Assembly: GCA_002708845.1 (NCBI GenBank) | Contig: PAPI01000011.1 | Span: 58,763-122,762 of the forward strand | Source of the DNA: Leeuwenhoekiella sp. | GTDB lineage: Bacteria > Bacteroidota > Bacteroidia > Flavobacteriales > Flavobacteriaceae | DNA: 64,000 bases | Direction: 5' to 3' | Shown: positions 1-64,000 of the stretch, piece by piece | How the letters are laid out: each line of letters begins with the position of its first letter | How positions within the stretch are numbered: position 1 is the stretch's first letter | Notes under the pieces: model-generated | Seen by the model: the letters and a program-made list of their open reading frames with translations, nothing else | Databases searched by the model: none | What the model was told of the DNA's origin: nothing | Translations under genes and position numbers: made by a program

Positions 1-2
1 GG

Positions 3-1247
3 TTAGGTCTTAATACCGAAGGCGAGAACACCGGCCTCATCGCACTTTTTGATCCCCTGAGCAAATTATTGAGCGGCAATCCTGCTAGTCAGTGGTTTGT
101 TTATGGAACCCTCTACACCATTGCGATTTTGGCTTTTGGAATCAAATTCTTTTGGAAATACCGCCACAACCGCTATGAAAAACTCCGTACGCTAAGTGTG
201 ATGTTTTTTCAGACCGCTTTTGCGTTTTTAATCCCTGAGTTTATGGCGCGTCTAAATTCTGATGAATTCAATTTGCCGTATTACGATCTTAAAAACATTT
301 GGCCCCTTAACTACTATAATTTTGAGCAGTACCGCGTCAATGATTTTATCTCTGCCGGAAACGTTGGTCTGGCCTTGTTGCTTTTTGGTATTGCTTCGAT
401 TTTTGTAATCACCCCTATTCTCACTTATAAATATGGTAAGCGCTGGTATTGCAGCTGGGTTTGTGGATGTGGCGGACTTGCAGAAACAGCGGGAGATTCC
501 TTCAGGCACCTCAGCGATAAAAGTCAGTTTGCCTGGAAGGTTGAGCGCTGGGTTGTACACAGTGTTTTGGTTTTTGTGGTTGTGATGACAACAGCGGTAG
601 TTTCGACGTATTTAGGTTATGACTCTGATAAATACTGGTTGACCAAAGATGTATTTTTAATAAGTGTGGCTGTTTTTCTCACCCTGCTTTTTGCCGGAAT
701 TTGGTTTTTTAAGAAAGAAGAATTGAAACAAGATGCGCGCTATGGCGCGATTGGATACCTGGTGATTGTTTTGGCATTAATCGGTATTCATTATGCCAGC
801 GGAAGCACTTTATTTTTAATCCCTGCTGAAACACTACGCACCTCGTATGGCTTTTTGATAGGTAGTATTTTTAGTGGCGTCATTGGTACGGGCTTCTACC
901 CCATTTTTGGTAACCGCGTTTGGTGTCGCTTTGGTTGTCCAATGGCTGCGATTTTAGGACTGCAACAACGCTTGTTTTCAAAATTCAGAATAACCACAAA
1001 TGGCGGACAATGTATTTCCTGCGGAAATTGCTCCAGCTACTGCGAGATGGGTATTGATGTGCGTGCTTACGCGCAAAAGGGCGAGAATATTGTACGCGCC
1101 AGTTGTGTAGGTTGCGGAATCTGCTCGGCAGTATGCCCTCGAGGGGTTTTAAAATTAGAAAACGGTGCTACAAATAACCGCATCAACAGCCGTGAAGTTT
1201 TATTAGGCAACGACGTTGATTTGATGGATTATGTAAATCAAAACTAG
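3..1247 (+). CDS. Membrane 4Fe-4S polyferredoxin, NapH/CcoG-like (5' end cut by window)
   Basis: The frame is open to the left edge of the window, so the true start lies outside it. A TTG at 69 is an internal Leu, not a convincing start. About seven hydrophobic segments come first, with a Cys-rich stretch (CSWVCGCGG) between the third and fourth and a CRFGCPMA motif after the last. Two adjacent ferredoxin motifs follow at the C-terminus, CISCGNCSSYC and CVGCGICSAVCP. This is the architecture of NapH/NosR/CcoG-type membrane iron-sulfur proteins, which pass electrons between the quinone pool and a periplasmic or assembly partner. Which partner is served here cannot be told, because the upstream genes are missing. 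Family class is secure; the precise role is unknown. Confidence 0.8.
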   Translation, partial: LGLNTEGENTGLIALFDPLSKLLSGNPASQWFVYGTLYTIAILAFGIKFFWKYRHNRYEKLRTLSVMFFQTAFAFLIPEFMARLNSDEFNLPYYDLKNIWPLNYYNFEQYRVNDFISAGNVGLALLLFGIASIFVITPILTYKYGKRWYCSWVCGCGGLAETAGDSFRHLSDKSQFAWKVERWVVHSVLVFVVVMTTAVVSTYLGYDSDKYWLTKDVFLISVAVFLTLLFAGIWFFKKEELKQDARYGAIGYLVIVLALIGIHYASGSTLFLIPAETLRTSYGFLIGSIFSGVIGTGFYPIFGNRVWCRFGCPMAAILGLQQRLFSKFRITTNGGQCISCGNCSSYCEMGIDVRAYAQKGENIVRASCVGCGICSAVCPRGVLKLENGATNNRINSREVLLGNDVDLMDYVNQN

Positions 1248-1294
1248 AATAGGATTATCTTTTGTATTTTTAAAATTCACTCTAAAATTTACAT

Positions 1295-1513
1295 ATGCTT
1301 CTAGGAATGGTTGGCCCCTGGCAAATTTTACTTATCCTCGCCTTTTTAGGTTTAGGCGTGATTCTTCCGATACTTGCTTTGGTAGATATTGTACGGCATG
1401 AGTTTAAAGGGAACAACAAAATCATTTGGGTTTTGATTGTAATCTTCTTCAACATTTTTGGTTCTATCCTTTATTTTGCAATGGGCAGACAGCAGCGTAT
1501 TGATGCAGTTTAG
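1295..1513 (+). CDS. Small PLDc_N-type two-helix membrane protein
   Basis: A 72-residue protein made almost entirely of two transmembrane helices. The link between them, LVDIVRHEFKGNNKIIW, and the end IFGSILYFAMGRQQR are typical of the 'phospholipase D-nuclease N-terminal' domain (PLDc_N). That domain is a membrane anchor and often occurs alone in Bacteroidota; no catalytic HKD motif is present. The ATG at 1295 sits 47 bases after the iron-sulfur gene, so the two may be co-transcribed. Function of the free-standing domain is unknown. Confidence 0.75.
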   Translation: MLLGMVGPWQILLILAFLGLGVILPILALVDIVRHEFKGNNKIIWVLIVIFFNIFGSILYFAMGRQQRIDAV

Positions 1514-1526
1514 CTTTCGCGAAAGC
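1513..1526. repeat. Perfect 14-bp palindrome GCTTTCGCGAAAGC
   Basis: A self-complementary 14-mer that begins on the last base of the PLDc_N gene's stop codon. Near copies of the extended form CGCTTTCGCGAAAGCG occur inside other genes, at 11744-11759, 31018-31032, 49208-49222 and 61244-61259. It may be a dispersed over-represented palindrome of this genome. Confidence 0.55.
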
Positions 1527-1674
1527 ATTAAAACCTCATTTAAAAGCATTAAAAAAGACGCAGATCTCCACCTGCGCCTTTGATTACAAATCAATACTAA
1601 ACAAACATTATCTGCTTCATTTACGGACAACTACACCCTTAGGTTTTCTAATCCCTGTTAAAATGAACCAAAAA

Positions 1675-1706
1675 GAAAAAGCAGAAACCGAAGTCTCTGC
1701 TTTTTC
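1675..1706. terminator. Bidirectional terminator between convergent genes
   Basis: An 11-bp perfect stem, GAAAAAGCAGA (1675-1685) with TCTGCTTTTTC (1696-1706), and a 10-base loop. It carries A-rich and T-rich tails on opposite sides. It lies between the rightward PLDc_N gene and the leftward FAS1 gene, so it could stop transcription from both. Confidence 0.7.
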
Positions 1707-1729
1707 CTCCAATCAAAACTTAAACAATA

Positions 1730-2728
1730 TTATAAGTTGGGCAGCAATACCTGATCGATTACGTGCACAATGCCATTGGTAGTCTGTACATCGGGGATAA
1801 CCATATTTGCAGGTGAGGCGTTTCCTGATCCGCTAACTGTGAGAACTCCGTCATTAAAAGCACCTAGTGTAATATCATCTGATCCTAATGCATCATAAGT
1901 CCCTGCATTCAGTTCTGAAGTAAATTTACCAGCAGAAACATCTGCAAATACGTGATTGAGCAAAACCCCGGCAACCAAGTCTTTATCCAGCTGTCTAATG
2001 TCTGAAGGCTGTGTAAAAGTTAAACCTAGTTTCGTCCCTAAATCAATAAAAGCCTGATCGGTAGGAGCAAAAACTGTAAAACTTGCAGCGGGATTGCTCA
2101 ATGCTTCAGCCAGTTCAGCATACAAAACAGCTTCTACCAGATAGGTGAGTCTGGGGTTTTTAAATACCGATGCACTTTGTAAAGCCAAAGCAGTCTCTAC
2201 AACATTAGCTCCAGAAGCGATCATCACTTTATCAATCACATGTACAGTTCCGTTTGAAGCCGAAATATCAGTGGCTAAAATTTCTGAACCGTTGATATAA
2301 AAAGCCCCGTCGCGCTCAATGAAGCGACGTGTAGGTCCAAGTAACGAAGAAGCTGTACCGCCATCCTGAATAGAATTTGCGAGCAAATTTCCATTAGAAA
2401 CGTGATACAATAACGTGTTTTTCAAAAAAGGTTGTTGTAAAACACCTAAAGTGGTTTCTTTCAATCCTAAACGTGCAAAAGCATCGTCCGTAGGTGCAAA
2501 TACAGTGAAATCACCAGAAGGATCTCCACCATTGCTGTTACTCAAAGTTACCGCAACATCACCCAAAACCGCAGCGGCTTCAAGCGTGGTAAAGGCGGGA
2601 TTAGCAACTGCAATACCCGCAATTGAGGGTTGCTCATCTTCATATGCAGAATCAGTCTCACACGAAGTGGTTAAAATTGTACCTAAAAACGCAAGCGCGA
2701 TACCGGTATATGTATATAGATTTTTCAT
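1730..2728 (-). CDS. Fasciclin (FAS1) domain lipoprotein, two domains
   Basis: The start is taken at the ATG ending at 2728, which gives the signal peptide MKNLYTYTGIALAFLGTILTTSC with a lipobox Cys at residue 23. An upstream in-frame ATG at 2794 would add a non-signal extension overlapping the previous gene. Two FAS1 (beta-Ig-H3/fasciclin) domains follow, each with the hallmark FTVFAPTDDAF or FTVFAPTDQAF box and ending in VHVIDKVM or VHVIDQVLLP. FAS1 domains are extracellular adhesion modules. The gene lies 41 bases downstream of an outer-membrane barrel gene on the same strand and is probably in one transcript with it. The partner or substrate is unknown. Confidence 0.88.
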   Translation of the reverse strand: MKNLYTYTGIALAFLGTILTTSCETDSAYEDEQPSIAGIAVANPAFTTLEAAAVLGDVAVTLSNSNGGDPSGDFTVFAPTDDAFARLGLKETTLGVLQQPFLKNTLLYHVSNGNLLANSIQDGGTASSLLGPTRRFIERDGAFYINGSEILATDISASNGTVHVIDKVMIASGANVVETALALQSASVFKNPRLTYLVEAVLYAELAEALSNPAASFTVFAPTDQAFIDLGTKLGLTFTQPSDIRQLDKDLVAGVLLNHVFADVSAGKFTSELNAGTYDALGSDDITLGAFNDGVLTVSGSGNASPANMVIPDVQTTNGIVHVIDQVLLPNL

Positions 2729-2769
2729 AATATTTTCTGTTTTATTGAAATTAGTTTCCGCTTTGAAGC

Positions 2770-3651
2770 TTAAAACGAATAGGTTACACCCCAATTAAAT
2801 CCGTCTGCATCTCCCAGGTTACGCCCTTCGATGTAATTAGCATATCCGCCAGACACACCAATGCCCTTATAAACTGGCACATAAGCGTTAAAACCGATAC
2901 GGGTATAGTTAACGCGGGTTGCAGGGAAGAATGCATTAAAGCCCTCGCCCAAAATGTCGACACCACTATCATCAGAAAGTTGGTTAGCGATATAGGCATC
3001 CAAATAAAATTTTGAAGCTGCGTATCCTAATTTGATTTCACTTAACAACGCGTTAGGCACGCTGTTACTACGCAAACTATAGCCTATTTGACCGGTCGCA
3101 AAAATGCCGTTGTTGTGTTTGTAGTTTGCAATAGCAAGACCAGTAATATCTGTAGAGCGATTACCTATTGCTATGATAGACTGTAACTCTTCATCAACTC
3201 TGTAATCTCCTAAGGGTGTCTCAACACCCGCAGCAGCAATAAAGTTGATCATTCCGTTAGGAGTTGCGGTGGTAGCAAAACGGTATTTTCCGTAAAGACT
3301 CACATCCTGTAAGCCTTTGCGCTCATTTTCAAATCCGTTATTTTCTAATGTTTCGGGCGTTGCCATACCTTCAGATTTAATATACGGAAGGTTAAATACT
3401 AGATTGAAACTATCTGAAATCCCATATTCAACATAAAGCGAATAACTTGTAGTCTGCACTTCGTTAAAAACCGGTACGCCATCTACCTTTTGAGGCACAA
3501 GAAATACTTCGTCATATTTTTCCGAAGAGAAAGAGGCTGTAACGCTCCCTTCACCTTTCGCCTTCATAAAGCCGCTTACCGGACTCTGGGCAAGCATCAT
3601 AACAGGTAGCATCAAAAGCGTACCTGCTAGCAATCGTAAATTTAAGTTCAT
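2770..3651 (-). CDS. Outer-membrane beta-barrel protein (transporter-like)
   Basis: The start is taken at the ATG ending at 3651: an AAAAGG box precedes it, and a signal peptide (MNLNLRLLAGTLLMLPVMMLAQ) follows at once. The upstream ATG at 3681 would add MCCCKPKTKR ahead of the signal. The mature protein has alternating amphipathic strands and ends in the aromatic residue of a barrel (GVTYSF). Its motifs (YVEYGISDSFNLVFNLPYI, ETPLGDYR) resemble the outer-membrane proteins often annotated as MetA-pathway/phenol-degradation transporters. It is probably transcribed with the FAS1 lipoprotein. The substrate is unknown. Confidence 0.72.
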   Translation of the reverse strand: MNLNLRLLAGTLLMLPVMMLAQSPVSGFMKAKGEGSVTASFSSEKYDEVFLVPQKVDGVPVFNEVQTTSYSLYVEYGISDSFNLVFNLPYIKSEGMATPETLENNGFENERKGLQDVSLYGKYRFATTATPNGMINFIAAAGVETPLGDYRVDEELQSIIAIGNRSTDITGLAIANYKHNNGIFATGQIGYSLRSNSVPNALLSEIKLGYAASKFYLDAYIANQLSDDSGVDILGEGFNAFFPATRVNYTRIGFNAYVPVYKGIGVSGGYANYIEGRNLGDADGFNWGVTYSF

Positions 3652-3809
3652 CCTTTTTGTTTTTGGTTTACAGCAACACATACGCTGGAAAAAGAATGTT
3701 GGTTTTCTTAATGTTTTGTTAAAGAACCAAAAAGCTTTTATTCTCGTATACTTAGTGCCTCACTTCAGGTGTCAGGTATTATTCATTCATTCGACTTAAA
3801 AATGTATTT

Positions 3810-4280
3810 ATGCTCTTGCGACTGGGATTTCTTTTTTTAAGTGCTGTTGGCTTTTCGCAAAGCGGAAAACACTACGTTAAATATCATGATGCCAGCGGAA
3901 GAATGATGGAAGAAGGCTGGATGCTTCAGGATGAAAAAACCGATTACTGGTTCACCTATTTTCCTGACGGAAGCATTAAATCTAAAGGCGCCTATACCGA
4001 AGATCAAAAAAATGGATATTGGTATTTTTACAACACTGATGCTACGTTAATAAAAGAAGGACATTACAAAAACGGACTGGCAGTTTCATGGTGGATTTTC
4101 TATAAACCCAACGGAATTTCAGAAAAAATACAATTTGAACACGGCAATCGCGAGGGCTATGCTCTCATTTATAAAAATGGAAAACTTTTTAAGGCAGAAC
4201 ATTATAAAAACGATAATCTTACAGGTTCCTGGACGAGTTTGTATCAGTTTAAAAAGGACAACCCTAACGCCCGCTTTTAA
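3810..4280 (+). CDS. Secreted MORN/YwqK-like repeat protein
   Basis: 156 residues with a short N-terminal signal (MLLRLGFLFLSAVGFSQ) followed by tandem repeats of about 22 residues, of the type 'DGSIKSKGAYTEDQKNGYW' and 'LIKEGHYKNGLAVSWW'. These are characteristic of the MORN-variant (YwqK-like) family, which is widespread in Bacteroidota without a firm function. The ATG at 3802 is out of frame and quickly stopped, so 3810 is the start. The stop codon overlaps the ATG of the next glycosyltransferase (TAATG), so the two are translationally coupled. Confidence 0.75.
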   Translation: MLLRLGFLFLSAVGFSQSGKHYVKYHDASGRMMEEGWMLQDEKTDYWFTYFPDGSIKSKGAYTEDQKNGYWYFYNTDATLIKEGHYKNGLAVSWWIFYKPNGISEKIQFEHGNREGYALIYKNGKLFKAEHYKNDNLTGSWTSLYQFKKDNPNARF

Positions 4281-4969
4281 TGCAAAAAATTAATGTAATT
4301 ATTCCGGCATTTAATGAGCAGGACTCTATAGGTCAGGTCATACAGGATATTCCAGACCACGTAGAAGAAGTTATTGTGGTGAGCAACAATTCTACAGATC
4401 AGACTGAAGCGACAGCAAAAAGAGCCGGAGCCACAGTCCTTACTGAAAACAATCCCGGTTATGGCTATGCCTGCTTAAAAGGAATGAGCTATATCGCTGT
4501 GAAAGAAGCCAAACCGGATATTGTGGTTTTTCTTGATGGGGATTACAGCGATTACCCCGAGCAGTTAAATGAATTGATTAAACCCATCATTCAGGATAAT
4601 CTTGACTTTGTAATTGGTGCCCGCGTAAAGCGCCTGCGAGAAGACGGCAGTATGACCTTCCCGCAACGTTTTGGCAACGCACTGGCGACAACCCTGATGC
4701 GCTGGTTTTTTGGTTCCCGATTTACCGATTTGGGTCCGTTTAGAGCCATAAAATACGATAAGCTTCTGGCCTTAAAAATGGAAGATAAAACCTATGGCTG
4801 GACGGTTGAGATGCAGTTAAAAGCCTTAAAACAAAAGCTTACCTACACCGAGATCCGCGTAAAATACCGCAACCGCATCGGCGTATCAAAAGTTTCAGGA
4901 ACCGTTAAAGGTTCTATATTTGCCGGTCTAAAAATCTTAGGCTGGATTTTTAAATACAGTTTCAAATGA
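4280..4969 (+). CDS. Family 2 glycosyltransferase, polyprenyl-phosphate type
   Basis: 229 residues. The GT-A fold signature is clear: NVIIPAFNEQDSIGQVI at the N-terminus for nucleotide binding, and the metal-binding D-G-D at residues 86-88 (VVFLDGDYSDYPEQL). A later FTDLGPFRAIKY segment and a basic C-terminal region resemble bacterial DPM1-like/GtrB enzymes, which load a sugar onto a polyprenyl phosphate. It has no long C-terminal membrane domain. It overlaps both neighbours (ATG in the MORN stop; its TGA inside the next ATG), so the operon is tightly coupled. A role in supplying lipid-linked sugar to the GT-C enzyme downstream is inferred from context. Confidence 0.85.
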   Translation: MQKINVIIPAFNEQDSIGQVIQDIPDHVEEVIVVSNNSTDQTEATAKRAGATVLTENNPGYGYACLKGMSYIAVKEAKPDIVVFLDGDYSDYPEQLNELIKPIIQDNLDFVIGARVKRLREDGSMTFPQRFGNALATTLMRWFFGSRFTDLGPFRAIKYDKLLALKMEDKTYGWTVEMQLKALKQKLTYTEIRVKYRNRIGVSKVSGTVKGSIFAGLKILGWIFKYSFK

Positions 4970-6441
4970 TAGAGACAGCAGTAATCATCCTATACACTCT
5001 GGCGCTGGCGGTTATATTTTTATACAGCCTGGCACAGCTCAACCTGCTGCTTAATTATCTGAAAGCCAAAAAAAGCGCAGATAATGCTCCGGTTTTTGAC
5101 TTTTCAAAATCAGAAGAAATTCCGGTTGTAACGGTACAGCTTCCGCTTTATAACGAGATGTATGTGGTAGAGCGATTGCTTGAGAGCATCGCAAAGCTCG
5201 ATTATCCTAAAGACAAATTAGAAATACAGGTGCTTGACGACTCTACCGATGCGAGTCTTGAGACAACCCGCAAGCAAATAAACCAATTACAGGACCAGGG
5301 TCTTGATATCAAACACATCACCCGTACCGACCGAAGCGGCTTTAAAGCCGGCGCCCTAAAAGAAGGACTTCTAATCGCAAAAGGCGAATATATCGCCATT
5401 TTTGATTCAGACTTTGTACCCAATCCCGATTGGTTGCAAAAGACAGTTCCTTATTTTAAGGATAGCAAAATCGGTGTGGTGCAAACCCGCTGGGCACACC
5501 TCAACCGCGACTACTCGCTATTGACAAAAATTCAGGCATTTGCACTTGATTTTCATTTTGTTTTGGAACAGGTAGGCCGCAATTTTGGGCATCACTTTAT
5601 CAACTTTAACGGTACCGCAGGCATCTGGCGTAAAACCTGCATTCTTGATGCCGGCAACTGGCAGGGCGACACGCTTACCGAAGATCTGGATCTCAGCTAC
5701 CGTGCACAGCTTAAAAAATGGGATTTTAAATACCTCATCGATGTAGAAACCCCAGCCGAACTACCCGTAGCCATAAGTGCTGCACGCTCGCAGCAATTCC
5801 GCTGGAATAAAGGAGCCGCCGAAAACTTCCAGAAACTGTATGGCCGACTTTTAAAAGACCCTACGGTTTCGTTTAAGACGAAGTTTCACAGTTTTTTTCA
5901 CCTGCTCAACAGCAGCATGTTTTTGCTGGTATTGCTCGTGGCGATACTGAGTGTCCCGGTTTTATATATCAAAAATAACAATCCCGCATACAGCTGGTAT
6001 TTTAATATGATTGCTGCTTTTGCCGTGAGCACAATCATCTTTTTTGGGTGTTATTGGGTCACCTATAAAAAAATACACGGCGGCGGATTCAAGAATTTCT
6101 TCAGGTATATCGGGATGTTTTTCACCTTTTTCTCTATTGCAATGGGCTTCAGCGTTCACAATTCGCTGGCCGTTTTAGAAGGACACTTTGGTAAAAAGTC
6201 TGAATTTATACGTACACCTAAATTCAACATCAAGAAAAAAGGCGACAGCTATAAGGCAAACATTTACCTTAAAAAACATCTGTCGCTGAACACCATCATA
6301 GAAAGCCTCCTCTTTTTATATTTTGGCTTTGCCATTTACAGTGCGTTTGCCATTCAGGATTTTGGCCTGGTGCTATTTCACCTGATGCTCTTTTTTGGTT
6401 TTGGCTTTGTAGCCTTTAAATCTATTTTTTCGCAAGCCTGA
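4966..6441 (+). CDS. Processive-type family 2 glycosyltransferase with membrane domain
   Basis: 491 residues. An N-terminal membrane helix is followed by a cellulose-synthase/ceramide-glucosyltransferase-like catalytic domain: LPLYNEMYVVERLL, VLDDSTD, FDSDFVPNPDWL, TEDLDLSYR and QQFRWNKGA (the D, DxD, TED and QxxRW motifs). Four or more C-terminal membrane helices follow. The presence of QxxRW suggests a processive or glycolipid-forming enzyme using a UDP-sugar on the cytoplasmic side of the inner membrane. It begins ATGA-coupled to the previous glycosyltransferase. The polymer or lipid made is unknown. Confidence 0.86.
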   Translation: MIETAVIILYTLALAVIFLYSLAQLNLLLNYLKAKKSADNAPVFDFSKSEEIPVVTVQLPLYNEMYVVERLLESIAKLDYPKDKLEIQVLDDSTDASLETTRKQINQLQDQGLDIKHITRTDRSGFKAGALKEGLLIAKGEYIAIFDSDFVPNPDWLQKTVPYFKDSKIGVVQTRWAHLNRDYSLLTKIQAFALDFHFVLEQVGRNFGHHFINFNGTAGIWRKTCILDAGNWQGDTLTEDLDLSYRAQLKKWDFKYLIDVETPAELPVAISAARSQQFRWNKGAAENFQKLYGRLLKDPTVSFKTKFHSFFHLLNSSMFLLVLLVAILSVPVLYIKNNNPAYSWYFNMIAAFAVSTIIFFGCYWVTYKKIHGGGFKNFFRYIGMFFTFFSIAMGFSVHNSLAVLEGHFGKKSEFIRTPKFNIKKKGDSYKANIYLKKHLSLNTIIESLLFLYFGFAIYSAFAIQDFGLVLFHLMLFFGFGFVAFKSIFSQA

Positions 6442-6444
6442 TTT

Positions 6445-6552
6445 TTGGGCGCCTGTTTCTGATGCTACCGCTTCAGAAACACCGCGCTTTCCGCTATATC
6501 TTTAGCGCCAAAAAAGGCGCTAAAGGATGCCGCTGCAATCGCTGGCGCAGGG
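6445..6552. repeat. Intergenic hairpin element
   Basis: Two consecutive stem-loops between glycosyltransferase genes. The first is GTTTCTGA (6455-6462) with TCAGAAAC (6473-6480). The second is a 9-bp perfect stem, TTTAGCGCC (6501-6509) with GGCGCTAAA (6516-6524), and a loop of six A. Flanking GC-rich words (CGCTTTCCGCTATATC, GCCGCTGCAATCGCTGGCGC) resemble, from memory, dispersed hairpin repeats in Flavobacteriia intergenic regions. Its boundaries are approximate. It argues that the next gene begins after it, at 6593 and not at 6527. Confidence 0.5.
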
Positions 6553-6592
6553 TATAAAAGCCTATATTTATCCTAATTTCTGCACTATTTTG

Positions 6593-7987
6593 ATGTTCGA
6601 AAAACTAAAGGCTTATAAAATACAATTCCTTTTTACCATCAGTATCCTGGTGATGTATGGGGCATTTGCCTATGATTTACAGCGGCACGATTTTATAAAA
6701 CTCATCACACTTTATGCAGCTTTATTTTTTCTGTCTTTTAAACTCATTCAGCTTTTAAAAACCGATTTTAAAATTCTTGTTGCCGTGGGTGTACTTGCGC
6801 GGCTTGTTTTCTTTAGTGCAGAACCGAATCTGTCACAAGATTTTTACCGCTTTATATGGGATGGTCGTTTGCTCGCTCAGGGTTTGAGTCCGTATTTACT
6901 TACGCCCGATCAATGGGTAGCTCAGGGAAACATCCCAATCAATCAAAGCACCGAACTACTGGAAGGAATGGGTAGTTTAAGTCGTGCGCATTATTCAAAC
7001 TATCCGCCAGTAAATCAGTTTTTCTTTTGGCTCGCCGGACTTTTCAGCGCTAATTCGATCCTGGGTGGAATCGTAGTTCTAAGACTCAGTATCATCGCTG
7101 CAGATCTCGGAATCGTTTGGGTAGGAAGCAAACTTCTAAAAGCGATGGGCTTGCCGGTACAACAGATTTTCTGGTATTTTCTCAATCCGTTTATCGTAAT
7201 CGAACTCACCGGAAATCTGCATTTTGAAGGCGTTATGCTGTTTTTTATGCTTACAGCGTTGTATTTGTTATATCTTAAAAAGTGGTTTTGGGCAGCCGTA
7301 TTTTGGGGACTTTCGGTTTCCGTAAAGTTGGTTCCGTTGATGTTGCTTCCGTTGCTATTTCAATTTTTAATCAAACCAGCAAAACCTTCAGTCCAGACCC
7401 AAGACTTTTGGCGTTACGTAAAACAGCATCTACCGACCACACTCTGGAAATCAGTCCGTTTTTACGGAGTGGCTATTTTGGTTTTCATCTTAAGTTTTTT
7501 ACCCTTTTTGAATTCAGCTTTGCTGGAGCATTTTAGCGCGACATTGGCACTTTGGTTTCAAAAATTTGAGTTCAATGCCAGTGTATATTATGTCGTACGC
7601 TGGGTGGGATATCAGGTAAAAGGCTATAATATTATCGAAACTGCCGGTAAAATTCTTCCGCTTATAGCGGTAGTTGCACTACTCGCACTAAGCTTTTTTA
7701 GAAAAAACAGAAGTCCGCAGCAACTCTTTACGGGGCTTCTTTTTGGTATTTCCTGTTACTTTGCGCTATCAACAACCGTACATCCCTGGTATCTGGCTAC
7801 GCCATTACTGCTGTCGGTGTTTACCAGATACCGCTATATGCTCGTGTGGACATTCACCATAATTTTCAGTTACGCTGCATATCAAGAAACTGCGGTTGAA
7901 GAAAGGCTGTGGATGGTGGCTTTGGAGTACTTGATTCTGATAGGTTTTATGACCTGGAAGTTTATGCAAAAAGTAAGATCGAACTAG
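6593..7987 (+). CDS. Multi-pass GT-C type membrane glycosyltransferase
   Basis: The start is set at the ATG at 6593 (MFEKLKAYKIQFLFTISIL). An upstream ATG at 6527 lies inside the hairpin element and would add an unlikely leader. About 464 residues contain ten or more hydrophobic helices. An early periplasmic loop with acidic residues (AEPNLSQDFYRFIWDGRLLAQG) is followed by 'NYPPVNQFFFW', as in polyprenol-phosphate-dependent mannosyl/glucosyltransferases of the GT-C superfamily. These take a lipid-linked sugar on the periplasmic face. Its position at the end of the operon fits a final transfer step; the acceptor is unknown. Confidence 0.75.
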   Translation: MFEKLKAYKIQFLFTISILVMYGAFAYDLQRHDFIKLITLYAALFFLSFKLIQLLKTDFKILVAVGVLARLVFFSAEPNLSQDFYRFIWDGRLLAQGLSPYLLTPDQWVAQGNIPINQSTELLEGMGSLSRAHYSNYPPVNQFFFWLAGLFSANSILGGIVVLRLSIIAADLGIVWVGSKLLKAMGLPVQQIFWYFLNPFIVIELTGNLHFEGVMLFFMLTALYLLYLKKWFWAAVFWGLSVSVKLVPLMLLPLLFQFLIKPAKPSVQTQDFWRYVKQHLPTTLWKSVRFYGVAILVFILSFLPFLNSALLEHFSATLALWFQKFEFNASVYYVVRWVGYQVKGYNIIETAGKILPLIAVVALLALSFFRKNRSPQQLFTGLLFGISCYFALSTTVHPWYLATPLLLSVFTRYRYMLVWTFTIIFSYAAYQETAVEERLWMVALEYLILIGFMTWKFMQKVRSN

Positions 7988-8057
7988 TTTAACACTTTAA
8001 GGATCAGGGAAAAGCTATTTTTGAATAATCACATCTATTTGAAAATAGTCTTTTGTT

Positions 8058-9506
8058 TTGAACACCTATTTACACCTTTTTTTAGGAATTTTCGTTTTGC
8101 TCATTTTAAACACTTATCTGGAGCATAATACTGCTGAGGGTGTCAACGAAACCATTCTTAGTGCGGATGCATATACAGCAACTGAAGCTGACTTCCCAAA
8201 ATCTAAAGATTTATTTGAAAGCATAACCGCTTTTAGTCCTATCACAAACAAGACTGATTTTTCTGAAGAGCTTTCTACCTCCAAAGTAGTGAACCCACCC
8301 GCCTGTACAAATTTATTAAGTCCGCCAGATAGAGCGACCAACGTAGGAGTGGGTGCCTCGCTGGTTTGGGGCGTATCGGCCGGTGCTACAGGCTATACGC
8401 TTTATGTAGGGACTACCAGTGGTGGTACAGATTTGGTAAATGCTCTGGATGTAAAGAGCAATACCTATCAGTTCTCTGAAAATCTACCGGCTTTTACCAC
8501 CATTTTTGTGCGTATCGTTCCGTATAACAACTCCGGTAATGCTGTTGGCTGTACTGAAAAATCTTTTACCACTGGAAGCGCTACACCACCACCGCTTCCT
8601 TCATGTACCACACTTACAAATCCGGGTCCCGGTTCTACAGGTGCATTTATAACAGCAACCATCAGCTGGGAACGGGTTGAGTTTGCGACCGGCTATCGCA
8701 TCTCTATGGGACTTGACACACAGGCTACTTCCTATGTTGAGAATAGAGACATCGGCAATTCAGACACCTTTTTTCTTGGGGAAGCACTGCCCTATGATAC
8801 CGACATTTATGTAAAAATAGTACCGTATAATTCTACCGGAGAAGCACAGGGCTGTATTATACAAACATTCAGAACCCGGCCGGATCCCAATACGCCGGAC
8901 GAATTTAATTGTACCCAGATCACAAGTCCGCAGGATGGCGCCACAGCTGTTGCGACCACGACCAGCCTGACCTGGGATGCTGTCCCAGATGCCGTAAGTT
9001 ATTTATTGACCGTGGGCACCACTTCAGGTGGAAGCGAAATATTCAATATGCTGAATGTTGACAGCGATACCTCTTTTACATTTATTGATGAACTCGAGCC
9101 TAATACAACCTACTATGTAACGATTACACCTGTTTACGGCGCTGGCTCTGCCACAGACTGTCCGGAAATACGCTTTACAACAGCCCGGGCGACGGGAACA
9201 GCAACCAAAGCTCCAAAAAGTCGCTATGGCATTTCGCCTGATGGAGATGGTATTAATGAATTTTGGAGGATTGAAGATCTTGATCAGTACCCAAACAACA
9301 CCGTAAGTGTGTTTAACCGCTGGGGAGATCTGGTCTTTGAAACGAAAGATTACGATAACAGCCTCAATGTGTTTAGAGGCGAGGCTAATCAAAAAACGGG
9401 AATGGGAGCAGGTAAACTGCCCGAAGGCACGTATTTCTTTAGGATTACTTCAGATAATCCCGAATTAACAGAACCCGTAAAAGGCTTTATTGTTCTAAAA
9501 ACATGA
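8058..9506 (+). CDS. Secreted FN3-like protein with T9SS type B (CHU_C) sorting domain
   Basis: 482 residues starting at TTG 8058; the N-terminus (MNTYLHLFLGIFVLLILNTYL) reads as a signal peptide. Three repeats of about 95 residues follow, each opening with a Cys (CTNLLSPPD, CTTLTNPGP, CTQITSPQD) and carrying the fibronectin-III/Ig-like pattern 'TYYVTITP...FTT'. The last ~85 residues are the gliding-motility-associated C-terminal domain: SPDGDGINEFWRIEDLDQYP, VSVFNRWGDLVFE and LPEGTYFFRI. That domain directs export and surface attachment through the type IX secretion system. The stop overlaps the ATG of a PorP/SprF gene (ATGA), a pairing typical of type B substrates. The binding target is unknown. 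Confidence 0.9.
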   Translation: MNTYLHLFLGIFVLLILNTYLEHNTAEGVNETILSADAYTATEADFPKSKDLFESITAFSPITNKTDFSEELSTSKVVNPPACTNLLSPPDRATNVGVGASLVWGVSAGATGYTLYVGTTSGGTDLVNALDVKSNTYQFSENLPAFTTIFVRIVPYNNSGNAVGCTEKSFTTGSATPPPLPSCTTLTNPGPGSTGAFITATISWERVEFATGYRISMGLDTQATSYVENRDIGNSDTFFLGEALPYDTDIYVKIVPYNSTGEAQGCIIQTFRTRPDPNTPDEFNCTQITSPQDGATAVATTTSLTWDAVPDAVSYLLTVGTTSGGSEIFNMLNVDSDTSFTFIDELEPNTTYYVTITPVYGAGSATDCPEIRFTTARATGTATKAPKSRYGISPDGDGINEFWRIEDLDQYPNNTVSVFNRWGDLVFETKDYDNSLNVFRGEANQKTGMGAGKLPEGTYFFRITSDNPELTEPVKGFIVLKT

Positions 9507-10426
9507 AAATAAATATCCTAACCTTTTCGGCGATTCTCCTGCTTTTCATGCTTTGTTCTATACAAAGTCAAGCACAGCAGCAGCCTGTTTTTTCAGAATA
9601 CAATTACAATACCATCATTCTAAATCCGGCGCACGCGGGATATTACAACAACAGCGAATTTACCCTATCTAACCAAAACAGTTATAGCGGCTTTGACGGG
9701 GCACCGGCAACATTTAATGCTACTCTAAATCTTACTTTAGACAATGAAAATGTAGGTTTGGGCGGCGGATTTTTAAGTGACCAAATTGGGGTAACCTCAA
9801 TCAACAGTGCATTTGTATCTTATGCTTACAAACTCTATTTTGGGCAGCAGGCGCAGGCACCTCGCTATCATAATTATAACCCCAATATTTTCTCGTTTGG
9901 CATCACTGCCGGAGTTTTCAATTACACCGAGAACCTCACCGAACTAGGCATAACTGATGATCCTAATTTTCAGCAGAATATAAAAGGTACCGTACCTACC
10001 GTGGGCGTTGGCATCTTGTTTAACAGAAACCAGCTTTATGCCGGCCTTTCAGTACCTAACCTGCTAGGCAACAGCCTGGCGCCAGACGACGCAATCGAGA
10101 TCAACACTGCCGCATATGCTCATGCTGGTTATCGCATCTATACCGGGGTTTTTGATGAACTTGAAATCAAACCCAATTTTTTGCTTCGGTATGAGACCGG
10201 CGCACCGCTATCAATAGATATCAATACGATTTTCAACTATAAGAATAAGGTGGAGTTTGGTGGGGGCTATCGCACCTCTTCTGCAGTAAATGTGCTTGCG
10301 GGTGTTTATTTATTCAACAATCTCAGGTTTGTTTATAATTATACGATGCCGCTTCGGGAGTCTCCCCTACCCGCTACGCACGGTCTTGTGCTAAGCATAC
10401 GCTTAGGGGAAGGTTATAGTCGTTAA
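9503..10426 (+). CDS. PorP/SprF family type IX secretion membrane protein
   Basis: 307 residues: a signal peptide ending at QSQAQQQ, then the family hallmark 'PVFSEYNYNTIILNPAHAGY' and barrel-like repeats ending at the C-terminus. PorP/SprF proteins sit in the outer membrane and accompany T9SS substrates that carry CHU_C domains. The gene overlaps the CHU_C gene by four bases. It is probably the dedicated outer-membrane anchor or export partner for that one substrate and not part of the core T9SS. Its end overlaps by four bases the end of the convergent ArnT-like gene. Confidence 0.92.
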   Translation: MKINILTFSAILLLFMLCSIQSQAQQQPVFSEYNYNTIILNPAHAGYYNNSEFTLSNQNSYSGFDGAPATFNATLNLTLDNENVGLGGGFLSDQIGVTSINSAFVSYAYKLYFGQQAQAPRYHNYNPNIFSFGITAGVFNYTENLTELGITDDPNFQQNIKGTVPTVGVGILFNRNQLYAGLSVPNLLGNSLAPDDAIEINTAAYAHAGYRIYTGVFDELEIKPNFLLRYETGAPLSIDINTIFNYKNKVEFGGGYRTSSAVNVLAGVYLFNNLRFVYNYTMPLRESPLPATHGLVLSIRLGEGYSR

Positions 10427-12063
10427 TTTTTTAGTTGGGCTTTATAAATACAGCCTATACGCCGGATTTTGTAGTTGCGGTCTGCTTTTGATGTAATATT
10501 GCCGTCGTAGCAATCTATTTGCTCCAGATTGTATTCCGGAAGTTCTTCGTTTAGTCTGTCAATACGATCCTGTTCGATAATAACATAAAAAACTTCTGCA
10601 TCTGGCAATTCTTTAGAATCTCTCGAAATCAAAGTAGGAACGCGTTGTTCAAAATCCCAAATTAATTCCGGCGAACTGTTTTCAAGTAGATAGATGGGTT
10701 TAGCGGCAGCCTCATAGTCTGCAAGTATTGGTGCGATTTCTCTAAAATCCTGATTGGTATAGGTGAGCCTTACCAGCGGAAACACAAAAAGAATAATAGC
10801 GCAGGAAAAACCAATTACTGCAAAAAATGCCGGTTCAATACTTTTAGATCGTAAACTTCTTATAAATACGAAGGCGAAGCAAATCGCAGCCAGTTGAAAT
10901 AAACCGTACCAGAACCAGTCTATAACCTGAAAATCTTCTACAAACAGGTATAAAAGTGCAGGACCTACAAGAATGCAGATGACAGCTATAAGTCCAAAAT
11001 AAAAATAAACCGGAATAGTTTCACGCTTATCACTCAGGTTTTTAAAGCTACGTGCAAGATATTCAATATAGAACGAGGTATTGAGCGCAAGCGGAATAAG
11101 TACCGGTAACAAATACCTGGACTTTTTCTCCGGAATAGCCGAAAGTAAAACGACTGCTGCCAACGTCCAGATCAGACTGAAGCGATACGCCTTTAAATGC
11201 GTAACCCGTGATTTTAAATAGGGATATAAAAGCGCCACAAATGCCGGAACCGTCCAGATTCCGCTTTGCGTAAAAAAGCTCCAGTAATAATAAAAAGGAC
11301 GCGTATTGTGATTGGCCCACGCCGCCGACTCTTTATCAGCTATTGCCTGTGCTGTTTCACCGTCGCCAAAATAAATAGCCAGTGCCCACCAGGAACTAAG
11401 CGCCAAAGCAATAACCAGCAGTACCATAAATGGTGCTATTCTGCCTCTAAAACTCCTGAATTTGTAAACCCAGGCGTAGGCAATCAAAAAGGGCAAAAGC
11501 AACGCAAAATGGCTTACAGGACCTTTGCTCATAAAAGACAGACCAATAAACAATCCGGCAAGGGATGCGTTTCTATACTTCTGCTTGCTCTCGGTAAAAA
11601 ACTGGAATAAAAAATAAATACTACCCAGCATAAAGGAGTGGGCAAAAATATCCCAGGTGCCATTTCGCCCTGCGAAAATCACATAAAATGAGGTCGCAAG
11701 AATGAGCGCCGTATATAAACTCTGTTTGGCAGACAAACGGAGACGTTTTTGCGAAAGCGAAAAACTAAAAAGAGCCATTACTGTGGTAATAATTGCAGAA
11801 GGCAGTCGCAGAGCCCAAAGTTTACTGATGCCAAAAATCGCACCTGAAAAGGCCGCCAACCAGGTTGGCAAGGGTGGTTTTTCATAACGGGCTTCCCCAT
11901 TCATTGTGGTAAACACCCAGTTGTTGTCGTGCAGCATTTCGCGCGCAGTGATGAAGTTACGCGCTTCCATAATGTTGGCGTACAAAACATCCAGATGTGG
12001 AAAAAACAGCAATACACAAACTGCCAGAATGATCAACGGATAATATTTTTCGTCAATACTCAT
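10423..12063 (-). CDS. ArnT-like GT39 glycosyltransferase (lipid glycosylation)
   Basis: 546 residues with about twelve hydrophobic helices and a soluble C-terminal tail. The N-terminal loop has the family pattern 'MEARNFITAREML...EARYEKPPLPTWL', like the acidic/EKPP motif of ArnT (lipid A aminoarabinose transferase) and PMT relatives. These enzymes use undecaprenyl-phosphate sugars on the periplasmic side. It overlaps the LAB_N gene upstream by four bases and is the last gene of a three-gene operon that also includes an ArnC-like enzyme. The likely role is periplasmic transfer of a sugar to lipid A or another lipid; which sugar is unknown. Confidence 0.85.
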   Translation of the reverse strand: MSIDEKYYPLIILAVCVLLFFPHLDVLYANIMEARNFITAREMLHDNNWVFTTMNGEARYEKPPLPTWLAAFSGAIFGISKLWALRLPSAIITTVMALFSFSLSQKRLRLSAKQSLYTALILATSFYVIFAGRNGTWDIFAHSFMLGSIYFLFQFFTESKQKYRNASLAGLFIGLSFMSKGPVSHFALLLPFLIAYAWVYKFRSFRGRIAPFMVLLVIALALSSWWALAIYFGDGETAQAIADKESAAWANHNTRPFYYYWSFFTQSGIWTVPAFVALLYPYLKSRVTHLKAYRFSLIWTLAAVVLLSAIPEKKSRYLLPVLIPLALNTSFYIEYLARSFKNLSDKRETIPVYFYFGLIAVICILVGPALLYLFVEDFQVIDWFWYGLFQLAAICFAFVFIRSLRSKSIEPAFFAVIGFSCAIILFVFPLVRLTYTNQDFREIAPILADYEAAAKPIYLLENSSPELIWDFEQRVPTLISRDSKELPDAEVFYVIIEQDRIDRLNEELPEYNLEQIDCYDGNITSKADRNYKIRRIGCIYKAQLKN

Positions 12064-12689
12064 TCTTTATCAATACCAATTGAAAGTTTCATATTTCGGT
12101 AATAGATAAAAACGCCCATAAGATGCCCCACAAAAAGTACTGGATCTCTACGCAAGATGGCATAAGTCAGAATTAATAGTCCGCCTACAAGGCTCAACAA
12201 CCAGAAGCCTAAAGGTAGACTTGATTTTTTCTTCCTTTCAGAATAAATCCACTGATAGATAAACCGAAGGGTGAATATTACCTGAGCAATGCTCCCCAAA
12301 AGCAATAGCCACAAAGGAATATCTTCATTTCTAAACAATTTATCGATATCATAATGCCCATTATTGTAGCCATAAATTACCAGCAGAATTGGAAATATAA
12401 ACAAAAACCAGCGCAGGATTTTAGGTGATTTAATCCACTGCCCCTGTAGTTGCAGGTTTCTGATGTAAATAAAATAAGTTAAGGTTTGGCCTAGCATAAT
12501 GGCAAAATCATCCCGTAAATACCCGTAGACAAAAAGTAAGAAAGACGCTCCCAGACTCAACCACCAGAAGGTTGAAGGAGTAAGTACCCGTTTTTGTTTT
12601 TCAGATAAAAACCATTGAATAATCAAGCGCCCGCTAAACATTAACTGCGCGAGAAAACCAATTGCATATATCCAAATGGGGCTATGCAT
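12060..12689 (-). CDS. Double LAB_N (lipid-A-disaccharide synthase N-terminal-like) membrane protein
   Basis: 209 residues built of two similar halves of three helices each. Both halves carry the LAB_N pattern: 'IGFLAQLMFSGRLIIQWFLSEK' (split after GRLI) and 'LGSIAQVIFTLRFIYQWIYSERKK', each followed by 'FWWLSLGASFLLFVYGYLRD' or 'FWLLSLVGGLLILTYAILRRD'. LAB_N is a membrane domain first seen fused to LpxB and also found alone beside ArnC/ArnT-like genes. It overlaps the GT2 gene by 8 bases and the GT39 gene by 4. A role in handling or flipping the lipid-linked sugar is a reasonable inference, not shown. Confidence 0.85.
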   Translation of the reverse strand: MHSPIWIYAIGFLAQLMFSGRLIIQWFLSEKQKRVLTPSTFWWLSLGASFLLFVYGYLRDDFAIMLGQTLTYFIYIRNLQLQGQWIKSPKILRWFLFIFPILLVIYGYNNGHYDIDKLFRNEDIPLWLLLLGSIAQVIFTLRFIYQWIYSERKKKSSLPLGFWLLSLVGGLLILTYAILRRDPVLFVGHLMGVFIYYRNMKLSIGIDKE

Positions 12690-13401
12690 CTGATTTTTTG
12701 GCTACATCGTAATTAATGTATTTTTTCTTCATCCACAGGTACGCAAAACAGTCCATCAATGGACCTAGAAGTCGGTTCCACAAACCAAACTTTGCGGTAC
12801 CTGCAATACGTGGAAAATGACGAATAGGAACCTGTACAGTCTTCCCATTCTGAAGCATAATCATAGCCGGCAAAAAGCGGTGCAAGCCTCTGAACATTGG
12901 TATACGTTGAGCATAATCGGTCTTGATGATTTTCAAAGGACAACCCGTATCGTCCATCCCATCATTTGTAAAAGCACGCCGAATTTTATTGGCAATGGTG
13001 CTCGACATATTTTTCACAAAAGAATCCTTACGATCAGCGCGATGACCGGTTACCAGATCATACTCCTTTATGTACGGATACAGAACGTTGAAATCTTCTG
13101 GAGTAGTCTGCAGGTCACTGTCAATATAACCTACCAAAGGAGTTTTAGTATAATCGAAGCCAGCTTTTATCGCTGCACTTAATCCGCAGTTTTTTGCAAA
13201 TGAGATGTACTGAAAACCGGTACTGCGTGCGCAAATTTCTTCAATAATCGCCTGACTTTTATCTTTTGAGCCATCATTGACAAAAAGCACTTGTGTAGGC
13301 ACAACAGCCATTTTAAAATAGTCATTAAAAACCTGCTCTACCCGAAGTAAATTATCTTCTTCATTATATACAGGAACAACAACGGTGAGTTGATATTTCA
13401 T
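12682..13401 (-). CDS. ArnC/GtrB-like family 2 glycosyltransferase
   Basis: The start is set at the ATG ending at 13401, giving MKYQLTVVVPVYNEEDNLLR; a further ATG at 13431 adds a hydrophobic leader not typical for the family. The GT-A motifs are present: VVVPVYNEEDN, FVNDGSKDKS and the metal-binding GYIDSDLQTTPED. Unlike E. coli ArnC there is no C-terminal pair of membrane helices; only a short hydrophobic-amphipathic end (LLGPLMDCFAYLWMKKKY) is seen. It probably makes the undecaprenyl-phosphate sugar used by the ArnT-like enzyme of the same operon. First gene of three. Confidence 0.85.
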   Translation of the reverse strand: MKYQLTVVVPVYNEEDNLLRVEQVFNDYFKMAVVPTQVLFVNDGSKDKSQAIIEEICARSTGFQYISFAKNCGLSAAIKAGFDYTKTPLVGYIDSDLQTTPEDFNVLYPYIKEYDLVTGHRADRKDSFVKNMSSTIANKIRRAFTNDGMDDTGCPLKIIKTDYAQRIPMFRGLHRFLPAMIMLQNGKTVQVPIRHFPRIAGTAKFGLWNRLLGPLMDCFAYLWMKKKYINYDVAKKSDA

Positions 13402-13495
13402 AATCAAAAATGAGTACGCGAAAATAAGCAATACTTCTAAGGCAAATCTAAAGATTGTTAAGTTTTGTTAAAGCAGACTGCTATTCACAACAAAA

Positions 13496-13528
13496 AAAGC
13501 CTCATAAACACAAGGCTTATGAGGCTTT
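13496..13528 (-). terminator. Rho-independent terminator of the polyamine operon
   Basis: A 12-bp perfect stem, AAAGCCTCATAA (13496-13507) with TTATGAGGCTTT (13517-13528), and a 9-base loop. On the minus strand it is followed by a run of T (complement of A at 13492-13498). It lies just after the stop of the deoxyhypusine-synthase-like gene. Confidence 0.8.
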
Positions 13529-13548
13529 AAATTATTTAGGAGATTGCT

Positions 13549-14529
13549 TTACATGTCAAGCAAATATGCAAAAATTAGAGGCGCTACAATGGTCGCATCA
13601 CTCTCGATAATAAATTTTGGTGTATTGATATCCAGTTTACCCCAGGTGATTTTTTCATTAGGCACAGCTCCTGAATACGAACCGTAACTAGTTGTAGAAT
13701 CGGATATCTGGCAGAAATAGCTCCAGAATGGCGTGTCTTCACGCTCCATATCCTGATACAACATAGGCACTACACAAATCGGGAAATCTCCGGCAATACC
13801 ACCGCCTATCTGAAAGAATCCGATTCCGTTTTCAGAATTGTTAGTATACCAATCCGCTAAAAAAGTCATGTACTCAATACCCGACTTCATTGTTGAAGCT
13901 TTCAGCTCTCCCTTCAGCACGTAAGAGGCGAAAATGTTACCCATTGTACTATCTTCCCAACCCGGGCAGATTATTGGCAGGTTTTTCTCTGCTGCAGCAT
14001 ACATCCACGAGTCTTTTAAATCGATCTCGTAGTATTCTTCAAGCACACCACTCAACAACATTTTATACATAAACTCATGCGGCAAATAGCGCTCGCCGGC
14101 ATCATCCGCATCTTTCCAGATTTTAAATATATGTTGTTGCAGTCTGCGGAATGCTTCCTCTTCTGGGATACAGGTATCGGTAACACGATTAAGACCTTTT
14201 TCTAAAAGATCCCATTCTTCCTGCGGCGTTAAATCCCGGTAATTAGGCACACGCTTGTAATGCGAATGCGCCACAAGGTTCATAATATCTTCCTCCAGGT
14301 TTGCACCAGTACACGAAATGATTTGCACTTTATCCTGACGGATCATTTCGGCAAAAATCTTACCCAGCTCTGCGGTACTCATAGCACCAGCAAGAGAAAC
14401 GAGCATTTTTGCACCGTTCTCGAGTTGCGCTTCATAGCCTTTTGCAGCATCTACAACCGAAGCTGCATTGAAGTGTAAATAGTATTTTTCTATAAATTGA
14501 GAGATTGCTCCCTTAGTCTTCATCGTCAT
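13549..14529 (-). CDS. Deoxyhypusine-synthase-like protein lacking the catalytic lysine
   Basis: 326 residues (a second ATG two codons in, at 14523, is equally possible). The fold-wide signature of the deoxyhypusine/homospermidine synthase family is clear: 'ENGAKMLVSLAGAMSTAELG', 'IISCTGANLEED', 'GIGFFQIGGGIAGDFPICV' and the end 'ITWGKLDI'. In human deoxyhypusine synthase the nucleophilic Lys lies in GGGVVKHH. Here the matching stretch is GGGIAGDF, so the Lys is Gly (codon 13789-13791). It therefore should not do the classical reaction. It overlaps the agmatinase gene by 17 bases and is third in an arginine decarboxylase-agmatinase operon. A different polyamine-linked reaction is inferred. 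Confidence 0.88.
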   Translation of the reverse strand: MTMKTKGAISQFIEKYYLHFNAASVVDAAKGYEAQLENGAKMLVSLAGAMSTAELGKIFAEMIRQDKVQIISCTGANLEEDIMNLVAHSHYKRVPNYRDLTPQEEWDLLEKGLNRVTDTCIPEEEAFRRLQQHIFKIWKDADDAGERYLPHEFMYKMLLSGVLEEYYEIDLKDSWMYAAAEKNLPIICPGWEDSTMGNIFASYVLKGELKASTMKSGIEYMTFLADWYTNNSENGIGFFQIGGGIAGDFPICVVPMLYQDMEREDTPFWSYFCQISDSTTSYGSYSGAVPNEKITWGKLDINTPKFIIESDATIVAPLIFAYLLDM

Positions 14530-15457
14530 TTAAATCAAATTTGTTTACACTGCCTTTGCCTGTTTTGGCGGTGTATGTGTTATCATATTCTTCTTCTGCT
14601 TCTTCCCCTTCAAATTTGTAGCTCAACATCTTATAATAAAGCTTAGCTGCAAGAAAATCTGATGATTTATCATTAGGGTTAGGGCAAAGCTCCATAATGT
14701 CAAAACCTACCACATTGCGCTCAGCAAAAACACGCTTAAGGAAATCCATAGTCTCATACCAAAACAATCCTCCAGGTTCAGGAGTTCCTGTCGAAGGCAT
14801 TATTGAAGGGTCAAGACCATCCAAATCAAAGGTGATAAAAACATTCTCCGTACACAGATCAATTACGTTATCTACCCAATACTCATCCTGAACCATTTCG
14901 TGAGCAAAAAAGGTCTTATCCTCATCCATCACGGTTTTTTCAAGAGCTTCCATACTGCGTATACCTACCTGAATAAGATTGGTACTTTGGCTGGCTTCAT
15001 ACATCGCACAGGCGTGGTTGCATTTGCTACCCATATACTCTTCCCGCAGATCTGCATGTGCGTCTATTTGCAAAACGGTTAGGTTATCATACAACTCATT
15101 AAATGCTCTAATCGCACCAATTGAAACCGAATGCTCTCCGCCAAAAAGCGTCACAAACTTATTACGCTTAATGTAATCTTTAGTCGCTTTGTGGACTTCA
15201 GAAACCATTGCTTCGGGCGAGCTCGCCTCTGTAATTGCCGGAGCGAGATATACACCTTGTTTGTAAACTTCAGTATCGGTCTCTATATCGTAAGTCTCCA
15301 TATTTTCTGAGGCGTTGAGAAAAGCCTCCGGACCTTTATCTGCACCTTTACCCCAGGTACTGGTGCCATCATAAGGCACCGGAATCAATACAATTTTTGA
15401 AGTTTCAAGCCTGGCAAACTCATCAGGAATGCCCGCATAATTTTTAGTTGTACTCAT
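14513..15457 (-). CDS. speB: Agmatinase / ureohydrolase
   Basis: 314 residues. All metal-binding motifs of the arginase/agmatinase family are present: GGEHSVSIG, LQIDAHADLR and FDLDGLDPSIMPSTGTPEPGG. The expected reaction is agmatine to putrescine plus urea with two Mn2+ in the cytoplasm. Its place directly after arginine decarboxylase (14-base overlap) makes agmatinase much more likely than arginase. An acidic tail (EEAEEEYDN...DLNDDED) follows the catalytic domain. The gene overlaps the deoxyhypusine-synthase-like gene downstream. Confidence 0.93.
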   Translation of the reverse strand: MSTTKNYAGIPDEFARLETSKIVLIPVPYDGTSTWGKGADKGPEAFLNASENMETYDIETDTEVYKQGVYLAPAITEASSPEAMVSEVHKATKDYIKRNKFVTLFGGEHSVSIGAIRAFNELYDNLTVLQIDAHADLREEYMGSKCNHACAMYEASQSTNLIQVGIRSMEALEKTVMDEDKTFFAHEMVQDEYWVDNVIDLCTENVFITFDLDGLDPSIMPSTGTPEPGGLFWYETMDFLKRVFAERNVVGFDIMELCPNPNDKSSDFLAAKLYYKMLSYKFEGEEAEEEYDNTYTAKTGKGSVNKFDLNDDED

Positions 15458-16844
15458 AACCTAAAATCTTAAGCAATTGTTCTGCTTTTTGTTGTTCGTT
15501 AAATATTTGGGTTGTTAAGTTACCATTTTCATCCCGATCTATCAGAATATGTTTAGGCTGAGGGATTAAACAGTGTTGTAAACCTCCGTAGCCTCCAATG
15601 GTTTCCTGGTAAGCACCGGTGTTGAAAAAGCCAATATATAAAGGTTTATCTTTTTTGTATCTGGGTAAATAAATGGCGTTGCTGTGCTGCTCGCTGTTGT
15701 AATAATCGTCGCTATCACAAGTTAAACCTCCTAACAAAACGCGCTCATACTCATCATCCCAGCGGTTTATGGGCAACATGATAAAACGTTTGCTAATTGC
15801 CCATGTATCTGGTAAAGTGGTGATAAAAGACGAATTGATCATATTCCACTTTTCGCGATCGTTTTGCTGTTTTTGGTACAGTACTTCATAAATAGCACCT
15901 CCGCTTTCTCCTACTGTAAAACTGCCGAATTCTGTAAAAATATTAGGCACAGGCACTTCTGCCTCATCACAGGTGATTTTGATCTGATTGATGATTTCAT
16001 CAACCATATATGCGTAGTCATAATCAAAAGCCAATGAATTTTTGATAGGGAAGCCACCTCCAATATTCAAACTATCAAGCGTAGGACATAATTTTTTAAG
16101 CCGAATGTAAACCTTAAGACATTTGTTAAGTTCGTTCCAGTAATAAGCATTGTCACGAATACCGGTATTGATAAAGAAATGAAGCATCTTCAAATCGATC
16201 TGATCGTTATTCTTGATCTGGTCTTCGTAAAACGGAACGATATTCTTGTACCCAATTCCCAGTCTGGAGGTGTAAAACTCAAACTTGGGCTCTTCTTCTG
16301 AAGCTATACGAATACCGATCTTAAAATCACCTTTGATGTTTTCAGTAAGCAGATTAATTTCTTCGTAATTATCAATAATAGGAATACAGTTTTCGTGACC
16401 CCCATTGATAAGATTGGTAATATTATCAATGTATTGATCACGTTTAAACCCATTACAGATTACGTAGGTATCGTTTTTAATTTTTCCGTTTTCCTTCAAC
16501 TTATTTACAATATTGATATCAAAAGCCGAAGAGGTCTCAATATGAATATCATTTTTTAAGGCCTCATCAAGCACATGCTTAAAGTGGGAACTTTTAGTAC
16601 AATAGCAATAATTGTATGTGCCTTTGTAATTGTGCTTTGCAATGGCGTCTGCAAACCAGCCTTTAGCCCGGTTGATATTTTGCGAAATCTTAGGAAGATA
16701 ACTGAATTTAAGCGGAGCCCCATATTGCTCTACCAACTCCATCAGGTTGATATCATGAAACTCCAGCTGATTTTCTTCAAGTTTAAAGTCTTCCTGAGGA
16801 AAATAAAAGGATTGATCTATAAGATCGATGTATTTTGTGTTCAT
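15444..16844 (-). CDS. speA: Arginine decarboxylase, PLP fold III, short form
   Basis: 466 residues, clearly shorter than the ~650-residue E. coli SpeA but a usual length in Bacteroidota. It is an alanine-racemase-fold decarboxylase: the PLP lysine lies in 'YCYCTKSSHF' (aligned with the YAVK motif of ornithine decarboxylase), the glycine-rich loop is 'LNIGGGFPIKNS', and the cross-subunit Cys-Asp motif is 'GLTCDSDDYY'. The product would be agmatine, used by the next gene. It is the first gene of the polyamine operon; the 141 bases upstream hold its promoter, but I see no clear -7 box. Substrate choice rests mainly on the neighbouring agmatinase. Confidence 0.88.
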   Translation of the reverse strand: MNTKYIDLIDQSFYFPQEDFKLEENQLEFHDINLMELVEQYGAPLKFSYLPKISQNINRAKGWFADAIAKHNYKGTYNYCYCTKSSHFKHVLDEALKNDIHIETSSAFDINIVNKLKENGKIKNDTYVICNGFKRDQYIDNITNLINGGHENCIPIIDNYEEINLLTENIKGDFKIGIRIASEEEPKFEFYTSRLGIGYKNIVPFYEDQIKNNDQIDLKMLHFFINTGIRDNAYYWNELNKCLKVYIRLKKLCPTLDSLNIGGGFPIKNSLAFDYDYAYMVDEIINQIKITCDEAEVPVPNIFTEFGSFTVGESGGAIYEVLYQKQQNDREKWNMINSSFITTLPDTWAISKRFIMLPINRWDDEYERVLLGGLTCDSDDYYNSEQHSNAIYLPRYKKDKPLYIGFFNTGAYQETIGGYGGLQHCLIPQPKHILIDRDENGNLTTQIFNEQQKAEQLLKILGYEYN

Positions 16845-16985
16845 TAATTGGTTATGAGATTGAAAAGTAAAAAAAGAAAATGATATAGCACAATCACATT
16901 ATATTAAGGTATTGTGAAAGGATGAGGTATTTATTTCATTCAGATTACTTCCATTACCTAGTTCAGACATTCAATTTCTGAAAAT

Positions 16986-17840
16986 CTAAAGCATCATCAG
17001 GTTATTAATTTCCTGTTGATTCAGGTGTTTGTATTTACCACGAGGAAGATCTTTTTTAGTTAGCGGACCTAAAGTCACACAATCAACCCGAACTACCTGG
17101 TATTCCAGATGTTCAAAAATAGTGCGGATAATTCCGCTACCAATATTACGGATTTTAAGACCCACTTCTTTTTTAGGCGCACCTTCAACATAGCTTAGGT
17201 CTTCAACTTCGTATTTCTTACCCTGTACTGTGAGGCCTTTTTTGATTTTTTCTAAATCTTCTGCTTTCAGATTTTTATCCAACTCAATATGAAAAAGCCG
17301 GGGCATGCCAGCTTTAGAATTGGTCAGCTTTTGCATGATTTTATCATCATTGGTAAACAAGATAAGACCTGTAGCATTTCTTCCCAGTCTTCCCACTGGC
17401 TGAATGCGTGATTTTGTAGCAGGCGCCACAAGATCCATTACGGTCATCCCTTTTGAATTGCTGGTGGTTACTGAAAATCCTTTGGGTTTATTCAAAAGTA
17501 CATAGGCTTTAGGCTCAGGATTGATGCGTCTGCCGTCAAAGCGCACATCATCATCAAGATTGACTTTATAACCCATTTCATTGATGATTTCACCATTAAC
17601 GGAAACCTGTCCGGTTGATATATACATATCAGCTTCCCTGCGTGAACAAATTCCGCTGTTAGCAATGTACTTATTTAGTCTGATGCCTCCTTTACCTGAA
17701 GTAGATGTTGCAGCGCGGCTTGATTGTGGTGCAGCTTTCTTAATAGGTGCATTGCCACGTGCCTGACTTTTACCTCGTGAATTGTTACTCCCGCGACCAG
17801 ACGCTTTCCCGCCTTTATTCCTGTCCTGATGTCTGCTCAT
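16986..17840 (-). CDS. RsuA/RluB-family pseudouridine synthase homologue with catalytic Asp replaced
   Basis: 284 residues. An N-terminal ~60-residue Lys/Arg/Gly/Ser-rich disordered tail is followed by an S4 RNA-binding domain (IRLNKYIANSGICSRREADMYI) and a pseudouridine synthase domain. The family's catalytic motif is GRLDxxTxGLL; here it reads PVGRLGRNATGLILFTND, so the invariant Asp is Gly at residue 153 (codon GGA, 17382-17384). The rest of the domain is intact (KVNLDDDVRFDG, LLNKPKGF, LTKKDLPRGKYKHLNQQEI). Either it has lost catalysis and works as an RNA-binding ribosome factor, or another residue substitutes. The gene appears monocistronic. Confidence 0.85.
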   Translation of the reverse strand: MSRHQDRNKGGKASGRGSNNSRGKSQARGNAPIKKAAPQSSRAATSTSGKGGIRLNKYIANSGICSRREADMYISTGQVSVNGEIINEMGYKVNLDDDVRFDGRRINPEPKAYVLLNKPKGFSVTTSNSKGMTVMDLVAPATKSRIQPVGRLGRNATGLILFTNDDKIMQKLTNSKAGMPRLFHIELDKNLKAEDLEKIKKGLTVQGKKYEVEDLSYVEGAPKKEVGLKIRNIGSGIIRTIFEHLEYQVVRVDCVTLGPLTKKDLPRGKYKHLNQQEINNLMML

Positions 17841-17932
17841 AGTTTATATTTTGCGCAAAGATACGTATTTAAAAATCGAAAAAAATCAGCAAAATATAGC
17901 CCATAAGTGCTTCAAAGTAGTATTTGCTTACG

Positions 17933-18844
17933 CTAAAAAATTTTATCTATAACCAGGTCTGGTTTTATAAGTAGAATACTGAAAACACCCAGAACCAATA
18001 TCAACTTAAGAATATTGTGAAGAAGGAGGTAGTGTAATTTTACCCGTGAATTCCAAAGCCAGAAGAGATACACGAGTAATAGGGCGAGGCTTCCATAAAA
18101 ATAATAATTCATCAGACCTACATCAAAAGTTTTAATAAGCAGGTATGTGGGAATAACCGTAAGCCCCACTAAAAGCGTTATCATTGCCTTAGCAGAACGC
18201 TCTCCGTAAGCAATAGGAATGGTATGGTATCCTAAGGCCAAATCTCCTTTAAGATTTTCCAGGTCTTTAGTCAGTTCACGCATCATTATGATAAGCCCTA
18301 AAAATGTGGCGTGTACAAAAATGACGGTTTCAAAATTTCTGTAATAGATAAAGACTGCAAAAAACGGAGTAAGTGCGAGCGATGCTGAAGTAAGATTACC
18401 TATGAAAGCGATTTTTTTCAGCTTATGTGAATAAAACCAAATCCCAAAAATATAACCCGAAAAAAACAACACTGCAAAGAAGGATACGTAACTGGCTACA
18501 ACAACTGCCAAGAAGTTAAGAACAAAATAGAGTGTGAGAATCTTCTTTTGACTAACCAGATGATCAAGCTTTGTTTTTTGAGGTCTGTTAATCAAATCTT
18601 TCTCACTATCGTAAAAGCTGTTTATGATATATCCTCCTGCAATTACCAATGCGGTTGCAAGAACAATTAGAAAGAGATTCAGATCAAAAATTACGGCCCT
18701 AAGAGGTAAATCTGGCGACAATATAAAAACAGATGCCAAATACTGCGCAATAACAATTATGAGAATGTTATAGCCACGAACTACCGAAAACAAACTCAGA
18801 AATTTTAAAAGCAGGAGCTTGTTTTTACGGCTGATGTGAGACAT
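17933..18844 (-). CDS. UbiA-family prenyltransferase (GGGP-synthase-like)
   Basis: 303 residues with eight or nine membrane helices. The two Asp-rich motifs of the UbiA superfamily are present: 'NSFYDSEKDLINRP' for Mg-prenyl-diphosphate and 'DLENLKGDLALGYHT' in the second half. Members in this branch are often annotated geranylgeranylglycerol-phosphate geranylgeranyltransferase, but quinone or haem prenylation is also possible. It is 55 bases from the mevalonate kinase gene on the same strand and follows two genes for prenyl precursor synthesis, which fits a prenyl-diphosphate consumer. The acceptor is not determined. Confidence 0.8.
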   Translation of the reverse strand: MSHISRKNKLLLLKFLSLFSVVRGYNILIIVIAQYLASVFILSPDLPLRAVIFDLNLFLIVLATALVIAGGYIINSFYDSEKDLINRPQKTKLDHLVSQKKILTLYFVLNFLAVVVASYVSFFAVLFFSGYIFGIWFYSHKLKKIAFIGNLTSASLALTPFFAVFIYYRNFETVIFVHATFLGLIIMMRELTKDLENLKGDLALGYHTIPIAYGERSAKAMITLLVGLTVIPTYLLIKTFDVGLMNYYFYGSLALLLVYLFWLWNSRVKLHYLLLHNILKLILVLGVFSILLIKPDLVIDKIF

Positions 18845-18899
18845 AAGTCAGGAATTAGTTTTCCGTGCAGTAAAAGGCTTATTCATGAGAAGCCAGTGA

Positions 18900-19838
18900 C
18901 TAAAAGTTGTAAACCACTTCCAGTTTATAATCTTTTAGCGCCTCGCGTGCTTTGTCAATATCTTCTGTGAAACCTAAGATATAACCACCTCCACCAGAAC
19001 CACAAAGTTTCAGGTAATAGTCATTTGTATCCAGACCCTGTTTCCACAAGTCGTGAAAACTGGCAGGAATCATAGGTTTAAAGTTACGCAACACGGTTTT
19101 TGACAATTGCTTTACATTTCCAAAAAGCGACTTGACATCTCCATTAAGAAAATCTTCAACGCAGGCATCGGTATGTTTTACAAACTGATTTTTAATCATC
19201 TTGCGGAAACCTTCCTGCTTCATATTTTCCATAAAAATATTGACCATAGGAGCTGTCTCACCCACGCTTCCGCTGTCTAAAAGAAAAACAGCACCTTTAC
19301 CATCTGGAGTTTGTGATGGAATACCGGCCGGCTCAATATCATCTTTACTATTGATTAAAATAGGAAGACTCAAATAACTGTTAAGTGGGTCAAGGCCCGA
19401 AGACTTACCGTGGAAAAACGATTCCATCTCTCCAAAAATTTGCTTGAGTTTAAGCAACTTTTCACGGGTAAGGTTTTCAAGAACGGTAATCTTATCAAAA
19501 GCATATTTATCGTAGATCGAAGCTACTAAAGCCCCGCTACTACCTACGCCATATCCCTGCGGAATGGTAGAATCAAAATACATTCCGGCTCCAACATCCT
19601 GCTTAAGAGCAGCGATATCAAACTGTACCAAATCTGGTTTTTCTTGTTGAAGCTCTTCAAGATAATCTGCAAAGCGTGCTAGACTCTTGTTGGAAGCCCT
19701 GGCTATCTCATTAGGATTTTCGTCAACCTTTAAAGCTCCATTGTAAAAGTTGTATGGTATAGACAAACCCTTTGAGTTTTTGATAATGCCATACTCCCCA
19801 AACAATAAAATCTTTGAATAAAATAGAGGTCCTTTCAT
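18900..19838 (-). CDS. GHMP kinase, probable mevalonate kinase
   Basis: 312 residues. The N-terminus 'FYSKILLFGEYGII' matches the mevalonate kinase start. The ATP-binding loop 'IPQGYGVGSSGALVASIY' is the PxxGLGSS motif, and the C-terminal GHMP loop is 'LKLCGSGGGGYILGF'. It should phosphorylate mevalonate in the cytoplasm. It lies 28 bases after the diphosphomevalonate decarboxylase gene on the same strand. Phosphomevalonate kinase itself is not seen, because Bacteroidota GHMP kinases are hard to tell apart by eye. Confidence 0.82.
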   Translation of the reverse strand: MKGPLFYSKILLFGEYGIIKNSKGLSIPYNFYNGALKVDENPNEIARASNKSLARFADYLEELQQEKPDLVQFDIAALKQDVGAGMYFDSTIPQGYGVGSSGALVASIYDKYAFDKITVLENLTREKLLKLKQIFGEMESFFHGKSSGLDPLNSYLSLPILINSKDDIEPAGIPSQTPDGKGAVFLLDSGSVGETAPMVNIFMENMKQEGFRKMIKNQFVKHTDACVEDFLNGDVKSLFGNVKQLSKTVLRNFKPMIPASFHDLWKQGLDTNDYYLKLCGSGGGGYILGFTEDIDKAREALKDYKLEVVYNF

Positions 19839-19866
19839 CAGGCTTAATATATTAATACAGGCAAAG

Positions 19867-20949
19867 TTACAATTTTAAAGCGCCATCACCCACATTGTCA
19901 AAAATATAACGATTATCCTGACAATAGGAACTTAATTCAGATTTAACAAAATCTTGTACTTCTTTGCGGTAGTTCTGCGGAAATAATACGTGAACATTGG
20001 CACCTGCGTCTAACGTAAAACACACTGGTATTTTAGTTTCTCGGCGATACTGCCAAAGCTCCTCAATAATTTTAAGTGTATTAGGTTTCATCAGTATAAA
20101 ATATGGATTGCTCGTAAGCATCATTGCGTGTAAAGTCAAAGCCTCACTTTCTACAATATTTACGAACTGTTCTAAATCCCCACTTTCCAAAACCGGAATA
20201 AGACTCGAAAGATTTTCGATCGCCTGATTGAATCGACTTGGAGCATATGCGTGGTTATGCATCAAATTATGCCCCACAGTACTACTAACCTGTTTTTCTC
20301 CCTGGTCCACCAGCAAAATTGCGTCTTGATAGTTATCAAAGACTTCGTGTATAGCGTAGGGATACTCCACCCCAAAAATATCACTACTCCCCTTGATCTC
20401 CGGATGCTCACCCCAGACCACAAGAGGCCCTTTTAGTGAGCGACAACCGCTACCAGACCCCAATCTTGCTATAAAAGATGCTTTCTGATCAAAAGTCTTC
20501 TGGCTCATTTGAGGGTTCATTTCACGTTCCATCTCCATCAGACAAAGAGCCAAAGCACTAAAGCCACTGGCCGATGATGCAATCCCCGAACTATGCGGAA
20601 AACTGTTTGTAGTGTCTATGGTAAACGCATAATCTTTAATAAAAGGCAAATACTCTACCACGCGACCAAAAAACTGATGAATCTTAGGCTCGAAACCGGG
20701 CTTGTGCTTGCCGTCAAGAATTACTTTTAATTCATAGTCCTCCTGATGTTGTGTCCGCTCTTTCCAATTTAAGGTTGTAGTTGTTCTACAATTATCAAGT
20801 GTGAAACTAATAGATGGATTTTTTGGTATTTGCAGTCCGTGTTTTCCCCAATACTTTATTAAAGCTATATTGCTTGGGGACTGATAACTAACCGACTGCG
20901 CCTTAAGTTCCCCCTCAGACTTACCGGGTAAAAATTTTGTGATTGTCAT
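19867..20949 (-). CDS. mvaD: Diphosphomevalonate decarboxylase
   Basis: 360 residues. The family start 'PSNIALIKYWGKHGLQIPKN' with 'PSISFTLDNC' is unmistakable, and the GHMP loop 'PHSSGIASSASGFSALAL' follows. The enzyme converts mevalonate diphosphate to isopentenyl diphosphate with ATP, releasing CO2. It is the first gene of a leftward cluster with mevalonate kinase and a UbiA prenyltransferase, so this organism makes isoprenoids by the mevalonate route. The N-terminus carries about 20 extra residues (MTITKFLPGKSEGELKAQSV). Confidence 0.93.
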   Translation of the reverse strand: MTITKFLPGKSEGELKAQSVSYQSPSNIALIKYWGKHGLQIPKNPSISFTLDNCRTTTTLNWKERTQHQEDYELKVILDGKHKPGFEPKIHQFFGRVVEYLPFIKDYAFTIDTTNSFPHSSGIASSASGFSALALCLMEMEREMNPQMSQKTFDQKASFIARLGSGSGCRSLKGPLVVWGEHPEIKGSSDIFGVEYPYAIHEVFDNYQDAILLVDQGEKQVSSTVGHNLMHNHAYAPSRFNQAIENLSSLIPVLESGDLEQFVNIVESEALTLHAMMLTSNPYFILMKPNTLKIIEELWQYRRETKIPVCFTLDAGANVHVLFPQNYRKEVQDFVKSELSSYCQDNRYIFDNVGDGALKL

Positions 20950-21051
20950 ACTGCAAATATAAAGTCTCTAACTACATCTGAAAGTGGATGAAACAATTTT
21001 AGAGCCTATATACAGACATTTTTTTTATAAATTAGACACAACGCACCATCC

Positions 21052-21528
21052 ATGACATCACGTAAGACTCTCCACATACTTATTCCCATTGCAGTTTGCC
21101 TGCTTGTGGCATTTCTATCTGCAATTGCGACACAAACCAGCGTAAACACGTGGTATCAAAGCTTAAACAAACCTGCCTTCACACCCCCTTCTTGGCTTTT
21201 TGGCCCGGTATGGATAGTTCTTTATGTGCTTATGGGCACTGCTGCAGGATTAGTATGGGATCGAGGTTTTTACCATAAGTGGGTAAAAACAGCGCTTTAT
21301 CATTTTGGTTTTCAGCTTATACTTAACGCGTCGTGGTCATTATTCTTCTTTGGAGGTAAGATGATTTTGCCTGCCCTGATTATCATAAGCGGGCTGTTAA
21401 TTTTGTTACTTTTTACATTCCGTTGGTTCAAAATTGTAAACCCCATCGCAGCCTATTTGCTAATACCCTACATCATTTGGGTAAGCTTTGCTACACTACT
21501 TAATTTTGAGATTTGGCGACTTAACTAG
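21052..21528 (+). CDS. TspO/MBR family membrane protein
   Basis: 158 residues with five membrane helices. Signature segments are 'WYQSLNKPAFTPPSWLFGPV', 'VWIVLYVLMGTAAGLVWDRG' and 'LILNASWSLFFFGGKM'. TspO proteins bind tetrapyrroles and act in stress and porphyrin responses. It stands alone, divergent from the mevalonate genes and convergent with the flavoprotein gene, whose end it overlaps by eight bases. Confidence 0.92.
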   Translation: MTSRKTLHILIPIAVCLLVAFLSAIATQTSVNTWYQSLNKPAFTPPSWLFGPVWIVLYVLMGTAAGLVWDRGFYHKWVKTALYHFGFQLILNASWSLFFFGGKMILPALIIISGLLILLLFTFRWFKIVNPIAAYLLIPYIIWVSFATLLNFEIWRLN

Positions 21529-22792
21529 ATGACATTTCAGAAGTTTTTCGAGAAATGTCCCGGGCAGCTATATATCCACCAGTCCAGGCATTTTGAAAAT
21601 TGAATCCTCCTGTAATGGCATCTATATTCAAAACCTCTCCTACTAAATATAGGTTCTCATATTTTTTAGACATAAAACTTTTAAAGTCTATCTCTTTAAG
21701 GTCAACACCACCAGCAGTAACAAATTCTTCTTTGAAGGTACTCTTTCCGCTTACGTGAAAAACTCCCCGATTCAATTCGTGAGTAAGAGCTGTAATTTCA
21801 GCTGCGCTAATATCTGCCCATTTTTTACCGGATACAATTCCTGAGGCCATGACCAAACGTTGCCACAGTCGCTTAGGAATATCAAAAGGGGCATAAGTTG
21901 ATACGTGCTGTTTAGCTAAATCAAAGCGCAACAGATTAAGCTGCTTAGAAATTTCATCTGATGAAAGGTCAGGCAACCAATTAATCTGAATTTTGAATTG
22001 ATAATTTAGCGCTTTTAATTCTCGTGCGCCCCAGGCAGATAATTTAAGAATTCCTGGGCCACTTAATCCCCAATGGGTAACCAGAACCTGACCCTGAGCC
22101 TCGCCGGCAAATGCACCAGATTTATTAAGCCTAATAGGGTTATCTTCCATATCCAATAGTGAAACAACTGCATTTGAGCTAAGCCCGGCCAAATCCTTTA
22201 TACGGTCATCCGTTATATTAAATGTAAACAAGGAAGGAACCTGTGGCACAATATTTAGGTTCATTGCTTTAAGCATTTGAAGTATTTTCGGATTACTTCC
22301 AGAAGCTATAATAAGATATTGAGAGTCAAATTTTTGATTTTTAGAAAAAACACGCCAACCCAACTCCTGTGTTTCAAATTTTGTAGCAGAAGTCTTCTTA
22401 AACAGTGTTATATCATATTTTTCGGCTTGCTCAGTAAAGCAGTTTATAATGCTTTGCGAACTATCAGAAACCGGAAAAACACGTCCATCCTCTTCAATTT
22501 TAAGTGCTACACCAAGATCTTCAAACCATTGCATAGTATCCCCCGTCATAAATGAGTGAAAAGGCCCCAGCAATTCCTGCCTACCTCTTGGGTAATATCC
22601 GGTCAATGGTTTGGGCTCAAAAACCGCGTGCGTTACATTGCATCGACCACCTCCCGAAATACGTACTTTCTCCAATACATCAGCTCCACGTTCCAAAATA
22701 GCAATTTTTAAATTGGGCTGCAGTTGAGCGCAATTTAAAGCTGAAAAAAAACCGGATGCTCCTCCTCCTATTATGATTACATCAAAATCCAT
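21521..22792 (-). CDS. BaiN/HI0933-like FAD-dependent oxidoreductase
   Basis: 423 residues. The N-terminal dinucleotide fold reads 'DVIIIGGGASGFFSALNCAQ' and is followed by 'ISGGGRCNVTHA', the signature of the HI0933/YhiN/BaiN family. The C-terminus has the second FAD contact, 'ENLYLVGEVLNIDAITGGFN'. Members are NAD(P)-linked flavoproteins of uncertain substrate; some reduce bile-acid intermediates, but that role should not be carried over here. Single-gene unit; a palindromic word at 22853-22866 lies 61 bases upstream of its start. Confidence 0.9.
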   Translation of the reverse strand: MDFDVIIIGGGASGFFSALNCAQLQPNLKIAILERGADVLEKVRISGGGRCNVTHAVFEPKPLTGYYPRGRQELLGPFHSFMTGDTMQWFEDLGVALKIEEDGRVFPVSDSSQSIINCFTEQAEKYDITLFKKTSATKFETQELGWRVFSKNQKFDSQYLIIASGSNPKILQMLKAMNLNIVPQVPSLFTFNITDDRIKDLAGLSSNAVVSLLDMEDNPIRLNKSGAFAGEAQGQVLVTHWGLSGPGILKLSAWGARELKALNYQFKIQINWLPDLSSDEISKQLNLLRFDLAKQHVSTYAPFDIPKRLWQRLVMASGIVSGKKWADISAAEITALTHELNRGVFHVSGKSTFKEEFVTAGGVDLKEIDFKSFMSKKYENLYLVGEVLNIDAITGGFNFQNAWTGGYIAARDISRKTSEMSSS

Positions 22793-22852
22793 TTTGTAAA
22801 TATACTATTCGGATCAAATCTATTTGAAAATCGACTCAAAAACCATCTTTCG

Positions 22853-22866
22853 CTTAATCGATTTAG
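22853..22866. promoter_or_regulatory. Candidate LacI-type operator CTTAATCGATTTAG (copy 1)
   Basis: A near-palindrome with central ATCGAT. Its exact reverse complement is at 48126-48139, between the lacI and GH32 genes. Central CG palindromes of this length suit LacI-family regulators. Two copies in 64 kb, both intergenic, suggest a shared regulator. Confidence 0.35.
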
Positions 22867-23213
22867 CCTCTTTATTCACAACGGATTCACATTTTTTTAA
22901 CGTGCCGATTTTCAAAATCTGACGTTTTGCTACTCTAAAAATGATTTTTCAGACCACCTGATTACCAAAAATTGGCAAAATTTAACATTTAATCCAAGTT
23001 ATTTCTAACTAAAAATACGACGAAGCCCTCACGCGCTCATTTTCAGCCTATCCGAAAAAGCTTTGAAGAATTCATAAATTTTTTGGTATATTTTACCAAC
23101 TCATTAATTATTTGCTAAAATTTTGCCGATAAACGTATAAATTACAGTTTTTTAAACTATATCGATTTCGTTACTTAAACGTTATAGTTTCCGTTTTTAA
23201 ATAATTATTTATA

Positions 23214-23221
23214 TAAATTTG
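23214..23221 (+). promoter_or_regulatory. Candidate -7 promoter box TAAATTTG for susC-susD
   Basis: An exact fit to the Bacteroidota -7 consensus TAnnTTTG, 55 bases upstream of the susC-like ATG. No clean -33 TTTG is seen at the usual distance, so this is tentative. Confidence 0.45.
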
Positions 23222-23276
23222 GTCACCAAGAAACACTTTTGGAAAACCAAATAATTCAATTAAAAATTTCAAACTT

Positions 23277-26200
23277 ATGAAGCATGTAATACTTAGAGGT
23301 ATGTTGTTTTTTGCTTCGCTTTTACTGGCAGGTATAGCGAATGCCCAAACAGTTACCGGGACAGTATCGGAGCCAAATGGCCCATTACCAGGCGCAAACG
23401 TCCTTGTAAAAGGAACTACTAATGGTACTACTACAGATTTTGACGGTAATTATACATTAAACAATGTACCTTCAGATGCCACACTTGTTTTCAGTTATGT
23501 AGGTTTTGCGCAACAAGAAGTTGCTGTAAACGGAAGATCTACAGTAAATGTAACATTAGAGGAAGACGCTGCTGCTCTTGAGGAGGTTGTGGTTATTGGT
23601 TACGGTACAACTACTGTTCGTGACGCAACCGGTTCTGTTTCTTCGGTTACCGCTGAAGAATTTAACCAGGGTGCAATTGCATCTCCAGAACAACTTATTC
23701 AAGGTAAAACTGCGGGTGTGAACATTTCTCAAAATAGTGGTGAACCGGGTGCTGGTAACAATATTCGCATCAGGGGTTCAAACTCGATTCGTTCAAATAA
23801 CAACCCGCTTTTTGTGGTGGATGGTATTCCACTTTCTGGGGAGTCGACCACTCCATCAGGTGGTGATATCATAAACGGTGCAAACGCTACCAGAAACCCC
23901 CTAAACTTCATTAACCCTAACGACATTGAGAGCATTTCGATCCTCAAAGATGCTTCAGCTACTGCGATCTACGGTTCTCGTGGTGCTAACGGTGTGGTAA
24001 TTGTTACGACCAAAAGTGGCCGTGGCGCTCAGGGAGGTGTTTTTGAATTTTCTACAAATATGAGCTTCTCTGCTCCGGCAAGAGAGTATGATCTTTTTAA
24101 TGCTCAGCAATTCCTTGCAAATACTGCAGAGTTAAGAGGGCAGGATATTGCTAATGATCTTGATTTTGGCAATGATACTGATTGGCAGGATTATATTACC
24201 CGCTCAACAATATCTACTAACAACAACCTTTCATACTCAAATAACTACAATTCTGGTAACATCCGTGCTACTGTAAGTTATGGTAATATTGAAGGGGTAA
24301 TCCAGAATTCATCTCAGGAGCGTATTACCACACGTCTTAACGCGAATCAGCGCTTTTTTGATGACAAATTAAGTTTTGCATTACAGGCATCGTATTCTCG
24401 TGTAAATGATGAGGCACCACCAATTAGTGGTCAGGGTGGAGCTAGTGGTAACCTTATTGGTGCTGCTTATTCAGCAAACCCTACATGGCCAGCTGACCCA
24501 GAATTCTTTTTTGCTGGTAACCTTTTGAACCCTGCAAACTATTTGAACAATTACAACGCAAATACGAACACAGACAGATATTTAATCAACCTGTCTACAG
24601 AATATAAATTTACCGATGCCATTACCGGTAAGGTAAGTTTAGGTTATGATAACTCTGACGCCGAGGCACAAGCTTCTGTATCTCCAAACATAAACAACTT
24701 TAACCGCGTAACTGATAACGGACAGGCCTCTTACAATACATTGGAAAATACCAGTAAGCTATTAGAAGCCACCCTTCGGTATGCTAAAGAATTTGACAAT
24801 TTCAAAATCGATGCACTTGCGGGGTATTCATTTCAGGATTTCAGACGTCAGGGCTTTAATGCTCAGGGATATGGATCTCCTGTAACTGACCTGTTAGATA
24901 TGCAGGATGCACTTAGAGGTGCGGTAAGCGATCTTCGTGGTAGAATTAATGTGCCTTATCAGCAATTTGGTTATGACGGTAACGGTGCGAATTCGTTCCT
25001 TAACTCTCTTGTACCTTTTGATGACAGTGGTGTATTACCATCTTTTACCGGAGTTTACGAATCTCTATGGCTAGATACATTTGATAACACAGATGAATTA
25101 CAATCGTACTTTGCCCGACTTCAGTTTACTTTTGCTGAGAAATACTTACTTACAGCTACAATGAGAGCTGACGGTTCTTCTCGTTTTGGAGGAAACAATA
25201 AATATGGATATTTCCCTTCAGCGGCATTTGCTTGGCAATTGGGAGATGAAGACTTCATAGGAGATGCTTTCTCAACTCTTAAATTAAGAATTGGAGCAGG
25301 TTCTACCGGTAACCAGGAAGGTTTGGGGTATGCGCAGTATCTGAACAGACAGCGTTTTGGCGGACCTGGCATTACTGATGACGGAACCGTTAACAGACCT
25401 GGTCTTGAAACCGTTGCGGTACAAAACCCTGATCTCAAGTGGGAGTCTACAATAGACCTTAACTTTGGTATCGATTTTGGATTTAATAATGATCGTTTAA
25501 ATGGATCACTTGATCTTTACCGTAAGGCAACAAGAGACCTGCTTTTCAGATCTCCTGCTCCTGCTCCGGCATTTGATCCTTTCCGATTTGTTAACCTTCA
25601 AGATGGAGAAGTTATAAACAAGGGTGTTGAACTAGCTCTTAATTACGATCTTATTCAAACTGAAGATGTGAATTTTTCTGCATCTTTTAATATCTCTTAC
25701 AACCATAACGAAGTAACAGGATTAAATGGTGCTGTTGCCAACTTTGGTGAAGTAAACGGCCCTGGTCTAACCGGTGCATTTGTACAAAGACTTGGTGAAG
25801 GAAGATCATTATTCTCCTACTATATGGCTGAATATGCTGAAGATGCTGACGGTAATCCAAATTTCTCTGCAGATGATAAGGACTTCGTAGGTAAAGATGC
25901 ATTACCAGACTGGAATACCGGTTTATCGCTTAATCTAAGTGTTAAAAACTGGGATTTTTCAACGTTCTTTACCGGTCAATTTGGATTCTACGTTTATAAC
26001 AACACGGCAAACGCTTTCCTTAACAGACCTACATTCTTGACTTCAAGAAACACTACTCCGGATGGATTGGCGCTTCTTTCTCAGGAAGTTTCAACACTTT
26101 ATTTAGAAAGTGGTGATTTTGTTAGGCTCCAAAATGCTTCAGTAGGATACAACATTCCTATGCGTGATGGTTCTGCAATAGAGTCTCTACGTGTAAATGT

Positions 26201-26363
26201 AACCGGTCAAAACTTATTACTAATTACAGGTTATAGCGGTCTTGATCCGGAAGTTTCTTCTTCAACTGGTGATTTTGGTAGCGGTATTCCTAGTGCGGGT
26301 ATTGATTATACTTCATTCCCAAGACCTACAACAGTTACAGTTGGCTTAAATGCAAGATTTTAA
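23277..26363 (+). CDS. SusC/RagA-like TonB-linked outer-membrane transporter
   Basis: 1028 residues. A signal peptide (to ~residue 23) is followed by a carboxypeptidase-D regulatory-like domain (TVTGTVSEPNGPLPGANVLV, residues ~24-100), the TonB box 'LEEVVVIGYGT', the plug domain (IRIRGSNSIRSNNNPLFVVD, SILKDASATAIYGSRGANGV) and a long beta-barrel ending in 'VGLNARF'. No STN domain is present, so it is not set up for anti-sigma signalling. It transports a ligand captured by the SusD-like partner that follows 20 bases later. No glycosidase or sulfatase lies nearby; the substrate is therefore open and may not be a common polysaccharide. Confidence 0.95.
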   Translation: MKHVILRGMLFFASLLLAGIANAQTVTGTVSEPNGPLPGANVLVKGTTNGTTTDFDGNYTLNNVPSDATLVFSYVGFAQQEVAVNGRSTVNVTLEEDAAALEEVVVIGYGTTTVRDATGSVSSVTAEEFNQGAIASPEQLIQGKTAGVNISQNSGEPGAGNNIRIRGSNSIRSNNNPLFVVDGIPLSGESTTPSGGDIINGANATRNPLNFINPNDIESISILKDASATAIYGSRGANGVVIVTTKSGRGAQGGVFEFSTNMSFSAPAREYDLFNAQQFLANTAELRGQDIANDLDFGNDTDWQDYITRSTISTNNNLSYSNNYNSGNIRATVSYGNIEGVIQNSSQERITTRLNANQRFFDDKLSFALQASYSRVNDEAPPISGQGGASGNLIGAAYSANPTWPADPEFFFAGNLLNPANYLNNYNANTNTDRYLINLSTEYKFTDAITGKVSLGYDNSDAEAQASVSPNINNFNRVTDNGQASYNTLENTSKLLEATLRYAKEFDNFKIDALAGYSFQDFRRQGFNAQGYGSPVTDLLDMQDALRGAVSDLRGRINVPYQQFGYDGNGANSFLNSLVPFDDSGVLPSFTGVYESLWLDTFDNTDELQSYFARLQFTFAEKYLLTATMRADGSSRFGGNNKYGYFPSAAFAWQLGDEDFIGDAFSTLKLRIGAGSTGNQEGLGYAQYLNRQRFGGPGITDDGTVNRPGLETVAVQNPDLKWESTIDLNFGIDFGFNNDRLNGSLDLYRKATRDLLFRSPAPAPAFDPFRFVNLQDGEVINKGVELALNYDLIQTEDVNFSASFNISYNHNEVTGLNGAVANFGEVNGPGLTGAFVQRLGEGRSLFSYYMAEYAEDADGNPNFSADDKDFVGKDALPDWNTGLSLNLSVKNWDFSTFFTGQFGFYVYNNTANAFLNRPTFLTSRNTTPDGLALLSQEVSTLYLESGDFVRLQNASVGYNIPMRDGSAIESLRVNVTGQNLLLITGYSGLDPEVSSSTGDFGSGIPSAGIDYTSFPRPTTVTVGLNARF

Positions 26364-26382
26364 TCTTAAAAAAATTGATAAA

Positions 26383-28005
26383 ATGAAAAGACTAAACAAA
26401 TTTAAATTGGTTTTTCTCAGTGTCCTAACGGTGACAGCTTTTACAGCCTGTACCGATCTGGAAATTGAGGAGACAGATTCAATACTTACCGATGGCTTTA
26501 CTGGTATTCCTACGGCTGAAGAAGCGGCTAGTACCGTAAGTGGTATGTATAACAATATTAGAGGATACGTAGGAGATCAGGCAAATTTATATGCCCTTAG
26601 TGAAGTTACCACAGACGCACAGTTAGTCCCTACAAGAGGATCTGACTGGGGGGATAACGGTATATGGAGACAGTTGCACCAGCACACCTGGACTGCAGAT
26701 CACCAATACATCAGAACGGTTTTCGACCAATGGAATGAATTACAATTAACTGCCAGTACTGTATTAGATGAGCGCTCAGCTTCTTCAGCAGAATCTCGTG
26801 CACAGGCTTCTTTTTTACGTGCTTTAGGTATGTTTGTAATTCTTGACAATTTTGGTCAGGTTCCGTTTAGAGATACTACTGCTGATCCACGTGAAAATCC
26901 TGAAGTTTTAACCGGTGCAGATGCTGTGGCTTTTATCGCTTCTGATTTACAAGATGCTATTTCAGGTTTACCTAGCTCTTCAGCAGGTGACGACAACCCA
27001 CGTGCAACAAAAGCAGCAGCTCGTTATCTTTTAGCAAAACTTCATCTGAACAGACATATCTATGAGGGAACGGGAAGTCCTGCTGCTTCAGATATGAATG
27101 AAGTTATTTCTTTAGTTGAAGGAATCGAAGATGACGGATATGCATTACAGGATGGTTATTTTGAAATGTTTGAGCCTACTCCAGATTCAGAAACTATTTG
27201 GTACATAAACACATCAACAGGTAACCGTATCTGGAATACACTACATTACAATTTTACCCACCCGGATAACACAGGTGGTGGTTGGAATGGTTTTGCTACA
27301 CTGGCAGAATACTACGATCTATTTGAAGGACCTTCTGATTCTAATAATCCTGGTGAAGGTCAGGAAGAACGTAGAGGTTATGTTGCTCAAAGCGGTATCG
27401 CCTTCACAGGTCAGGATTTTATGAGCGATATTGACAATGATGGCTTTGCTGATGCTTCTAACGTAGGATATGGATTTTTAATTGGTCAGCAATATGCGCT
27501 TAATGGTGACGAACTTACTGATAGAGGTAATGTCCCATTACAGTTCAAACGTGATTTTGTAGATGCAGGTACTGGTCAACCAAGCCTTGTTGAAAATGGT
27601 GAGCAAACCGGAATTCGTGTTATCAAATACAATCCGATAAATGGAGCTTTTAGAGAGCACGAGATATTCTTCCGTTATTCTGATGCTTACTTAATGAAAG
27701 TTGAAGCAATCCATAATGGTGGAACCAGTTCTGAGAATGCATTAACCTTAATGAATGATTTAAGAACATTGAGAGACGCAACACCACTCACAAGTCTTAC
27801 AGATCAGGATATCATCGATGAAAGAGGTCGTGAATTATACATTGAGTTCTGGAGACGTAACGATCTTATCCGTTTTGGTCAGTATACTAAAGACTGGGCG
27901 TTTAAAGATCCTTCTGCGGTAGGAAATGATGAAAAGAATTTATTTCCGATACCAAATACACAGGTTATCTTGAACCCTAACTTAGTTCAAAACCCAGGCT
28001 ACTAA
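26383..28005 (+). CDS. SusD/RagB-like surface nutrient-binding lipoprotein
   Basis: About 540 residues starting at ATG 26383 (an in-frame ATG at 26350 overlaps the SusC-like gene). The signal peptide ends with a lipobox Cys at residue 23 (TVTAFTACTDLEIEE). SusD hallmarks are present: an N-terminal helical region with 'SFLRALGMFVILDNFGQVPF', later 'TKAAARYLLAKLHLNRHIY', and the C-terminal 'FFRYSDAYLMKVEAIHNGG' and 'DERGRELYIEFWRRNDLIRFG'. It forms the lid over the SusC-like transporter. Transcription probably ends at the strong terminator 25 bases later, so the VCBS genes have their own start or depend on read-through. Confidence 0.95.
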   Translation: MKRLNKFKLVFLSVLTVTAFTACTDLEIEETDSILTDGFTGIPTAEEAASTVSGMYNNIRGYVGDQANLYALSEVTTDAQLVPTRGSDWGDNGIWRQLHQHTWTADHQYIRTVFDQWNELQLTASTVLDERSASSAESRAQASFLRALGMFVILDNFGQVPFRDTTADPRENPEVLTGADAVAFIASDLQDAISGLPSSSAGDDNPRATKAAARYLLAKLHLNRHIYEGTGSPAASDMNEVISLVEGIEDDGYALQDGYFEMFEPTPDSETIWYINTSTGNRIWNTLHYNFTHPDNTGGGWNGFATLAEYYDLFEGPSDSNNPGEGQEERRGYVAQSGIAFTGQDFMSDIDNDGFADASNVGYGFLIGQQYALNGDELTDRGNVPLQFKRDFVDAGTGQPSLVENGEQTGIRVIKYNPINGAFREHEIFFRYSDAYLMKVEAIHNGGTSSENALTLMNDLRTLRDATPLTSLTDQDIIDERGRELYIEFWRRNDLIRFGQYTKDWAFKDPSAVGNDEKNLFPIPNTQVILNPNLVQNPGY

Positions 28006-28029
28006 TTTTTAGAATTTGCCAAATAATTA

Positions 28030-28060
28030 AAGAGGGTCATTGCAAAATGACCCTCTTTTT
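28030..28060 (+). terminator. Strong terminator after susD-like gene
   Basis: A 12-bp stem, AAGAGGGTCATT (28030-28041) with AATGACCCTCTT (28046-28057), closed by a GCAA tetraloop and followed by a T run. It separates the SusC/D unit from the UnbV/VCBS genes. Confidence 0.88.
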
Positions 28061-28183
28061 AAATTTAAATAAGCACTCATTTAGAGTAGCAAACACATTT
28101 AAAGAATATAATATTAAGTTCCTTTAGACTGTTACAATTGGGCACATTCTGCCTATATTTCTCCAAATTTTAGAACACCCTTC

Positions 28184-31100
28184 ATGTCCCGAAGCTGTCT
28201 TTATTCTTTATTATTTCTGCTATTTTTAGCTTCATGTGCTAAACAAAGCCAAGACCCAGCAATGTTGACAGCTGTTGAAGATACCGGTATTGAATTTAGC
28301 AATGATCTGACAAACACAACGCAACTCAACATTCTGAATTATCTGTATTTCTACAATGGCGCCGGGACTGCAATAGCAGATTTTAATAATGACGGACTTG
28401 AGGATATTTACTTTACAGGCAATCAGGTGTCAGATAAACTATACCTGAACCAGGGTAGTTTTAAATTTAAAGACATCAGCGCAGAAGCCGGAATTACGAA
28501 CAACAACTGGAACACCGGCGTTACCGCAGTTGACATCAATGCAGATGGACTTCTCGATATCTACATTTGTACGGTAAGTGGTCACCTCGACCTCAAGGGC
28601 CATAACAAGCTTTATATCAATCAAGGCATAAAAGACGGAATACCTCAATTTAAAGAAGAGTCTGAAAAATACGGTTTAGATTATCACGGACTTTCAACAC
28701 AAGCGGCTTTTTTTGATTACGATCTTGACGGAGATCTCGATGTATACGTACTCAACCACTCCGTGCATCCCAATTCAAACTACGGCAGAGCTAACATTCG
28801 TAGGGTTTCAGACAGTTTGACCGGTGACCGATTATATAAAAACGACAACGGTTATTTTACCGACGTAACTTCTTCCGCAGGAATTTTAAATAGCAAAATA
28901 GGCTATGGCCTTGGGGTTTCGGTATCTGATTTGAATAATGACAACTACCCTGACCTGTATATCGCTAACGACTTTTTTGAGAACGATTACATCTATTTAA
29001 ACAATCGGGATGGAAGCTTTACCGAAGTCAATACGACTAAAAATCTTCTGGGGCACACCTCTCATTTCTCTATGGGAAGCGCCATCGCAGATATTAATAA
29101 CGATCGCAATCCTGATATTTTAAGTCTCGATATGCTCCCCCAAAACCTCGAAGTTTTGAAAGCATCGGGTACTGAATACACCTACCCCATCTATCAAAAT
29201 CAATTACGTAACGGCTACGACTATCAGTTTATGCAAAATGCCCTGCAACTCAATCTGGGTGGAGAACGTTTTTCTGAAATCGCATTCCAAAGTGGTATTG
29301 CAGCAACCGAGTGGTCTTGGAGTCCGCTTGCAGCCGATTTTGATAACGATGGTTTTAAAGATTTATACATAGCAAATGGAATTCTAGGTGCGACCAATGA
29401 TATGGATTTTGTCAGTTTCATTTCAAACGAATCCATTCAAAAACGATTGGGCAAGACTATGTCTGAAGCAGAGCTTGAATTTATCAAACAACTACCACAA
29501 ACACACGTGCCCAACTATGCCTACAAAAACAATGGAGACGGCACATTTAGAGACGTAACCCAGAGCTGGACGGCAAACAGCCCTTCATTTAGCAACGGCG
29601 CTTCTTATGCAGATCTGGATAATGACGGAGACCTCGACATTGTGGTAAATAACATCAATGCAAAAGCATTTATCCTTGAAAATAAAACCACAAACCCCGG
29701 AATTCAGGTACGGTTTAAAGGAGAAAAAAATAACACCTACGGTATAGGCGCTAAACTCACCGCATTTTCTGGCGATACCGTTCAGTTTTTTGAAAACTAC
29801 ACCACGACAGGTTTTATGTCTGCCGTTCCTCCATCGGTACTCATCGGTTTGGGCAACGCATCCCAAATTGATTCGCTTTTAGTCACCTGGCCATCAGGAA
29901 AAACACAAGCTTTAAAAAACATCAAGACCAATCTTCTCGTAGAAGAAAAGAATGCACAAGAAAATCCATCACCCAAACCATTCGAAAAACCGGAAATTAG
30001 CTGGGTGCAGGATTCCCTTACTCTTAATTTTACGCATAAAGACGGTGCTTCCATAGAATTTAGCCGCGATCCGCTTGTTCCCTACGCTGGCACTAACACC
30101 GGACCACAAATTGCCAGTACTGACCTTAATCAGGATGGTCTTGATGACATGATTATTCTGGGAGCAAAAGCCCAGAAGACAGTTCTTTTCTTTCAAAATA
30201 AAGACGGAAGCTTTACCGAAGCATTTTTGCCTCAAGCCGATGATGATGCGATAAACGAAGACATTGCAATTGCAATTTTTGACGCGGATGGAAACGGCAC
30301 TCCTGACATCGCCATCGCCAGTGGCGGTAACGAATTTACCCAGGGCAAAGCCCTTACTCCGCGTCTTTATTTAAATGAAAATGGAAACTTTACAAAAATT
30401 CAAGGAGCCTTTAGAAATCTAAACCTTAATGCGTCTACGATAAAATCTGTAGATCTGGACGGTGACGGAAATCTTGATCTTTCAATTACGGCTGATCTGG
30501 TGCCCCATGAATTTGGCGCCACACCAAAACAATATCTGCTAAAAAATGACGGTTCCGGGAATTTTACCGACATCACTTCAAGCTATGCCCCAGAATTCCA
30601 AAATATCGGTAATGTAAAAGACATCGTTTGGTCAGATCTGGATCAAAATGGATATCCGGACGCTATTGTTGCTGGGCAATGGATGCCGATTAGCATTTTC
30701 ACTAATGACGGAAAACGACTAAAACCGGTAAATACAGAAAGTTTACAAAATACAAACGGACTTTGGAACAGCTTGAAAGTCGCCGATTTTGACAAAGACG
30801 GAGATCTGGATATCGTAGCCGGAAACTGGGGCCTCAATACCCGACTTCATGCTTCAGTACAAGAACCACTTAACCTGTACCGTTTTGATTTTGATGCAAA
30901 CGGAAAAATTGATCCAATAACTACCTATTTCTATAAGGGAACCGAAACCGTTTTGGCTACTAAAGATGAACTTGTCAAACAACTTCCTTACCTGAACAAA
31001 AAGTTTTTGAGTTATCACGCTTTTGCGAAAGCAAGCATTACCGATTTATTTTCCGCAGAAAAACTAAAAAAAGCGGAGAAAAAACAGGTATTTACCCTCG

Positions 31101-31465
31101 CAAGTACGTATTTTGAAAACACGGGTGATTTCAGTTTTAAAGCGTCCCAACTCCCTTTTATGGCTCAAATCACCAGCGTTAAAAACATAGTGGCTCACGA
31201 TTTTAATGAAGATGGGCTACAGGATTTACTTTTGCTGGGCAATGATAGTGAAATCAGTACACAACTGGGAAGGCTTGACGCTTCGCACGGTGTATTCTTA
31301 CTCAATAAAGGCACAACTTTTGAATATGAAGACGCACCAAATATTGACATTACCGGAGCAGTGCGGAGCAGTACATTTTTTAACCTAAATGAAGATCCCC
31401 TACTAATTTTGGGGCGCAATAATGACACACCTATTTTTATACGAAAAGCTACTGTACATGAATAG
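28184..31465 (+). CDS. Giant VCBS/FG-GAP + ASPIC-UnbV lipoprotein, paralogue 1 (CRTAC1-like)
   Basis: 1093 residues with a lipobox Cys at 18 (LFLASCAKQ). An N-terminal half of about seven FG-GAP/VCBS blades carries calcium-type motifs such as DFNNDGLEDIYF, DINADGLLDIYI and DYDLDGDLDVYV. An ASPIC/UnbV domain follows at ~505-590 (GIGAKLTAFSGD...VLIGLGNASQIDSLLVTWPS). A second set of blades at ~640-1080 includes DLDGDGNLDLSI and DFDKDGDLDIVA. This is a surface beta-propeller-like protein; binding of ligand or matrix is the likely role. It is most similar to paralogue 3 (both have HTS.FSMGS). It overlaps the next gene by eight bases. Function unknown. Confidence 0.88.
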   Translation: MSRSCLYSLLFLLFLASCAKQSQDPAMLTAVEDTGIEFSNDLTNTTQLNILNYLYFYNGAGTAIADFNNDGLEDIYFTGNQVSDKLYLNQGSFKFKDISAEAGITNNNWNTGVTAVDINADGLLDIYICTVSGHLDLKGHNKLYINQGIKDGIPQFKEESEKYGLDYHGLSTQAAFFDYDLDGDLDVYVLNHSVHPNSNYGRANIRRVSDSLTGDRLYKNDNGYFTDVTSSAGILNSKIGYGLGVSVSDLNNDNYPDLYIANDFFENDYIYLNNRDGSFTEVNTTKNLLGHTSHFSMGSAIADINNDRNPDILSLDMLPQNLEVLKASGTEYTYPIYQNQLRNGYDYQFMQNALQLNLGGERFSEIAFQSGIAATEWSWSPLAADFDNDGFKDLYIANGILGATNDMDFVSFISNESIQKRLGKTMSEAELEFIKQLPQTHVPNYAYKNNGDGTFRDVTQSWTANSPSFSNGASYADLDNDGDLDIVVNNINAKAFILENKTTNPGIQVRFKGEKNNTYGIGAKLTAFSGDTVQFFENYTTTGFMSAVPPSVLIGLGNASQIDSLLVTWPSGKTQALKNIKTNLLVEEKNAQENPSPKPFEKPEISWVQDSLTLNFTHKDGASIEFSRDPLVPYAGTNTGPQIASTDLNQDGLDDMIILGAKAQKTVLFFQNKDGSFTEAFLPQADDDAINEDIAIAIFDADGNGTPDIAIASGGNEFTQGKALTPRLYLNENGNFTKIQGAFRNLNLNASTIKSVDLDGDGNLDLSITADLVPHEFGATPKQYLLKNDGSGNFTDITSSYAPEFQNIGNVKDIVWSDLDQNGYPDAIVAGQWMPISIFTNDGKRLKPVNTESLQNTNGLWNSLKVADFDKDGDLDIVAGNWGLNTRLHASVQEPLNLYRFDFDANGKIDPITTYFYKGTETVLATKDELVKQLPYLNKKFLSYHAFAKASITDLFSAEKLKKAEKKQVFTLASTYFENTGDFSFKASQLPFMAQITSVKNIVAHDFNEDGLQDLLLLGNDSEISTQLGRLDASHGVFLLNKGTTFEYEDAPNIDITGAVRSSTFFNLNEDPLLILGRNNDTPIFIRKATVHE
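31018..31032. repeat. Near copy of the palindrome CGCTTTCGCGAAAGC
   Basis: CGCTTTTGCGAAAGC, one mismatch from the 15-base form, inside the first VCBS/UnbV gene, where it encodes AFAKA. Listed as a member of the dispersed palindrome family. Confidence 0.4.
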
Positions 31466-34400
31466 TTTAAAACAGATAACCCTATTAAGCTTAAGCCTTC
31501 TTTTTGCAGCTTGTGGTAAAGACAGTTCGGAGACTGAAGAAACCGCACCTCAGGAACCCAAACTCTTTAGCCTTTTGGGCACTGAAACCACAGGCATCGA
31601 CTTCGTAAATGCCATAGAGAATGAGAAGGATTTCAACATTTTTAAATACCGCAATTTCTACAACGGCGGCGGTGTAGCTATTGGTGACATCAACAACGAT
31701 GGTCTTGCTGATATCTATTTGACTGCAAATATGGGCCAAAACAAACTTTACCTCAACAAAGGAAATTTTAAGTTTGAAGACATTACTAAAAAAGCCGGTG
31801 TGGGTGGCGATAAACCCTGGTCTACCGGTGTGGTCATGGCCGATGTAAACGCAGACGGCCTGCTTGATATTTACGTAAGCAATGCAGGTAATATGGAAGG
31901 TGACAACCACGACAACGACCTTTACATCAACAACGGAGACCTCACTTTTACCGAAAAGGCAGAACAATACAATCTTGCTAAAACCGGTTTTTCAACTCAG
32001 GCGAGCTTTTTTGACTATGACAAAGACGGGGACCTGGATGTGTACATTCTAAACAACAGTAACGTTCCCGTAAGTGGATTGGGTTATGCCGAGCAGCGCG
32101 ACACCCGTGCCGAAAACTGGGAAAACGTACCTGATATTTTTAAAGGAGTAGGTGATTTATTGATGCGTAATGACGGTGATACGTTTACAGATGTTAGTAA
32201 TGAAGCTGGTATTTATGGCAGTCTTATTGGTTTTGGCCTGGGAGTGATGGTTACCGATATCAACAACGATTTATGGCCAGACATTTACATTTCAAACGAC
32301 TTTTACGAGCGTGATTACCTCTACATCAATCAGAAAGACGGAACCTTTAGTGAAGAAATTAAAGACTGGACTTCGCATTTGTCGCTTTCGGCAATGGGAG
32401 TTGATATCTCAGACGTTAACAACGACGGTTTGCAGGATATTTTTATTACCGATATGCTTCCGGAGCCGGAAGAGCGTGTAAAATCGGTGATGGAGTTTGA
32501 CAGTTACAATGTCTACAAACTCAAGCAGAGTAAAGACTTCTACCAGCAATTCATCCAAAACACCTTGCAGATCAATAATGGTAACGGAAGCTTTTCGGAG
32601 ACCGCGTATTACAGCGGTGTTGATGCTACAGATTGGAGCTGGGCCGGTTTGCTTGTAGATCTTGACAACGACGGCTACCGCGATATCTACGTCACAAACG
32701 GCATCAATCACGATCTAACCGATCTAGATTTTGTTGACTTTTTTGCCAACGAAATTATTCAAAACATGGCATTAACCGGGAAACGTCAGGCTATTGACTC
32801 TATCATCAATAAAATGCCGAAAAAACCTTTGGTAAATGCTGTTTACCGAAATATGAAAGACCTCAAGTTTGAAAATGCAGCTACGCTTTGGGGCTTAGAT
32901 CAACCCGGTATGTCCAACGGTTCGGCTTATGGAGATCTGGACAACGATGGTGATCTGGATCTGGTGGTCAACAATGTGAATATGCAGGCTTTTGTATACC
33001 GCAATGATGCTGAAGAGCAAACCCAAAACCGCTATCTCAACATCACATTTAAAGGAGGCGAGAAAAATCCGTTTGCGGTGGGTGCTTCGGTACGTTTGTA
33101 TTTTGACAATCAGCAGATTTATCAGGAACTGTATCCCGTACGCGGCTTCCAATCCTCGATGGATTATGAAATGACCATAGGTCTGGGGCAAACCCAAAAA
33201 CTCGATTCGTTACGCGTGCTTTGGCCTAATGACAAAACACAACTGCTTACCGATGTTTCTACCAATCAGACTTTAAACCTAACTCAGGCAGAAGCTACCG
33301 AAACTTTTGTTCCGCGTAAGCAAAACACCGAATCCCAGTTGCTGACTGAACTGAGCAATACTAACCTAAATGCTAATCCTGAGAATGCATACAATGATTT
33401 TGATTATGAAGGTTTGATTTCCAAAAAACTTTCGCAAGAAGGTCCCGCGCTTGCTGTGGGCGATGTAAATGGAGACGGTAATGATGATGTGTTTGTGGGA
33501 GCTCCCAGCGGAAGCGCAGCAACACTTTATCTGCATTCCGGCAACGGAAAATTGACTCCTAAAAATCAGGCTGCTTTTACAGCTGACGAAAATTTTGAAG
33601 ATACGTCCGCAGCACTTTTTGACGCAGACGGTGACGGGGATCTCGATTTGATGGTCGCTTCAGGCGGAAACGAGGTCGGTAAAAAAGAACTCTTTCGTCC
33701 CAGATTATACCTTAACGACGGCAAAGGGAATTTCACCAAATCCTCGGAAGAATTGCCTTCAGCCTTTCAAAATATGAGTGTGGTTGCACCAAATGACTTT
33801 GATCAGGATGGAGATATCGATGTGTTTATCGGTTCGCGCAGCGTGGTAGGGGTTTACGGTATAGACCCCCCGCAGTTGTTTTTAGAAAATACCGGCAATG
33901 GTATTTTTGTAGACGCCACCGAGCGTCTGGCGTATGATCTTAAAGATGCAGGAATGGTAACTGATGCGCTGTGGTTAGATATTGACGGCAATGGTTTTGA
34001 TGACCTTGTTACCGTTTCAGAATGGGGAACTCCGAATATTTACCGCAATTCGGGTCGAAGACTTTCAGAAAAAGAAAGCGACCTGAGCGATAAAACCGGT
34101 TGGTGGAATACGCTTGCTGCAACTGACATTGATAATGATGGCGATATGGATCTGGTTTTGGGTAACGAGGGTGAAAACCTACATTACCTGCCTACTGTTG
34201 AAAATCCAATGGTGATGTACATCAACGATTTTGACAACAACGGTACCATCGAGCAAATTACCACGATGCGGAAAAACGGCAAAGATTATCCGCTGCATCA
34301 GAAAAAGGAAATTACCGCGCAGATGACTTCCCTTAAAAAGCAAAACCTGAAAGCTTCAGACTATGCAAGCCGTTTTATAGACGAGATCGTTTCGCCCGAA

Positions 34401-34808
34401 AGTCTTAAAAACGCGATTAAAAAGGAGGTTAGCTATTCTCAATCAGTAATCGCGATTAATGATGGCAAAGGTAATTTCAGCTTTAAAGCCCTTCCCTACC
34501 AGACGCAACTCTCCTGTGTGTGTGATATTTTGGCTACAGACCTTAACAAAGACGGCCTGGCAGATCTCATTATGGCTGGTAACAACTTTGAGTTCAAACC
34601 GCAATACTCACAGCTGGATGCCAACTATGGTAACGTATTACTCAACACCGGCGGCGATAATTTTGACTGGCAGAATTACGGTAAAAGCGGATTTTTTATA
34701 AAAGATGAAGTGAAGCAACTGGCTACTTTTAGCGATAAAAACGGAAAAACCTTTGTCATTGCTGCGATAAACGATAAAAAACCCAAGATTTTTGAACTCA
34801 ATAACTAA
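31458..34808 (+). CDS. Giant VCBS/FG-GAP + ASPIC-UnbV lipoprotein, paralogue 2
   Basis: About 1116 residues from ATG 31458, which lies inside the end of paralogue 1 (coupled). The earlier in-frame ATG at 31422 gives no better signal. The lipobox Cys is at 19 (SLLFAACGKDSSETEE); the acidic/Lys stretch after it could be a surface-export signal. Layout matches paralogue 1: blades (DINNDGLADIYL, DVNADGLLDIYV, DYDKDGDLDVYI), ASPIC/UnbV at ~525-605 (VGASVRLYFDNQQ...MTIGLGQTQKLDSLRVLWPN) and a second blade set (DVNGDGNDDVFV, DFDQDGDIDVFI). It differs from 1 and 3 in the segment LSLSAMGVDISD. Ligand unknown. Confidence 0.88.
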   Translation: MNSLKQITLLSLSLLFAACGKDSSETEETAPQEPKLFSLLGTETTGIDFVNAIENEKDFNIFKYRNFYNGGGVAIGDINNDGLADIYLTANMGQNKLYLNKGNFKFEDITKKAGVGGDKPWSTGVVMADVNADGLLDIYVSNAGNMEGDNHDNDLYINNGDLTFTEKAEQYNLAKTGFSTQASFFDYDKDGDLDVYILNNSNVPVSGLGYAEQRDTRAENWENVPDIFKGVGDLLMRNDGDTFTDVSNEAGIYGSLIGFGLGVMVTDINNDLWPDIYISNDFYERDYLYINQKDGTFSEEIKDWTSHLSLSAMGVDISDVNNDGLQDIFITDMLPEPEERVKSVMEFDSYNVYKLKQSKDFYQQFIQNTLQINNGNGSFSETAYYSGVDATDWSWAGLLVDLDNDGYRDIYVTNGINHDLTDLDFVDFFANEIIQNMALTGKRQAIDSIINKMPKKPLVNAVYRNMKDLKFENAATLWGLDQPGMSNGSAYGDLDNDGDLDLVVNNVNMQAFVYRNDAEEQTQNRYLNITFKGGEKNPFAVGASVRLYFDNQQIYQELYPVRGFQSSMDYEMTIGLGQTQKLDSLRVLWPNDKTQLLTDVSTNQTLNLTQAEATETFVPRKQNTESQLLTELSNTNLNANPENAYNDFDYEGLISKKLSQEGPALAVGDVNGDGNDDVFVGAPSGSAATLYLHSGNGKLTPKNQAAFTADENFEDTSAALFDADGDGDLDLMVASGGNEVGKKELFRPRLYLNDGKGNFTKSSEELPSAFQNMSVVAPNDFDQDGDIDVFIGSRSVVGVYGIDPPQLFLENTGNGIFVDATERLAYDLKDAGMVTDALWLDIDGNGFDDLVTVSEWGTPNIYRNSGRRLSEKESDLSDKTGWWNTLAATDIDNDGDMDLVLGNEGENLHYLPTVENPMVMYINDFDNNGTIEQITTMRKNGKDYPLHQKKEITAQMTSLKKQNLKASDYASRFIDEIVSPESLKNAIKKEVSYSQSVIAINDGKGNFSFKALPYQTQLSCVCDILATDLNKDGLADLIMAGNNFEFKPQYSQLDANYGNVLLNTGGDNFDWQNYGKSGFFIKDEVKQLATFSDKNGKTFVIAAINDKKPKIFELNN

Positions 34809-37800
34809 AATAAGTCTGCTGGCCTTTTTGGGACTCGTAACCTTTTCGTGCTCCGACAAGCCCGAATTGTTCACCAACCCTGACACTGAAAAAGCAGGCA
34901 TCAGCTTTCAAAACACGCTAACACCCACCGAGGATATGAACATCCTTGACTACCTCTATTTTTACAATGGGGGCGGTCTGGCAATAGGAGATATCAACAA
35001 CGATGGATTGCCAGATATCTATTTTTCAGGTAATCAGGTAAAAAATCAATTGTACCTCAACAAAGGAAATCTGCAATTTGAAGACATTACAGAAACTGCT
35101 GGTGTGGCCGGCAAAAGCGATTGGAATACCGGTGCGGTTATGGGCGATGTAAACGGTGACGGCTTTCTGGATATTTACGTATGCGCCGTGGTGGGCCTTA
35201 ACGGGCTTGATGGCTACAATGAACTCTTTATAAACAACGGTGACGGTACCTTTACCGAGAGTGCCGCTAAATACGGCCTCGATCTCGATACCTTTTCGTC
35301 TTCAGCCGCCTTTTTAGATTATGATCTGGATGGCGACCTGGACATCTACATACTCAATCACGCGGTACATACGCAGAGTTCTTTTGGTAAAGCCGATTTG
35401 CGCCACGAGCGTAATCCGCAAACCGGAGATAGGCTGATGCGTAATGATGGGGATCGTTTTACAGATGTGAGCGAACAAGCAGGCATTTACGGCGGAATCA
35501 ATTCGTACGGTTTGGGTATCGCAGTATCAGATTTTAATCTCGACGGTTATCCCGATTTGTACATTGGGAACGATTTTCATGAAGATGACTATTACTACAT
35601 CAATAACGGCGACGGTACCTTTACCGAAGATTTAAAAAACCATTTTGGGCACACCAGCCGGTTCTCGATGGGTAGTGATGTAGCAGACCTCAATCACGAC
35701 GGCTGGCCCGATTTGATTTCGTTAGATATGCTGCCGCAGGATGAAAATGTACTGAAATCAACTGAAGGAGATGACAACATTCAAACCCAGCGTTTGCGTA
35801 CAGACCGCTATGGGTATCATTATCAGTTCACCCGGAATATGTTATTTATAAACCGGGACGGTGGCGACTACCAGGAAACGGCACTTTTAAGCGGGGTCGC
35901 TGCAACAGACTGGAGCTGGAGTGCACTCTTTGGTGATTACAACCAGGATATGCAACAGGATTTGTTTATCTCTAACGGAATCCCCAAACGCCCTAATGAT
36001 CTGGATTACATTAAGTTTGTTTCCAGCGATCAGATTCAGAATAAAATCAACAACACCGCGCTTATTGATCAAAAAGCTCTAGAGCAAATGCCCGATGGTG
36101 TCACCCGCAATTATGTCTATGAAGGCAGTGAAGACCTTCAGTTTAAAGACCAAAGTGAAACCTGGATTGCCCAGGACACGCTTGTTTCTGGTGCTACAGC
36201 CTATGCAGATCTAGATGATGACGGAGACCTTGATTTGGTAACCAATAATATCAACACCAGTCCTACCCTGTATATCAATCAAACCAATGACAAGGCTACG
36301 TATCTTAAGCTCTATTTGAAAACCCCAACTCAGAATGATTTTGCGCTGGGCGCGAAAGTATATGCTTACGCAAACGGGGTTCAACAATTTAAAGAACTCT
36401 ATCCTGTACGGGGCTTTCAGGCATCGTCAGAGCCGGTGATTCATTTTGGCTTTGGCAATCAAAAAAAGGTTGATTCCATTCGCATTATTTGGCCAGACCG
36501 AAGCACGCAACTGCTTAAAGATATTGCCACAAATGAGACGTTGCATGTTAAGCAAGAAAACACTTCTCCATTTAACTATGCCACACTAAGACCGAAGCAA
36601 CAACTGATTTTCAAATCGGTTACCGACTCGCTGGGCCTTGACTTTGTACATCGCGAAGATGCCTACTCAGACTTCGACCGCGAAAAACTCATTCCGTATC
36701 TGGTGGGAGACCGCGGACCGGCCGTAGCACAGGGCGATTTAAACGGAGATGGCAAAACCGATTTGTTCTTTGGCGGTTCTAAGTATATTGCCTCTAAAAT
36801 CTACCTGCAAGGCGATTCAACCTTTGTGAAAACAGACTTTCCCGGCATTCAAAACGACTCGATTAATGAGGAGGTTACAGCTGTTATTGCAGATTTTAAT
36901 AATGATGGTAAAAACGATCTGATGACCGGTACTGCCGGTGGGGATTTTTACAATAAGGCCAGGCCGTTACTTGATGTCTTGTATCTTAATGAAGGGGATT
37001 CTTTTATAGCTTCGGCCCTGCCGGAATTGTTTGAGAACACGTCCGTATTAGCCGTATACGATTATGATAACGACGGTGATCTTGATGTTTTTGCAGGATC
37101 CCAAAGCGTTACGGCAAGTTTCGGGAAACTACCTTCTTCCTATCTGCTTGAAAATGACAAGGGGACTTTTCGCGTAGCACAGGAATTTAAAGAACTGGGA
37201 ATGGTAACCGCTGCGGTTTGGGACGATTTTGATGGAGATGGAAAAGCCGATTTGATCGCAGTGGGCGAATGGATGGCTCCGACTTTTCTTAAAAATGAAG
37301 GAACTAAACTCAAAATCGTTTCTAAAACTAAAGATGGCCTTGAAGGTCTTTGGCAAAGCATTATTCCGTTTGATATAGACGGCGATGGCGACATAGATTA
37401 TGTCGTGGGGAATTGGGGCGAAAACAGCAAGTTTCAGGCTTCTGCAGAGTCGCCTATGAAAATGTATTACAGCGATTTTGACAACAACGGCCAGACCGAA
37501 ACTATAGTTGCAACTGCAAAAGATGGGAACTACTACCCACTAATGGGACTTGATGCTCTGGCTTCACAAGTTGTAAGTCTCCGTAAGAAATACCAAAGTT
37601 ACCGGGATTTTGCCGGCCAAAACATCGAAGAAATACTTAGCGAAGAACAGTTAAAGAATTCTAAAATTCTAAACGTAAACACCCTGAAAACCGGATACTT
37701 ACAAAACAACGGAAATTCATTTGATTTTGTACCTTTGCCGCGCGATTTACAGGTGGCTCCGGTTATGGCTTTTTGCCTGTTTGATTTTGATGGCGACGGT

Positions 37801-38040
37801 AATGATGAAGTGCTTGCAGGTGGAAATTATTTTGGTGTACAACCCTTCCACGGAAGGCTCGATAGTTTCACCGGGGCGTTGATTGAAAGTGATAGCAACA
37901 TCACATCGGGTGAGAAACTCGGATTAAATTTTGCTGGGAAGTCCATACGTGATTTGTCAGTAATTCATTTAAACGGGAAAGCTTATCTGATAGCAACGCC
38001 AAATAATGAAAAGATTCAGCTCTACCAACTAAAACGCTAA
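34792..38040 (+). CDS. Giant VCBS/FG-GAP + ASPIC-UnbV lipoprotein, paralogue 3
   Basis: 1082 residues. The start is a TTG at 34792, inside the last codons of paralogue 2; it gives a good lipoprotein signal (MNSITKISLLAFLGLVTFSC, Cys at 20). Blades (DINNDGLPDIYF, DVNGDGFLDIYV, DYDLDGDLDIYI), ASPIC/UnbV at ~503-590 (LGAKVYAYANGVQQF...HFGFGNQKKVDSIRIIWPD) and the second blade set (DLNGDGKTDLFF, DYDNDGDLDVFA) follow in the same order. The last base of the stop is 42 bases before the haloperoxidase-like gene, so all four may share one transcript. Function unknown. Confidence 0.87.
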   Translation: MNSITKISLLAFLGLVTFSCSDKPELFTNPDTEKAGISFQNTLTPTEDMNILDYLYFYNGGGLAIGDINNDGLPDIYFSGNQVKNQLYLNKGNLQFEDITETAGVAGKSDWNTGAVMGDVNGDGFLDIYVCAVVGLNGLDGYNELFINNGDGTFTESAAKYGLDLDTFSSSAAFLDYDLDGDLDIYILNHAVHTQSSFGKADLRHERNPQTGDRLMRNDGDRFTDVSEQAGIYGGINSYGLGIAVSDFNLDGYPDLYIGNDFHEDDYYYINNGDGTFTEDLKNHFGHTSRFSMGSDVADLNHDGWPDLISLDMLPQDENVLKSTEGDDNIQTQRLRTDRYGYHYQFTRNMLFINRDGGDYQETALLSGVAATDWSWSALFGDYNQDMQQDLFISNGIPKRPNDLDYIKFVSSDQIQNKINNTALIDQKALEQMPDGVTRNYVYEGSEDLQFKDQSETWIAQDTLVSGATAYADLDDDGDLDLVTNNINTSPTLYINQTNDKATYLKLYLKTPTQNDFALGAKVYAYANGVQQFKELYPVRGFQASSEPVIHFGFGNQKKVDSIRIIWPDRSTQLLKDIATNETLHVKQENTSPFNYATLRPKQQLIFKSVTDSLGLDFVHREDAYSDFDREKLIPYLVGDRGPAVAQGDLNGDGKTDLFFGGSKYIASKIYLQGDSTFVKTDFPGIQNDSINEEVTAVIADFNNDGKNDLMTGTAGGDFYNKARPLLDVLYLNEGDSFIASALPELFENTSVLAVYDYDNDGDLDVFAGSQSVTASFGKLPSSYLLENDKGTFRVAQEFKELGMVTAAVWDDFDGDGKADLIAVGEWMAPTFLKNEGTKLKIVSKTKDGLEGLWQSIIPFDIDGDGDIDYVVGNWGENSKFQASAESPMKMYYSDFDNNGQTETIVATAKDGNYYPLMGLDALASQVVSLRKKYQSYRDFAGQNIEEILSEEQLKNSKILNVNTLKTGYLQNNGNSFDFVPLPRDLQVAPVMAFCLFDFDGDGNDEVLAGGNYFGVQPFHGRLDSFTGALIESDSNITSGEKLGLNFAGKSIRDLSVIHLNGKAYLIATPNNEKIQLYQLKR

Positions 38041-38082
38041 TTGAAAAATCTATTCGTTTTAATTAAAAAATTTATTTGAACC

Positions 38083-39435
38083 ATGTTTAAGTACTTGTTC
38101 TTAATATTCTCAAGCGCTCTGCTACTTAGCTCTTGTGCTAAAGACACTCCGCTAGAGGTAACACCAGATGATTACAACAATGCGGTTGACAAGGTGACCG
38201 AGGTGATTATTCATGATATTTTTTCGCCGCCGGTAGCCAGTCGCATTTATGCCTATTCCAATATTGCAGCTTACGAAGTGTTGGCGCAAAACCACCCTGA
38301 GTACAGTTCACTGGCGGGTAAATTAAATGGCTTAGGCGAAACTCCAAAAGCTGAAAATCCTGCGGTAAACCATGATGTCGCGGCTTTAATTGCGCAGATG
38401 GAAATGGCTAAAAGCCTTATTTTTAGTGAAGATCGAATTACCGAAGTTCGCGACAGTCTTTATAAAACCTGGGAAGATCAAAATGCTGACGAACTCGAAG
38501 CTTCAAAAGCATACGGACTTCAGGTTGCCGACCATATCAAAAACTGGATGGATGGAGATATGTATAAGCAAACCCGTACCATGCCCAAATTTTCGGTAAA
38601 TGCTGATAACCCTTCACGCTGGCAACCCACTCCTCCTGCGTATATGGATGGAATAGAACCCCACTGGATGAAGATTCGCACGTTTGTACTCGACTCGGCT
38701 TCACAGTTTAAGCCTGTGCCTCCACCAGCGTTTTCTATGGATGAAGGCAGCGAATTTCACAAGCAATTGATGGAAGTATACGACGTACGAAACGAGATGA
38801 CTGAAAAAGGTGATGATTCAGAAGAGGCTGCGATCGCAAAATTCTGGGATTGTAATCCGTATGTGTCTACTCACAAGGGGCACCTGATGTTTGCCACCAA
38901 AAAAATCACACCCGGTGGTCATTGGATAGGCATTGTAAAGATTGCCACTAAAAAGAATAATGCAGACCTGATGGAAACGGTGTATGTCTATACCAAAACC
39001 TCGATTGCGCTCTTTGACGGATTTATAAGCTGCTGGGATGAGAAATACCGCAGTAACCTTATTCGCCCTGAGACCCTTATAAACCAGTATATTGATGATA
39101 GCTGGACTCCGGTATTGCAAACCCCACCATTCCCTGAATACAGTAGTGGTCACTCGGTAGTTTCAGGAGCAGCTGCAGAGGTGCTTACTGAAATTTATGG
39201 TGATGATTTTCAGTTTGATGACGATACCGAAACCGCATACGGTTTGCCCGTGCGTAGCTTTAATTCGTTTAGAGCCGCATCTTCAGAAGCCGCACTAAGC
39301 AGGCTGTACGGAGGCATACATTACCGTGCTGCCATCGACGAGGGTTTAAAGCAGGGACGTCAGGTAGGTCAGTATATCGTAAGTAACCTGCACATGAAAA
39401 ATGATGGCGAAGCCCTTTCGCACAGCGGAAACTAA
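38083..39435 (+). CDS. Vanadium haloperoxidase / PAP2-like lipoprotein
   Basis: 450 residues with a lipobox Cys at 18 (SALLLSSCAKDTP). The C-terminal half has the three vanadate/phosphate-binding motifs of the superfamily: KYRSNLIRP (K-x6-RP, ~321-329), SSGHS (~354) and SRLYGGIHYRAAID (~404-417). Close relatives are annotated vanadium-dependent haloperoxidase or acid phosphatase; sequence alone does not decide between halide oxidation and phosphate hydrolysis. As a lipoprotein directly after the three UnbV/VCBS genes, it probably acts outside the inner membrane on the same substrate or surface. Followed 54 bases later by a GyrI-like gene. Confidence 0.87.
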   Translation: MFKYLFLIFSSALLLSSCAKDTPLEVTPDDYNNAVDKVTEVIIHDIFSPPVASRIYAYSNIAAYEVLAQNHPEYSSLAGKLNGLGETPKAENPAVNHDVAALIAQMEMAKSLIFSEDRITEVRDSLYKTWEDQNADELEASKAYGLQVADHIKNWMDGDMYKQTRTMPKFSVNADNPSRWQPTPPAYMDGIEPHWMKIRTFVLDSASQFKPVPPPAFSMDEGSEFHKQLMEVYDVRNEMTEKGDDSEEAAIAKFWDCNPYVSTHKGHLMFATKKITPGGHWIGIVKIATKKNNADLMETVYVYTKTSIALFDGFISCWDEKYRSNLIRPETLINQYIDDSWTPVLQTPPFPEYSSGHSVVSGAAAEVLTEIYGDDFQFDDDTETAYGLPVRSFNSFRAASSEAALSRLYGGIHYRAAIDEGLKQGRQVGQYIVSNLHMKNDGEALSHSGN

Positions 39436-39489
39436 AAATTCCTATTTAATAAAACACATTAAATCAAACCCCGATTTAAATTAGAATCT

Positions 39490-40404
39490 ATGATTAAGAA
39501 AATTGGTTTTGTAGTGATAACCCTGCTCGTTGTAGCCCTGGCCTGGTATCTTTTTGTAAAACCCAGCGATTACATCATAAATTTTAAAGTAAAAACCACA
39601 CCCGGAACCGTTGTTCAGTCTATCAAAACCTGGAATAGCAATTTAACTGCGAGTACCATCACAGAGCAGCACGGAACTTCGGCAATTGTACAAGAGCGGC
39701 AGTTTGGTGATTCAACAGTTACCTATACGTATCACGCTTACGCGCTTAACGATTCGATTACCAAAGTGAGTGTAGGAATCAAAGACGCCGAGCACAGCCT
39801 TAAAAATCGGCTTACGGTGCCTTTTTCCAATACGCTTTTTAAGGAGCGCAGCACTGCCAATGTGATGGAGCTCTACGAAGCTTTAAATGAACATCTGAAG
39901 CAAATTAAAATTGAAATCACGGGTATTCAAAAAACCCCTTCAACCTATTGCGCGTATATTCCGCTTAAAAGTATGCAGGAGGCCAAAGCTTTAGGGATGA
40001 TGCGTAACTACGGCTATATAGGCGATGTACTGGTACGTAATAATGTAGAAATGAACGGCCCTCCATTTGTAGAAGTAACCGAATGGAATCAGGAGACAGA
40101 CAGCATATCCTATAACTTTTGCTTTCCCATCATTCGCTCTGAAAACCTGCCCATCTCAGACGAAATTAAATACAAACGTTTGTTTGAAAAAGATGCTATT
40201 CACGCAGTATACAATGGTAATTACATTACTTCAGATCGTGCATGGTATGCCTTGCTGGCTTACGCAAAGCGAAATAATATTGAAGTTGAGGAAAAGCCCT
40301 TAGAAGTCTTTTTCAACAACCCCAATATGGGAGGCAATGAGCTGGAATGGAAGGCTGACATTTATATGCCGCTGAAGCAGGAAAGTCTGGTTCAGGTGGA
40401 TTAA
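39490..40404 (+). CDS. Membrane-anchored GyrI-like small-molecule-binding protein
   Basis: 304 residues. One N-terminal helix (FVVITLLVVALAWYLFV) anchors an SRPBCC-like domain (~25-140), followed by a GyrI/AraC-effector-like domain (~150-300) with 'EITGIQKTPSTYCAYIPLKS' and the closing 'NPNMGGNELEWKADIYMPL'. GyrI-like domains bind small hydrophobic or cationic molecules. It is likely the last gene of the susC-haloperoxidase region by position, though a promoter of its own is possible. Its end overlaps the convergent gene by four bases. Confidence 0.75.
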   Translation: MIKKIGFVVITLLVVALAWYLFVKPSDYIINFKVKTTPGTVVQSIKTWNSNLTASTITEQHGTSAIVQERQFGDSTVTYTYHAYALNDSITKVSVGIKDAEHSLKNRLTVPFSNTLFKERSTANVMELYEALNEHLKQIKIEITGIQKTPSTYCAYIPLKSMQEAKALGMMRNYGYIGDVLVRNNVEMNGPPFVEVTEWNQETDSISYNFCFPIIRSENLPISDEIKYKRLFEKDAIHAVYNGNYITSDRAWYALLAYAKRNNIEVEEKPLEVFFNNPNMGGNELEWKADIYMPLKQESLVQVD

Positions 40405-40850
40405 AGGGAAAAATCAAGCTGCCGGTTCTCATCTGCAGCTTTTTTATCCAATCGTTTCCCGAAAATTAGCCCAATAAACATCCCTATTGGTAAACCTACA
40501 CCCAACAGTCCCATATTTCCTGTGGCAAAGCCAAATAGTACACCTATTGGAATTCCAAAAACAGACATCCCTAATACTAACCAGAGTCGCTGATAGTGAT
40601 TTTTAGGAACCAGACCTTCCTCTTTTTCCAAATGTTTTAAAATCTTAGTCTTAGATTTTAAAACCTGGCCTCTAAGCCCTTGTCCTTCTTCTAATTTTTG
40701 ATGAATCAAATCAATCTCCCGGTTGATGAGATCGATACTTTGATTTGAAAGACTTTTATCATTTAGAACCGCTAACAGTGTATTGAGCGAATTCAGGGCT
40801 TTTCTTTCATTTGGTTCAAGACCCGTATCATTTATACTATTAAACTTCAT
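40401..40850 (-). CDS. Small membrane protein with coiled-coil N-terminus
   Basis: 149 residues of no recognised family. A charged, probably coiled-coil N-terminal half (LINREIDLIHQKLEEGQ) leads to two adjacent Gly-rich hydrophobic helices (LVLGMSVFGIPIGVLFGFA and MGLLGVGLPIGMFIGLIFG), then a Lys-rich tail. It lies 52 bases after the second TlpA-like gene on the same strand and may share its transcript. No function can be proposed. Confidence 0.7.
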   Translation of the reverse strand: MKFNSINDTGLEPNERKALNSLNTLLAVLNDKSLSNQSIDLINREIDLIHQKLEEGQGLRGQVLKSKTKILKHLEKEEGLVPKNHYQRLWLVLGMSVFGIPIGVLFGFATGNMGLLGVGLPIGMFIGLIFGKRLDKKAADENRQLDFSL

Positions 40851-40902
40851 ACAGACTATACTATAAAATTATCTTAGCCTTTTCCAATTATGGATTACTT
40901 GA

Positions 40903-42258
40903 CTAGTTCTTCAATTCAGCATCAATAAGAAGCTCGATTGATTTTGAAGGTTCTGTAATATCAGCGCTTAATATCTTCCCATTTTTATCTATTAAAATGT
41001 AGCGAGGTATAGCTTTAATATTATAATCATTCCCGAAGCTAGACCGCATTCCATTCTCTATAAAAAGGTTTATTCCAGAATAATCCTTTTCCTTTTCCAA
41101 AAAGTTCAGCCAATTATCGATAGACGAATCTACCGATATTAGAAGTACTTCAAAATTACTGTTAGCCTCATATTTTCGGGCTAGCTCTAAAACATGAGGC
41201 CGCTGATTTATACAAGGGCCACACCATGTCGCCCAGATATCTAGAAATAAAACTTTGCCTTTAAAATCTTTTAAGGTCAACAACTTCCCATTTTTATCAA
41301 TTGCAGAAAAGTCTGCTGCCAAATCTCCCTTTTTGAGTTTTGAGTAAGACTCTGATACCTTTAAAATAATATCTGAATACCTGTTATTCTTCTCTTTGAC
41401 TAGTACCTCGTTCAATTCCTGACTATTGAATAATTGCTCGTGCTTATTCCAATATGATGGAGTTTGAATAAGTGCCTTAATGTAGGTTGCCTTCAGAAAA
41501 TCTGAAAGGTCATCTGATTCAGTATTTTCTTTGATAAAATCAATAAAATCTGAGATTCGTTCCAGTTTATGATTGGCGCGTAGGTATGTTATTTCGTATT
41601 TATATAAATAGATATCCGGCAGTGATTTAAGCTCAGCACTTGGAGGCGGAAGATTCTCTATAAAATCAAAAAAACTATTTTCGGGTTCTAACTCTTGAGC
41701 TACACGACCAAAATAAAATAAAAATGAATAGACTCTTGCCTGGTTTTGATATTCAAGAATATTAAAGGTTCTAGGGTCAATCTTGCTTCTGTATGTTTCT
41801 AAAACAGACTTTCGTTTTTCTGTGAAAGTTTCGAAGACGTTAACTATACTGTCAAAATCCTTTGTTTTAAATATAAATCCCTGATTTTCTAAAATAAATT
41901 GCTGGTTGGAGTGCCAAAGATAATTAAGTAGTGAGTCAGCTACTGTAGTTGTGTGCAAATTACCCGACTCATTAATAATAATGTGTGTATTCTTTTCGGG
42001 TTCAAGTATCGTTAAATAGGCATCTTCGAGCTCTGAAATATTAATCTTCGCTACTACTGGATTTTCAATTGACAAAACTTGCTTCGGTTCTGATTGAGGT
42101 AATTTGATTTCGAAAGTTGAGTTTATAAGTTCAGACATATAAACCGTATCTGCTTTGATCGCTTTGTCTCTTGTAATAGTTGTAAATTTTTCGTTTTTAA
42201 CACACGAATGAAAAATTAAACCTACAAAGCCTATCAGAATACAATAAAATCGAATCAT
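40903..42258 (-). CDS. TlpA-like thioredoxin lipoprotein (CGPC)
   Basis: 451 residues. A short lipoprotein signal (MIRFYCILIGFVGLIFHSC) is followed by a long helical N-terminal region of about 290 residues without clear homology. A thioredoxin/AhpC-TSA domain comes last: 'ADFSAIDKNGKLLTLKDFKG', 'LDIWATWCGPCINQRP' (active-site CGPC) and cis-Pro 'IKAIPRYILIDKNGKI'. It should act as a periplasmic or surface thiol-disulfide reductase. Its ATG overlaps the stop of the preceding TlpA-like gene by four bases, so the two are made together. Confidence 0.87.
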   Translation of the reverse strand: MIRFYCILIGFVGLIFHSCVKNEKFTTITRDKAIKADTVYMSELINSTFEIKLPQSEPKQVLSIENPVVAKINISELEDAYLTILEPEKNTHIIINESGNLHTTTVADSLLNYLWHSNQQFILENQGFIFKTKDFDSIVNVFETFTEKRKSVLETYRSKIDPRTFNILEYQNQARVYSFLFYFGRVAQELEPENSFFDFIENLPPPSAELKSLPDIYLYKYEITYLRANHKLERISDFIDFIKENTESDDLSDFLKATYIKALIQTPSYWNKHEQLFNSQELNEVLVKEKNNRYSDIILKVSESYSKLKKGDLAADFSAIDKNGKLLTLKDFKGKVLFLDIWATWCGPCINQRPHVLELARKYEANSNFEVLLISVDSSIDNWLNFLEKEKDYSGINLFIENGMRSSFGNDYNIKAIPRYILIDKNGKILSADITEPSKSIELLIDAELKN

Positions 42259-43247
42259 AGCACTTTTCGCAATGTTTCGGTTAACTCATCTCCCCTCAAA
42301 TTACGGGCTATAATTTTTCCTTCCTCATTAATTAGATAATTGCTCGGCAGTAATTTAATTCCATAAATAAAAGCCACATCTCCTCTATAGCCATTTAAAT
42401 CACTCAAATTAATCCATTTTAAGTGGTCTTCCTCTATCCCGGCTTTCCATTCCTCAAGATCGGTATCAATTGCTACACTTATAATTTCAAACTTTTTATT
42501 TGAGTATTTTTCATATTCTCCGACTAAATGGACATTGTCTTTTCTGCAAGGTGCACAAGTGGTTGACCAAAACTCAAGCAAAACAGTTTTGCCCATAAAT
42601 TCTGAAATCTTTTTAGTCTCCCCCTCCGGGTTTCTAAGTGATACATCAACATATTGATCGCCAACATCGGGATTGGTATTTAGAGTAAGAAAATGATCGA
42701 TCTCTTTACCATACACCGTATTTCTATTTGCATCAGAAAGTGTATTATAAACGGGCTCTGTACGTTCTTTACCCCAGTTTATAAACCAGTGATAAAGTGT
42801 TACAACACCTAAAAGATTATCGTTATTCTCAAAAATAAAATTTTGAAGAACTTCATTGCGTTCTGAACGCGGTAAGGTATCAACTTGAGCAGTTAATTTT
42901 TCACTTTGTGCTTGTGCTTTTGAACCGTGAATCGCGGCTTGTGAAAAAGATTTGTTTTTTGCGTCAAAAACCATTGCGTTGTTATCCAACCACAATTCTG
43001 TGTACAAGAAGTTATACTTCGTTTTTAGTTTAACGAAAATAGGTGTTTCAGGAAGTTTGGTATTAAATTCAAATCTCCCGTCTTCAATTATAGTAGAATC
43101 AAGTGCTCGTCCAGATTGCGCATCAATGAGATAAAGAACTTTGCCATTACCCTCTGCTTGCATTTTTCCGTTCAAAGAAAATTTATTTTCATCATGTGGA
43201 GTACATGAAAAAATCAGTATGCAGATAAAAAAATAGTAGATTCTCAT
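42255..43247 (-). CDS. TlpA-like thioredoxin lipoprotein (CAPC) with DUF4369-like N-terminus
   Basis: 330 residues with a short lipobox signal (MRIYYFFICILIFSC). The first ~150 residues resemble the DUF4369 beta-sandwich found in front of Bacteroidota TlpA proteins (GKMQAEGNGKVLYLIDAQSG). The thioredoxin domain has 'LLEFWSTTCAPCRKDNVHLV' (CAPC active site) and 'GIKLLPSNYLINEEGKI'. It likely reduces or exchanges disulfides outside the cytoplasm. It is the first of an overlapping pair with the CGPC protein. The cellular partner is unknown. Confidence 0.88.
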   Translation of the reverse strand: MRIYYFFICILIFSCTPHDENKFSLNGKMQAEGNGKVLYLIDAQSGRALDSTIIEDGRFEFNTKLPETPIFVKLKTKYNFLYTELWLDNNAMVFDAKNKSFSQAAIHGSKAQAQSEKLTAQVDTLPRSERNEVLQNFIFENNDNLLGVVTLYHWFINWGKERTEPVYNTLSDANRNTVYGKEIDHFLTLNTNPDVGDQYVDVSLRNPEGETKKISEFMGKTVLLEFWSTTCAPCRKDNVHLVGEYEKYSNKKFEIISVAIDTDLEEWKAGIEEDHLKWINLSDLNGYRGDVAFIYGIKLLPSNYLINEEGKIIARNLRGDELTETLRKVL

Positions 43248-43292
43248 AAGCTTAGAACATGTTATCTATGATTGTATTCGTCTCTTTCCCGT

Positions 43293-43913
43293 TTAATTCA
43301 ACAAGTCAAAAGAGAGCTTAATCCCCTGAATGATCATTGTGGTTCCGATTATTGCAATGATCAACCCCATAATCTTTCCAATTACTGAAATCACATTGTC
43401 GCCTATTTTTCGGGCTATAAAATCGCTTAAGCTAAAAGCCACATAAGTCAATACGCACATAAGAGCAAAAATTACAATTACCAGACCTATATCCAAATAC
43501 GAAGAATTTGACACAAAATTCATTGCCGTAACGATCGTTCCTGGACCGGCAAGAATGGGAATAGCTAAAGGCGAAACGGCAACATTCTCATCAAAATTGG
43601 TCTCCTTCAAATGCTTTACGTTTGATTTTTTAGATTGTAGCATTTCAAAACCAACATAGAAGATTAGAATACCTCCTGTAATCTTAAATGCCGGAATGGT
43701 GATTCCAAAGAGTTGAAAGATAAACTTTCCCAAAATCACAAATACAGCAATAATAATAAATGCAGTTAAAACAGCTTTTTTATTGACCTTTTGCTTGGTT
43801 TCTTTATTAGCTCCTTCAGTTAGTGAAATAAAAATAGGAATATTTGAAATTGGATTCATAATGGCAAAAAAGCCCGTAAATACCGAAATCGAATAGGTTA
43901 AAATATCACTCAT
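43293..43913 (-). CDS. MarC family integral membrane protein
   Basis: 206 residues with six hydrophobic helices. MarC/UPF0056 signatures are 'FFAIMNPISNIPIFISLTEG', 'ITGGILIFYVGFEML' and 'AIPILAGPGTIVTAMNFVS'. Despite its name, MarC has no proven role in multidrug resistance; the family is related to small transporters. It lies 45 bases upstream of the first TlpA-like gene on the same strand. Confidence 0.92.
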   Translation of the reverse strand: MSDILTYSISVFTGFFAIMNPISNIPIFISLTEGANKETKQKVNKKAVLTAFIIIAVFVILGKFIFQLFGITIPAFKITGGILIFYVGFEMLQSKKSNVKHLKETNFDENVAVSPLAIPILAGPGTIVTAMNFVSNSSYLDIGLVIVIFALMCVLTYVAFSLSDFIARKIGDNVISVIGKIMGLIIAIIGTTMIIQGIKLSFDLLN

Positions 43914-43986
43914 AGTTGTATTACAATTATAATAACTTTAATTCCCTGGCACTGATGCAAAGCCTTTTACTTTTATCTGAAATAGA

Positions 43987-44020
43987 AAAATCGCCATTGC
44001 TCTAAAGCCCCGGCGATTTT
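43987..44020 (-). terminator. Terminator of the lacI-pgmB-GH65 arm
   Basis: AAAATCGCC (43987-43995) pairs with GGCGATTTT (44012-44020) around a 16-base loop. It lies 25 bases beyond the GH65 stop; the T run on the minus strand is short. Confidence 0.55.
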
Positions 44021-44044
44021 CATGTTCAATACGTATAAAAAGAT

Positions 44045-46351
44045 TTAAACCTCAACAGAGCTTCCTCCCTTTACCGTAACCTTTTTTCCGTTTATTAACA
44101 GCGTTAAATCCTCGCCATCGTTGAGGGTAAATACGGTTTTATTTTTACCTACCGCAACCTTGAGAATTTGATTTCTATAATTCAGTTTAAATGAAAAACC
44201 ATCCCAAGCTTCCGGCATTTTAGGATCAAATGATAAGGTATTGTCTTTGATTCGCATGCCACCAAAACCTTCTACCACACTCATCCAGGTACCAGCCATA
44301 CTGGTAATGTGTAGACCTTCATGAACCTCTTTGTTGTAATCATCAAGATCTAAACGCGAGGTGCGTAAGTAGAATTCATAAGCCTGATCCATCTGTCCCA
44401 GTTTTGCAGCCTGTATGGCGTGTACGCAAGGGCTCAAGGAAGATTCATGAACCGTAAACGGCTCATAAAAATCAAAGTGCTTTTTTAGTTGGTCATCACT
44501 AAAGTCTTCTTCAAACACATAGAAAGCTTGTAGCGTATCAGCCTGCTTGATGTAAGGCGAACGCAGAATGCGGTCCCAGCTCCATTTCTGGTTAATGGGT
44601 CGTTCTGATTTTGATAAATCAGCAACGGTAACCAATTCCTTATCTAAAAAGCTATCCTGTTGCAGGTATACGCCTTGCTCTTCAGAATAGGGCAAATACA
44701 TTTTTTCAGCAACTTCAGCCCAGGATTTTAACTCTTCCTCTTTCAATTCGGTCTGACCTGAAATACGTTTGTAATCTGAACCAAACTCCTGAGCTACATT
44801 TTTACAGTGCTCAACTGCGTATTCCAGACACCATTTTGCCAGATAGTTGGTGTAAAAGTTATTGTTTACGTTGTTTTCATATTCATTAGGACCGGTCACG
44901 CCAAGAATTACATATTGTTCTTTTTTAGCTGACCAGGTTGCGCGTTGTTTCCAGAAACGGGCCACGCCAATAATCACTTCAAGTCCTTTCTCCGGGATAT
45001 AGCTGTAATCGCCGGTATACTTAACGTAATCGCGAATGGCAAAAATCATCGCACCATTACGGTGTATTTCTTCAAACGTGATCTCCCACTCATTGTGGCA
45101 TTCTTCCCCATTCATCGTTACCATCGGGTACAGGGCGGCACCATCTTTAAAGCCAAGTTTCCCGGCATTTTCTATCGCCTTGGGCAAGTGATTATAGCGG
45201 TAAGTCAGAAGGCTACGGGCAACATCCTGATTTTTGGTTGCCATATAAAAATGTAAACAGTAGGCTTCGGTATCCCAATAGGTAGAACCCCCGTATTTTT
45301 CGCCGGTAAATCCTTTTGGACCAATATTTAAACGGGAATCTTTACCCAGATACGTTTGGTTCAGATGGAAAATATTAAAACGAATACCCTGCTGTGCACG
45401 TACATCACCATCAATAACAATGTCTGCCATAGACCAGATCTCGGCCCAATCTTCTTTTTGCCTGGCCAGAAGTTTATCAAAACCGGTTTCTAAGGCAGTA
45501 TTTAAAACCTTTTCAGCTGCCTGTTTCAGTTCATTTTGATCGTGATTGAATGAAGTGGTATACCCGGCATATTTTTGAATTGCAAAGGTCTCCCCTTCGC
45601 GAATATCAGTCTCATAAACGTGACCAATATAGGTATCAGTCATATTCGTGCTAAGCGTAAGAGATATCTCTTTACCATCTACCGTAAAGGTATTGGTCAT
45701 CGCAGTACACACGTAGAAAAAGGTTTTCATCGTATGCGCGGTGATGTAGGCTTTATTTCCTTCTTCTTCTACGCTAAGGGTGTTCCAAAATTTATCGTCC
45801 CAGTTTGTATCTTCATTAGTAATCCCACTATCCAGATAGGGCTCATAACTGATGCTTACATCCTTGTTAAGCGGAGTAACCTCATAATTTATCGCACCAA
45901 TCTCATCATGCTCCAGGCTTAGAAAGCGTTTAGACTGAACTTTAACTTTCACGCCATTTTGCAATTCCGCCTCAAAACTGCGACCCAACCAGCCTTCTTT
46001 CATATTGAGCTCCCTACGGAAATTAGATACGCTTTTAGCGGTATTCAAATCCAAAGATTCACCATCAATAGTTACTTTAATTCCTATCCAGCTGGGTGCG
46101 TTAAGTACTTTTGCGAAATACTCCGGGTAGCCATTTTTCCACCAGCCGACACGCGTCTTATCGGGATAGTAAACTCCACCTATATAACTTCCCTGAAAGG
46201 TTTTGCCGCTGTATTCTTCTTCAAAATTGGCACGTTGGCCCATGGCACCGTTACCGATGCTAAATAAACTTTCTGATGATTTAACGCGGTCTTTCTCAAA
46301 CCCTTCTTCTATAATGGCCCAGGGTGCAGGCACTATATAATCCTGATTCAT
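44045..46351 (-). CDS. GH65 disaccharide phosphorylase (maltose-phosphorylase-like)
   Basis: 768 residues, the usual GH65 length. The order is an N-terminal beta-sandwich (FSIGNGAMGQRANFEEEYSG), the (alpha/alpha)6 barrel with 'GSTYWDTEAYCLHFYMATKN' and the motif 'GEECHNEWEITFEEIHRNG' (~residue 420, holding the likely general-acid Glu), and a small C-terminal beta domain (LLINGKKVTVKGG). GH65 enzymes split alpha-glucobioses with phosphate, giving beta-glucose 1-phosphate. The adjacent beta-phosphoglucomutase, two bases upstream, would turn that into glucose 6-phosphate. Maltose is the most likely substrate; kojibiose, nigerose or trehalose cannot be excluded. Cytoplasmic; no signal peptide. 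Confidence 0.9.
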   Translation of the reverse strand: MNQDYIVPAPWAIIEEGFEKDRVKSSESLFSIGNGAMGQRANFEEEYSGKTFQGSYIGGVYYPDKTRVGWWKNGYPEYFAKVLNAPSWIGIKVTIDGESLDLNTAKSVSNFRRELNMKEGWLGRSFEAELQNGVKVKVQSKRFLSLEHDEIGAINYEVTPLNKDVSISYEPYLDSGITNEDTNWDDKFWNTLSVEEEGNKAYITAHTMKTFFYVCTAMTNTFTVDGKEISLTLSTNMTDTYIGHVYETDIREGETFAIQKYAGYTTSFNHDQNELKQAAEKVLNTALETGFDKLLARQKEDWAEIWSMADIVIDGDVRAQQGIRFNIFHLNQTYLGKDSRLNIGPKGFTGEKYGGSTYWDTEAYCLHFYMATKNQDVARSLLTYRYNHLPKAIENAGKLGFKDGAALYPMVTMNGEECHNEWEITFEEIHRNGAMIFAIRDYVKYTGDYSYIPEKGLEVIIGVARFWKQRATWSAKKEQYVILGVTGPNEYENNVNNNFYTNYLAKWCLEYAVEHCKNVAQEFGSDYKRISGQTELKEEELKSWAEVAEKMYLPYSEEQGVYLQQDSFLDKELVTVADLSKSERPINQKWSWDRILRSPYIKQADTLQAFYVFEEDFSDDQLKKHFDFYEPFTVHESSLSPCVHAIQAAKLGQMDQAYEFYLRTSRLDLDDYNKEVHEGLHITSMAGTWMSVVEGFGGMRIKDNTLSFDPKMPEAWDGFSFKLNYRNQILKVAVGKNKTVFTLNDGEDLTLLINGKKVTVKGGSSVEV

Positions 46352-46352
46352 A

Positions 46353-47012
46353 CTATTTTGCGTTGATTAGTTGGTCTAGAAATGCGGTATCTATTTCTGT
46401 AAAATCTTTAAAGTTATGATCGGCTTCGTGTAAAACATCGGCATCACCTATGCCTACGCTTACCATATCTACCGAATTGGCAGCCTGTATTCCTGCAATA
46501 GAGTCTTCAAAAACAATGACATCTGTATACGCAAAACCCAATTCATCTGCTCCAATGGTAAATACCTCGGGATCGGGTTTTGCCTTTTGCACATGATTGC
46601 CATCAACTATAACTTGAAAAGAATTAAAAAGACCGACCCGCTTTAAAATGGGCTGCGCATTTTTACTGGCAGAGCCCAAAGCCATCGGGATATTTTGAGA
46701 CTTTAAATAGTTTAGCGTATTCATGACACCCGGCAAAATATCGTCATCCGTCATTTTTTCGATATAACTAAGGTATTCTTCATTTTTAGACACCAGCCAT
46801 TTGTCTTTTTGCTCCTGAGTTGCTTCAACCCCGCCTATTTCAAGCAAAATCTCCAGCGAACGCACCCGGCTCACGCCTTTGAAGCGCTCATTCTGTTCTT
46901 CGGTAAACTCAAAGCCCAGTTCGTTAGCGAGACTTCGCCATGCCAGATAATGAAACCCTGCCGTGTCAACGATAACCCCGTCGAGATCAAAAATAAATCC
47001 TTTCTTTGCCAT
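46353..47012 (-). CDS. pgmB: Beta-phosphoglucomutase
   Basis: 219 residues of the HAD superfamily. The nucleophile and acid/base are Asp9 and Asp11 in 'FDLDGVIVDTAGFHYLAW'. The cap-domain signature is 'FKGVSRVRSLEILLE', motif II is 'ALGSASKNAQPIL' and motif IV is 'VFEDSIAGIQAANS'. It converts beta-glucose 1-phosphate to glucose 6-phosphate. It is sandwiched with almost no spacing between the LacI regulator and GH65, the classical arrangement for phosphorolytic disaccharide use. Confidence 0.94.
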   Translation of the reverse strand: MAKKGFIFDLDGVIVDTAGFHYLAWRSLANELGFEFTEEQNERFKGVSRVRSLEILLEIGGVEATQEQKDKWLVSKNEEYLSYIEKMTDDDILPGVMNTLNYLKSQNIPMALGSASKNAQPILKRVGLFNSFQVIVDGNHVQKAKPDPEVFTIGADELGFAYTDVIVFEDSIAGIQAANSVDMVSVGIGDADVLHEADHNFKDFTEIDTAFLDQLINAK

Positions 47013-47013
47013 A

Positions 47014-48057
47014 CTATCGGTTTAATTTTCGGGTTGATTCACGTTCTATAAGACTGGTCTCAATATAGCTTGTCCCATATTCTTCGGTTTCATCTTCAGG
47101 CCGCTCTAGTTTATTGATAAGTATAGAAGCTGCTTTTCGCCCCATCTCTTCTCCATGCTGACTTACCGCAGTTATACTGGGTACCATATGCTCAGACAAC
47201 TCTCCATCTGTAAAACAAACGATAGAAATATCGTCAGGAACTGTTTTGCCTGACTTGGCAATAACACGGGCAGCATAGACTGCAAAAAGTTCATTTACAG
47301 TAAATAATCCATCCAGTTCATTATTCTCGATAAATTCTTTGATTCGCTTTTTAGCGCTTTCATCCAGATCATCAATGTTGTCTAACTTTAAGATACGGTT
47401 TTCGTCAACCTCGATACCAAAGTCGTCGTGTGCATCCAGATAACCTTCCGTACGCAGGCGACCCACACTCACATAATCTTCACTGGTTATAATACCAATC
47501 TTACGACAGCCCGTACGTATCATATGCGTTACGCCTTTTTTCGCACCCTCTGTATCATTAATGAGCACGCGGTCACAAGAAATACCTTCAACAACACGGT
47601 CAAACATGACTACAGGCATTCCCTGGTCGATAACCTCATTTAAATGATGATAGTCTTCTTTTTGCATAGTTTCTTTAGAAACCGATAATATAAAGCCGTC
47701 TGTACTTCCATTTGCCAAAAGCTCCATATTAAGAACTTCTTTATCAAAATCGTTATTGGATAGACAAATGATCACGTTATAATTATGATCACGAGCTTCT
47801 GCTTCAATACCGCGTATTACGGTAGTAAAAAAGTGATGCACAATCTGCGGAATGATAACTCCAATGGTATTGGTCTTACGATTCTTAAGACTTAGTGCAA
47901 TATTATTGGGCTTATAATTATAAAGCTTTGCGTAGGCTTTAATTTTCTCACGGGTTTCCTCGCTTATTTCAGGACTGTCTCTCAGCGCCTTAGATACTGT
48001 AGAGATAGAAACGTCCATCTCTTTAGCAATTGATTTAAGGGTTAATTTCCTTTTCAT
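47014..48057 (-). CDS. LacI-family transcriptional regulator
   Basis: 347 residues. The N-terminal helix-turn-helix (LKSIAKEMDVSISTVSKALR) and hinge (YKPNNIALSLKNRKTNTIGV) are followed by a periplasmic-binding-protein-like sugar domain. The gene is divergent from the GH32-MFS-fructokinase operon and heads the pgmB-GH65 operon. It probably controls both arms from the 135-bp region between them, where a LacI-type palindrome lies at 48126-48139. The inducer is not known; maltose, sucrose or a derivative are candidates. Confidence 0.93.
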   Translation of the reverse strand: MKRKLTLKSIAKEMDVSISTVSKALRDSPEISEETREKIKAYAKLYNYKPNNIALSLKNRKTNTIGVIIPQIVHHFFTTVIRGIEAEARDHNYNVIICLSNNDFDKEVLNMELLANGSTDGFILSVSKETMQKEDYHHLNEVIDQGMPVVMFDRVVEGISCDRVLINDTEGAKKGVTHMIRTGCRKIGIITSEDYVSVGRLRTEGYLDAHDDFGIEVDENRILKLDNIDDLDESAKKRIKEFIENNELDGLFTVNELFAVYAARVIAKSGKTVPDDISIVCFTDGELSEHMVPSITAVSQHGEEMGRKAASILINKLERPEDETEEYGTSYIETSLIERESTRKLNR

Positions 48058-48125
48058 AGGTATTCTATAATTATTCTGTAAATTCCTTCTGTCTTATTTC
48101 ACTTAATGCGAGCAAATTTAACGAA

Positions 48126-48159
48126 CTAAATCGATTAAGTTAGTTACAATTATACTAAC
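48126..48159. promoter_or_regulatory. Divergent regulatory region: LacI-type operator copy 2 and inverted repeat
   Basis: CTAAATCGATTAAG (48126-48139) is the exact reverse complement of the word at 22853-22866. It runs into a second inverted repeat, GTTAGT (48139-48144) and ACTAAC (48154-48159). A -7-like TAACTTTC (48156-48163) for the GH32 gene overlaps its right arm, as expected for repressor control. Confidence 0.45.
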
Positions 48160-48192
48160 TTTCGATGCTTTTTTAACCAAAAGATCTTTACC

Positions 48193-49749
48193 ATGTTTAA
48201 AAAACTAGGCATAATCTGCGTTTTGCTGTCTTTTTTCTGGGCTTGTAAAACAGAGCCGACTCAAAATTCAAATCCTAAAGATACAGCAGATATGTTATAT
48301 TACGAAAATTTTCGTCCACAATACCATTTCAGTCCTAAATCACAGTGGATGAATGACCCAAATGGTCTGGTTTACCACAAAGGTACCTATCATCTATTTT
48401 ATCAGTTCTATCCAGATTCTACCGTATGGGGTCCTATGCACTGGGGTCATGCAACAAGCGAAAATCTTAAAGATTGGAAACATCAACCCATTGCGCTTGA
48501 GCCCGATTCACTGGGTTATATTTTTTCGGGTAGTGCGGTTATTGATTTTCAAAACACCTCCGGATTTGGAACTGAAGAAAACCCTCCGCTGGTAGCAATG
48601 TTCACCTACCATGAGCCTACCGGCGCACAGGCCAAAACAAACGATTATCAATATCAGGGTATTGCTTATAGCTTAGATAACGGGAAAACGTTTACCAAAT
48701 ATGAAGGCAATCCTGTTGTGCCAAATACCGAAGGTTTTATAGATTTCAGAGACCCTAAAGTTTTTTGGCATGAAGATTCTCAAAAGTGGGTTTTAATACT
48801 TGTTGCCGGTGATCGGGCTATGTTCTACAATTCAGAAAATTTGATTGACTGGAATTTTATGAGTGAATTTGGTCAGAATACCGGTGCTCACGGCGGCGTG
48901 TGGGAATGCCCTGATCTGTTTCCGCTTAAAATCGCTGAGACCGGTGAGACTAAATGGGTTTTACTCATCAGCATCAATCCCGGCGCACCAAATAGCGGCT
49001 CAGGTACCCAATACTTTGTAGGCGAATTTGACGGTGAAAATTTTACCACTTCACAGAGCGAAGAACTTTGGATTGACCTGGGGCGTGATAATTATGCCGG
49101 CATCACGTATAACAACTTACCGGAAGATGAACGTACCTTTGTAGGCTGGATGAGCAACTGGGAATACGGCCAAGAAGTACCCACCGAGAAATGGCGCAGT
49201 GCGATGACGCTTCCGCGAAAGCTTAACTTACACAATAACAATGGCTATTTTTTAAGCAACTTTCCGGTCGCCGCCATTACAGATCAATTGAAAAAAGTAA
49301 CCCCAGAAACGTTAAAGGAAGACGGAATACTTCGTTTTAAACACCCTAAACTCAATCAGGCTGAGATTTCATTTAGTTTACCTTCACCCATGGCAGACTT
49401 TGAAATCACGCTGAGCAATGATGACGGTGAGCATTTGAGCATTAGCTACAATGCAGCGCAAAATGAGTACAGTCTAGACCGCTCCCTAAGCGGACTAACA
49501 GATTTTACAGACAATTTTGCAAAACCTGTTATGAAAGCTCCGGCCCGTTTTAAAAATGGAGATTCCGTTCCTTTTTCGATCTTTCTGGATACAGCTTCGA
49601 TTGAGTTTTTTGCCGATGGTGGTGCCAATGCGCTTACCGCTATATTTTTTCCTGAAAAACCCTATACCAATTTTGAGCTGAAGACCGATGCAGAAGTCTC
49701 TAATCTGAGTCTGACTCCCATACCTTCAATCTGGAATACCGAAAACTAA
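48193..49749 (+). CDS. GH32 beta-fructosidase lipoprotein (sucrose/levan-type)
   Basis: 518 residues; lipoprotein signal with Cys at 18 (CVLLSFFWACKTE). All three catalytic motifs of GH32 are present: the nucleophile in 'SQWMNDPNGLVYHKGTYHLF' (~residues 52-60), 'DFRDPKVFW' (~185) and the acid/base 'GVWECPDLFPL' (~238). The five-blade propeller is followed by the C-terminal beta-sandwich (SIEFFADGGANALTAIFFPE). It releases fructose from sucrose or beta-fructans outside the inner membrane. It is the first gene of an operon with a sugar porter and a fructokinase, which fits uptake and phosphorylation of the fructose. Confidence 0.94.
   Translation: MFKKLGIICVLLSFFWACKTEPTQNSNPKDTADMLYYENFRPQYHFSPKSQWMNDPNGLVYHKGTYHLFYQFYPDSTVWGPMHWGHATSENLKDWKHQPIALEPDSLGYIFSGSAVIDFQNTSGFGTEENPPLVAMFTYHEPTGAQAKTNDYQYQGIAYSLDNGKTFTKYEGNPVVPNTEGFIDFRDPKVFWHEDSQKWVLILVAGDRAMFYNSENLIDWNFMSEFGQNTGAHGGVWECPDLFPLKIAETGETKWVLLISINPGAPNSGSGTQYFVGEFDGENFTTSQSEELWIDLGRDNYAGITYNNLPEDERTFVGWMSNWEYGQEVPTEKWRSAMTLPRKLNLHNNNGYFLSNFPVAAITDQLKKVTPETLKEDGILRFKHPKLNQAEISFSLPSPMADFEITLSNDDGEHLSISYNAAQNEYSLDRSLSGLTDFTDNFAKPVMKAPARFKNGDSVPFSIFLDTASIEFFADGGANALTAIFFPEKPYTNFELKTDAEVSNLSLTPIPSIWNTEN
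49208..49222. repeat. Near copy of the palindrome CGCTTTCGCGAAAGC
   Basis: CGCTTCCGCGAAAGC, one mismatch, inside the GH32 gene where it encodes LPRK. Part of the same dispersed word family as 1513-1526. Confidence 0.4.
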
Positions 49750-49774
49750 TAAAAACGCACAAACCAATCAAATT

Positions 49775-51112
49775 ATGAAAGCAGTACAAAAATGGTCGAT
49801 AACCGTGGCTCTCGCAGGATTTTTATTCGGTTTTGATACCGTTGTAATTTCCGGTGCTAATCTACCTGTACGCGAACTCTGGAATTTATCACCCTGGTTT
49901 CATGGACTCTTTATTATGTCTATGGCGCTTTGGGGTACCGTCTTAGGATCACTAACCGGAGGTATCCCCTGTGATCGTTTTGGACGTAAAAAAACCCTCT
50001 TCTGGATCGGGGTTCTGTACTTTGTTTCGGCAGTTGGCTCAGCCCTGTCACCAGACCCTTACCTGTTCTCGTTTTTCCGTTTTATTGGCGGGGTGGGCGT
50101 AGGCGCTTCCTCGGTAGCAGCACCTACCTATATTTCAGAAATTTCGACTGCCTCAAACCGGGGTAAACTGGTGGCCCTGTATCAATTCAATATTGTATTT
50201 GGTATTCTGATCGCATTTTTCTCCAATTATTTGCTTGAAGGTTTTCAGGGCGCAAATGACTGGCGCTGGATGCTAGGCGTTGAAGGTATACCTGCTATTC
50301 TTTATGTGTTGCTGGTTCTGGGCGTTCCTGAAAGTCCGCGCTGGTTACTACATAAAAAGAAAGATGAGAAATCAGCTTTTGAGATTCTCAATCGGGTTTA
50401 CCCTATTGAAGAAGTGCAGCAAAAAATTGATGCGATTAAAACGGAGCTCGCCAAGACTTCAGATGACGTAAAATTATTTACCAAGCGCTATAAAAAACCA
50501 CTCATTCTGGCTTTTCTCATTGCGTTTTTCAACCAACTTTCAGGAATCAATTTTATCCTATACTACGCTCCTGAAATTTTAGTAAAAGCCGGTCTGGCGA
50601 CTGAAGATTCGCTGCTTAACTCTATATCAATTGGTTTTGTAAACCTCATTTTCACCTTTGTTGGGGTTGGGCTTATAGATCGCCTGGGACGTCGCACCTT
50701 GATGTACATCGGCTCATTTGGATATATTATAAGTCTGGCAACAGTAGCATGGTGTTTTTATAGCGGGGCCAGCAGTTCTATTTTACTGGCTTTTATTTTA
50801 GTTTTCATCGCATCGCACGCGATTGGGCAGGGTGCCGTAATCTGGGTGTTTATTTCTGAAATTTTTCCAAACAAGGTACGTGCCTACGGACAATCCTGGG
50901 GTACCGGGACTCACTGGGTTTTTGCCGCCCTGATCACTTTGCTAACCCCGGTATTTTTAGATAGTGACGACGGTATTTTTAAAGATAATCCCTGGCCCAT
51001 TTTTGCATTTTTTGCCTTTATGATGGTGCTGCAATTACTGTTCACTAAATTTTTGATGCCTGAAACCAAAGGCATTTCGCTCGAAGAGCTGGAAGAAAAA
51101 CTATTAAAATAA
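49775..51112 (+). CDS. Sugar porter of the major facilitator superfamily
   Basis: 445 residues, twelve membrane helices. Sugar-porter signatures are 'AGFLFGFDTVVISGA' (helix 1), 'PCDRFGRKKTLFW' (loop 2-3), 'PESPRWLL' (end of helix 6), 'NQLSGINFILYYAPEI' (helix 7) and the closing 'MPETKGISLEELE'. It is a proton-linked or facilitative sugar importer in the inner membrane. Its place between GH32 and a fructokinase points to fructose, glucose or sucrose. Confidence 0.94.
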   Translation: MKAVQKWSITVALAGFLFGFDTVVISGANLPVRELWNLSPWFHGLFIMSMALWGTVLGSLTGGIPCDRFGRKKTLFWIGVLYFVSAVGSALSPDPYLFSFFRFIGGVGVGASSVAAPTYISEISTASNRGKLVALYQFNIVFGILIAFFSNYLLEGFQGANDWRWMLGVEGIPAILYVLLVLGVPESPRWLLHKKKDEKSAFEILNRVYPIEEVQQKIDAIKTELAKTSDDVKLFTKRYKKPLILAFLIAFFNQLSGINFILYYAPEILVKAGLATEDSLLNSISIGFVNLIFTFVGVGLIDRLGRRTLMYIGSFGYIISLATVAWCFYSGASSSILLAFILVFIASHAIGQGAVIWVFISEIFPNKVRAYGQSWGTGTHWVFAALITLLTPVFLDSDDGIFKDNPWPIFAFFAFMMVLQLLFTKFLMPETKGISLEELEEKLLK

Positions 51113-51163
51113 CGAACCTACTCTAATCAAACTAACTCGAAAGATCTGTAAACTCTTAAAGCT

Positions 51164-52057
51164 ATGAAAGACCCCTTAAAAGCAGTAAGCTATGGTGAAA
51201 TTTTGTGGGATGTATTTCCGGATGGAAAAAAGCTGGGTGGTGCCCCGCTCAATCTTTGTCTTCGCCTGAAAAGCCTTGGAGTTTCCGTAAACATGATCAG
51301 TAGATTGGGAACCGATGCTTTGGCAGAAGAAACCCGGGCTAAATTAGATTTACTCGATTTAAACCAAAGCCTTATTCAGGAAGATGACGAGCTTGAGACC
51401 GGGCAGGTACTGGTGACACTTGACGATTCCGGCAGCGCTTCATACGAGATTAAAGAGCCCGTGGCCTGGGATGCTATCGCGATTTCAAAGGAAAATCAAA
51501 AAGCGGTCGCTCACGCCGATTTATTTGTGTTTGGCTCTCTGGCGGCCCGTTGTGAAACTTCTCGCGCAACGCTTAAAGAGTTACTTCCGCAGAGTAAATT
51601 TGCTGTTTTTGACGTAAATCTACGTGCGCCACATTACAAAATGGAGCATCTGGTGCAGTTTATGAAACAAGCGCAAATGGTAAAGATGAATGACGAAGAG
51701 CTCGAGATACTCGCATCGCATTTCGGTATAAAAAGCAAGGCTATTGAAGACCAGTTGGCCCAACTAAGCAAAGAGACTAATACCTCGCTTATTTGTGTAA
51801 CCTTAGGCAAAAATGGCGCTGTGCTTTATAAAGACGGAAAATTACACGCACACCCGGGTTACACTACTACTGTTGTAGATACGGTAGGTGCCGGAGATTC
51901 TTTTTTAGGCGGACTGCTGTATCAACTTTTTAAGGAAGAATCAGAACCCGTTTATGCGCTGGGGTTTGCCTGCGCATTAGGAGCAATGGTAGCCGGAAGA
52001 AAAGGCGCCAATCCTAAAATTACCAAAGACGAGATTTTAGATAAGATGGAAGAGTAA
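51164..52057 (+). CDS. PfkB-family carbohydrate kinase, probable fructokinase
   Basis: 297 residues. Ribokinase-family motifs are present: 'GGAPLNLCLRLKSLGVSVNM' near the N-terminus and the catalytic 'DTVGAGDSFLGGLLYQLF' near the C-terminus, where the Asp of GAGD is the base. Context (GH32 and a sugar porter upstream) makes fructose the likely substrate, giving fructose 6-phosphate. It ends the rightward arm of the sugar locus, 51 bases after the porter gene. Confidence 0.88.
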   Translation: MKDPLKAVSYGEILWDVFPDGKKLGGAPLNLCLRLKSLGVSVNMISRLGTDALAEETRAKLDLLDLNQSLIQEDDELETGQVLVTLDDSGSASYEIKEPVAWDAIAISKENQKAVAHADLFVFGSLAARCETSRATLKELLPQSKFAVFDVNLRAPHYKMEHLVQFMKQAQMVKMNDEELEILASHFGIKSKAIEDQLAQLSKETNTSLICVTLGKNGAVLYKDGKLHAHPGYTTTVVDTVGAGDSFLGGLLYQLFKEESEPVYALGFACALGAMVAGRKGANPKITKDEILDKMEE

Positions 52058-52075
52058 TTCAAAGAGTTTAAAACT

Positions 52076-52125
52076 CAAGGTTCAAGGTTCAGATTTGAAA
52101 CATTAAATCTTGAACTTTAAATTTT
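52076..52125. terminator. Repeat-containing hairpin between convergent genes
   Basis: A tandem 7-base word (TTCAAGG, about two and a half copies, 52074-52091) followed by AAATCTTGAACTTT, which can fold back on it with one bulge; a T run follows. It overlaps the stop codon of the leftward decarboxylase gene. It is a likely bidirectional terminator or dispersed repeat. Confidence 0.45.
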
Positions 52126-53547
52126 TTCCGCAACGGCTTCACACAAGTCAATGGTTTCTTTTACGTGATCAAAGGTCGTACGCGGATTTATCAAACACAT
52201 ACGCAGCACGATCTGTCCGTTTAAAATGGTGGTTACCAACATAGCCTCCCGAGAATCCACAACAGCTTCAGATATTTTTGCATTTAGCTTATCAAGTTCG
52301 GCTTCACTGAAATTCTGATCAATGGGATTGTATCTAAAATTAATTACGGCAAGCGTGGCCGGTGATACGACTTCCCACTTCTTGCTTTTGCGCAATAAGG
52401 CTTCAGTAGCTTCGCAAAGTTTAAAATTGTAATCTATCGCTTCGCGGAAAGCCTTCAACCCAAAGGTTTTAATACTCATATAAAACTTAAGTGCTCTAAA
52501 ACGACGCGTGAGCTGTATGCCGTGATCGTAGAAATTGATTTCAGAACTGTTACCCTCAACATCTTTAAGGTATTCGGGTTTTTCAGTAAAGGTACCGCTC
52601 AGCCATTTGTGATTGCGCACCAACAGACAACCCATTTCATACGGCTGGTAAAACCACTTATGCGGGTCAACGGTGAGCGAATCGGCTTTCTCGACACCTT
52701 TTAACAATTGCTTTCCGTCTTTAGCTAAAATAGCTGCACCACCATAAGCCCCGTCAATGTGAAACCAAAGATCTTCGGCCTTTGCAATTTCTGAAAGTTC
52801 GGTGAGCTGGTCAACAGTTCCCGTATTGGTAGTTCCGGCAGATGCCAAAAGACAAAAGGGTTTCCAGCCTTCTAAACGGTCTTTGTTGATCGCATTTTTG
52901 AGTTTGTTGATTGCAAACTTAAACTCCATATCGGTAGGGATAATACGTATTTGCTCTTTGGTAAAGCCCATTACCCGTATGGCTTTCACATTAGAGGAAT
53001 GCGCCTGGTCTGAAAGGTAAATCACGGCCTTTGAGAAATCATCCCCACATTTCACATTACGCGCAGTAACCAAAGCGGTAAGATTGGCCATCGAGCCACC
53101 GCTTGTAAAAATACCACCACCTCGCTTTTTAGGGAAACCATACAGATTGAGTAGCCAGTTAATGGTGATGATCTCCAGTTCGGCTGCTGCCGGAGAGGCA
53201 GCCCAACCTCCTGAAAACACATTAAAACCGGTCGCGAGCGTATCGGCCAAAACACTTACAAAATTACTGGGGCCGGGTACAAACGAAAAGAATTTGGGAT
53301 GGCTCAACAAATTGATATGCGGGATCACGTTTTCCATTACGCCATTCATAACCGCTTCAAAAGAAGTGGCTTCTTCAGGAGCATTTTCGGTTAGCAACTC
53401 ATCCATCTCTGCACGGCTGGCTACAGCCACAGGCTTTTTCTGTTCCTGCCCGGCGTGATGAGCCACTAAGGCATCTACTACTTTATAGCCATATTCCCGC
53501 ATTTGATCTTCAGTCAACTCCAAACGCGCCTCTGCTTTTGCTTTCAT
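52117..53547 (-). CDS. PLP-dependent group II amino-acid decarboxylase
   Basis: 476 residues of the aromatic-amino-acid/glutamate/diaminobutyrate decarboxylase family. Motifs are 'LLSHPKFFSFVPGPSNFVSV', 'GIFTSGGSMANLTALVTARN', 'WFHIDGAYGGAAIL' and the PLP-binding 'SLTVDPHKWFYQPYEMGCLL' (Lys ~296). Length and motifs are normal, so it should be active in the cytoplasm. Which amino acid it uses (tyrosine/tryptophan/dopa, 2,4-diaminobutyrate or aspartate) cannot be told by eye. It is a single gene facing the fructokinase and back-to-back with the potassium transporter. Confidence 0.9.
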   Translation of the reverse strand: MKAKAEARLELTEDQMREYGYKVVDALVAHHAGQEQKKPVAVASRAEMDELLTENAPEEATSFEAVMNGVMENVIPHINLLSHPKFFSFVPGPSNFVSVLADTLATGFNVFSGGWAASPAAAELEIITINWLLNLYGFPKKRGGGIFTSGGSMANLTALVTARNVKCGDDFSKAVIYLSDQAHSSNVKAIRVMGFTKEQIRIIPTDMEFKFAINKLKNAINKDRLEGWKPFCLLASAGTTNTGTVDQLTELSEIAKAEDLWFHIDGAYGGAAILAKDGKQLLKGVEKADSLTVDPHKWFYQPYEMGCLLVRNHKWLSGTFTEKPEYLKDVEGNSSEINFYDHGIQLTRRFRALKFYMSIKTFGLKAFREAIDYNFKLCEATEALLRKSKKWEVVSPATLAVINFRYNPIDQNFSEAELDKLNAKISEAVVDSREAMLVTTILNGQIVLRMCLINPRTTFDHVKETIDLCEAVAEKI

Positions 53548-53685
53548 CTTTCGGTTTTTGGCAAAATTAAGTTTTTAAAAAGCCTTAGCGTAATGAACGC
53601 TACTAGAAGTGATTTCCTTTAACGCTTTGCGCTCAACTTTTAGAATACTTTAAGACCTAAATCTCAACGGGTTTTAGATTTGCAA

Positions 53686-53693
53686 TACCTTTG
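53686..53693 (+). promoter_or_regulatory. Candidate -7 promoter box TACCTTTG for the potassium transporter
   Basis: An exact match to TAnnTTTG, 19 bases before the TTG start at 53712. No matching -33 box is obvious. A start here would give a very short leader. Confidence 0.4.
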
Positions 53694-53711
53694 CATAGGT
53701 TTTTAATTTAA

Positions 53712-55484
53712 TTGGATTTGAACGACACGCCTGCAAAATCTAAGTTCCTTAAGACAATTTACCGCACGGCCTTTATCTTAAGCCTGATTGGTGTTTTTGC
53801 TTTTATAATCGATTTTGGTTACGAGCAATCTTCAACCATACAGCGGGCACTCAATGCCTTTTACCTGATTATTTTATTTTTAGGAATTGGTGCTACGCTT
53901 ACCCGATATTTCGCCGAACACATCAAGCGTAGAAAACAGGTCGTTTTATTTGATTATGCAACTATTGCAGTCACGCTATATATCATTGCTATCCATTTTT
54001 TTGGGCAGGAAGCACACCGGCACCTTAGCTTTTTCTACGACGACAACTGGATTAAAGTTGCCATCCTGCTCACCTTTATAAGGGAGTTTGCTGAACAAAA
54101 AGTTTCCTATAAAAAAAGTGCACTTAATCCGGCTCAACTTTTTATCGTGAGTTTTCTGGGCATTATTTTACTGGGTGCTCTTTTACTGATGCTTCCTAAA
54201 GCGACCTATGAAGGAATCAGTTTTCTTGATGCCTTGTTTACCTCAACGAGCGCAGTCTGCGTTACGGGTTTAATAGTTGTTGACACCGGTAGTTATTTTA
54301 CACCCTTTGGTCAAAACATCATTGTTTTTCTTATTCAGTTAGGTGGGTTGGGAATTCTTACTTTTGCCAGTTACTTCAGCTATTTTTTTAAAGGCGTTTC
54401 CTCTTTTGAAAATCAGGTAATACTGAGTGACATGAACAACTCCAAAAAAATTGGAGAAGTCTTTTCTACTTTGAAACGTATTCTGCTCATTACCTTTTCT
54501 ATTGAAATTGTAGGTGCTTTTCTAATTTTTCTTAGCCTGAAAAGTAAAGTACTTCCTGAACTGGGCGACCGGATAGCTTTTTCGATCTTCCATTCGATTT
54601 CAGCCTTTTGTAACGCCGGATTTTCAACCTTATCAAACGGGCTTTACGACATCAACTACCGCTACAATTACGCCCTGCAGCTCACTTTAATAGCTTTGTT
54701 TGTCTTTGGCGGACTGGGTTTTCCTATTGTGATCAACGTCTTGCGCTACTTAAAGTATAAAATCATCAAGCCTATATTAAACCGCAACCAAAAGATTGAC
54801 TATAAGCCCTGGCTGCTTAGTCTAAGCAGTCGTATCACCCTGATTACGACCAGCAGCCTTCTGGTTATTGGTACATTACTGGTTTATATTAATGAGTACT
54901 CCAATACTCTGGCTGAGCACGATGGCCTGGGTAAATTTGTGACCGCGCTCTTTGGTGCTGCGACTCCGCGTACAGCCGGTTTTAATACGGTAGATATGAA
55001 TCAGCTTCATTTTTCTACCCTGATGCTTATATTTTTACTGATGTGGGTGGGAGCCTCACCTGCTTCAACCGGAGGTGGTATCAAGACCAGCACGTTTGCC
55101 ATCGCTACATTGAATTTTTTCAGCCTTGCTAAAGGAAAGACGCGTATTGAGGTTTACCGTCGCGAAATTGCCGATATTTCAGTACGTAGAGCTTTCGCCA
55201 TTATATCGCTTTCACTGGTAGTTATTGGTTTTGCCGTTATCGCGATTTCGAGTTTTGATTCTCAAAAAACGCTGCTCAGCATTGCTTTTGAATGTTTCTC
55301 GGCTTACAGTACGGTAGGATTAAGTTTAGGGATTACATCAAGTCTTTCGGCAGCAAGCAAAGGAGTAATCATTGCGGTAATGTTTATAGGGAGGGTGAGT
55401 ATGCTTACCCTTATGATCGCATTATTTAGAAAAGTAAAACAGCAGGCATACCGCTATCCTACCGAAGAAATTTTAATCAATTAA
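53712..55484 (+). CDS. TrkH/KtrB-family potassium uptake channel subunit
   Basis: 590 residues starting at TTG 53712; an in-frame stop lies directly before it, and no ATG is available until far inside the gene, so a TTG start (53712 or 53718) is forced. About 150 extra N-terminal residues with several helices precede the conserved core. The four selectivity-filter loops are visible: 'TSAVCVTGLIV', 'SAFCNAGFSTL', 'PRTAGFNTVD' and 'YSTVGLSLG'. It forms the membrane pore for K+ uptake with the TrkA-type regulator encoded 11 bases later. Confidence 0.92.
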   Translation: MDLNDTPAKSKFLKTIYRTAFILSLIGVFAFIIDFGYEQSSTIQRALNAFYLIILFLGIGATLTRYFAEHIKRRKQVVLFDYATIAVTLYIIAIHFFGQEAHRHLSFFYDDNWIKVAILLTFIREFAEQKVSYKKSALNPAQLFIVSFLGIILLGALLLMLPKATYEGISFLDALFTSTSAVCVTGLIVVDTGSYFTPFGQNIIVFLIQLGGLGILTFASYFSYFFKGVSSFENQVILSDMNNSKKIGEVFSTLKRILLITFSIEIVGAFLIFLSLKSKVLPELGDRIAFSIFHSISAFCNAGFSTLSNGLYDINYRYNYALQLTLIALFVFGGLGFPIVINVLRYLKYKIIKPILNRNQKIDYKPWLLSLSSRITLITTSSLLVIGTLLVYINEYSNTLAEHDGLGKFVTALFGAATPRTAGFNTVDMNQLHFSTLMLIFLLMWVGASPASTGGGIKTSTFAIATLNFFSLAKGKTRIEVYRREIADISVRRAFAIISLSLVVIGFAVIAISSFDSQKTLLSIAFECFSAYSTVGLSLGITSSLSAASKGVIIAVMFIGRVSMLTLMIALFRKVKQQAYRYPTEEILIN

Positions 55485-55495
55485 GATATTTGTTT

Positions 55496-56182
55496 ATGAA
55501 ATACATCATTATTGGATTGGGTAGTTTTGGTGCCTCTCTGGCCGAAAAACTTACTGCGCAGGGCAATGAAGTCATAGGTATCGATATCAATATGCAAAAG
55601 GTAGAAGCGCTCAAGGAAAAAATCTCGCATACCATTTGCCTTGATGCTACAGACGAGCATACCGTAAACGGACTACCCCTTAAAGATACGGATATCGTTA
55701 TTGTTGCCATTGGTGAAAATCAGGGGACTAACGTGATGGTAAGCGCTTTACTCAAAAATCTGAAAGTTAAAAAACTCATCAGCCGGGCTGTAAACAATCT
55801 ACACGAAAATGTACTCAATGCTATTGGCGTTGATGAAATTGTGCATCCCGAACAGGAAAGTGCAGAGCGCTGGGCAAAAAAACTCTGTATGCACGGGGTT
55901 GTAGACTCATTTGAACTCAACGATTACTTCAGTATTGTTGAGGTGAAACTGCCTGTAAAATACGAAAACAAAACGGTTGAAGATGTTCAGTTTAGAGAAC
56001 GCTATAACCTACTGGTACTTACTACACTCAAAAACGCGCAGGTTGATACCAACGTTGGCAAGACTAAAACCATTGTAGATGTGCAAAGCGTCGCCACACC
56101 TTCTTTAATTTTGGAAAAAGGAGACATCCTTGTTTTATACGGCTCCAATAAAGACATCAGCCGTTTTATAAAGTCTGCTTAA
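55496..56182 (+). CDS. TrkA/KtrA-type regulatory subunit (single RCK)
   Basis: 228 residues from ATG 55496 (a TTG two codons earlier is less likely). The Rossmann RCK_N domain starts 'KYIIIGLGSFGASLAEKL', with the acidic ribose-binding 'VIGIDINMQKVEAL'. An RCK_C domain fills the last ~80 residues (KLPVKYENKTVEDVQFRERY). One RCK unit, not two, makes it more like KtrA than E. coli TrkA. It binds nucleotide and gates the potassium channel encoded just upstream. Confidence 0.92.
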   Translation: MKYIIIGLGSFGASLAEKLTAQGNEVIGIDINMQKVEALKEKISHTICLDATDEHTVNGLPLKDTDIVIVAIGENQGTNVMVSALLKNLKVKKLISRAVNNLHENVLNAIGVDEIVHPEQESAERWAKKLCMHGVVDSFELNDYFSIVEVKLPVKYENKTVEDVQFRERYNLLVLTTLKNAQVDTNVGKTKTIVDVQSVATPSLILEKGDILVLYGSNKDISRFIKSA

Positions 56183-56185
56183 ACC

Positions 56186-56211
56186 AAAGCATTAACGTCA
56201 AAGCTTTTTTT
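56186..56211 (+). terminator. Weak terminator after the trk pair
   Basis: A short stem, AAAGC (56186-56190) with GCTTT (56203-56207), followed by seven T. Small but well placed four bases after the stop. Confidence 0.35.
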
Positions 56212-56263
56212 AGTTTTAGTTTATAAATGTTTTTATTACATTTATTAAAATTAAAATTGAACG

Positions 56264-57310
56264 ATGCACCATTTTACTTCTTTGTCCCGCAAAGCTATTT
56301 TATTAATAGCGGGTATGTTAGCTTTCACTTCGTGCTCAACGGCACAAAAGAGCTTAACGACTTCTGAAACCTGCGAAGAACTGCCCTATATCAATCCTAT
56401 AGTTCCGCAAAGGGCAGATCCCTGGGTGTATAAAGACAGTGATGGCACTTATTATTTTATCGCCACAGCACCAGAGTACGATCGTATAGAAATCAGAAAA
56501 TCTAACACCATTAATGGTCTTGGTACGGCAGAGCCGAAAGTAATCTGGACCAAACACAAAACCGGGAAGATGGGCGCACATATCTGGGCCCCGGAATTGC
56601 ATAAGATTAATGGAAAATGGTATGTGTATTTTGCTGCAGGAGAAGTAGAAGATGTATGGAAGATACGCATGTTTGTACTCTCAACTGATGCGGCAGATCC
56701 TACCGAAGGAATCTGGAAAGAAGAAGGACAAATCGCAACAGAGCAAGATTCGTTCTCTCTGGACGCCACTACTTTTGAACACAAAGGCAAACGTTATTTA
56801 GTTTGGGCACAGGCCAAAACTCCACATGAGGGCACCTCTCTTATATTATCTGAGATGGACTCCCCCACCAGCCTTACCGGACCTGAAATAATCATCACTT
56901 ATCCCAAATACGATTGGGAGCTCATAGGTTATAAAGTGAATGAAGGTCCAGCGCTTATTAAACATGGCGATAAGCTGTTTTTAACCTATTCTGCCAGCGC
57001 AACAGACGCTAACTATGCAGTAGGTTTACTTTGGGTAGATGAAGATGCAGATTTGATGAATCCCGAATCATGGCATAAATCTGAAAAACCGGTATTCTCC
57101 ACCAATGCAGAAGTCCGCCGTTTCGGACCAGGACATAATTCTTTTACAAAATCTGAGGACGGTAAAAGTGATGTGATGATTTATCATGCTCGCGTTTATG
57201 AACAGGTACGCGGCAATTCGCTTTACGATTTTAATCGGCATACCCGTGCCCGTGTGATTGAATGGGATGAAAACGGCTTCCCTGATTTTAGACAGAACGT
57301 GAGGGATTAA
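56264..57310 (+). CDS. GH43-family lipoprotein (arabinosidase/xylosidase-like)
   Basis: 348 residues with a lipobox Cys at 24 (GMLAFTSCSTAQ). The five-bladed GH43 fold shows the three catalytic acids: base Asp52 in 'VPQRADPWVYKDSDGTYYF', the pKa-tuning Asp ~167 in 'FSLDATTF' and the acid Glu ~227 in 'KVNEGPALIKHG'. It should hydrolyse alpha-arabinofuranosides or beta-xylosides at the cell surface. It is alone: no SusC/D or other hemicellulase lies next to it, so the target glycan is uncertain. Confidence 0.9.
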   Translation: MHHFTSLSRKAILLIAGMLAFTSCSTAQKSLTTSETCEELPYINPIVPQRADPWVYKDSDGTYYFIATAPEYDRIEIRKSNTINGLGTAEPKVIWTKHKTGKMGAHIWAPELHKINGKWYVYFAAGEVEDVWKIRMFVLSTDAADPTEGIWKEEGQIATEQDSFSLDATTFEHKGKRYLVWAQAKTPHEGTSLILSEMDSPTSLTGPEIIITYPKYDWELIGYKVNEGPALIKHGDKLFLTYSASATDANYAVGLLWVDEDADLMNPESWHKSEKPVFSTNAEVRRFGPGHNSFTKSEDGKSDVMIYHARVYEQVRGNSLYDFNRHTRARVIEWDENGFPDFRQNVRD

Positions 57311-57403
57311 CATAGAGCCTCTTCCGGAAAACAGCTTACTAAAGCCTTTTAAATTTTTGGTATTTGTCTGAATTCTAAATCAATATCTTAATGTATCTTA
57401 CAG

Positions 57404-57429
57404 TGAAATCCTGCTTGAGCAGGATTTCA
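57404..57429 (+). promoter_or_regulatory. Leader hairpin before the dienelactone hydrolase gene
   Basis: An 11-bp perfect stem, TGAAATCCTGC (57404-57414) with GCAGGATTTCA (57419-57429), and a TTGA loop, ending 15 bases before the ATG at 57445. No T run follows on the plus strand, so it is not a normal terminator for GH43. It may control translation or protect the mRNA 5' end. Confidence 0.4.
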
Positions 57430-57444
57430 TCTAAAAAAATCGCT

Positions 57445-58332
57445 ATGAGGAAATTGAAGAAAGAAGACATAAAGCAGGAAGTTTTTGATTTATATGATGC
57501 TTACGCCCACAATAAGCTGGAGCGCCGCGAATTTGTAGAAAAGCTTTCCCTATTTGCCGCTGGAAGTGTGACCGTGCCGGCCCTACTGAGTTTTTTAATG
57601 CCCGATTACAAAAATACGATGCTGGTAGACCCTCAGGATCCCAATCTGGATTCTAAATTTATCACGTACAATTCTCCAAAAGGAGGTGGCGAGATCAAAG
57701 CTTTACTTTCAAAACCCAAAGACGCCACCGAAAAGCTGGGAGGCATTGTAGTGGTTCACGAAAACCGCGGACTCAACCCCTACATAGAAGATACGGCTCG
57801 AAGAGCAGCACTTGATGGTTTTATTACCCTTGCACCAGACGCTTTAAGTCCGTTAGGAGGGTATCCCGGCAACGATGACGAAGGTCGTGCGATGCAACGC
57901 AAACGGGATGGTGCCGAAATGCTCGAAGATTTTATTGCCGCTTACGAACTTCTTAAAAATCATCCTGAGTGTAACGGAAAAGTAGGCGTAGTCGGTTTTT
58001 GCTTTGGCGGTTCCATTTCTAATATGATGGCGGTGCGCGTACCCGATTTGGCAGCTTCAGTTCCGTTTTATGGTGGGCAACCTACCGATGATATTGACAA
58101 GATTCAAGCTCCGCTTTTATTACAATATGCTGGTCTTGACGAGCGCATCAATGCCGGCTGGCCCGCTTATGAAGCCAAGCTAAAAGAATTCAACAAAGAA
58201 TACGGAATGTTTATGTATCCCGGCGTAAATCACGGGTTTCACAATACCACGACTCCACGCTACGACCAGGAAGCCGCAGAACTTGCCTGGGAGCGTACCA
58301 TCGCGTTTTTTAAGGAGCATCTGGCCTCCTAA
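57445..58332 (+). CDS. Dienelactone hydrolase family protein with Tat-like signal
   Basis: 295 residues from ATG 57445; an upstream ATG at 57391 would put the leader hairpin inside the gene. The N-terminal part 'LERREFVEKLSLFAAGSVTV' resembles a twin-arginine signal followed by a hydrophobic stretch, so export is likely. The alpha/beta-hydrolase domain has the Cys nucleophile in 'VGFCFGGSISNMM', an acid in 'LQYAGLDERIN' and His in 'PGVNHGFHN', the triad of carboxymethylenebutenolidases. The natural substrate is unknown. Confidence 0.88.
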   Translation: MRKLKKEDIKQEVFDLYDAYAHNKLERREFVEKLSLFAAGSVTVPALLSFLMPDYKNTMLVDPQDPNLDSKFITYNSPKGGGEIKALLSKPKDATEKLGGIVVVHENRGLNPYIEDTARRAALDGFITLAPDALSPLGGYPGNDDEGRAMQRKRDGAEMLEDFIAAYELLKNHPECNGKVGVVGFCFGGSISNMMAVRVPDLAASVPFYGGQPTDDIDKIQAPLLLQYAGLDERINAGWPAYEAKLKEFNKEYGMFMYPGVNHGFHNTTTPRYDQEAAELAWERTIAFFKEHLAS

Positions 58333-58485
58333 TGTTTTTAAAACTCCAGGTAATCTTTGACTAGATTTTTACGATTAGTAAGAGGTTGCATTATACGGGT
58401 TTTATTGAGAAACTAAAGATCAACTTAGAATTTTGAAATCTCTTTAAACCCGTATGTAAAATAGATTTGATGATCAGCTTTACTA

Positions 58486-59214
58486 TTAATCGAGTTCTTT
58501 AAGAAGTTGTGCTGCCTTTTCGGCATTGTATGAGTTATTAGCTACAATTTCTTCAAGAATAGAAATGGCATCTGCTTTTTTATCGAGTTTCAAATAGGCT
58601 AATGCCAGATACCATCTGGACTTGTAATAAAAATTATCACGTGTCTCCTGATGTGATTTAAATAAGGTAATGGCTTCTTCGGTACGGCCCAAAGCCAAAA
58701 GCGCATTGCCCCGGTAAAACAACAGATACCCGTCACCGGTTGCCTCGTACAGTTTACTAAAGTCTTTTTCGGCCTGATCGTAGTCGCCCCGTTCATACAA
58801 AGCAAAACTTTTTTCAAGCAAACCTTCAGCGTGTTCACCCCGCACAACAGGAGCGATAATATTACGATACGGCTCAAAATTTTCCGCATATAACTCTTCG
58901 GGCGTGGACTGGTTGCCTATAAAAAGAGCTCCAAATAGGCTCAACCCAATAATCAAAATAGCTGCCACGGCATAACGCCACAACTTTAAACCGGTAGATT
59001 TTTGGTTTTTATTGAATTTTTCGGTCTCAAGATTAACAAGTGTTGATTTTAAATCAGCCTTAGACTGATCTATTAATGCTGCCTGCAAATCCTTTTCAAC
59101 CTCAAATTCTTCTGCAAATGCAGCATCTCTCTGCAACGCATCGCTAAGTTGGCGCGCTTCGTCCTCACTCAGCCGTCCCGCAAAATAAGCTTCAACAAGT
59201 TCTTCTCTATTCAT
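58486..59214 (-). CDS. TPR membrane protein, putative anti-sigma factor
   Basis: 242 residues from the ATG ending at 59214, two bases past the stop of the sigma-factor gene. A 70-80-residue N-terminal helical region (REELVEAYFAGRLSEDEARQ) resembles the cytoplasmic zinc-less anti-sigma/'zf-HC2-like' type. One membrane helix (YAVAAILIIGLSLFGALFIG) and three or more TPR units (LYERGDYDQAEKDFSKLYEA, LALAYLKLDKKADAISILEE) follow. Gene order suggests it binds and restrains the ECF sigma factor, but this is inferred. Confidence 0.78.
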   Translation of the reverse strand: MNREELVEAYFAGRLSEDEARQLSDALQRDAAFAEEFEVEKDLQAALIDQSKADLKSTLVNLETEKFNKNQKSTGLKLWRYAVAAILIIGLSLFGALFIGNQSTPEELYAENFEPYRNIIAPVVRGEHAEGLLEKSFALYERGDYDQAEKDFSKLYEATGDGYLLFYRGNALLALGRTEEAITLFKSHQETRDNFYYKSRWYLALAYLKLDKKADAISILEEIVANNSYNAEKAAQLLKELD

Positions 59215-59216
59215 GA

Positions 59217-59756
59217 CTAGGGGATCATTTTTTCTTTTAACTGCTTCATACATCGGGACTTTGCAGCCTTTACGGTATTGATGTTTTCGTACTGCTCTAC
59301 CTCTTGAATATCCTTTAGACTCATCCCTTTCAGGTAAAAACAGGTCAACAGCATTTTACAGCGTTCTCCCAATGTTTCAAAATGCCTGCGCAATGCGATT
59401 TGCCTTTCGCTAAGGGTTGTCTCTTCAAAATGAGCTTGCTCAACGGTTTCCACTTTAAAGTCTAATTCATCCCCGGTTACCTGTTTTTTAGCGTACCGCA
59501 GGTGCTCATAGATCTTAAATTTCCCAATGCTGAACAAATACGTCTTTATAGAACTCGTGAGCGTGCTCAACTTTCCGCTCATTACGTTTTCATAGAGTTT
59601 TACGATACTGTCCTGATAGATATCCAGAATATCGTCATCAGAAAGCTCATACTTCCTTGCAAAACCAATAAAACTACTGCGATAGGCCTCATAAATTTTA
59701 GTATAGGCTTCAGAGTCTCCTGTTCTGAGTTGTTCTAGGGTTGGTTCTATAATCAT
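59217..59756 (-). CDS. ECF-type sigma-70 family RNA polymerase sigma factor
   Basis: 179 residues. Sigma region 2 reads 'DILDIYQDSIVKLYENV' with the -10-contacting 'TYLFSIGKFKIYEHLRYAKK'. Region 4 is a helix-turn-helix, 'CFYLKGMSLKDIQEVEQYEN'. It directs transcription of a small regulon in response to an envelope signal. It lies just upstream of its probable anti-sigma partner and is divergent from an OmpA-family gene, a likely target. Confidence 0.92.
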   Translation of the reverse strand: MIIEPTLEQLRTGDSEAYTKIYEAYRSSFIGFARKYELSDDDILDIYQDSIVKLYENVMSGKLSTLTSSIKTYLFSIGKFKIYEHLRYAKKQVTGDELDFKVETVEQAHFEETTLSERQIALRRHFETLGERCKMLLTCFYLKGMSLKDIQEVEQYENINTVKAAKSRCMKQLKEKMIP

Positions 59757-59870
59757 TAATGAAGCATCGCGCTGAAGGTTAACACATAAATCTAAAAATA
59801 CAATTTTTTAAAAATGATGTTAACCTTTTAATTCTGAAAGCATAAAAAGTAAATCTTAAAACTTAATACT

Positions 59871-61190
59871 ATGAGACGCATTACTTTTTTAGTGCTTGTG
59901 ATGGCCTTGTGCTACAGCAACAACACCGAAGCCCAGTTCTTAAAAAAACTGACCAAAAAACTGGAAGACAAACTAGACAGAACCACCAAGAATCTGGAAG
60001 ACAAAGCTGATAAACAGGTTGATAAAATTCTGGGCCTTGATGAAAACGATTCTATACCCTCTGTTAATGGTACTGAAATGGAAATGGACGAAACCGGTAC
60101 AGATGAGATGGATTATCCTAATGAAACTGCAGACAACAATCAAGAAGTAGGCTTTAGGGCCTACAGCAAATACGACTTTGTACCGGGTACAAATCTGGTT
60201 GCTTTTGAAGACTTCTCTTCAGATTCCGTTGGCGATTTTCCCCAAAAATGGAATACAAATTCGAGTGCCGAAGTAGTAACGCTTAATACGCTTCCCGGAA
60301 AATGGCTGCGTATTGGTAACGGTTGGGGTACCTACGTTTTTGACGGTATTCCTCAGGATTTACCCGACGACTTTACGTTGGAGTTTGATTTGCTTTACGA
60401 TTTTAACGCAGATACCTATGCTTTTAAACGCTATGTAAATGTGGTATTGTCTGAGCTTGAAAATCCTAATATGTATATGGACGAGTTTAGCTACGGAAAA
60501 GAAGTGACCACCATCAGCCTCAGCAATTCGGCATCTGCCCGCGGCGTAGCGCTTGATAAGAAAACAGCTAAAAAAGGTATGAACGTTTCAGGAAACAATA
60601 ATCATCCTGCATTTTCAAAAGCCGGAAAAAGCGGCGTGCCTTACCACATTGCCATCTTAAAAAAAGGCAGTCGTATAAAAGTGTACGTTGATCAGGATAA
60701 AGTACTTGACATTCCGCGTGGGGCTGATAACAATTTAAACTACCGCACGCTGCGATTTGAAAGTAGCGTAAGCCCCGAAAATGAATACTTCTACCTGGGC
60801 AACGTCAAGTTTGCCACAGGCGTCGAGTCCGGTGAGCGTTTGTTTAAAAACGGCTCTCATACCGCTTATGGAATCACCTTTGACAGCGGAAGCGCCAGCA
60901 TTCAACCGGCGTCTTACGCGAGTATTAAGCAAATCGCTCAGGCTATACAAAGCGATGCCACAGGCAACTATCTGATTACAGGACACACCGATTCTGATGG
61001 AGATACTTCCCTGAACATGCCGTTATCTGAAAGCAGAGCCGAAGCGGTAAAAGCAGCTTTGGTTAGTGAGTTTGGCATTGATGCTTCCCGGCTTCAAACT
61101 GCCGGAAAGGGATCTTTAGAGCCTGTTTCATCCGAAAATACCGCCACAGCCAAGGCTTTAAACCGCCGTGTAACAATAACTAAACTTTAA
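59871..61190 (+). CDS. OmpA-family protein with coiled-coil and jelly-roll-like middle
   Basis: 439 residues with a signal peptide (to ~22, NNTEAQ). An amphipathic Lys/Asp-rich coiled coil (KKLTKKLEDKLDRTTKNLED) and a beta-rich central region of ~180 residues (ALVAFEDF-like 'NLVAFEDFSSDSVGDFPQKW', resembling a laminin-G/concanavalin fold) follow. The C-terminal OmpA peptidoglycan-binding domain (~335-439) has 'YLITGHTDSDGDTSLNMPLS' and 'SESRAEAVKAALVSEFGI', closing with 'ALNRRVTI'. It probably ties the outer membrane or a secreted layer to the cell wall. First of three co-directional genes. Confidence 0.88.
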   Translation: MRRITFLVLVMALCYSNNTEAQFLKKLTKKLEDKLDRTTKNLEDKADKQVDKILGLDENDSIPSVNGTEMEMDETGTDEMDYPNETADNNQEVGFRAYSKYDFVPGTNLVAFEDFSSDSVGDFPQKWNTNSSAEVVTLNTLPGKWLRIGNGWGTYVFDGIPQDLPDDFTLEFDLLYDFNADTYAFKRYVNVVLSELENPNMYMDEFSYGKEVTTISLSNSASARGVALDKKTAKKGMNVSGNNNHPAFSKAGKSGVPYHIAILKKGSRIKVYVDQDKVLDIPRGADNNLNYRTLRFESSVSPENEYFYLGNVKFATGVESGERLFKNGSHTAYGITFDSGSASIQPASYASIKQIAQAIQSDATGNYLITGHTDSDGDTSLNMPLSESRAEAVKAALVSEFGIDASRLQTAGKGSLEPVSSENTATAKALNRRVTITKL

Positions 61191-61202
61191 TATCTAAATC
61201 TT

Positions 61203-61748
61203 ATGAAATATTCATTCAACTTAATTATTATGCTAGTTTGTTTCGCTTTCGCGGAAGCGCAAACCGCAAAGATCAGTTTAAATCGAAGCATCTCGCTCAA
61301 TCCAAAAGCAGAGGTTGTAGGCCAATTACTCGTTAACGGAAAATCTTCGGTTGAAATTCGCCTAAACGAAGGCAATGTGGTTGACCTGTTTAAAAATTTT
61401 AAAACAGGCAAACACCAGATCCAGTTTAATTTTAAGGGAGCCGGACTCGCTAAAGATCAGGAGGGACGTGGTGTAGCGCTATTTACTTTTGTGACCGAGA
61501 TTTATAAAGACGGAAAATTGATGCGTAGTGTAAAGCGCGAACCACTTACCTTTTTTCCGGGCGAAATGCTTGAACCAGTAGAGGCATTTGACGTTATACC
61601 CCTGCTCACCTTTGCTCAGGGTAATCCACTAGAAAACGGCGCCTATCCCGGCAAATTAACCAAAGGCAAATACCTAATCAAAATAAAAGCCATACCTATG
61701 GGCAGTAGCGGTAAAATAGAAGAAGCAAACCTAATTGTCTGGATTTAA
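61203..61748 (+). CDS. Secreted protein of unknown function
   Basis: 181 residues with a clear signal peptide (MKYSFNLIIMLVCFAFAEAQ) and a mature part rich in beta-strand. No recognised domain. It begins 12 bases after the OmpA gene and ends inside the upstream extension of the next lipoprotein gene, so it belongs to that operon. A near-perfect palindrome (CGCTTTCGCGGAAGCG) lies within its signal-peptide codons. Confidence 0.75.
   Translation: MKYSFNLIIMLVCFAFAEAQTAKISLNRSISLNPKAEVVGQLLVNGKSSVEIRLNEGNVVDLFKNFKTGKHQIQFNFKGAGLAKDQEGRGVALFTFVTEIYKDGKLMRSVKREPLTFFPGEMLEPVEAFDVIPLLTFAQGNPLENGAYPGKLTKGKYLIKIKAIPMGSSGKIEEANLIVWI
61244..61259. repeat. Near copy of the palindrome CGCTTTCGCGAAAGCG
   Basis: CGCTTTCGCGGAAGCG, one mismatch from a perfect 16-base palindrome. 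It encodes the end of a signal peptide (FAEAQ). Confidence 0.45.
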
Positions 61749-61758
61749 ATCAAAAACT

Positions 61759-62214
61759 ATGAAAAATTTAAAATTAATAGTGATGCTAACCCTTTGTATG
61801 GGGATCACACTAACTTCCTGTCAAAATTCAAAAGCCGGCAACACGTCTACAAACAACTCTTTTTCTGCTGCGGTAAACGGTAAAGACTTCAACGCAAAAT
61901 TTGTAACCGGGCAAATTACCGCAATAACAAACACACTATTATTAACGGGCAGTATGGGGGATGGTGAGGATATTCAGCTCTTTTTACCTCAGGATATAGG
62001 AGCCGGAACTTATAGTTATGATATGGGCATTCAAGGCAAATATCAAAAAACAGACGAAGATTTTGTTTTTGCCAATTCAGGCCAACTGGTTATCGAGACT
62101 CATGACACCGAAAATAAACACATCAAGGGAAGCTTTAATTTTACGGGCAAACCTATGGGTACTGACACCGCTAACTATACCATAGAAAACGGAAGCTTTT
62201 TCGTTCATTATTAA
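61759..62214 (+). CDS. Small lipoprotein, DUF6252-like
   Basis: About 151 residues from ATG 61759; an ATG at 61735 overlaps the preceding gene and gives a worse signal. Lipobox Cys at 21 (MGITLTSCQNSK). The mature region, 'AAVNGKDFNAKFVTGQITAI' and 'IKGSFNFTGKPMG', is an all-beta calycin-like fold common in Bacteroidota lipoproteins of unknown role. Last gene of the OmpA operon, followed by a strong terminator. Confidence 0.72.
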   Translation: MKNLKLIVMLTLCMGITLTSCQNSKAGNTSTNNSFSAAVNGKDFNAKFVTGQITAITNTLLLTGSMGDGEDIQLFLPQDIGAGTYSYDMGIQGKYQKTDEDFVFANSGQLVIETHDTENKHIKGSFNFTGKPMGTDTANYTIENGSFFVHY

Positions 62215-62255
62215 AAAAGGAGTTGAAGAGTATTAAGTTTCAGAAAACACCTTTT

Positions 62256-62284
62256 AAGTCCCTCTCAGGAGGGGCTTTTTTTTT
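62256..62284 (+). terminator. Terminator of the OmpA operon
   Basis: A 9-bp stem, AAGTCCCTC (62256-62264) with GAGGGGCTT (62269-62277), one G-T pair, a TCAG loop and nine T (62276-62284). Confidence 0.88.
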
Positions 62285-62301
62285 AACACAACGTTTTAAA
62301 T

Positions 62302-62334
62302 AAAAAAAACTCTGATTTTCATCAGAGGTTTTTC
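62302..62334. terminator. Second, bidirectional terminator
   Basis: CTCTGAT (62310-62316) pairs with ATCAGAG (62321-62327), TTTC loop, with A-run and T-run flanks. It can end the leftward pentapeptide gene or back up the OmpA terminator. Nearly the same hairpin recurs at 63851-63880. Confidence 0.7.
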
Positions 62335-62457
62335 TTATATAAGTGAGCATAAAAAGTCCCATTATTCTTTTTCATATTGAAAATGTAGAATTAAGAAACT
62401 GAACAAAAAATTCCTTTCAGACTGGTTGATGGAAGTAGAAATTGAAAGTGAGAGTTT

Positions 62458-63711
62458 TTAAAAAATAATTTCATCTTTATCTCCTAATCCAAGTTCCCTT
62501 CTAACATATTCATTGTATCCGGAGTCAAAAGTAATATTAGTATTGTTAAGTCTCGACAATTCCAAACTTGTCAAATTCATTCCGTTGAAATCATTTTCAT
62601 TTCCAATCAAATGATAAAAGCTTTCGTAATAATACTTAAAGTTTTCAATACCGATAAACCGATTACTAGATACTTGATTATTAAATTCAGTGTCTTTAAA
62701 AGAAACGGCTATGAAGTCGCATGTAATAACCTTAACTTCAAACACACAATTATCTGTAAAAGTCACCCCTAAAAATTCTAAATCCTGCAGTATTCCTTTT
62801 TTAAATTGAACTCCAATAAATCTCGTTAGATGAAAGTTAATTCTATTTAAATAGCCAATAAATGAACATTCAAAAAATGAGACCTCATAAAATTTAAACC
62901 AGATGTTATTTGAAATCTCACAAAATGAACATTTGTGAAAAACAACTTCCTTAATTAAGGTATTATCGAAGAAACACTTCTCAAAATTGCAAAATACAAA
63001 TTGCAAATCGGTAAGTTGAGAATTCCTTAAATCACATTGCTTAAATCCACAACCGGATGTTGATTTGGGAAATTTGGATCTTATTAAATTAACATTAGTG
63101 AGATTTAATCCACCAAAATTTATATCTGAAAAGTTACAATCCGATAAATCCTTTTCGTGTTCGTCATAAATTTCATTTCTAAAAATTATGTTTATAATAC
63201 CTTGACTAAGGCTTTTCTTACTTTCAGTTAAATTTTCATTAGTTAATTCAATTCTCAGTATACTAAGAAATACATTAAGAGCAATCTCACTATAATCATC
63301 AGGAAATTTGACAGCTATTGAATGGAGTTCATGTGTACCAGCCAAAACGACTGTTTCATTTGATGACCCTATATGATCAACCGCATTTTTGAAAAGTTCA
63401 TTTAATTGGGCATTTCTTGAAAGTACTATTTGTTCATTTTGAGCTTTAACAGCTTTCGTTTGAGCTTTAGCGCTCTCAATACTTGATTTTGCTCGATCTA
63501 AAGCAAATTTTAAAGCCACAATACCAGCTATTCCAGCTAAAATTTTTAAAAGAAGATCAGTGAATAAGCCCCTGTGATTCCTATTTTCAGGATAAAGCCA
63601 ATAACTAAGTGCATTTACTTCAGAAATAATTTCATTTTTAAAAAAATATAAGATCAGGATAATTCCTAAGATTATAAGAATTAATGCAATCTGATTTGAC
63701 CTTTTTTCCAT
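62458..63711 (-). CDS. Pentapeptide-repeat membrane protein with coiled coil
   Basis: 417 residues. Two N-terminal membrane helices (LILIILGIILILYF and LLLKILAGIAGIVALKFAL) are followed by an Ala/Lys/Gln coiled coil (AKSSIESAKAQTKAVKAQNE) and a helical linker (~100-190). Divergent pentapeptide repeats (~195-380) such as 'CNFSDINFGGLNLTNVNLIR' and 'CSFCEISNNIWFKFYEV' come last. The right-handed beta-helix would lie in the cytoplasm. The gene is more AT-rich than its neighbours and sits between two similar terminators next to a tRNA, which hints at recent acquisition. Function unknown; a signalling or defence role is possible but not shown. Confidence 0.8.
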   Translation of the reverse strand: MEKRSNQIALILIILGIILILYFFKNEIISEVNALSYWLYPENRNHRGLFTDLLLKILAGIAGIVALKFALDRAKSSIESAKAQTKAVKAQNEQIVLSRNAQLNELFKNAVDHIGSSNETVVLAGTHELHSIAVKFPDDYSEIALNVFLSILRIELTNENLTESKKSLSQGIINIIFRNEIYDEHEKDLSDCNFSDINFGGLNLTNVNLIRSKFPKSTSGCGFKQCDLRNSQLTDLQFVFCNFEKCFFDNTLIKEVVFHKCSFCEISNNIWFKFYEVSFFECSFIGYLNRINFHLTRFIGVQFKKGILQDLEFLGVTFTDNCVFEVKVITCDFIAVSFKDTEFNNQVSSNRFIGIENFKYYYESFYHLIGNENDFNGMNLTSLELSRLNNTNITFDSGYNEYVRRELGLGDKDEIIF

Positions 63712-63850
63712 ATTTAAAAATCTAAAGTGTAAACCTCTGAGTGAACCGGAGGTAACGTTAGTTGAACCTTACGAAGATAATCTAATAGCAGTATAAAAGA
63801 ATCTATTTATCAGGTCGATAAGTCAAAAACAGAATATTCTTAAAACAAAA

Positions 63851-63880
63851 AAAACCTCTGACTTTCGTCAGAGGTTTTTC
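63851..63880 (-). terminator. Terminator of the tRNA-Leu gene
   Basis: A stem of about 12 bp, AAAACCTCTGAC (63851-63862) with GTCAGAGGTTTT (63867-63878), and a TTTC loop. On the minus strand it follows the tRNA and runs into a T stretch. Confidence 0.8.
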
Positions 63881-63884
63881 GTTG

Positions 63885-63966
63885 TACAGGCGGAGAGACT
63901 CGAACTCTCACACCTTGCGGCACTAGATCCTAAGTCTAGCGTGTCTACCAATTCCACCACGCCTGC
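63885..63966 (-). tRNA. tRNA-Leu (anticodon UAG)
   Basis: 82 bases on the minus strand. The acceptor arm GCAGGCG pairs with CGCCTGT (a terminal G-U), and the discriminator base is A. The D-arm region GGTGGAATTGGTAGAC, an anticodon stem-loop with TAG in CTAGACTTAGGATCTAG, a long variable arm (TGCCGCAAGGTGT) and a T-arm with GAGAGTTCGAGTCTCTC make it a class II leucine tRNA reading CUA. CCA is not encoded. Confidence 0.95.
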
Positions 63967-64000
63967 ATACTATTTTTAACGTACTTAGGACTCCCGTTAA

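Follow-up and report, generated by a model that had tools for sequence, protein, structure and literature searches.

The window analysed here, a stretch of 64,000 nucleotides from a Leeuwenhoekiella sp. genome, carries a SusC-SusD pair followed by three giant lipoproteins (U1–U3), a lipoprotein of PAP2 type and a GyrI-like protein anchored in the membrane, with sugar genes linked on the opposite strand:

23277..26363, + strand: SusC/RagA-type TonB-linked outer-membrane protein (TIGR04056, 698 bits, over cut-off)
26350..28005, + strand: SusD-type surface lipoprotein (lid; PF07980 and PF14322)
28029..28058, + strand: terminator-like hairpin with a 13-bp stem, between SusD and U1
28184..31465, + strand: U1, FG-GAP/UnbV lipoprotein, 1093 aa (PF13517, PF07593)
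31422..34808, + strand: U2, FG-GAP/UnbV lipoprotein, 1128 aa, likely start at 31458 (PF13517, PF07593)
34792..38040, + strand: U3, FG-GAP/UnbV lipoprotein, 1082 aa, adjoining the peroxidase (Pfam, FG-GAP_3/UnbV_ASPIC)
38083..39435, + strand: vanadium iodoperoxidase homologue (VIPO), PAP2-type lipoprotein, 450 aa (homology to 4CIT/4USZ)
39490..40404, + strand: GyrI-like protein of small-molecule-binding type, N-terminal (membrane) helix (PF06445)
44045..46351, − strand: GH65 family protein, the genome's only PF03632 match, linked but outside the operon (PF03632/03636/03633, NF010380)
46353..47012, − strand: beta-phosphoglucomutase, linked (TIGR01990, 219 bits, over cut-off)
47014..48057, − strand: LacI-family regulator, linked (PF00356, PF13377)

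Open reading frames and Pfam domains agreed with what a sequence-only reading had described, namely three UnbV/FG-GAP lipoproteins of ~1,100 residues preceded by SusC/SusD and followed by a PAP2 protein. The closest solved structures were a SusC homolog for SusC (8aa4, E 7e-98) and 3jys and 3ck7 (SusD) for SusD, whose N-terminus is lipobox-like (CTDLEIE), as are those of U1–U3 and the PAP2 protein. Each of the three giant proteins contains FG-GAP_3 stretches and a single mid-protein UnbV_ASPIC domain, all over the curated Pfam cut-offs. The 17-base overlap proposed for U2 and U3, the latter starting with TTG, is exact, and the 8 bases proposed for U1 and U2 hold when the internal ATG 31458 of U2 is used (44 bases from its first ATG). 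An AlphaFold2 model of U3 (pLDDT 87.7) gave CRTAC1 (9etn) as top PDB match, with a TM score of 0.69 by target length and 0.37 by query length. Phage kinship of U3 was rejected, a PHROGs search having returned no match. To our knowledge, no function has been established for the ASPIC/UnbV family, and the UnbV proteins of the locus might act as enzymes rather than as binders.

VIPO aligned over residues 7–443 of its 450 with the solved vanadium iodoperoxidase of Zobellia (4CIT/4USZ, named zgVIPO1) at 690 bits and E 8.6e-207. The vanadate-site residues, which we take to be K, R, S-G-H, R and H, are all there (K321, R328, S355, G356, H357, R407, H413). Among 185 homologues, counted after merging identical sequences, K, R, H, R and H were present in 185/185 and all seven site residues in 180/185. 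By full-length homology and its intact site, VIPO is thus a member of the vanadium iodoperoxidase family with predicted iodide-oxidising activity. The model of the GyrI-like protein next to it (pLDDT 91.6) shows a helix at residues 2–23, and Foldseek matched it to CtaZ and CTR107, with the ARO/CYC protein StfQ at rank 25; the N-terminal half of this model is possibly SRPBCC-like.

The conservation of the locus was assessed in a family panel of 149 genomes with 61 VIPO loci, the window's own locus excluded, in stretches that were labelled by profiles and BLAST with proteins of the window and its neighbours rather than by annotation. An UnbV gene adjoined VIPO on the same strand in 52/61 loci and lay anywhere in the stretch in 56/61, while four loci (L054, L055, L146 and L184) had no UnbV gene on either strand of the stretch. 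SusD was found in at least 41 of the 61 stretches, LacI in at least 23 and XylA in at least 10; as the stretches span 20 kb at most and are shorter at contig ends, these counts, like those for GH65, are lower bounds. U2 at ≥52% identity occurred in 34/149 genomes (own included), of which 33 also carried VIPO (Fisher p 2e-15, kinship not corrected for). Beyond the family, where one VIPO locus each was sampled from 40 of the 46 genomes with a match, 26/40 had UnbV in the stretch and 14/40 had none on the same strand, including L237, which opens with a 121-residue UnbV gene piece and was scored as a miss. In a non-random sample of 80 named loci, the best of at least 578 relatives, 71 had an adjacent UnbV gene and 67 an adjacent GyrI-like gene. 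A restriction of the neighbourhood to this genome, which would have refuted the sequence-only reading, was thus not observed, and the VIPO-UnbV pairing is seen with more than one UnbV clade and beyond the family. Judged from these counts, the array is old and conserved, and its recurrence across the family rules out chance.

The same pairing bears on a reading of the locus as halogen defence or detoxification, in which VIPO would remove algal H2O2 via iodide while U1–U3 and SusC/D are merely co-regulated and sugars signal the presence of the alga. The intact active site of VIPO fits this explanation, as does the higher level of vIPO3 of Zobellia on Ascophyllum than on alginate given in the available part of PMC9296495. 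Among the best 80 of at least 578 relatives, L077, L112, L113, L121 and L126, with sugar genes only or without an UnbV partner, fit it as well (L112 has GH65 and beta-phosphoglucomutase). However, mere co-regulation would not need adjacency, and the direct VIPO-UnbV neighbourhood in the panel, seen also with other UnbV clades and outside the family, argues against it; we consider defence an unlikely explanation.

A tree of 170 UnbV proteins of 1,000–1,200 residues, constructed without L061 (1,344 aa), without fragments and without any of the 80 named loci, and with its splits read from the tree as built, revealed that U1 (n=28, support 0.998), U2 (n=42, support 1.0) and U3 (n=46, support 1.0) are three separate orthologue clades, in line with the earlier proposal of non-redundant copies. 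The segment HTS.FSMG was confirmed in copies 1 and 3, with copy 2 changed at 3/7 fixed positions, and had been taken as a sign of two duplications in place. This inference was half right: U1 and U3 are closer to each other than to U2 (a split of 88 versus 82 proteins, support 1.0), but neither of them is as near to U2 in this tree as are UnbV genes from other loci, which a simple duplication within the array does not explain. Of the six own-genome UnbV relatives that the tree includes, five fall with U2 and the sixth with U1. The segment is intact in one of the six relatives outside the window (L060) and carries one change in L059, two each in L056, L058 and L062, and four in L057.

SusC and SusD recombine as a cassette, while the remainder of the locus is co-inherited. 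Their alleles would be swapped by recombination under a selection that probably leaves the U-VIPO block alone. In 7/34 type-A loci, including that of Zobellia uliginosa (L046), the stretch contains no SusD, and SusC/D are therefore not obligate partners. One of the seven, L151, is a contig that begins inside U2. A hairpin comparable to that of the window lies ≤260 bases 3' of SusD in 46/51 loci versus 4/400 randomly placed stretches; as these control positions are mostly within genes, the comparison establishes the presence of the hairpin and does not set the end of SusD apart from other gene ends. The hairpin probably allows SusC/D to be produced in excess over U1–U3 and VIPO. It could, however, divide the locus into two transcripts, which would speak against the reading as a single uptake locus given below. 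Hairpins behind susD were not described in the available parts of the two papers checked.

Pfam recognised no glycosidase in any of the seven proteins encoded between 23277 and 40404, SusC and the GyrI-like protein included, so the earlier statement that the locus has none stands for the operon. It does not extend beyond it, as GH65 starts 3.6 kb past the GyrI-like gene on the opposite strand, with GH32 and GH43 farther along in the window. The LacI gene of the window lies by GH65 and not by SusC, and xylA/xylB of this genome sit on another contig. Members of this genus and of several others have GH65, beta-phosphoglucomutase or LacI beside the locus, but 0/20 panel loci had GH65 within 14 kb downstream, and it was dropped as a general neighbour; we keep it as a link for this genus and some others only. 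Depending on the genus, xylose isomerase/kinase and symporter genes or LacI make up the context. XylA (over cut-off) with a XylB-like kinase occurred in 10/61 panel loci, in both locus types, and XylA in 9/80 named loci (best 80 of at least 578 relatives). Among the same 80, the nine loci without adjacent UnbV had XylB in seven and XylA in six, within ~5 kb upstream of VIPO. The own-genome UnbV relatives adjoin GH3/esterase, GH2/GH97/GH88 and GH67 genes, and one lies within a SusC-SusD-UnbV-haloperoxidase-GH10 arrangement, a second haloperoxidase thus standing beside a GH10 gene. The sugar hints conflict, with XylA/B and GH10 pointing to a pentose and GH65, beta-phosphoglucomutase and the presence of starch SusD among the two best solved relatives of SusD pointing to an alpha-glucoside.

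These neighbours bear on the substrate, for which the sequence-only reading had suggested a non-standard compound, for example a halogenated, phenolic or phosphorylated one. The glycosidase-free operon, the haloperoxidase and the similarity of the GyrI-like domain to binders of aromatic dyes and closthioamide would suit such a compound. However, the neighbouring genes seen repeatedly belong to sugar use (XylA, XylB-like kinase, SSF symporter, LacI, GH65 and beta-phosphoglucomutase) and the UnbV relatives sit in glycosidase loci, so the suggestion is not supported and we regard it as very improbable.

Instead, we read the operon as a carbohydrate capture-and-uptake locus that combines UnbV propeller lipoproteins and a surface vanadium iodoperoxidase without a glycosidase of its own, a reading to which we give about an even chance. 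SusC and SusD, assigned to their families by profile and structure, would import an oligosaccharide or glycoside. U1–U3 may be long-separated, non-redundant surface binders that hold the substrate or present it to SusC/SusD, a role proposed because of their lipoprotein signals, their propeller fold and the SusCD/glycosidase loci around their paralogues. VIPO would use H2O2 to oxidise iodide or bromide, likewise on the cell surface, the GyrI-like protein would be anchored in the inner membrane and bind a small molecule, and where LacI is adjacent, the locus is probably regulated through it in response to a sugar. Taken together, the cluster, which holds up to three of the giant propeller proteins, suggests that sugar capture is linked to halogen chemistry at the cell surface of Zobellia-related marine bacteria.

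Arenibacter C-21 accumulates iodine in a manner described as dependent on glucose, O2 and Ca, and two other Arenibacter genomes (L101, L103) hold SusD, U2, U3, VIPO and the GyrI-like gene within one stretch. FG-GAP repeats bind Ca in known proteins. These points favour a sugar-dependent iodine uptake, in which sugar oxidation yields H2O2, VIPO forms I2 or HOI at the surface, and U1–U3 and SusC/D import an iodinated product. However, no sugar oxidase gene was recognised among the scanned neighbours, Arenibacter C-21 has at least five VIPO homologues, and SusC/D usually import oligosaccharides or peptides; iodine uptake is, in our view, improbable. A guess that neighbours of 550 to 570 residues are H2O2-producing GMC oxidases was discarded, as those scanned were SSF symporters and one gamma-glutamyltranspeptidase. 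A rather improbable extension of the carbohydrate-capture reading is that halogen species from VIPO prune or unlock the sugars held by U1–U3, or that peroxide derived from sugar drives VIPO and unites sugar capture with iodine uptake. If true, oxidative pruning would replace glycosidases, or sugar capture and iodine uptake would form a single process; either version would assign genes to the iodine accumulation of Arenibacter C-21.

The VIPO-UnbV adjacency, often together with SusC/SusD and sugar genes, makes it testable why marine flavobacteria carry vanadium iodoperoxidases and places the ASPIC/UnbV family in carbohydrate loci, with SusC/D cassettes being swapped beneath an unchanging set of surface proteins.

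Among the papers listed by literature searches, none brought UnbV together with SusC/D and a haloperoxidase, and the main texts of PMC6298971 and PMC11036162 mention no FG-GAP, VCBS, UnbV or peroxidase. The operon resembles glycan utilisation loci and SusCD utilisomes, as far as covered by the available part of PMC7618045, in its SusC/SusD pair, surface lipoproteins and, in many relatives, LacI, but has giant UnbV proteins and a haloperoxidase in place of a glycosidase; of the features that define such loci, the SusC and SusD pair is there and a carbohydrate-active enzyme in the same operon is absent. The Gramella flava xylan/xylose locus also unites SusC/D, LacI, xylA, xylB and a transporter but has xylanases, and neither a haloperoxidase nor FG-GAP was found in the available main text (PMC5306329). 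SusC/D likewise differ between close strains within one fructan locus of B. thetaiotaomicron (available part of PMC5967196), while allele exchange here spares U1–U3, VIPO and GyrI. BtuB-BtuG capture of vitamin B12 similarly pairs a surface lipoprotein with a TonB-dependent transporter (available part of PMC10404256). The U proteins, examined in this respect for fold and lipobox, differ in having ~1,100 residues and two propeller regions. BtuG itself has a propeller fold. CRTAC1, the best fold match, likewise combines an FG-GAP propeller with an ASPIC/UnbV domain, but is an animal protein of about half the length. No mention of U1–U3 and SusC/D as genomic partners of zgVIPO1 was met in the literature examined. 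The VIPO of the window is a full-length homologue of zgVIPO1 with a conserved active site, and the Z. uliginosa locus L046, whose VIPO is by eye near-identical to 4CIT, shares with the window the order U1-U2-U3-VIPO-GyrI.

The genes of this region in the window were confirmed, and one further gene, encoding a GyrI-like protein, was added to those listed by the sequence-only reading:

23277-26363, + strand: SusC
26350-28005, + strand: SusD, ending 178 bases before U1
28029-28058, + strand: hairpin after SusD from a terminator scan, with a 13-bp stem and a T-containing tail
28184-31465, 31422-34808 and 34792-38040: U1, U2 and U3, three overlapping ORFs for large UnbV proteins
38083-39435: 450-residue PAP2-type lipoprotein
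39490-40404, + strand: GyrI-like protein of 304 residues, with a putative membrane-anchor helix at the N-terminus

Each of U1-U3 carries FG-GAP repeats and a single mid-protein UnbV/ASPIC domain, and lipoprotein-like signals are present in SusD, U1-U3 and the PAP2 protein. A structure model of U3 (mean pLDDT 87.7, alignment of 59 sequences) gave murine CRTAC1 (9etn) as its top solved-structure match, which was also the sole match by sequence. The C-terminal half of the GyrI-like protein resembles CtaZ and CTR107. Elsewhere in the window (8058-10426), a PorP/SprF gene comes after one whose product carries a CHU_C signal for type IX secretion.

The lipoprotein previously described as haloperoxidase-like proved to be closer than a vague relative, being a full homologue of the solved vanadium-dependent haloperoxidase 4CIT/4USZ (residues 7-443 aligned, 690 bits). 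The vanadate site of this enzyme type, which we take to be K, R, S-G-H, R and H, is complete in the window protein; of 185 distinct homologues, 180 have all seven residues and every one has five of them, K, R, H, R and H. We name it VIPO, a predicted vanadium iodoperoxidase with a putative preference for iodide. 4USZ is the vanadium iodoperoxidase of Zobellia galactanivorans, according to the title of Fournier 2014 as cited in PMC5064120.

VIPO was found in all 12 other genomes of the genus searched, each time in the order SusC-SusD-(U1)-U2-U3-VIPO-GyrI, with U1 missing from three. The family panel comprised 149 genomes from 148 genera, own genome included, and 60 of these genomes have VIPO; panel locus counts refer to the 61 VIPO loci that exist besides the window's own. 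An UnbV gene directly adjoins VIPO on the same strand in 52/61 of these loci and lies anywhere in the stretch on that strand in 56/61, while SusD is present in 41, a GyrI-like gene in 33, LacI in 23 and XylA in 10. The nine loci lacking an adjoining UnbV gene are L049, L051, L054, L055, L146, L172, L184, L185 and L189, and in L185 the UnbV array lies on the strand opposite to VIPO. U2 at ≥52% identity was detected in 34 of the 149 panel genomes, of which 33 also hold VIPO (exception G082; Fisher p 2e-15, kinship ignored). Among the named loci, a non-random set of the best 80 of at least 578 VIPO relatives, 71 have an adjoining UnbV and 67 an adjoining GyrI-like gene. Of 40 loci sampled outside the family but within the phylum, 26 have a same-strand UnbV gene in the stretch, 19 have one within 1.5 kb and 14 lack one in the stretch; SusD occurs in 11, and a simple form outside the family is SusC-SusD-one UnbV-VIPO (e.g. 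L213, L227). Zobellia uliginosa (L046, L072) carries U1-U2-U3-VIPO-GyrI, with no SusC/D in the stretch, so that an enzyme near-identical to the solved 4CIT/4USZ sits within such an array.

A tree of 170 UnbV proteins resolved U1 (28 proteins, support 0.998), U2 (42, 1.0) and U3 (46, 1.0) as separate clades, and no locus contributes more than one member to any of them. Other clades precede VIPO in a second locus type: U2b, with two genes (a clade of 30 proteins at support 0.97, sister to U2 with 1.0), and U3b, with a single gene (13 proteins, support 1.0; placed beside U3 at only 0.32). One split with support 1.0 sets U1 and U3 apart from U2 and U2b. The tree also holds six own-genome relatives, of which L060 is sister to U1 and the other five fall on the U2 side of the split. 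The earlier view that copies 1 and 3 are the more closely related pair is thus borne out, but U2 has closer relatives in other loci than beside it. The three lineages predate the genera compared; the array is not a recent tandem expansion. Panel loci with the U1/U2/U3 clades (type A, n=34) hold at least three UnbV genes in 19 cases, two in 13 and one in 2; in L047 and L048 only U3 and VIPO are visible.

Further genes were seen in these arrays. The paired U2b genes enclose one of ~190-200 residues in L144, L152, L153, L171, L176, L179-L182 and L188; a Pfam scan of one such intervening gene (L049:15711-16316) gave no match. Upstream of U1, L160 has an SSF-like gene flanked by one resembling alkanesulfonate monooxygenase and one resembling the SorA/SoxC sulfite dehydrogenases, and L170 has ORFs of equal lengths and similar N-termini. 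In many loci, VIPO or the GyrI-like gene is followed by a lipoprotein-like gene of ~283 residues with a weak NHL-repeat match (P283, e.g. L161:18800-19648).

When 13 genus genomes are compared in pairs, the identities of U2, U3, VIPO and GyrI vary closely together (r 0.95-0.99), as do those of SusC and SusD (r 0.96), but SusC or SusD against the former four reach only 0.28-0.43, yet above permutation expectation. Genomes G002 and G009 share 96-99% identity from U1 to GyrI, against 62% for SusC and 51% for SusD; their DNA identity drops inside the first 600 bases of SusC and recovers near the SusD end. G002 and the window share 95% in SusC and SusD, and 72-84% elsewhere. Three allele groups were recognized: {G000, G002, G003, G004}, {G005, G006, G008, G009, G012} and {G001, G007, G010, G011}. 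SusC/D alleles are swapped as a cassette, and the U1-GyrI block is inherited jointly. Such surface-receptor exchange may be driven by phage or substrate pressure.

In the scan that gave the hairpin after SusD, terminator-like sites overall are not commoner than in shuffles (18 vs 16.1). A hairpin comparable to that after SusD lies ≤260 bases after SusD in 46/51 loci versus 4/400 random stretches, a control of random stretches and not gene ends. Its sequence varies between genera at a constant position, which suggests function; it is probably a terminator or attenuator setting SusC/D above the downstream genes. The text passages searched yielded no published account of it.

The window continues with sugar genes:

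44045-48057, - strand: linked GH65, beta-phosphoglucomutase (TIGR01990 over cut-off) and LacI
48193-52057: run of GH32, sugar porter and PfkB kinase genes following LacI
56264-57310: GH43, further along

PF03632 has no match in the own genome other than this GH65, and GH65 lies downstream in 8/12 other genus stretches as fetched and in 0/20 downstream stretches of panel loci. A LacI gene is frequently divergent from SusC in the loci compared; L154, L164, L173 and L175 have GH65, beta-phosphoglucomutase and LacI there, and L157 only GH65 and LacI. Among the named loci (best 80 of at least 578), this trio is near the array in L063, L082, L085 and L096; L098 has GH65 alone, and L112 has GH65 plus the mutase. 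Genes embedded in the loci, either after SusC/D and before the U genes or after these and before VIPO, encode xylose isomerase (over the TIGR02630 cut-off), an FGGY kinase resembling xylulokinase (below that of TIGR01312) and a sodium symporter of the SSF family. The ten panel loci with XylA represent both locus types. In the same best-80 set XylA occurs in nine loci; nine loci of the set lack an adjoining UnbV, and among these 7/9 have XylB and 6/9 XylA, ≤~5 kb before VIPO; own-genome xylA and xylB are on a contig other than the window's. Other own-genome UnbV genes adjoin GH3 and an esterase, GH2/GH97/GH88, or GH67, and L062 reads SusC-SusD-UnbV. L057 (C1:14000-33900) holds, at 2896-13467, SusC, SusD, one UnbV, a haloperoxidase of a second vanadium type (DUF6851, VCPO second domain, PAP2) and GH10, a xylanase family, in a row; UnbV, haloperoxidase and SusC/D thus meet a second time within the own genome. 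The neighbours have sugar in common and conflict as to which sugar.

The earlier observation stood; its interpretation is supported in part, though not as to a non-standard substrate. There is about an even chance that this is a SusC/D locus for sugar, with large UnbV propellers and a vanadium iodoperoxidase in the usual place of glycosidases. U1-U3 would capture carbohydrate at the cell surface for import by SusC/D, VIPO would act at the same surface, and the GyrI-like protein, presumably held in the membrane by its anchor helix, may be a small-molecule binder. Iodine uptake by Arenibacter C-21 needs glucose, oxygen and calcium, glucose being dispensable given an H2O2-generating or iodide-oxidising system, and glucose oxidase plus a haloperoxidase have been proposed for this strain (PMC5064120). 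Two other Arenibacter genomes (L101, L103) hold SusD, U2, U3, VIPO and GyrI in a single stretch. As a lead to locus function, the C-21 phenotype, from a strain apart from these two, fits the combination of sugar genes and peroxidase.
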